Below, one piece after another: positions 1-21,307 of a DNA stretch of 21,307 nucleotides. The notes below the pieces were generated by a model that worked only from the letters and a program-made list of their open reading frames with translations, ran no database searches and was not told the DNA's origin. Where the stretch lies: positions 9,749-31,055 of IMG/VR virus record IMGVR_UViG_3300029319_000292; one strand, 5' to 3'. Within the stretch, counting starts at the first letter, position 1. The number at the start of each line of letters is the position of its first letter. Source of the DNA: a virus. A program made the position numbers and the translations under genes.

Positions 1-2120
1 ATGATAGTTCTGTTGCAACTCCATTTGAGTTTGATACTCCAGTTTATTTGCAAGGTGGTTATGAGTATGCTCTTACGCTAGTTGCTCCTACAGAAAAATA
101 TCTAGCATTTATTACTAGAATGGGAGAAGAGGATGTACTTCTAAATTCTATAAGTAATACTCAACCATATCTTGGTTCATTATTTAAATCACAAAACCAA
201 TCAACTTGGACACCAAGTCAATTGGAAGATTTGAAATTTACACTTAAGAAAGCAAAATTTGTAACTAATACACCTTCTATTGTATTACTAGATAATGCAG
301 AATTAAATTCTGCAATAATTAGAAGAGATAATCCTGTATTTGCATACTCTAAGAGAGCAAATGTTTCTATTGGAATTACAAATACCGCCTTTGCTCTTGG
401 TAATGAAGTTACTCAGACTGTTAGTGGTGTAACTCATACTGGTAGAATTTTTGCCAAGGGAGGCCCAATTAACTATGGTACAACCAGTGTAGATCATGTT
501 TCTGGAACGGGTATTGGATTGACACCATCAAGTGGAACTCTTGCTTACACTGGAATTGGATTTACGTCTCTTACAGGTAATGGTGGAGGTGCTGAGGCTA
601 CAATTACAGTTAATGCTGGTGCTGTTAGTTCTATAGAAATTACTAAAAATGGTGCAGGTTATGCTCCTGGTGATTTAATAATGGCAAATAAACTTGGATC
701 AACTGGTACTGGAGTGAGAGCAGTAGTTGGTGTTGCTGCATCTACAAATTTACTAGTAGTAGATAATATCTCAAGTCAATTTGTTGATAATCAGGCAGTA
801 ACATATATCAACTCTTCTGGTGCAAATACTGTATTACCTGCAAGTGGTATTAATGTTAATAATGATTCAGTTAGAGATGGTACAACAATGCTATTTGACC
901 ATCATAATCATGGTATGCATTCGAGTCAGAATAAAGTTAAGATTGAAGAATTTAAGAGTGATGTTCCAACAACAACATTATCGGCAAAAATTGAAGATGA
1001 TTCAACAACTATAAGTTTGACCGATGGAGCGTTATTCACAACATTTGAAAACAGTTCTGTTGGTATAGCAACAACTGGATATTTGAAAATTGATAATGAG
1101 ATTATTTCTTATACCTCGATTAGCGGTAACGAAATTGACATCACTGCAGCAAGTAGAGCTGTTGATGGAAGTTTGAAATCAATTCACGAATCTGGTTCTG
1201 TAGTTGAAAAATATGAATTTAATGGAGTTTCTCTAAGAAAAATTAACAGAGAACATGATATTTCTGACAAAGAAAAAACATTCAATAGTTACTATATTGA
1301 ACTAGAGGATAAAACTAAACCATTCAATGCAACTAAAGCGGGTGGTGGTAATCAACTAAAAGCATCTCAGAATATTCCTTTTGAAATAATAGATCCACGA
1401 ATTTCTACAATTACTCCAAGTGGTACTAATGTTACTGCTAGAATTAAAACTACATCTGGAACTAGTATAAGTGGCAGTGAAGCTTCATTTACTGATAAAG
1501 GATATGAAAATGTTGCTCTTAATAAATTGAATTACTTAGATGATCCTAGAATAGTAGCATCCAAAGTTAATGAATATGAAATACTTAATAATGAAAAATC
1601 ATTTGGTTTAGAATTGACACTTTCTACAATAAATGAGAATGTATCACCAGTTGTAGATTTAGACACAGCAAATATTGTTCTTATAAGCAATCTAGTCGAT
1701 AATAAAGTTACTGATTTTACTACTGATAGTAGACCAAGAGTTCCAGGATTTGATCCAAACTCAGCAATATATGAAACAAAGAGAATTAACTTAGAATTCC
1801 CTTCAAACTCAATTCAGGTAATGTTTGATGGTCATAAAGATGGAGAAGCTGAATTCCGTGTATTCTATAAATTATTCAGAAATGATGCTGTAGGTGTTCA
1901 GCAGAATTATATACCATTTAATAGCAATGGATTATCAGATAAAACAGTCAATCCAAATACTACATTAAATGCATTCAGTGAATATAAGTACACTGCAGAG
2001 AATACTCCACAATTTAATGGGTTCATGATTAAAGTTGTTATGACTTCCAATAGTCAAGCAGATGCACCAAGATTTAAGAACTTTAGAGCAATAGCACTAA
2101 GATCATTTGATATTACATAA
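1..2120 (+). CDS. Large virion structural protein, C-terminal part (runs off the left edge)
   Basis: The reading frame is open from the first complete codon at base 3, giving 705 visible residues. The TTG at base 48 is not a start, because coding sequence continues upstream of it. The first ~90 residues contain a motif (QPYLGSLFKSQ, then TWTPSQLEDLKF, about residues 54-79) that I recognise from the large structural proteins encoded between the baseplate genes and gp13 in marine T4-like phages. The middle has a glycine-rich beta segment with a GAGY motif (about bases 616-684) and a module GYLKIDNEII...RAVDG...H (bases 1077-1199) that recurs in gp15. The last ~200 residues (AIYETKRINL, FRVFYKLFR, FNGFMIKVVM, FRAIALRSFDI) form the conserved C-terminal domain of this family. 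It is probably a baseplate or tail-fibre attachment component in the position of T4 gp10, but the exact T4 equivalent is uncertain. Confidence 0.8.
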   Translation, partial: DSSVATPFEFDTPVYLQGGYEYALTLVAPTEKYLAFITRMGEEDVLLNSISNTQPYLGSLFKSQNQSTWTPSQLEDLKFTLKKAKFVTNTPSIVLLDNAELNSAIIRRDNPVFAYSKRANVSIGITNTAFALGNEVTQTVSGVTHTGRIFAKGGPINYGTTSVDHVSGTGIGLTPSSGTLAYTGIGFTSLTGNGGGAEATITVNAGAVSSIEITKNGAGYAPGDLIMANKLGSTGTGVRAVVGVAASTNLLVVDNISSQFVDNQAVTYINSSGANTVLPASGINVNNDSVRDGTTMLFDHHNHGMHSSQNKVKIEEFKSDVPTTTLSAKIEDDSTTISLTDGALFTTFENSSVGIATTGYLKIDNEIISYTSISGNEIDITAASRAVDGSLKSIHESGSVVEKYEFNGVSLRKINREHDISDKEKTFNSYYIELEDKTKPFNATKAGGGNQLKASQNIPFEIIDPRISTITPSGTNVTARIKTTSGTSISGSEASFTDKGYENVALNKLNYLDDPRIVASKVNEYEILNNEKSFGLELTLSTINENVSPVVDLDTANIVLISNLVDNKVTDFTTDSRPRVPGFDPNSAIYETKRINLEFPSNSIQVMFDGHKDGEAEFRVFYKLFRNDAVGVQQNYIPFNSNGLSDKTVNPNTTLNAFSEYKYTAENTPQFNGFMIKVVMTSNSQADAPRFKNFRAIALRSFDIT

Positions 2121-2344
2121 TGACTGAATATTTAAAAGTAAAGTCTGATGTCTCTTTGGTTAGAGATATGAACAGCAATGCAATAGTAAATCAAAATCAA
2201 AGTGAATATGATAAATTTATGTCTCTTTCAAAGAAAAAGTATAAAGAAAAAAATGAATTAGATACTATGAAATCTGATTTGAATGCATTAAAAAGTGATA
2301 TGGAAGAAATAAAATCTCTTATTAAATCATTAGCACGTAATTGA
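2120..2344 (+). CDS. Small coiled-coil protein, conserved-type marine T4-like hypothetical
   Basis: A 74-residue protein whose ATG overlaps the stop of the large structural gene by one base (TAATG), so the two are probably translationally coupled. The N-terminal half (MTEYLKVKSD, then VRDMNSNAIVN and QSEYDKFM) has the look of a short conserved peptide found beside structural genes in marine T4-like phages. The C-terminal half (about residues 42-72) is a charged heptad-like helix (LDTMKSDLNALKSDMEEIK), predicted to form a coiled coil. No signal peptide or membrane segment is seen. Tight coupling suggests a virion assembly or structural accessory role. The function is not known. Confidence 0.75.
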   Translation: MTEYLKVKSDVSLVRDMNSNAIVNQNQSEYDKFMSLSKKKYKEKNELDTMKSDLNALKSDMEEIKSLIKSLARN

Positions 2345-2346
2345 AT

Positions 2347-2354
2347 TATAAATA
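2347..2354 (+). promoter_or_regulatory. T4-type late promoter, exact TATAAATA
   Basis: The octamer TATAAATA lies in the 38-base gap between the 74-residue and 112-residue genes, 28 bases before the ATG at 2383. It is identical to the T4 late promoter -10 box, which is read by phage-modified RNA polymerase carrying gp55 and gp33 with the sliding clamp. It would start a late transcript covering the fibre-like genes and the neck genes. It is the only exact match that I found in a gap in this window. Confidence 0.75.
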
Positions 2355-2382
2355 CCTGAAGATAGACTCTAACTGACTCCTA

Positions 2383-2721
2383 ATGGCAGCATATATTAGC
2401 AATATAGTAATTGATGCAGGTGCTGATTTTAATCAGACTTATAACCTTGAGAATAGTGCTAATGCTCCTCTAGATTTGACAGGTTATACTGCTACTTCTG
2501 TATTGAAGAAGCATCCAGCATCATTAAATAATACCGCATCATTCTCATGCTCTTTTCCAAATAGAGCTCTGGGACAATTGAAAATATCATTAGGATCTAC
2601 ATTAACAACTCCTTTAAAACCAGGAAGATATAGTTATGATATTCTACTGAATAGTGGATCTTTAAAAACTAGAGTTGTCGAGGGTAGTGCCCTTGTTACT
2701 GCTGGTGTTACTACAGGTTAA
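2383..2721 (+). CDS. Beta-rich structural protein, fibre or baseplate accessory type
   Basis: A 112-residue protein with alternating short beta strands and no cysteine-rich or membrane features. The pattern IVIDAGADFNQTYNL, DLTGYTATSVLKK, ASFSCSF, LKISLGSTLTTPLKPGRYSYDILL and RVVEGSALVT matches a widespread phage and prophage family of small immunoglobulin-like or BppU-like domains encoded next to tail-fibre genes. The start is the ATG at 2383, the first in frame after the TATAAATA promoter. Only a weak ribosome site is visible. It lies first in a short late operon with the 75- and 459-residue genes, so a virion surface or fibre-attachment role is likely. The family resemblance is by eye only. 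Confidence 0.72.
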   Translation: MAAYISNIVIDAGADFNQTYNLENSANAPLDLTGYTATSVLKKHPASLNNTASFSCSFPNRALGQLKISLGSTLTTPLKPGRYSYDILLNSGSLKTRVVEGSALVTAGVTTG

Positions 2722-2727
2722 AAAAAT

Positions 2728-2955
2728 ATGGCAGATATTAAAGTAAGAGTTGGATCAAACGAGGCGATTAAAGTTGTATCATCACTCGGTGGTGCTGGAG
2801 GAACTTTAGGAGCATTAAGTGACGTAGACATTTCTGGAGGATTATCCGATGGAATGGTTCTTGTTTATAATGCATCAACACAAAAATTTGAATCAACTTT
2901 AGATTTAACACCAGGCAATACACAGAATTTGAACATCAACGGAGGTAGCTTCTAG
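2728..2955 (+). CDS. Small adaptor-like structural protein with LSDVDISG motif
   Basis: A 75-residue protein. Its middle holds a motif (ALSDVDISG, then DGMVLVYNASTQKFE) that is very common in phage tail-fibre and appendage proteins, where it precedes the variable shaft. Related versions occur here in the 865- and 436-residue fibre proteins (YLDDV...LKYNSTTEKFE and MDDIDLS...LKYDSATNKW). It ends in NGGSF, like the DGGQF end of the next protein. The codons for that GG pair supply a GGAGG ribosome site for the next gene. No enzymatic motif is seen. Likely a minor virion protein made together with the 459-residue fibre-like protein. Confidence 0.7.
   Translation: MADIKVRVGSNEAIKVVSSLGGAGGTLGALSDVDISGGLSDGMVLVYNASTQKFESTLDLTPGNTQNLNINGGSF
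2941..2945 (+). promoter_or_regulatory. Shine-Dalgarno site inside the end of the preceding gene
   Basis: GGAGG lies within the codons for the GG of the C-terminal NGGSF of the 75-residue protein, 12 bases before the ATG at 2958. It is the only good ribosome site for the 459-residue gene and supports that start. Confidence 0.6.
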
Positions 2956-2957
2956 CC

Positions 2958-4337
2958 ATGGCAAGTATTATTAGGGTAAAGCGATCTACGGGAACCGCAG
3001 CACCGTCTACAATCAATTATGGTGAATTAGCACTCACCGTTGGTTTAGCAACGCATGGTACCTTTGGTGGACGACTCTTTGCTGGTGACAATAACACACC
3101 AGATCCAGATCCAATAGAAGTTGGTGGTAAGTATTATACGGATTTAATAAGATATAATAAACCAGGAGAAGTAAGAGAAGGTAGAAACGCAGATAGTACT
3201 AGACTTTCTAATGGATTCATCCCTATAATGGATAGGGAAAGTGCAGGTAATCCAGGTGGTGCAGGTAATATTGCTAATATGCCAAGAGTTGATTTTTGGG
3301 GTGTTGATCAATTAACTTTTGATGGTAATGTAATATCGACTAATGCAGCTAATACTGATCTTATACTTAGAACAAATGGTAGTGGTACTGTAAATCTTGA
3401 AGATGATAAGAAATTAAGTTTTGGTACTGATGAAGACGCTGATATTCGTTATGATAATTCTGCAAATCAAGTCATTGTAAATGGTGTTGAGTGGAAATAT
3501 GAAGGAACTAAGGTTTATTTTGATAATGTTGGTATTTCATCTAATGTAATTTCTACTAAATCTGGTGGAGGAAACACACTATACATTGACCCATACCCTG
3601 ATGGTTTAAGTAGTGATGGTTTAGTTATTGTTAAGGGTAGTTTACAGGTAGATGGTACTACAACCACTGTTAATTCTACTACATCAACCTTAAATGATGC
3701 AGTTATGCATCTTGGTGATGTAACCAGTGAGTTGACTATCATGAATAATGATGTCGCTTCTGGCGTATCGACAATGACTGTTGATAAGGTAGTTGGAATT
3801 AATACAGGTGACCTTCTTGCTGCTACTGGTTTACCAAACTCTGGTGTAACCACTGTTACTGCTTATAATACGACTACAAAAGTTATTACCTTTACTGGAA
3901 CAACCACAGCTGGAATAAGTACTGGAACTCAGATTACAGTTACTCATGCGTATGACACGAATACTGACCGTGGTATTTCGTTCAGTTATAATTCATCTAG
4001 TGGATCTAGTAACAACAAAAGTGGTTTCTTTGGTTATAATGATAGTACAGGAGAATACAGTAGTGCTCCTGAAAGATCATTTACTTATATTCCTGATGCA
4101 ACAATTACTGCTAATGTAGCTACTGGTACAAGAGGTTTCTTAGATATTAAAGGTCTCTATTTCCAACATCATGATTTTGCTTGGTCTGGTAATGGAATTT
4201 TATATTTTGATGCCAATGGTAAATCAGTCGTTTCTGCTGGTACTACTGCTGGTATAACTACTTCTAACTTTGTACTTACAACAGATGCTTCTGGAGTACC
4301 TAAGTGGACAACAACTCTCGATGGAGGACAATTTTAA
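2958..4337 (+). CDS. Fibre-like virion structural protein ending in DGGQF
   Basis: A 459-residue protein. The N-terminus (IIRVKRSTGTAAPSTINYGELAL) is the short attachment segment seen in many phage appendage proteins. It is followed by beta-rich fibre motifs (LILRTNGSGTVNL, KLSFGTDEDADIRYDNS, LQVDGTTTTVNSTT) and a C-terminal part (RGISFSYN, SGFFGYNDSTG, FTYIPDATI, YFQHHDFAW, NFVLTTDASGVPKW, TLDGGQF) that I recognise from structural proteins of marine T4-like phages. It is encoded just upstream of the neck genes, where T4 has gp12 and wac (fibritin). A short-fibre or whisker-like role is therefore possible by position only, because there is no clear sequence match to either T4 protein. The start has a GGAGG site within the preceding gene. 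Confidence 0.75.
   Translation: MASIIRVKRSTGTAAPSTINYGELALTVGLATHGTFGGRLFAGDNNTPDPDPIEVGGKYYTDLIRYNKPGEVREGRNADSTRLSNGFIPIMDRESAGNPGGAGNIANMPRVDFWGVDQLTFDGNVISTNAANTDLILRTNGSGTVNLEDDKKLSFGTDEDADIRYDNSANQVIVNGVEWKYEGTKVYFDNVGISSNVISTKSGGGNTLYIDPYPDGLSSDGLVIVKGSLQVDGTTTTVNSTTSTLNDAVMHLGDVTSELTIMNNDVASGVSTMTVDKVVGINTGDLLAATGLPNSGVTTVTAYNTTTKVITFTGTTTAGISTGTQITVTHAYDTNTDRGISFSYNSSSGSSNNKSGFFGYNDSTGEYSSAPERSFTYIPDATITANVATGTRGFLDIKGLYFQHHDFAWSGNGILYFDANGKSVVSAGTTAGITTSNFVLTTDASGVPKWTTTLDGGQF
4323..4327 (+). promoter_or_regulatory. Shine-Dalgarno site inside the end of the fibre-like gene
   Basis: GGAGG formed by the codons for the GG of the C-terminal DGGQF of the 459-residue protein, 10 bases before the ATG at 4338. 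The layout repeats that at 2941-2945. Confidence 0.6.
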
Positions 4338-4520
4338 ATGAATAGTGAAGTTGATGTGAATATATTAGTCAGAAATTATCATAGAAGACTTTCTGAAGTA
4401 ATTAATCAAAATGTTTTATTAGAATCTAAATTAGAATCATTAACACAAGATTATGTGAAATTGCAAAAAGTAGTTCAAGATCTACAAGAAGAACAAACAG
4501 GGAAGGAATCTGAAGCATGA
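4338..4520 (+). CDS. Small coiled-coil protein upstream of gp13
   Basis: A 60-residue, strongly helical, charged protein (RNYHRRLSEVINQNVLLESKLESL, then VKLQKVVQDLQEEQ, quoted as two separate segments) with hydrophobic residues spaced as in a coiled coil. Its ATG directly follows the TAA of the 459-residue gene. Its stop overlaps the gp13 start by four bases (ATGA). Such a position suggests translational coupling to gp13 and a role in neck or appendage assembly. No family function is known to me. Confidence 0.7.
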   Translation: MNSEVDVNILVRNYHRRLSEVINQNVLLESKLESLTQDYVKLQKVVQDLQEEQTGKESEA

Positions 4521-5341
4521 GCAAACCAAGTACCAGACAAGGATTAATAGATTATAGTCTACGAAGACTTGGGTATCCTGTGCTCGAAATCAATGTAGAT
4601 GATGATCAAATTGATGATATTGTTGATGATGCCATTCAATATTTTAATGAAAGGCATTATGATGGTATAGAAAGAGCTTTTTTAAAACATAAAGTAACCA
4701 CTGCAGAGAAAACAATATTAGAAGGTGGTGGAGCTGGAATTACTACAACTACTGCAACATCTAGCAGTGGTGTATCTTCAGTCGGATGGGATGAAAATCA
4801 CAATTTCTTACAATTGCCAGATCATGTTATTGGTGTAAATCAAGTATTTAAAATGGATAATAGCACTATATCTAGTGGATTATTCAATCTTAAGTATCAG
4901 TTATTTTTGAATGATTTGTATTATTATGGAGCACTTGATTTATTAAACTATACAATGACCAAAACCTACTTAGAAGATTTAAGTAGACTTATTACTCCAG
5001 ATGTTCAAATTAGGTTCAATAAAAAACAACATAGACTTTATATGGATATTGATTGGAAGGAATTTACTGAAGATCAATATATTGTTCTTGATTGTTATAG
5101 GGCAGTAAGTCCTACAGATTTTGCTTCTGTCTATAATGATTTTTGGTTAAAAAAATATGTAACATCATTAATTAAAAAACAATGGGGTCAGAACCTTATT
5201 AAGTTTCAAGGAGTTTTAATGCCAGGTGGTGTTCAACTTAATGGAAGACAACTTTATGATGATGCAATGATAGAATTAGAAGCACTTATACAAGAATTAA
5301 AGACTGAATATGAAATGCCACCTTTGGATATGATAGGATAA
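4517..5341 (+). CDS. gp13: Neck protein gp13 (head completion)
   Basis: A 274-residue protein that matches the marine T4-like gp13 family: RQGLIDYSLRRLGYPVLEIN, then the acidic DDDQIDDIVDDAIQYFNERH, a central LPDHVIGVNQVFKMD segment, and VQIRFNKKQHRLYMDIDW. T4 gp13 is about 309 residues. In T4, gp13 and gp14 form the neck that closes the filled head and docks the tail, acting after DNA packaging. The ATG overlaps the previous stop (ATGA) and has an AGGGAAGGAA ribosome site just upstream (about 4499-4508). A short threonine/serine-rich loop (GITTTTATSSSGVSS) sits about a third of the way in. The gp13-gp14-gp15-gp16 order supports the assignment. Confidence 0.92.
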   Translation: MSKPSTRQGLIDYSLRRLGYPVLEINVDDDQIDDIVDDAIQYFNERHYDGIERAFLKHKVTTAEKTILEGGGAGITTTTATSSSGVSSVGWDENHNFLQLPDHVIGVNQVFKMDNSTISSGLFNLKYQLFLNDLYYYGALDLLNYTMTKTYLEDLSRLITPDVQIRFNKKQHRLYMDIDWKEFTEDQYIVLDCYRAVSPTDFASVYNDFWLKKYVTSLIKKQWGQNLIKFQGVLMPGGVQLNGRQLYDDAMIELEALIQELKTEYEMPPLDMIG

Positions 5342-5345
5342 TGTT

Positions 5346-6785
5346 ATGCCACTTTCCCCGTATTTCCTTCAAGGATCAACAAGTGAACAGAGATTAATAC
5401 AAGATCTCATAAATGAGCAGTTAAAGTTTTATGGCCAAGATATAGTATATTTGCCAAGAAAAATTGTAAATAAAAAAACCATATTGAAAGAAGTTGTAGC
5501 ATCTACTTTTGATGATGCTTATCGCATGGAAGCATATTTGTTAAATTATGAAGGATTTGAAGGTCAAGGAGATATTTTATCTAAATTTGGAGTTCAGACT
5601 ACAGACGCTGTAACCTTTGTAGTATCAAAAGAAAGATATGAAGATTTTGTAAGTCCATTTCTAGGAACTGATGTAGAAGTAACAACAAGACCAGAAGAGG
5701 GAGATTTAATATACTTGCCACTCGACAATACTATGTTTGAAATTAAGTATGTTGAAGCAAAGAAACCATTCTATCAATTAAATCAATTATACGTTTATAC
5801 CTTAAGTTGTGAGGTTATGGATTATGCTCTTGATGAAAACATTGATACTGGAATTGAGTCAGTGGATAAAGCAGCTGTAGAGTTTGGATACACACAAAGA
5901 TTGACTATGGTTGGCCTTGGTGCATCAACTGCCAACGTTACTATTCAATTAGCATCTAATGCTAGTGGTATTCCTAATAAATTCTCTGTTAGTCAGATAG
6001 ATCTCATTAATGATGGAACTGGTTATACTGTTCCACCATTGATTGGTATTTCTACTGCACCAAGTGGATTTACGAATGCTACTGCTGTGGCAATTATGAC
6101 AAGTCGTAGTGGTCAAGTTGGAAGTTCTATTGATAGAATTGAGATAACTAATCCAGGTTATGGATATATTACACCACCAACTATTACTATCAGAAGTCAG
6201 AATGCGTTTGGTCAAGGTGGTATTGCTACTGCTATAATTAGTCAAGGTTCTGTATCTGCTCCAACTATACTTGATCCAGGTAAGAGTTATACTTCTCCTC
6301 CAACAGTTACTATCAATCCTGTTGGATTAGATACCAGTATTGGAATAGGTTCAACTGCACTTGCTGTTGCATACGTCAATACACTTGGCGAACTTAATGC
6401 TATTAGGTTTACAAATGCAGGTACTGGATATACAGTTGCACCAACAATTACAGTAGCTGCTCCTATTCTTGCTGGACTCTCAACTGGAGATTATCTCTTC
6501 AAAGAACAAGTAACAGGTAAGTTAACTGGAACTACTGCCGAGGTTGCAAATTGGGATCGTGATGAAAGGGTTCTTAAAGTTACTAACATTGCTGGTAGTG
6601 GATTTGCAGTTGGAGAAAGTGTTGTTGGTATTGGAACCACCCAAAATGGTTCAGATTCCGAATATAAAATATTCAGTAAATCTGGTGATGATGAATATGA
6701 TCCTTATGGTGAAAATATTGTTGTAGAATCAGAAGCAGATGCAATTATAGACTTTTCTGAAGACAATCCTTTTGGAGACTTCTAA
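5346..6785 (+). CDS. gp14: Neck protein gp14 with a large beta-repeat insertion
   Basis: A 479-residue protein. Residues 1-180 match the T4-like gp14 core (PLSPYFLQGSTSEQRLIQDL, EQLKFYGQDIVYLPRKIV, then VVSKERYEDF, DLIYLPLDNTMFEIKYVE and QLYVYTLSCEVMDY). T4 gp14 is about 256 residues, so this copy carries roughly 200 extra residues. The extra part (about 187-375) contains four copies of a GxGYTxxPxITI-type motif, at about 223-232, 270-281, 311-323 and 358-370. The conserved acidic C-terminus (DEYDPYGENIVVESEADAIIDFS in two parts, ending NPFGDF) follows. It works with gp13 in the neck. The insertion is probably a surface decoration rather than part of the gp14 core fold. An AGGA site lies just before the start. 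Confidence 0.9.
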   Translation: MPLSPYFLQGSTSEQRLIQDLINEQLKFYGQDIVYLPRKIVNKKTILKEVVASTFDDAYRMEAYLLNYEGFEGQGDILSKFGVQTTDAVTFVVSKERYEDFVSPFLGTDVEVTTRPEEGDLIYLPLDNTMFEIKYVEAKKPFYQLNQLYVYTLSCEVMDYALDENIDTGIESVDKAAVEFGYTQRLTMVGLGASTANVTIQLASNASGIPNKFSVSQIDLINDGTGYTVPPLIGISTAPSGFTNATAVAIMTSRSGQVGSSIDRIEITNPGYGYITPPTITIRSQNAFGQGGIATAIISQGSVSAPTILDPGKSYTSPPTVTINPVGLDTSIGIGSTALAVAYVNTLGELNAIRFTNAGTGYTVAPTITVAAPILAGLSTGDYLFKEQVTGKLTGTTAEVANWDRDERVLKVTNIAGSGFAVGESVVGIGTTQNGSDSEYKIFSKSGDDEYDPYGENIVVESEADAIIDFSEDNPFGDF

Positions 6786-6788
6786 ATA
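6781..6788 (+). promoter_or_regulatory. Late promoter-like box TCTAAATA before gp15
   Basis: TCTAAATA overlaps the stop codon of gp14 and lies 24 bases before the gp15 ATG. It differs from TATAAATA by one base. Its position in the only real gap between gp14 and gp15 supports a late start for gp15, gp16 and the fibre block. TAAATA strings also occur by chance in this A+T-rich DNA. Confidence 0.5.
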
Positions 6789-6795
6789 TTAATGT

Positions 6796-6803
6796 AAGGA
6801 GGA
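6796..6803 (+). promoter_or_regulatory. Strong Shine-Dalgarno site of gp15
   Basis: AAGGAGGA nine bases before the ATG at 6813 is the best ribosome site in the window. It fixes the gp15 start. Confidence 0.75.
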
Positions 6804-6812
6804 TACTTAGTT

Positions 6813-7868
6813 ATGTTAGGCACATATTATTATCACGAAATTATTAGAAGAACCATTATTGCGTTTGGTACTCTTTTTAATAATATTGAGATTAAACATA
6901 AAACTCAAGCTGGAGGAGCGTTTTCTTCGGTAAAAGTTCCTATTGCTTATGGGCCTACTGAAAAATTTCTAGCAAGATTAGAGCAAAAACCAGATCCAAG
7001 AAAAAGGGTTTCTATAACATTACCAAGATTGGCATTTGAAATGGATAGTATTTCATATGATAATCAAAGAAAGGTTTCGACAATGCAAACCTTTAAAGCA
7101 GTTACCACTGATGGATCAAAGAGTGCAAGAAAAGTTTTTATGCCAGTTCCATATAATTTGGGATTTAAGTTATATGCGATGACACAATATAATGAAGATT
7201 CTTTACAGATTATTGAACAAATACTTCCATTCTTTCAACCATCATTTAACCTAACAGTAGATTTAGTTCAAGCAATTGGAGAGAAAAGAGATATTCCTAT
7301 GGTACTGGAAAACGTTTCATTTCAAGACAATTATGATAGTGGAATGGAAGAGAAAAGAGTTATTATATACACATTAGATTTTACTGCTAAGACTTATCTA
7401 TTTGGCCCTGTCGCTGATAGTGCTTCAGGATTAATCAAAAAAGTTCAGGTTGATTATGCAACTGATACTGCAAATAGAAAAGCAGCATCCAGACAACTCA
7501 GATACGTTGCTGAACCAAGAGCAATCAAAGATTATAATGATGATGCAGTAACTAAACTAGCGGAAGATATTACTCCAACTCAAAGGAAGTTCTTAGTTAC
7601 TGATGTTTCTAGTCTTGTAATTGATTCTTATATTGCAATTGGTGATGAATTAATGTTTATTAAAGAAATTACTGGAAATAAACTCACTGTAAGAAGAGGT
7701 GAGGATGGAACTACTGCAGATTCTCATATCAATAATGATCCAATAGATGCAGTAAATGCTGCAGATGATGCACTTATTGAACTTGGAGATGACTTTGGAT
7801 TTAGTGAACAACGTTTTGAATTTGGTGATGGCAGAATTTATAGTCCAACTAAGGGAGTTGACGTATGA
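6813..7868 (+). CDS. gp15: Tail terminator / sheath stabiliser gp15 with C-terminal extension
   Basis: A 351-residue protein. Residues 1-200 match the T4-like gp15 family (MLGTYYYHEIIRRTIIAFGT, FNNIEIKH, VPIAYGPTEKFLARL, ITLPRLAFEM, VPYNLGFKLYAM, QIIEQILPFFQPSF, YTLDFTAKTYLFGPV). In T4, gp15 (about 272 residues) caps the tail tube and contracted sheath and joins the tail to the neck. This copy is longer. After residue ~250 it carries an added module (271-305: SYIAIGDELMFIKEITGNK, then LTVRRGEDGTTADSH) similar to one in the large structural protein at the left edge. It is preceded by a late-promoter-like box and a very strong ribosome site. Its stop overlaps the gp16 start (ATGA). Confidence 0.92.
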   Translation: MLGTYYYHEIIRRTIIAFGTLFNNIEIKHKTQAGGAFSSVKVPIAYGPTEKFLARLEQKPDPRKRVSITLPRLAFEMDSISYDNQRKVSTMQTFKAVTTDGSKSARKVFMPVPYNLGFKLYAMTQYNEDSLQIIEQILPFFQPSFNLTVDLVQAIGEKRDIPMVLENVSFQDNYDSGMEEKRVIIYTLDFTAKTYLFGPVADSASGLIKKVQVDYATDTANRKAASRQLRYVAEPRAIKDYNDDAVTKLAEDITPTQRKFLVTDVSSLVIDSYIAIGDELMFIKEITGNKLTVRRGEDGTTADSHINNDPIDAVNAADDALIELGDDFGFSEQRFEFGDGRIYSPTKGVDV

Positions 7869-8299
7869 GCAAATTTGATGAAATAAATGATGCTTTAGAT
7901 ATTGAAGTATCAAATACACCTGAAGATAATAGTCTTAATAAAAAAAATGAATCATTAGATGTTAATGATCAAATTCAAAAGGATTATGAATACACTCGTG
8001 GAAATTTATATTCTTTAATTGAAAAAGGTCAAGAGGCTCTCAATGGAATTTTAGAAGTAGCAGAAGGTAGTCAACATGCAAGATCATATGAGGTTGCTGG
8101 TCAAATAATTAAGAGTGTAGGTGATACTACTGATAAGTTAATTGATCTACAGACTAAGATGAAGGAATTAAAAAAAGAAGAAAAATCAAAAGGGCCCTCT
8201 ACTGTTAATAATGCACTATTCGTTGGTTCAACATCAGAACTTTCTAAGTTATTGAAAAATGGTGTTCTAAATAATGATGACCAAGTTGAAGGGTCTTAA
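7865..8299 (+). CDS. gp16: Terminase small subunit gp16
   Basis: A 144-residue protein matching T4-like gp16 (about 164 residues in T4). The signature is DYEYTRGNLYSLIEKGQEAL followed by a helix (NGILEVAEGSQHARSYEVAG) and a coiled-coil part (TDKLIDLQTKMKELKKEEKS). gp16 forms a ring that helps recognise concatemeric phage DNA and regulates the gp17 motor and nuclease. The first ~38 residues are acidic and Asn/Asp-rich. The ATG overlaps the gp15 stop, with a GGGAG site upstream. In T4, gp17 follows directly. Here gp17 begins 12.6 kb downstream, although both remain on the same strand. Confidence 0.9.
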   Translation: MSKFDEINDALDIEVSNTPEDNSLNKKNESLDVNDQIQKDYEYTRGNLYSLIEKGQEALNGILEVAEGSQHARSYEVAGQIIKSVGDTTDKLIDLQTKMKELKKEEKSKGPSTVNNALFVGSTSELSKLLKNGVLNNDDQVEGS

Positions 8300-8305
8300 T
8301 ATATT

Positions 8306-10903
8306 ATGTCAGACGATTTAAGAGACTTTTTCTCAGAAATCTCAAAGTCGAAGAAAGAGAAGAAAAAGAAATTAAATGAAGCAAAAGAAGAACTCAAGTC
8401 TATTGTAGGAGATTTGGGTTTAGATTCCTTGTTTCAGGAATTTGGAAAAATAAAAAAAGAAGAAGTAGAAAAAAAGAAAAAACAAGAGAAAAAACTTGAG
8501 GCTTTTGAAAATTTCTTTTTTAATATAGATGATAAAAAAGAAGAACCAGAAGAAATTGAAGTTGAGGAAGAAATAATAGAGGTAGAGGAAAAATTAGAGG
8601 AACCTGAAGTTGTAGTTGGAGTTCCTGAAAATTTTAATGTTTCTTCTTTAGAAGAGGAAGAGGAAGAAGAAGTTATTGAGGAAGTTACAGAAGAAATAGA
8701 GTTTGAAGAAGAATTGGATGAAATAAAAGAAGATGCATCTTTAATAGAAAAGTCTTTAGGAATGCTTGCTGTTACTGATAATAATGAAGATCCATTAACT
8801 CCATTAGATAAAAAATTTGCAAGTTTTGAAGAATTTCAAAACCATTATTCTGTTTTAATTCAAAGAATACAACAACAATTATCCACTTTAGGTGGAGGTG
8901 GTGAAGTAAATTTCAAATATCTTGACGATGTTACGTGGAATGGATCTAGTGATAATGGAAAATTTTTAAAATATAATAGCACTACAGAAAAATTTGAATT
9001 TGCAACAGTATCTGGTGGTGGAGGAGGAGGTGGTAGTATTGCAGGTATTGATACGACAGGAACATCATTTTTTAATGAAATTAAAGTTGGTTCAGCAGTC
9101 ACTGTAAATTCGACTGGTATTGATGCTGGTGTTGGTATTATAACTGCAGCAACATTTTCTGGTAGATCTACAAGTTCCAATTTATCATTATTTTCATTCA
9201 TAACGAATAATAGTGATAATGATGAAGTAGTATTTCCAATATTTGTAGATGGTTCTACTACCTTTAGTTCTCAGGGTTTAGAGGTTGATGATGGATTTAT
9301 GTACAATCCATCCTCTGGAATATTATCTACTACTGCTTATAGTGGCACTATTAATACTGCTGCTCAGCCTAATATAACATCAGTTGGAACATTAGGTTCA
9401 TTAAACGTATCTGGTATAGGAACAATTGGTACTACTTTAGATGTTGGCACCAGTTTAGATGTTGGCACCAGTTTAGATGTTGGCACCAGTTTAAATGTTG
9501 GCACTATTTTAACTGTATCGGGAAATATAAATGCAAATGGAAATATAGTTGGTGATAGTGCAACAAATATATCTGGTATCAAAGATGTTCATGTGGGTGC
9601 TGGATTATCAGTTGTTGGTATCTCAACATTTAATGATCTTGTAAATGTTGGTGTTGGATTGACAGGAACTTCTATAAAAATATTCACAACTGGATTTCAA
9701 GTAAAAAATAGAAACAATAGCAAATTTGCTTTGACTACCATTCCAGGTTCTCATACCAGGTTATTCTATAATAATTCAAATAAGCTAGAAACTACAAATG
9801 AAGGTGTAATGGTCTTAGGTATTGCGTCCATCACTAATAGAATTGACATTAAAAGTGATGACGGAACATCGGGTAGAATTCATTTTTATTGTGAGTCAAA
9901 TAACGCACATTATTTAAATTTACAAGCACCAGCACATGCTGATTTTGGTGGAAATCCAACAGTACTTTTACCAAATTCAGCAGGAACACTGTTACTTGAT
10001 AATGGTAGCGGAGTAAGTCTTACTGGAATCGTAACATCTATTGTTGCTGGTGATAATGTTACTCTTTCTGGAGGGCCTACTGGAATAGTAACAGTGGGTG
10101 TTACCACAGAACAAGTTCAGGATATTGTAGGAGCAATGTTTTCAGGTAACACTGAAACAAACATCACTGCAACCTATCAAGATGATGATGGAACTATTGA
10201 TTTAGTTGCTTCAGGTGGTGGTAGTGGTTACACACATCCCAACCATTCAGGAGAAGTAACATCAACTGGTGATGGTGCAACCGTAATTGCAGATAACGTT
10301 GTAGACGAGGCAAATTTAAAAGTAAGTAATTCACCTGTGGACGGATACTTTTTACAGGCACAGTCAGGTGACACTGGTGGGTTAACATGGGCTGCAGCAT
10401 CTGGTGGTGGCGGTGGCAGTCCTGGTGGATCAAATACTCAAATTCAATATAATAACAGTAGTTCTTTTGGTGGTGTTGCTAATTTAACATTTGATGGTAG
10501 TGCACTAGGATTTTCTGGAATGGTAAAGGAAGGTGCTAATATAGTTGCAAATAAATTAAGTGCTGCTACTGATATTAATATTGAAGATGGGCATGTTCAT
10601 ATGTTTACTACAAATGAAACTGCTGATGCAACTCCAAATATTCGTTATAATTCATCAACAACATTAAATTCCAAAATGAGTGTTGGAGATATAATCACAC
10701 TTACGATAATAGCAGCAACTAATAATATTCAATACACTTATGATGAAGTAACTATTGATGGTGGTGCTCAAACTGAATTGTGGTTAGGTGGTGGAACTCC
10801 TCAAGGTGGTGGTACTGGAAATGATGTTTACACATATACCATAATCAAAACTGCTGATGCAACTTTTACAGTGATGATAAACGCAGTTAACTTTACTTCT
10901 TAA
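8306..10903 (+). CDS. Long modular tail-fibre-like protein (865 aa)
   Basis: The N-terminus (DDLRDFFSEISKSKKEKKKK, then LGLDSLFQEF) is the usual start of a class of marine T4-like fibre proteins. Residues ~15-155 are very rich in Lys then Glu and look helical or disordered. Residues 162-199 hold a conserved module (DPLTPLD.KF...HY...RIQQQLSTLGGGG) that is repeated in the 436-residue fibre. A DDV...LKYNSTTEKFE adaptor and a seven-glycine linker (237-243) follow. The shaft is built of beta repeats (VGIITAATFSG, VHVGAGLSVVGISTF) and includes four LDVGTS-type hexapeptides. Distal parts show YTHPNHSGEVTSTGDGAT and a C-terminal domain (TPNIRYNSSTTLNSKMSVGD, VYTYTIIKTADATF) common at fibre ends. It is probably a trimeric fibre for host contact. 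The ribosome site is weak. Confidence 0.8.
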   Translation: MSDDLRDFFSEISKSKKEKKKKLNEAKEELKSIVGDLGLDSLFQEFGKIKKEEVEKKKKQEKKLEAFENFFFNIDDKKEEPEEIEVEEEIIEVEEKLEEPEVVVGVPENFNVSSLEEEEEEEVIEEVTEEIEFEEELDEIKEDASLIEKSLGMLAVTDNNEDPLTPLDKKFASFEEFQNHYSVLIQRIQQQLSTLGGGGEVNFKYLDDVTWNGSSDNGKFLKYNSTTEKFEFATVSGGGGGGGSIAGIDTTGTSFFNEIKVGSAVTVNSTGIDAGVGIITAATFSGRSTSSNLSLFSFITNNSDNDEVVFPIFVDGSTTFSSQGLEVDDGFMYNPSSGILSTTAYSGTINTAAQPNITSVGTLGSLNVSGIGTIGTTLDVGTSLDVGTSLDVGTSLNVGTILTVSGNINANGNIVGDSATNISGIKDVHVGAGLSVVGISTFNDLVNVGVGLTGTSIKIFTTGFQVKNRNNSKFALTTIPGSHTRLFYNNSNKLETTNEGVMVLGIASITNRIDIKSDDGTSGRIHFYCESNNAHYLNLQAPAHADFGGNPTVLLPNSAGTLLLDNGSGVSLTGIVTSIVAGDNVTLSGGPTGIVTVGVTTEQVQDIVGAMFSGNTETNITATYQDDDGTIDLVASGGGSGYTHPNHSGEVTSTGDGATVIADNVVDEANLKVSNSPVDGYFLQAQSGDTGGLTWAAASGGGGGSPGGSNTQIQYNNSSSFGGVANLTFDGSALGFSGMVKEGANIVANKLSAATDINIEDGHVHMFTTNETADATPNIRYNSSTTLNSKMSVGDIITLTIIAATNNIQYTYDEVTIDGGAQTELWLGGGTPQGGGTGNDVYTYTIIKTADATFTVMINAVNFTS
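8789..8902 (+). repeat. Shared fibre module, copy 1
   Basis: This encodes residues 162-199 of the 865-residue fibre. The same 38-residue module lies at 12773-12886 in the 436-residue fibre. By eye 27 of 38 residues are identical. The DNA at 8864-8895 matches 12848-12879 with one mismatch in 32 bases. Confidence 0.85.
9436..9507 (+). repeat. Four tandem 18-base repeats encoding LDVGTS-type hexapeptides
   Basis: Three perfect copies of an 18-base unit (TTTAGATGTTGGCACCAG) at 9436-9453, 9454-9471 and 9472-9489 are followed by a fourth copy with three mismatches at 9490-9507. The unit is a multiple of three, so gain or loss of copies would lengthen or shorten the fibre shaft without a frameshift. 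Confidence 0.95.
9581..9619 (+). repeat. 39-base near-identical repeat shared between fibre genes, copy 1
   Basis: It matches 16173-16211 with a single mismatch. In both genes it encodes a KD[VI]HVGAGLSVVG segment. The surrounding DNA is much less alike. Confidence 0.9.
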
Positions 10904-10907
10904 TATT

Positions 10908-11741
10908 ATGCCTCTATTATCAGTACCTGCAACTCAAAATTCTTCTTCAAATAAAACTTCTGATATGTTGGTCAGAAATAAATTGAGGTATTATGCAGAT
11001 GCATATAATAGTGTAAGTAATGATGGTTCGGTAGTTGGTGGTAGCAATACCTATATGAGAAATGCGGTAAAAGGTAAATATATTTCAAGTATTTTAAATT
11101 ATAGAGCAACGATGTATAATGGTGCAGAGTGGGTAGATGATGGTGAAACTAGTTATTGGGATTTTGACGGCACAAATGATTATATGGCTTTAACAGGTAG
11201 TAGTAATGGATCAGATTGGGATTTGACAAAAACAAATGATGATGGTAGTAAATTGCAGTGGACTATTGAAGTTTGGTTATATCCAAATCGTACTAATTCT
11301 CAAGATTATTGGATAGGTAGATGGCAAAATAATAATGCTTATAAAAGTTTTCTTATGGGAATGTATGGGGCAAAAATGAGAACTTATCTATGGAGAGATG
11401 GTTTGGGAAGTTATAATTGGTATCAGGCAACTAACGATATTCCTTATCAAACTTGGGGTCATTATGCATGGACAGTAAATAATGATACTCAAGTTGCTAC
11501 AAATCCAAGAAGAATCCATCATTATTACAATTGTGTTCAACAAGGTGCTTGGGAAGAAAGTTCATTAACAATTTTTGATGGAGGTGCAAGAGGTACTTAT
11601 GTAGGAACTCCATTCTATTATTCTTGGTGTTATTATGGTAGAATAGCACAAATTAGACTTTATCATCGAAGATTATCTCTAAATGAATTGAAAAGAAATT
11701 ACAATAGAGATTGTGTCAAATTTGGATTAACAAAAGTATAG
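10908..11741 (+). CDS. LamG / concanavalin-like lectin-type protein, putative receptor binder
   Basis: A 277-residue protein rich in Trp and Tyr. It shows the order of a laminin-G-like jelly-roll domain: YWDFDGTNDYMALTG (residues 83-97), QWTIEVWLYP (117-126), a central WGHYAWTVNN, and the closing strand and helix YGRIAQIRLYHRRLSLNELK with RNYN (about 243-266). Domains of this type in phage tails and bacterial surface proteins bind sugars. The first 80 residues contain no recognisable domain but may attach the protein to a fibre. It begins four bases after the 865-residue fibre gene and is followed by a 98-residue gene. I infer that it is the receptor-binding tip of, or a partner to, that fibre. 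No signal peptide or catalytic motif is seen. Confidence 0.78.
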   Translation: MPLLSVPATQNSSSNKTSDMLVRNKLRYYADAYNSVSNDGSVVGGSNTYMRNAVKGKYISSILNYRATMYNGAEWVDDGETSYWDFDGTNDYMALTGSSNGSDWDLTKTNDDGSKLQWTIEVWLYPNRTNSQDYWIGRWQNNNAYKSFLMGMYGAKMRTYLWRDGLGSYNWYQATNDIPYQTWGHYAWTVNNDTQVATNPRRIHHYYNCVQQGAWEESSLTIFDGGARGTYVGTPFYYSWCYYGRIAQIRLYHRRLSLNELKRNYNRDCVKFGLTKV

Positions 11742-11750
11742 GTTTTTACT

Positions 11751-12047
11751 ATGAGTTTTGAAAATAGAAAATGGGTAATATTCAATTACTCCGAAGCATC
11801 AAAAATTGATTTCAGTCAAGTTTACGAAACTTCAATCAATACATTGAGAAAATCAATTGACGGTACACAAACATTTGTTAAATGGAATGGAGATACAGTA
11901 CCATCATCTGTTTCTGGTCTTGGAACTTATCTTGGCCCATACAATCACTCGGAAATGCTAGGAATTCTAACCACTTCAGAATGGACTGACGAAGATCCTA
12001 CAAGTAATCCAAATTCACCTCATATTCCAGATGATGAAAATGAGTGA
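11751..12047 (+). CDS. Small partner protein A1, downstream of the lectin-like gene
   Basis: A 98-residue protein that resembles the 89-residue product at 19741-20010. Shared points are an N-terminal R[KR][WY][VI]I strand, [ST]EA[SD]KID, VK[WY]N and GPY followed by an 11-12 residue stretch ending in [TK].[WE]-like TSEW/TKDW. The C-terminus (DEDPTSNPNSPHIPDDENE) is acidic and probably disordered. Both genes lie immediately downstream of a putative receptor-binding protein, which is the usual place for fibre assembly chaperones such as T4 gp38 and lambda Tfa. There is no sequence match to those families that I can see, so the chaperone idea is inference from position and size. Confidence 0.68.
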   Translation: MSFENRKWVIFNYSEASKIDFSQVYETSINTLRKSIDGTQTFVKWNGDTVPSSVSGLGTYLGPYNHSEMLGILTTSEWTDEDPTSNPNSPHIPDDENE

Positions 12048-12057
12048 TTTCTGATAG

Positions 12058-12065
12058 AATAAATA
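12058..12065 (+). promoter_or_regulatory. Late promoter-like box AATAAATA
   Basis: AATAAATA lies in the 50-base gap between the 98-residue gene and the 436-residue fibre gene, 32 bases before the ATG. It has one difference from TATAAATA. This is one of the longest gaps in the window, which supports a transcription start here. Confidence 0.5.
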
Positions 12066-12097
12066 ACTAAAATACTTAATATGATAAAAAATAATTA

Positions 12098-13408
12098 ATG
12101 CCTCTCAAGAAACCAGGTGATTTTTTTCAAACGAAAGAAGTTGTTAAAATAAAAGAAGAAATTGATCAATTGGTTAATCCCAAATTGAGTTCAATTTCTG
12201 ATGCTTTTGATAATTATAAGGAGAAGGTAAATAAATTTGAACTACTTTCAGGAGTAATTGAAGATGTACAAAAAGAATTAAAAGATATTAAGGTTGAAGT
12301 TTATAAAAAAGAGGAACTAGAAGAAACTGTAATAAAATCTACACTTTTACTAGAGAAAAAAATAAAAGAATTAAAAGAAGACGTAGAAAAGGAAAGTAAA
12401 AATGTTTTAAATATCTCCTCAATCAAGTATAGAAAACTTGAGGAGGATATTAAGAGATATCACGACAAAGCACTTTTTGCAATTGATAATGAATTTGAAA
12501 AGATTGAGGAAGGGCAAAAATCTTACGACTCAAAATTAGCAAATTTAAAAGCACAAATATTTAAACCTGATGGAATAGAAGATTTAAAAAAATTAAATGA
12601 AAAAGTTGAAAAAGATTTAATTGAGTTTCAAGAAGATTTAGCTGAGTTTCAAAAAATAGATTATGACATTTCTGGAAAAATAAAACAAATAGAAGAAATG
12701 TTCGTTAAGTTTAATGAACAAAAAGTCTTAAATGAAAATGTCATAACAGAACCTCCATCTACAAATAATGATGATCCACTAACTCCTTTGGATCAAAAAT
12801 TTGTAACTTTTGAACAGTTATCAGAACACTATCGAATATTCATCAATAGAATACAACAACAATTATCCACATTAGGTGGTGGAGGTGCTGTCCGTATTCA
12901 AGATATGGACGATATTGATCTATCAACTGCAAAAGTAGATAACAAATTTTTAAAATATGACTCTGCTACTAATAAGTGGGTAGGTTCCGATGCTAGTGGT
13001 GGTGCTGGAACTGTTAATATTATAGATGATACAAGTCCACAATTAGGAGGAAATCTTGATTTAAATTCAAAAAATATTACTGGCACTGGTAATATTGATA
13101 TTACTGGTACTGTTACGGCTACAGATATTAACTCAGCATCTGATATTAAATTAAAGAAAAATATAAAAGCAATTAAAAATCCAATATCAAAAATAATGGA
13201 AATAGAAGGTGTGTCTTTTAATTGGAAATCTAATAATAAACCATCACTTGGAGTTACTGCTGACCATTTACAAAATATTTTACCAGAGTTAGTTAAAGAA
13301 GATGATATAAAAAGTGTTAACTATAATGGACTAGTTGGACTTCTCATAGAGTGTGTAAAAAATCAACAGAAGCAAATAGACGAACTTAAAGATCAACTAA
13401 ATAATTAA
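12098..13408 (+). CDS. Coiled-coil fibre protein with C-terminal peptidase S74 chaperone domain
   Basis: A 436-residue protein. Residues 1-215 are a long charged coiled coil starting PLKKPGDFFQTKEVVKIKEE, typical of marine phage fibre stalks. Residues 226-263 carry the same module as the 865-residue fibre. A short DMDDIDLS...FLKYDSATNKW adaptor and beta segment follow. From about 346 there is a peptidase S74 domain (SDIKLKKNIKAI, IMEIEGVSFNWK, GVTADHLQNILPELV, VNYNGLVGLLIECV, then a terminal coil). In this family the domain trimerises and folds the fibre, then cuts itself off using a Ser-Lys dyad. Ser348 and Lys353 here have the expected spacing. Cleavage before Ser348 would leave a ~347-residue stalk. 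A late-promoter-like box precedes it. Confidence 0.87.
   Translation: MPLKKPGDFFQTKEVVKIKEEIDQLVNPKLSSISDAFDNYKEKVNKFELLSGVIEDVQKELKDIKVEVYKKEELEETVIKSTLLLEKKIKELKEDVEKESKNVLNISSIKYRKLEEDIKRYHDKALFAIDNEFEKIEEGQKSYDSKLANLKAQIFKPDGIEDLKKLNEKVEKDLIEFQEDLAEFQKIDYDISGKIKQIEEMFVKFNEQKVLNENVITEPPSTNNDDPLTPLDQKFVTFEQLSEHYRIFINRIQQQLSTLGGGGAVRIQDMDDIDLSTAKVDNKFLKYDSATNKWVGSDASGGAGTVNIIDDTSPQLGGNLDLNSKNITGTGNIDITGTVTATDINSASDIKLKKNIKAIKNPISKIMEIEGVSFNWKSNNKPSLGVTADHLQNILPELVKEDDIKSVNYNGLVGLLIECVKNQQKQIDELKDQLNN
12773..12886 (+). repeat. Shared fibre module, copy 2
   Basis: This encodes residues 226-263 of the S74 fibre and is the same length (114 bases) as copy 1 at 8789-8902. The most conserved part, encoding RIQQQLSTLGG, is nearly identical at DNA level. 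Confidence 0.85.
13396..13403 (+). promoter_or_regulatory. Possible late promoter box ACTAAATA
   Basis: ACTAAATA lies over the last codons of the S74 fibre gene, 35 bases before the ATG at 13439. It has two differences from TATAAATA and is weaker than the other candidates. It is kept because it falls at a cassette boundary. The 30-base gap that follows is more G+C-rich than usual here, and no other signal is recognised in it. Confidence 0.3.
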
Positions 13409-13438
13409 AATTACCCAGTGGACACACGAAGACGGTAG

Positions 13439-15238
13439 ATGGCAATTAAAATATCTGGAAGTACTATCATTGATGATAGTAGAAATATAGTAAATGCTGG
13501 TATAGTAACAGCATCATCTTTTAGTGGTGATGGATCTAATCTTACTGGTGTTGGTGGTCAAGTTACAAACATAATCTATGTCACAAAAGACGGAAACGAT
13601 TCAAACGACGGACTCAAAGTTAGTACCGCAAAAGCAACAATCAAAGGAGCAGTCGCAATTGCGTCAGAGGGATCTGTTATTAAAGTTAGTGCTGGAGTTT
13701 ATGTAGAAAATAATCCAATTGAACTTCCTTCACAAATAAGTATTATCGGAGACAGTTTAAGAGAAGTATCAGTCACTCCACAAAATGCAAATCAAGATTT
13801 AATATATGTTTCACCAGGAGATTATATTAGTGATATATCATTTACTGGATCTTTAAGTGCAGGTAAAGCAGTATTTGCTTTTAATCCAAATAAACCAAGA
13901 TATTCTGCACAGTCACCTTATATTCGTAACTGTACTAATTTTATTCAAAATAGTATTGGTATGAAGATAGATGGGAATCATGTAATAGGGCCATTCAAAA
14001 GTATGGTTACAGATTCCTATACACAGTATAACGCAAATGGTATTGGAGTTTCTATAACAAACGAGGGTTATGGGCAATTAGTTTCTATATTTACAATCAA
14101 CCCAGATATATCAATATTTACTGGATCTGGTGGAATGTGTGATTTAACAAACTCAAACTCATCATTTGGTAATTTTGGATTAGTTTCTGATGGAGTTGGG
14201 CCTAGAAAATTTACTGGTATTGTTACTGCTGCAGCTACAGAAAACTCAGCTGAATTTAAAATAGATTTATCTTCTCCTACATTTAATGTTTCTAATTTTG
14301 AATATGATCATACAACAGGACTAACAACTGTCACCACATCTTCAAATCATAATTTCACAGTGGGAATGGGAGTAACTTTATCAAGTATTGTTCTATCCTG
14401 TGCTTATGGTAATAAGACATATCCTGATGGTGATGTTGGATTTGTTTTTGAAGTTAAGTCTTTACCAGCAGCAAATAAATTTACAACACATGTTGGAATA
14501 TCTACTCTAGCACATTCTTATGTTTCTGGTGGAACAGCAAAAACAAAAGTGGTAAGACCCTTTGATGGACAAGTTGTTTACTTTGATGAATTATATCAAT
14601 CAGTCAAAAAATTTACTATAACAAATGGTGGATCTGGATATACTTCAGCACCAACAGTTACTATTGCATCTCCATCAGAATCTTGGGGAATTCCAGCTAC
14701 TGCTATTGCAACAATTGAAAATGGATCAGTATCAGAAATAACAATTGTTTCTGAAGGTAGAGGATATACATCCACACCGTCTGTTTCTTTTTCTGGTGGT
14801 GGAGGATCATCTGCTGCAGCATCAGCAGTAATGATACCTCAGTATTTTGTAGTAGAAAAATCAACTCCAATTTCAAATGGAATATCAACAGTTACATTTA
14901 CAGAGAATATTCCTTTTGCTGTAGGTGTTGGAACAACAGTTCCTTTCTTCAAACAAAGTAGAATCCTTGCTTCAAGTCATTCTTTTGAATACATAGGATC
15001 AGGAACAGATTTAGTTAACTCACTTCCTTCAAGAGGAGGAGTTGCAATTCAAGAAAATGAAATTGATGATCGAAATGGTGGACTGACTATTTTTACAAGC
15101 ACTGATCAGACAGGTAATTTCCGAATTGGTGATGGTGTTATTATCAATCAACAAACTGGAACTATTTCTGGAGATTCTTATACTAAAAGTTTATTTTCAA
15201 CCATGACACCATTTATTTTAGCACTGGGAGGAGATTAA
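13439..15238 (+). CDS. Beta-helix tail-fibre-like protein (pectin-lyase fold type)
   Basis: A 599-residue protein. The N-terminus (IKISGSTIIDDSRNIVNAGI, then VTASSFSGDGSNLTG) is a common fibre attachment segment. Residues 47-114 (YVTKDGNDSNDGLKVSTAKA, GSVIKVSAGVYVENNPIELP, SIIGDSLREVSVTP) are the first coils of a right-handed parallel beta-helix of the kind in phage tailspikes and pectin lyases. Two GxGYTSxP motifs occur at about 397-409 and 438-450, like those inserted in gp14. The C-terminus (GDGVIINQQTGTISGDSY, ending FILALGGD) fits the family. No catalytic residues for polysaccharide cleavage can be assigned by eye, so binding is as likely as degradation. The last codons contain the ribosome site of the next gene. 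Confidence 0.82.
   Translation: MAIKISGSTIIDDSRNIVNAGIVTASSFSGDGSNLTGVGGQVTNIIYVTKDGNDSNDGLKVSTAKATIKGAVAIASEGSVIKVSAGVYVENNPIELPSQISIIGDSLREVSVTPQNANQDLIYVSPGDYISDISFTGSLSAGKAVFAFNPNKPRYSAQSPYIRNCTNFIQNSIGMKIDGNHVIGPFKSMVTDSYTQYNANGIGVSITNEGYGQLVSIFTINPDISIFTGSGGMCDLTNSNSSFGNFGLVSDGVGPRKFTGIVTAAATENSAEFKIDLSSPTFNVSNFEYDHTTGLTTVTTSSNHNFTVGMGVTLSSIVLSCAYGNKTYPDGDVGFVFEVKSLPAANKFTTHVGISTLAHSYVSGGTAKTKVVRPFDGQVVYFDELYQSVKKFTITNGGSGYTSAPTVTIASPSESWGIPATAIATIENGSVSEITIVSEGRGYTSTPSVSFSGGGGSSAAASAVMIPQYFVVEKSTPISNGISTVTFTENIPFAVGVGTTVPFFKQSRILASSHSFEYIGSGTDLVNSLPSRGGVAIQENEIDDRNGGLTIFTSTDQTGNFRIGDGVIINQQTGTISGDSYTKSLFSTMTPFILALGGD
15226..15234 (+). promoter_or_regulatory. Shine-Dalgarno site of the 113-residue gene
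   Basis: GGGAGGAGA lies in the last codons (LGGD) of the beta-helix fibre gene, eight bases before the ATG at 15243. It suggests strong and coupled translation of the small partner. Confidence 0.65.
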
Positions 15239-15242
15239 GAAA

Positions 15243-15584
15243 ATGGCATTAGCACTTAACGTATTTAAAACTGTTACTCAAATTGTTCCAACGGATCCTG
15301 TTGGTATTTTTACAGCATCAACTGGTTACTCTGGTGTTGTTCTTTTAGCATCTGCAACAAACATCGGTGCAAACACACAGACAATATCATTTTCACATGT
15401 AAGATCGGTTGCTGGAATTGCAGTTACTACTGAAATATTAAAAGAATATCCGATAGCAGCAAATGATTCTGCTAATTTATTGTCTGGAAAACTTGTTCTA
15501 GAAAGTGGTGATATAATGAAAGTTTCAGCAAGTAATTCGACAGATATTAAATTCATATCAAGTGTTTTAGAAACATTAAATTAA
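15243..15584 (+). CDS. Small beta-sandwich partner protein B1, downstream of the beta-helix fibre
   Basis: A 113-residue, strand-rich protein (YSGVVLLASATNIGANTQTI, EILKEYPIAANDSANLLSGK, LVLESGDIMKVSASNSTDIK, then FISSVLETLN). The pattern of neutral strands, then PIAANDSANLLSGKLVLESGD, then a final strand resembles the 129-residue product at 17557-17946 (DLIVVPNTTQIISSKD..LEEGQTLETQVQ). This kind of small domain is common beside fibre genes in marine phages. A strong ribosome site overlaps the end of the fibre gene and the next fibre gene follows at once, so it is probably a virion or assembly partner of one of them. The function is not known. Confidence 0.68.
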   Translation: MALALNVFKTVTQIVPTDPVGIFTASTGYSGVVLLASATNIGANTQTISFSHVRSVAGIAVTTEILKEYPIAANDSANLLSGKLVLESGDIMKVSASNSTDIKFISSVLETLN

Positions 15585-17534
15585 ATGGCAAAATATATTA
15601 GCAACAGATTAAAAAATTTAACAATAGGATTGGATTCTTATAGTGAGAATTTAACCAGTCTTAATATAATTGGTGATGTTAAAGTTGGTGCTGGTGTCAC
15701 TATCAGTTCTTCTGCTGGAATTGTAACTGCAGTAGGCTTTAAAAAAGTAGGTGGAACTAATAGTCAATTTATGATGGCTGACGGTTCTGTTAATTCATCA
15801 ACATTTCTTACAGCAGAATCTGATACATTAGACACCATATTAAATAGAGGAAACACCACCACCAAAAGTTTAAGCGTAGGAGTTGCAACTGCTTCACGAT
15901 TAGAAATATCTTCCACATTTCCAAGAATACTATTAACTGATACTGATAATAATGATGATTTTTCTATAGATAATGCAAATGGTACTTTTCGAGTTAGAGA
16001 TAGAACAAATTCTGCTGACAGATTTGAAATAGCATCAAATGGAAAAGCAACATTACATAATGATGTAGAAATTGAAGGCGGTTTAGAGGTAGATGGTAAT
16101 ATATCAGTTGGAGGAACTATTACATATAATGATGTTACAAATGTAGATTCAATTGGTATTATAACTGCCCGAAAAGATATTCATGTGGGTGCTGGATTAT
16201 CAGTTGTTGGTGTATCGACATTCACTGGTCTAATTGATGCAAATGGTAATTTAGATGTAGATGGTACAAGTCTCTTTAGAGATAATATTACGGTTTCAAA
16301 TGCGGCTCCAAAAATATTTCTGACTGATAGTAATGATACTCCAGATTTTGAAGTAGGTAATTTTAATGGAGGTTTTCGTATTCGTGACACAACAAGTAAT
16401 AACAATAGATTGACTATTGATGAAAATGGTCACGCATCGATTGGTGGTAATCTTGCTGTTGGTGGTGCTCTTACTGTTACTGCTAATATAAACACTAGTA
16501 ATTCATTAATCGTAGCAGGTTCATTAGATATAGATGGTCATATTGTTGGTGATAATTCAACAAACATATCTGGAATCGCATCTGTAACAGCAACATCATT
16601 TCACGGATCAGGTGCAAACTTAACTGATGTTATGACAACTTCTGGTGGAAGTGTAGGTGATCTAAGTGTTAGTGGAATAGCAAGTGTAGGTATTGGAACT
16701 ACAGGGGATACTTTTACAGGAAAGGTAGATCTCTTCCATGAAGGCGATATAAAATTAAGAACCACTCCAGCTGGAGTACAAGTTGTAGGAATTTTAAGTG
16801 CAACTTCTCTAGATTTTACTGGTGCTGAAGGTGCATTTAGTGACGATTTATTACTTCAAGGTGGATCTGCAAACGCATTATGGGATAGATCAGAATCTTA
16901 TTTACAATTTAATGATGGTGCCAAGGCAGTATTCGGAACTGATGTATCAGATGGAGATTTAGAAATTTTTCATAGTGGTAGCCACAGTTATATAAGTGAA
17001 AATGGCACTGGAGATTTATTCATAATTACTGGTGCTGTTGGATTGGGTAGTACTGCTATTAAAATTAGTGATGGTTCATCAACACTGTATTATCAAGGAG
17101 CAGAAAGATTAAAAACTACATCTACAGGGATTACTCTGACTGGAACTTTAACTGCTGATATTGAAGGTAATGCTACTACTGCAGACAAAGCAACTGATTT
17201 AGCAATAAATGCAACACAACAATTAGTATTACAAACTGGAAATAATGCTACTGATGTTTTAGCATCTGGTACTGCAGGATATGTTCTTCAATCTAATGGA
17301 TCTGGTAGTGCACCTACTTGGGCAGCTACAGCACCTGCAAACGCCATTACTGGAATTACGATACGAGAAGATGGTGGATTAGTAGGAACTGCTAATAGTG
17401 TAAGCACTATCAATTTTACTGGGGCAGGAGTAGGCGTTACATTTACAAATCCAGTTGCTGGTATTGCTACTGTTACCATAGCTGGTGGCGGTGGAGATTC
17501 AAGTGCTGTAATGCTGTCCATGATTTTCGGATAA
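15585..17534 (+). CDS. Repeat-rich tail-fibre-like protein (649 aa)
   Basis: Short attachment start (AKYISNRLKNLTIGLDSYSE), then beta repeats: SAGIVTAVGFKKVG, GIITARKDIHVGAGLSVVG, and a duplicated module (residues 105-156 and 236-286) of the form P.I.LTD...DF......G.FR[VI]RD....R..I..NG.A. The distal half has LFHEGDIKLRTTPAGVQVVG, GTDVSDGDLEIFHSGSHSYI, GAERLKTTSTGITLTG and SGTAGYVLQSNGSGSAPTW, all standard marine phage fibre modules. A glycine patch (AGGGGDSS) and a hydrophobic MLSMIFG form the end. Likely a trimeric fibre shaft. No S74 chaperone domain is attached. The start directly follows the TAA of the 113-residue gene, with a weak ribosome site. Confidence 0.8.
   Translation: MAKYISNRLKNLTIGLDSYSENLTSLNIIGDVKVGAGVTISSSAGIVTAVGFKKVGGTNSQFMMADGSVNSSTFLTAESDTLDTILNRGNTTTKSLSVGVATASRLEISSTFPRILLTDTDNNDDFSIDNANGTFRVRDRTNSADRFEIASNGKATLHNDVEIEGGLEVDGNISVGGTITYNDVTNVDSIGIITARKDIHVGAGLSVVGVSTFTGLIDANGNLDVDGTSLFRDNITVSNAAPKIFLTDSNDTPDFEVGNFNGGFRIRDTTSNNNRLTIDENGHASIGGNLAVGGALTVTANINTSNSLIVAGSLDIDGHIVGDNSTNISGIASVTATSFHGSGANLTDVMTTSGGSVGDLSVSGIASVGIGTTGDTFTGKVDLFHEGDIKLRTTPAGVQVVGILSATSLDFTGAEGAFSDDLLLQGGSANALWDRSESYLQFNDGAKAVFGTDVSDGDLEIFHSGSHSYISENGTGDLFIITGAVGLGSTAIKISDGSSTLYYQGAERLKTTSTGITLTGTLTADIEGNATTADKATDLAINATQQLVLQTGNNATDVLASGTAGYVLQSNGSGSAPTWAATAPANAITGITIREDGGLVGTANSVSTINFTGAGVGVTFTNPVAGIATVTIAGGGGDSSAVMLSMIFG
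15897..16442 (+). repeat. Internal duplicated fibre module (two ~50-residue copies)
   Basis: Copy 1 is at about 15897-16052 and copy 2 at about 16290-16442, separated by a GIITA/VGAGLSVVG linker. Both copies encode an LTD..DF......G.FR[VI]RD.T motif. The similarity is clear in protein but weak in DNA, so the duplication is old. Confidence 0.75.
16173..16211 (+). repeat. 39-base near-identical repeat shared between fibre genes, copy 2
   Basis: It matches 9581-9619 in the 865-residue fibre gene with one mismatch; 32 bases at the 3' side are identical. Confidence 0.9.
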
Positions 17535-17537
17535 ATA
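17530..17537 (+). promoter_or_regulatory. Late promoter-like box GATAAATA
   Basis: GATAAATA overlaps the end of the 649-residue fibre gene, 19 bases before the ATG at 17557. An AGGAGA ribosome site lies at 17545-17550, so the transcript leader would be very short. Confidence 0.55.
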
Positions 17538-17556
17538 AACACACAGGAGATTAATA

Positions 17557-17946
17557 ATGACTGCACCTAATTTAAAAAATCCAACAACTATCATAGGTAA
17601 AACCGAGTGTGTGGGAATTGGCACTACAGCGAAGGTTGGTATTCTGACAAACTCTGGAGCATCTGATAAAGTTTTAAAGATAAATTCTGTTTTTGCTGCA
17701 AATGTCGGTGACAGTAATATGTTTGTTAACGTAGCAATTGCAAATACTGTTGGCACAGCATTTACTACTCATATTGCAAAAGATTTAATTGTTGTACCAA
17801 ACACCACACAGATTATTAGTTCAAAAGATACATATTTTTATTTGGAAGAAGGTCAAACATTAGAAACACAAGTTCAAATAGCTGGAACAAGTTTTTTAAG
17901 TGCTAATGGCGTAGAATTTGTAATTGGTTATGAGGATATATCATGA
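17557..17946 (+). CDS. Small beta-sandwich partner protein B2, downstream of the repeat fibre
   Basis: A 129-residue, strand-rich protein with a short glycine/threonine-rich start (IIGKTECVGIGTTAKVGILT). It is followed by a domain similar to the 113-residue product: KINSVFAANVGDSNMFVNVA, IAKDLIVVPNTTQIISSKDT, FYLEEGQTLETQVQ and a closing VEFVIGYEDI. It has its own late-promoter-like box and a good AGGAGA ribosome site. Its stop overlaps the start of the 588-residue gene by four bases (ATGA), so the two are probably coupled. A structural partner or decoration protein of a fibre is the likeliest role. Confidence 0.7.
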   Translation: MTAPNLKNPTTIIGKTECVGIGTTAKVGILTNSGASDKVLKINSVFAANVGDSNMFVNVAIANTVGTAFTTHIAKDLIVVPNTTQIISSKDTYFYLEEGQTLETQVQIAGTSFLSANGVEFVIGYEDIS

Positions 17947-19709
17947 CCTATAGAAGAAGAGGAATTATAGGATATGGAAATGAAATTGAAAAAGTAAAAT
18001 ATGGTCATTCTGGAATGGTTACGCATGAAGATAGAAATTTTCAGGCATCACATTTTCAAAATGGAAGTAGATACGAAGGTTCAACTGAGTCTTGGGTTGT
18101 TACAAAAAACGTAGCAGATATTATAGGTAGCGGAGCAAGTCCAAGTGCTGTGGCTATATCTTCTAATGGTAAACATCTGTATATTGGTAGATCAAACAAC
18201 AGTACTTGTTACTTATTTCATTACACATTATCAACACCGTTTGATATTGAAAGTAGAGTTTTTGTTCATAGTTTTACAACAAATTCATTTGGTGTGGGTT
18301 CTATAGAAAGTATTGTAGTTTCTCCAGATGGTCAATATATGTGGGCTTCCAGTTACTTTGATAAATTACACACATTCTGCATGTCAACACCATTTTATAT
18401 TAGTAGCATATCTTATGTGGGAAAAAGAGAAAGAAAAAATTGGTATAGTAATACAAATTCTACTCTTGGCTTTGATCTAAATCCAGCTGGAATTTTCTTT
18501 CATCCTGATGGAACTAAAGGATATATTATGGGAAATTATAATGATCGTCTTCATCAATACGATTTAACAACAGCATTTGATGTGACTACAATGACTCATA
18601 ATCAATATGAAGGTGTGAATAGTATTAATTCAGATCCATATGGACTTTGGTTTAAACCTGATGGTTCTTCTTTCTTTTTTATAGGAAAAGGTGGAACTGA
18701 TTCTGTTTATAAAAGAGATATGACTACTGCTTGGGATATATCGACACAACAGGACGGTGGTAGTTGGGAGATCTCTCCAAATTACAATTACTTTTCTATT
18801 GCATTTAGTTATGATGGAACCAAACTTTATTTGGGTGCAGATGATCAAAAAATTAGACAATGGTCTTTGAGCACTGCTTGGGATATGTCTAGTACATTTA
18901 CAGATGATGGGTGGACTTTAGGTAGTTTTGGTTTTGGTGGTACCGTGGTTGGGATGGCTTTCAATAGTGATGGAACGGAGTTTGCGGGTCAAGCGAGTGC
19001 TAGTGACAATTACGTACCATTTAAGTTAGATACTCCATATGATCTTAGTGGTGGACATACCTATCTTTCTGGCAAATTTCAAAATGTGGGAGATAATCCT
19101 ATAGGAATATATTATCCAATGGGACTTGCCACTTTGGGAAAAGAAAAAATGGTTATACTTAATGATAATGGTAATAATCAGTATTATGGTAGCACTGTAA
19201 ATTCATTTTCTTTAAAAGAAAATGATAATGTTTTTTCTTTAGAATTTGGATATGTAAAAACTACAGATATTCCCAGTGCAAGTGGTAACAGTGATCCTAG
19301 AGGTTTTTTATGGAAGTATGATGGGACAAAGTATTATGTTTTTGATGAGAATGATAGGGGAATATACCAATTTAGTACGTCTGTTCCTTTTTTAGCTACT
19401 AAACTGGTAAGTACTTTCGAAAGTTTTAAGACAACTTATAGTGGTGGTTCAACAGATCCAAAGGCTTTTGCGATGAGTTTGAATGGTAAAAATATGTGGT
19501 TTATGGATACTAATACTGATAGAATATATCAATTCGATTTAAATACCCCTTGGGATATTAGTGATGGAGTTACCGACAGAGGATGGTCTGTTTGTTTCTA
19601 TGAACAGGAGGGTACTCCAAGAGGAGTATGCTTAGTTCCAACTGGAAATAAATTGTTAATGGTTGGAGAAAATACTGATAATTTGGTTGAATTTTCAATA
19701 CCTTCATAA
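17943..19709 (+). CDS. Beta-propeller-like repeat protein, putative receptor-binding tip
   Basis: A 588-residue protein. After a ~50-residue start (TYRRRGIIGYGNEIEKVKYG, then HEDRNFQASHFQNGS), the rest consists of about nine full repeats and a partial tenth. Each unit reads roughly P.G..[FV]S.DG...Y..[GD]..D..[IL]YQ[YFW].L.T.[WF]D[IV]S. The signature lines include LFHYTLSTPFDI, LHQYDLTTAFDV, VYKRDMTTAWDI, IRQWSLSTAWDM, YVPFKLDTPYDL and IYQFDLNTPWDI. The last strand (LVEFSIPS) could close a ring with the first, as propellers do. No enzyme active site is recognised. Its position between the two small partner genes and inside the fibre block suggests a host-binding or virion surface protein. An alternative is an elongated beta-solenoid. 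Confidence 0.75.
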   Translation: MTYRRRGIIGYGNEIEKVKYGHSGMVTHEDRNFQASHFQNGSRYEGSTESWVVTKNVADIIGSGASPSAVAISSNGKHLYIGRSNNSTCYLFHYTLSTPFDIESRVFVHSFTTNSFGVGSIESIVVSPDGQYMWASSYFDKLHTFCMSTPFYISSISYVGKRERKNWYSNTNSTLGFDLNPAGIFFHPDGTKGYIMGNYNDRLHQYDLTTAFDVTTMTHNQYEGVNSINSDPYGLWFKPDGSSFFFIGKGGTDSVYKRDMTTAWDISTQQDGGSWEISPNYNYFSIAFSYDGTKLYLGADDQKIRQWSLSTAWDMSSTFTDDGWTLGSFGFGGTVVGMAFNSDGTEFAGQASASDNYVPFKLDTPYDLSGGHTYLSGKFQNVGDNPIGIYYPMGLATLGKEKMVILNDNGNNQYYGSTVNSFSLKENDNVFSLEFGYVKTTDIPSASGNSDPRGFLWKYDGTKYYVFDENDRGIYQFSTSVPFLATKLVSTFESFKTTYSGGSTDPKAFAMSLNGKNMWFMDTNTDRIYQFDLNTPWDISDGVTDRGWSVCFYEQEGTPRGVCLVPTGNKLLMVGENTDNLVEFSIPS

Positions 19710-19710
19710 A

Positions 19711-19718
19711 GATAAATA
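19711..19718 (+). promoter_or_regulatory. Late promoter-like box GATAAATA
   Basis: GATAAATA lies just after the stop of the propeller-like gene, 22 bases before the ATG at 19741. It has one difference from TATAAATA and sits in a 31-base gap. Confidence 0.55.
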
Positions 19719-19740
19719 TGTTAACTAAACCTGAAAAATT

Positions 19741-20010
19741 ATGATTGAAACATCAGTTCCAGAATGTGATACAAGAAGATATATAATCGTATCAAAAACA
19801 GAGGCAGACAAAATTGATAGACAAGATCTTGTCGGCAACTGTTATCCAATGGTAACTTATACTGCAGATGAATCTAAGGTATTAGTAAAATATAATAGTG
19901 GAATAGGAACTCCAAATTTTCTTTCTACTTTATCTGGAATACAAGGGCCATATGATGTAATTGGTATATCAACTATTGTTACTAAAGACTGGTTAGGTTC
20001 ATCTGTCTAA
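19741..20010 (+). CDS. Small partner protein A2, downstream of the propeller-like gene
   Basis: An 89-residue protein that resembles the 98-residue product at 11751-12047: RRYIIVSKTEADKIDRQDLV against RKWVIFNYSEASKIDFSQV, VLVKYN against TFVKWN, and GPYDVIGISTIVTKDW against GPYNHSEMLGILTTSEW. It lacks the acidic tail of the other copy. Its own late-promoter-like box precedes it, but a weak ribosome site does not help choose the start; the ATG at 19741 is the first in frame after the promoter. As with A1, it directly follows a putative receptor-binding gene. A dedicated assembly or attachment partner is the working idea. Confidence 0.68.
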   Translation: MIETSVPECDTRRYIIVSKTEADKIDRQDLVGNCYPMVTYTADESKVLVKYNSGIGTPNFLSTLSGIQGPYDVIGISTIVTKDWLGSSV

Positions 20011-20013
20011 ATA
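20006..20013 (+). promoter_or_regulatory. Late promoter-like box TCTAAATA
   Basis: TCTAAATA overlaps the stop of the 89-residue gene, 23 bases before the chosen ATG at 20037. It is the same octamer as the box before gp15. Confidence 0.5.
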
Positions 20014-20019
20014 TTATTG

Positions 20020-20027
20020 TGGAGAAG
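20020..20027 (+). promoter_or_regulatory. Shine-Dalgarno site that decides the start at 20037
   Basis: TGGAGAAG lies nine bases before the ATG at 20037. A GTG at 20019 is in the same frame, but it would place this site inside the gene and lacks a ribosome site of its own. Confidence 0.7.
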
Positions 20028-20036
20028 ACAAAAAAA

Positions 20037-20894
20037 ATGAAAACTTTTTCAGGATTTAAAAAGGCCGCATCTGATGCGATGAGAAAGGTCGTAAAGAAAA
20101 AAGAAGAAGAGAGAAAACCTCAAAAGGCAATGGATGCTGGTGCAAGATTAAGAAGAAAGAAACAAAGGCAAGAATATAGAGCAAAAGTATCTGAGTTTAT
20201 TCCTGATGAATTAAAAGACCATTATGAAATTGATGAGAGTAGTTTAAGTCGTATTAAAAGTAAATCAGATAAGGGAGGAATGGCTGTCCTCTCAGCAACT
20301 CGTACTGGCAAATCCTCTAAAGAAAATAAAGCAAGAAACAAACAGTTAGACAAAGACATTCGTGGTCGTGGTCTTCCTGGTGCTACTAAAGCAAAAGGTA
20401 AATGGGAAGGTGGAAGCGAACGTAGTCACATTGTTTCTTCTGGAAAGAAGGGTAAAAGAAAGTTTAAGAAAGAGATTAAAAAGTTAGGTAAGAAGTATGA
20501 TCAAGATGCGGTTATTGTTCAAACTAAAAAAAGTGCTACATTAAGTGCAACTAGAAAAGGTGGATTGGGTAAGAAGAAGAGAACAGGTATAGGCAAATTT
20601 AAACCTCAAGGCAAATCACCAGAGGGTGTGACACAAATCAAAGGTAAAACATTTACTTATGAATCATATCTTCGTGTTCAAGAAAGAGGTAAGACTTATA
20701 TGATAGTTGCAAACTGGAGAGGAAGACTTGTTAATGTTCAGATGTTCTTTGCTAAGTTCTCAAGACCAACAAAACCTGAAGTTGTAGCAGAAATTCAAAA
20801 AATTTATCCTGGTGCAATCGTATTGTACTTTAATCCAGCAATAAAAGACCCAACCAAACCATTACTGTTTGCAGGAAAAGAAAATCAAAAGTAA
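20037..20894 (+). CDS. Highly basic protein directly upstream of gp17, DUF3293-like middle region
   Basis: A 285-residue, Lys/Arg-rich protein starting MKTFSGFKKAASDAM, a start style common in marine T4-like phage proteins. Residues ~10-55 form a charged helix. The middle (AVLSATRTGKSSKENKARNK, LDKDIRGRGLPGATKAKGKW, SHIVSSG, FKKEIKKLGKKYDQDAVIVQ) has the order of conserved points that I know from DUF3293-type proteins: a strand plus S-A-R, EN.AR...L, then a Y/DQDAV segment. The C-terminal part (TYMIVANWRGRLVNVQMFFA, RPTKPEVVAEIQKIYPGAIV, LYFNP) looks like a small separate alpha/beta domain. It may be a virion or nucleic-acid-binding protein. The function is unknown and the DUF3293 link is tentative. 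Confidence 0.72.
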   Translation: MKTFSGFKKAASDAMRKVVKKKEEERKPQKAMDAGARLRRKKQRQEYRAKVSEFIPDELKDHYEIDESSLSRIKSKSDKGGMAVLSATRTGKSSKENKARNKQLDKDIRGRGLPGATKAKGKWEGGSERSHIVSSGKKGKRKFKKEIKKLGKKYDQDAVIVQTKKSATLSATRKGGLGKKKRTGIGKFKPQGKSPEGVTQIKGKTFTYESYLRVQERGKTYMIVANWRGRLVNVQMFFAKFSRPTKPEVVAEIQKIYPGAIVLYFNPAIKDPTKPLLFAGKENQK

Positions 20895-20901
20895 TTAAAT
20901 T

Positions 20902-21307
20902 ATGTCTGATAATGTTTATCTTGGTAATCCGAACCTTAAAAAGGCTAATACTCCTATGGAGTTTGATGCCAAACAGATTTCTGAATTTGTAAAATGTAAA
21001 AATGATCCAGTATATTTTGCAAAAAAATATGTTCAAATTGTGAATTTGGATGAGGGTCTTGTTCCTTTTGAACCATACAAATTTCAAGAAAAGTTAATAA
21101 AAAGATTTCATAAAAATCGTTTTAATATATGTAAGATGCCTCGTCAGACTGGTAAGTCTACAACCGTGGTTGCTTATCTATTGCATTATGCTGTTTTTAA
21201 TGATAGTGTAAATATTGGTATACTTGCAAACAAAGCTGCAACTGCAAGAGAATTGTTGGGTAGGTTACAAACTGCCTATGAAAATCTTCCAAGATGGATG
21301 CAGCAAG
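20902..21307 (+). CDS. gp17: Terminase large subunit gp17, N-terminal part (runs off the right edge)
   Basis: The ATG at 20902 opens a frame that stays open to the window end, giving 135 residues. They match the N-terminal ATPase domain of T4-like gp17, the DNA packaging motor and headful nuclease (about 610 residues in T4). FEPYKFQEKLIKRFHKN (about 56-72) is the Q-motif-type region, NICKMPRQTGKSTTVVAYLL (75-94) contains the Walker A loop with Lys85, and NIGILANKAATARELLGRLQ (104-123) is the strand and helix after it. Walker B and the nuclease domain lie outside the window. It works with gp16, whose gene is 12.6 kb upstream. No strong ribosome site is visible in the seven-base gap. Confidence 0.95.
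   Translation, partial: MSDNVYLGNPNLKKANTPMEFDAKQISEFVKCKNDPVYFAKKYVQIVNLDEGLVPFEPYKFQEKLIKRFHKNRFNICKMPRQTGKSTTVVAYLLHYAVFNDSVNIGILANKAATARELLGRLQTAYENLPRWMQQ

Follow-up and report, generated by a model that had tools for sequence, protein, structure and literature searches.

A probable tail-fibre module with two cassette slots between the terminase genes of a T4-like phage

The block of genes separating the two terminase genes in the 21,307-nucleotide stretch of DNA from a marine T4-like virus analysed here (the window) is probably a tail-fibre module in the gp16–gp17 hot-spot, encoding two fibres, each with an anchor of its own and a head that can be exchanged. Comparison with related contigs showed, as far as can be read from their sequences, a common scaffold, two variable slots, the cassettes that fill them, swaps of these cassettes, and sites empty of the block. 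The insertion site itself is already known; what the comparison adds is the apparent internal logic of the block (scaffold, two slots, and cassettes).

The gp16–gp17 interval and its resident gene

The genes gp13, gp14, gp15, and gp16 form a consecutive run (4517–8299), in which gp16, the terminase small subunit (7865–8299, + strand, as are all the genes described below; phrog_445, E 9e-53), constitutes the left border of the interval. The right border is the N-terminus of the terminase large subunit, gp17 (20902–21307; phrog_5989, E 5e-41), a gene cut by the contig end. The distance from gp16 to gp17 is 12.6 kb, and the coordinates (8299 to 20902) confirm that a block of this size splits the two genes, as a preliminary description of this DNA had claimed; the insertion thus lies between gp16 and gp17 of the T4-like structural operon. 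Eleven ORFs (a–k) are found inside, rather than the ten genes first counted, and the eleventh, k, is not an adhesin. The other ten, a–j (8306–20010), are intact and tightly spaced, and encode fibre-type, head-type, or small-partner proteins; Pfam and PHROG profile searches found no metabolic gene family among the block ORFs. The initial view of the block as almost purely of the host-recognition type therefore holds for a–j, with k as the sole non-adhesin.

The resident gene k (20019–20894; 291 aa) encodes a SAM-lyase family domain (Pfam PF23780, E 1.2e-15) and a small C-terminal domain (about residues 215–288). In relatives without the block, k is located directly after gp16: the empty sites have the order gp16–k–gp17 in contigs L003 and L007, and gp16–k in L004–L006, and the closest relatives of gp16 are without the adhesin block. 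That the block is not an invariant core, as the preliminary description presumed, is borne out both by these empty sites in L003–L007 and by the swapped cassettes in contigs G001, G002, G003, and L214 (see below). A search for PF03420 across the window's own record gave no match anywhere and was uninformative. There is no tRNA in the window, and tRNA-associated integration was rejected. The late-promoter motifs TATAAATA and CTAAATA occur at a frequency not above chance, and sigma-70 and terminator scans gave scores near those of shuffles.

Among 76 other gp16–gp17 intervals in IMG/VR loci, a sample skewed to short gaps by the length of the contigs, the gap ranges from 15 bp to 7.3 kb, and in related contigs it reaches 11.6–11.8 kb, so that the gap of the window is the longest seen and forms the upper extreme of an unbroken spread of lengths. 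The gp16–gp17 or g15–g18 region of cyanomyoviruses was reportedly described as hyperplastic by Millard in 2009. The published hot-spot falls exactly between gp16 and gp17 (Sullivan 2010, PMC3037559), and the g15–g18 hyperplastic region carries 4–14 genes, mostly metabolic and hypothetical (PMC3037559; PMC2984593). Fibre or virion genes are already annotated in the interval in isolates S-SCSM1, S-SM2, P-TIM68, and S-B05; the hot-spot is therefore not known for metabolic genes only, and the earlier remark that the region is known mainly for host-derived metabolic genes has to be amended. The block shares with the hyperplastic region the structural operon, the site, and a content that varies among close relatives, empty sites included. 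It differs in being made up of fibre, head, and partner genes only, and in its organisation as a constant scaffold with two slots open to exchange; host-derived metabolic genes, usual in the hot-spot if not strictly defining, are absent from a–j. A loose accumulation of morons without functional unity would suit a known hot-spot whose content elsewhere is mixed, including PTOX, zwf, and gnd; this explanation is improbable and already disfavoured, given the uniform content of a–j, their intact ORFs and tight spacing, a gene order kept in five lineages, and the presence of fibre-gene homologues in 17 of the 19 related gp16–gp17 intervals of 3–8 kb.

Fibres, heads, and small partners

Fibre 1 is encoded by a (8306–10903; 865 aa; assigned by PHROG as a tail fibre; phrog_30742, E 2e-32; phrog_5906, E 9e-26), in which an N-terminal anchor beginning with MSDDLRDFFSEI is followed by a coiled coil and a docking domain (about residues 143–235), and the C-terminal tip domain corresponds to phrog_5906 (about residues 707–864). 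Across relatives, its N-terminus is kept and its C-terminus is swapped. Because it has its own anchor and docking domain, and because a-type fibres occur alone after gp16, without e–f–g, in isolates S-SM2, Bellamy, and P-TIM68, a appears to behave as an independent fibre. Downstream lies b (10908–11741; 277 aa), the LamG/concanavalin-like head of slot 1, which matches Pfam Laminin_G_3 (E 1.8e-7; 31.8 bits, above the cut-off of 27.6). The LamG cassette is closed by the small partner c (11751–12047; 98 aa), located directly after b in every case, in four lineages. Profile searches of Pfam and PHROG assigned no family to c, and gave no functional assignment for f, h, or j (see below); the predicted structure of c is usable, with fold matches to uncharacterised phage proteins alone and none in the PDB. 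By sequence, no useful PDB homologue was found for b, c, e, or k.

The genes between the two slots belong to the scaffold. The fibre gene d (12098–13408; 436 aa; 'PLKKPGDFF..') shares its docking domain with a (a–d repeat of 153 nt, 75%), and ends in an S74 intramolecular chaperone (Pfam Peptidase_S74, E 9e-13), the C-terminus resembling the distal subunit of a long tail fibre (PDB 6f45, E 2e-11). The conserved fibre or hub protein e (13439–15238; 599 aa; phrog_17885, tail fibre, E about 1e-183) is 90–91% identical in G001 and G002, and f (15243–15584; 113 aa), a small beta-type protein between e and g, has homologues of 75–76% identity in three lineages. The e-like and d-like parts form a single fused ORF in SynMITS9220M01, L084, L122, and L133, which suggests that d and e associate. 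In the recurrent trio e–f–g, e stands first, and gp026, gp027, and gp028 of S-SCSM1 match e, f, and g in the same order and are annotated in its record as virion proteins. According to the S-SCSM1 report, 45 virion proteins were detected by mass spectrometry (PMC9602691), to which the individual proteins are tied via the record annotation; presence in the virion is supported by this homology for e, f, and g alone.

These observations also bear on a different reading, that the block is simply the usual distal tail-fibre locus of the phage, its only one, which has moved to a position between the terminases and encodes one branched fibre complex instead of two independent head positions. The e–f–g trio is widespread and usually located elsewhere (about 215 kb in P-SSM2 and 99 kb in AG-345-L05), contig L187 has d–e–f–g–b–c with neither gp16 nor gp17 nearby, and the d+e fusions suggest one complex. 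We regard this reading as a serious possibility, though short of probable; the anchor and docking domain of a, and its occurrence alone after gp16 in the three isolates named above, argue against it and for two separately anchored fibres.

Fibre 2 is continued by the fibre-like protein g (15585–17534; 649 aa), identified by comparison with relatives, in which the N-terminus (about residues 1–110) is conserved and the swappable C-terminus ends with GGGGDSSAVMLSMIFG. The small adaptor h of the propeller cassette (17557–17946; 129 aa) has homologues adjoining i, with identities of 89% in G002 and 53% in G003, and is weakly related to f (profile match, 6e-4). The beta-propeller-like head of slot 2, i (17943–19709; 588 aa), shows weak matches to WD40, THOC3, and SGL profiles, that to WD40 (24.8) lying below the threshold of 27; its G003 homologue gives stronger propeller-profile matches and also matches Lactonase. 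The AlphaFold model of i is poor (pLDDT, 51), and its top PDB matches are all propeller proteins with Foldseek global TM below 0.25; a fold claim from this model was dropped. The proposal that i is a host-range gene common to cyanophage isolates was likewise rejected, its matches being distant alone and mostly in roseophages. The cassette is closed by j (19741–20010; 89 aa), a small partner of the c family (28% over 78 residues, E 1e-5) that is 100% identical in G002. Glucanases occur within the LamG/ConA-like fold and, together with the Lactonase match, might indicate that b and i act as enzymes, of a glycan depolymerase or lactonase-like kind, and not in binding; we consider this unlikely, since profile searches found a catalytic family for neither b nor the window's i, and the architecture matches that of tip proteins.

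Cassette exchange among relatives

The long block is carried by five contig lineages with gene order kept. In those aligned first (the window, G001, G002, and G003), the scaffold, consisting of the N-terminus of a, d, e, f, and the N-terminus of g, is constant in order, and the genes that follow a and g are different, defining the two variable slots. The content of a slot is a cassette comprising a fibre tip, a head protein, and a small partner. In the window and G003 the LamG cassette fills slot 1, whereas G001 and L187 have it in slot 2. The tip domain of the slot-1 copy in G003 is 85–86% identical to those of the slot-2 copies in G001 and L187, but 63% identical to that of the other slot-1 copy, in the window. 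The identities of c (window–G003, 72%; G003–G001, 71%) do not favour slot exchange. A shaft repeat shared by a (9568–9639, +) and g (16160–16231, +; 82% over 72 nt) is a possible site of homologous exchange between the slots.

A swap can be delimited between L214 and G003. Their left flanks (2,048 bp) share 94.5% DNA identity and their right flanks (8,133 bp) 98.4%, yet the slot-1 DNA enclosed by these flanks, about 1.65–1.7 kb, is unrelated in the two contigs; the right edge of this stretch falls just past the last cassette gene. The slot-1 cassette of L214 (cassette C) is that of slot 1 in G001 (80/61/86% identity), and is also found in L266 (100/97/94%). Its 119-aa protein was considered as an f/h homologue, with which position and length agree, but profile scores were unsupportive, and profile comparison found no homology of its 87-aa end protein to c or j. 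Homologues of b, c, h, i, and j were not found among the isolate intervals compared. The contigs with the full block are all metagenomic assemblies, and fragments, and fibre shafts are repetitive, which speaks for reading the swaps as assembly chimeras. This reading is very improbable, since each type of cassette was seen in more than one independent contig (LamG in the window, G001, G003, and L187; propeller in the window and G002; C in G001/L183, L214, and L266), and the swap junctions coincide with gene-module borders.

Two-fibre model and related systems

In the proposed model, docking domains of the same type would anchor both fibres; a would form fibre 1, and a base of d, e, and f with g as its extension would form fibre 2. 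A plug would terminate each fibre, and the separate head borne by this plug, together with a small partner, would be encoded immediately downstream: the phrog_5906 tip of a, the LamG head b, and c in slot 1, and the hydrophobic tip of g, the adaptor h, the propeller head i, and j in slot 2. The cassette would be the unit of exchange, a head being replaced through recombination with its left breakpoint inside the fibre shaft and its right breakpoint immediately beyond the partner gene, and either slot could take the same cassette type. We infer binding of the heads to glycans or proteins on the host surface; both heads may be displayed on one virion, and c and j would serve as assembly partners. 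A stronger version, in which two heads per virion are drawn from a shared cassette pool recombining freely between plug-compatible sockets and between phages, giving combinatorial recognition without diversity-generating retroelements, is offered only tentatively. Of the receptor-binding array first envisaged, the part that stands is that the block looks able to give one phage more than one head; it appears to have two sockets with one cassette each, and not ten parallel adhesins.

The closest counterpart in an isolate, S-SCSM1 gp026–gp031, is a 9.65-kb terminase interval with the e–f–g trio, five of its six genes being annotated as virion proteins. It differs in that there is a single line of fibre, e being part of a long fusion protein, and no a-type second fibre, and neither the LamG nor the propeller cassette was detected in the interval. 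In long tail fibres of the T2/S16/PP01 type, a separately encoded tip adhesin decides specificity. The block resembles such gp37–gp38 pairs in that the fibre gene is followed immediately by a separate gene for the head (a–b and g–h–i, kept in relatives), and in the similarity of the d end to PDB 6f45; in contrast, it has two different fibres that carry separate heads, of LamG and propeller-like type, as well as additional small partners, and no gp38-family adhesin was found, b and i matching LamG and propeller profiles instead. The branched systems of Ackermannviridae and the T5-like DT57C carry several receptor-binding proteins per particle via shared docking domains, to which the block is likened by architecture, not sequence; unlike branched tailspikes, it has no depolymerase domain that we found. 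Among marine phages, the block is also similar to other hypervariable islands of fibre or lectin type, namely metaviromic islands (PMC3909814) and the pelagimyophage host recognition cluster, situated between VrlC and gp14 and with glycosyltransferases among its genes (PMC7029224). The block is instead located after gp16, and slot-wise exchange is not described in the accessible text of either report (PMC7029224; PMC3909814).

The loosely defined hyperplastic region can thus be resolved into sockets, plugs, and cassettes, which makes b, i, and the 263-aa head of cassette class C direct candidates for receptor-binding tips. To our knowledge, few receptors or adhesins of marine T4-like phages have been identified. 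Cassette exchange offers a testable means by which ocean phages could change their host range, and the swapping of cassettes is a plausible way for ocean viruses to alter which cells they recognise.

Gene content of the gp16–gp17 interval

The window spans the terminal 21.3 kb of a viral record of 31,055 bp and carries gp13, gp14, gp15, and gp16 consecutively (4517–8299) and gp17 (start, 20902), which is cut by the contig end. The nearest annotated relatives of gp17 and gp15 belong to Synechococcus/Prochlorococcus cyanomyoviruses (identity, up to 86% for the gp17 N-terminus and up to 58% for full-length gp15), which identifies a Kyanoviridae-related phage. The gp16–gp17 gap contains eleven ORFs, all on the same strand and spaced by ≤~50 bp: the adhesin-type block a–j (8306–20010), composed of fibre-type a, d, e, and g, a LamG lectin-like protein (b), a propeller-like protein of low confidence (i), and small proteins (c, f, h, and j), followed by k (20019–20894). 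No metabolic genes were found among a–k.

Four hot-spots have been described in Synechococcus phages, one being ‘between gp16 and gp17’ (Sullivan et al. 2010, crediting Millard 2009; PMC3037559), and 4–14 genes with metabolic roles are reported in a review for the g15–g18 region (PMC2984593). The interval holds one small gene in S-SSM7, and measures ~3.8 kb in P-SSM2, ~4.2 kb in S-SM2 and P-TIM68 (tail fibre and other genes), 6.2 kb in SynMITS9220M01, 8.0 kb in S-B05 (fibre and virion proteins), 9.65 kb in S-SCSM1 (virion annotation for five of the six genes), and ~10 kb in S-PRM1, S-CAM9, and S-8S56, with PTOX, gnd, and zwf or an unnamed dehydrogenase. Since isolates such as S-SM2, P-TIM68, S-B05, and S-SCSM1 have fibre or virion genes there, such content is already known and not new. 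Among 76 complete intervals from IMG/VR loci (median gap, 0.76 kb), homologues of the window fibre genes occur in 17 of the 19 of at least 3 kb, and in none of the 49 shorter than 1.2 kb.

In the four contigs with the most similar gp16 (L003–L006; 85–89%), k directly follows gp16, and gp16, k, and gp17 directly adjoin in L003 and in the 75% relative L007. This arrangement in block-less relatives, where k is the resident gene, shows that the block was either inserted between gp16 and k or lost there in those relatives. The k product contains a SAM-lyase family domain (PF23780; E-value, 1.2e-15; residues 90–213), overlapped by DUF3293, and a separate small C-terminal domain; possibly, it degrades SAM, perhaps as an anti-restriction function, beside the terminase. 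The C-terminal domain alone forms an 87-aa protein directly after gp16 in L179 (G003; 6010–6273) and L214 (399–662), and the complete interval of L214 has no k upstream of gp17. In L179, gp15 (4546–5600) is in two ORFs, by a frameshift or sequencing error.

Two cassette slots in a constant frame

Alignment of the window with three related contigs, G001 (44 kb, near-identical to L183), G002, and G003, revealed a constant frame of the a N-terminus, d (47–88% identity), e (69–91%), f (75–76%), and the g N-terminus, with two variable places, after a (slot 1) and after g (slot 2). Slot 1 is occupied by the LamG cassette (the phrog_5906 tip with b and c) in the window and G003, by cassette C (119 + 263 + 87 aa) in G001, L214, and L266, and by a 935-aa long fibre and a 63-aa protein in G002. 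Slot 2 holds the propeller cassette h–i–j in the window and G002, a diverged propeller with h in G003 and L214, and the LamG cassette in G001 and L187, the module of L187 being located away from gp16/gp17.

The fibre tip itself is part of the cassette, because the phrog_5906 domain forms the C-terminal end of a (window and G003) or of g (G001 and L187), depending on the LamG cassette position. The C-terminal end is GGGG-DSSAVMLSMIFG in g with h–i downstream, and GGGG-TVDLLEMMLFT in a with cassette C. Head N-termini match the tip type: heads following phrog_5906 tips start with ‘MSPLxSVPSV’ (recognisable in approximate form in isolate P-SSM7, in a glycine-rich protein located after such a tip), and those after h with ‘RRGxIGxG’. 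The closing genes of two different cassettes, c and j, share homology (28% over 78 residues; E-value, 1e-5). Relatives of c also lie downstream of other proteins; in L181 (7789–9047), for instance, one follows a protein of 338 aa encoded downstream of the portal gene, and the family is therefore not confined to gp16–gp17. The structure model of c (pLDDT, 80) matches solely uncharacterised phage proteins; c and j are putative assembly partners or caps.

Cassette exchange

The close strains L214 and G003 carry unrelated slot 1 cassettes between flanks with a DNA identity of 94.5% on the upstream side (2,048 bp) and 98.4% on the downstream side (8,133 bp). The right junction falls directly after the partner gene, and the left one within the shaft of the fibre. 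The LamG tip of G003, in slot 1, is 85–86% identical to the slot 2 tips of G001/L187 versus 63% to the slot 1 tip of the window; b follows the same order (51% versus 34%), and c identities in these LamG cassettes do not discriminate between slots. A 72-nt repeat (82%) common to the a and g shafts of the window could serve homologous exchange.

Probable virion proteins and fibre types

In S-SCSM1, for which 45 virion proteins were identified by mass spectrometry (PMC9602691), the end of gp026 resembles e (48–61% in pieces), gp027 resembles f (45%), and gp028 corresponds by position to g, with a d-like S74 at its end; all three are marked as virion proteins in the record annotation. Fusion of d-like and e-like parts in SynMITS9220M01, L084, L122, and L133 suggests that d and e are physically associated. 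‘GYTSxPTVxI’ repeats, known also from baseplate and virion PHROG families, are common to e (13439–15238; residues ~387–506) and the middle of gp14 (5346–6785).

In S-SM2, Bellamy, and P-TIM68, the gene immediately following gp16 likewise starts with an a-type anchor (‘L.xFFsxIgxakKEK’), which argues for a as an independent fibre type. A second fibre-type set upstream of gp13 (2383–4337) encodes a 112-aa homologue of the L-shaped tail fibre assembly protein, a 459-aa fibre-like protein, and a protein of 75 aa; the G001 homologue of the latter has a motif in common with the docking domain of a (residues ~143–235). The block is thus best read as a module of tail-fibre and adhesin genes at an already described hot-spot; no description of its two-slot cassette logic was found in the openly accessible literature searched.
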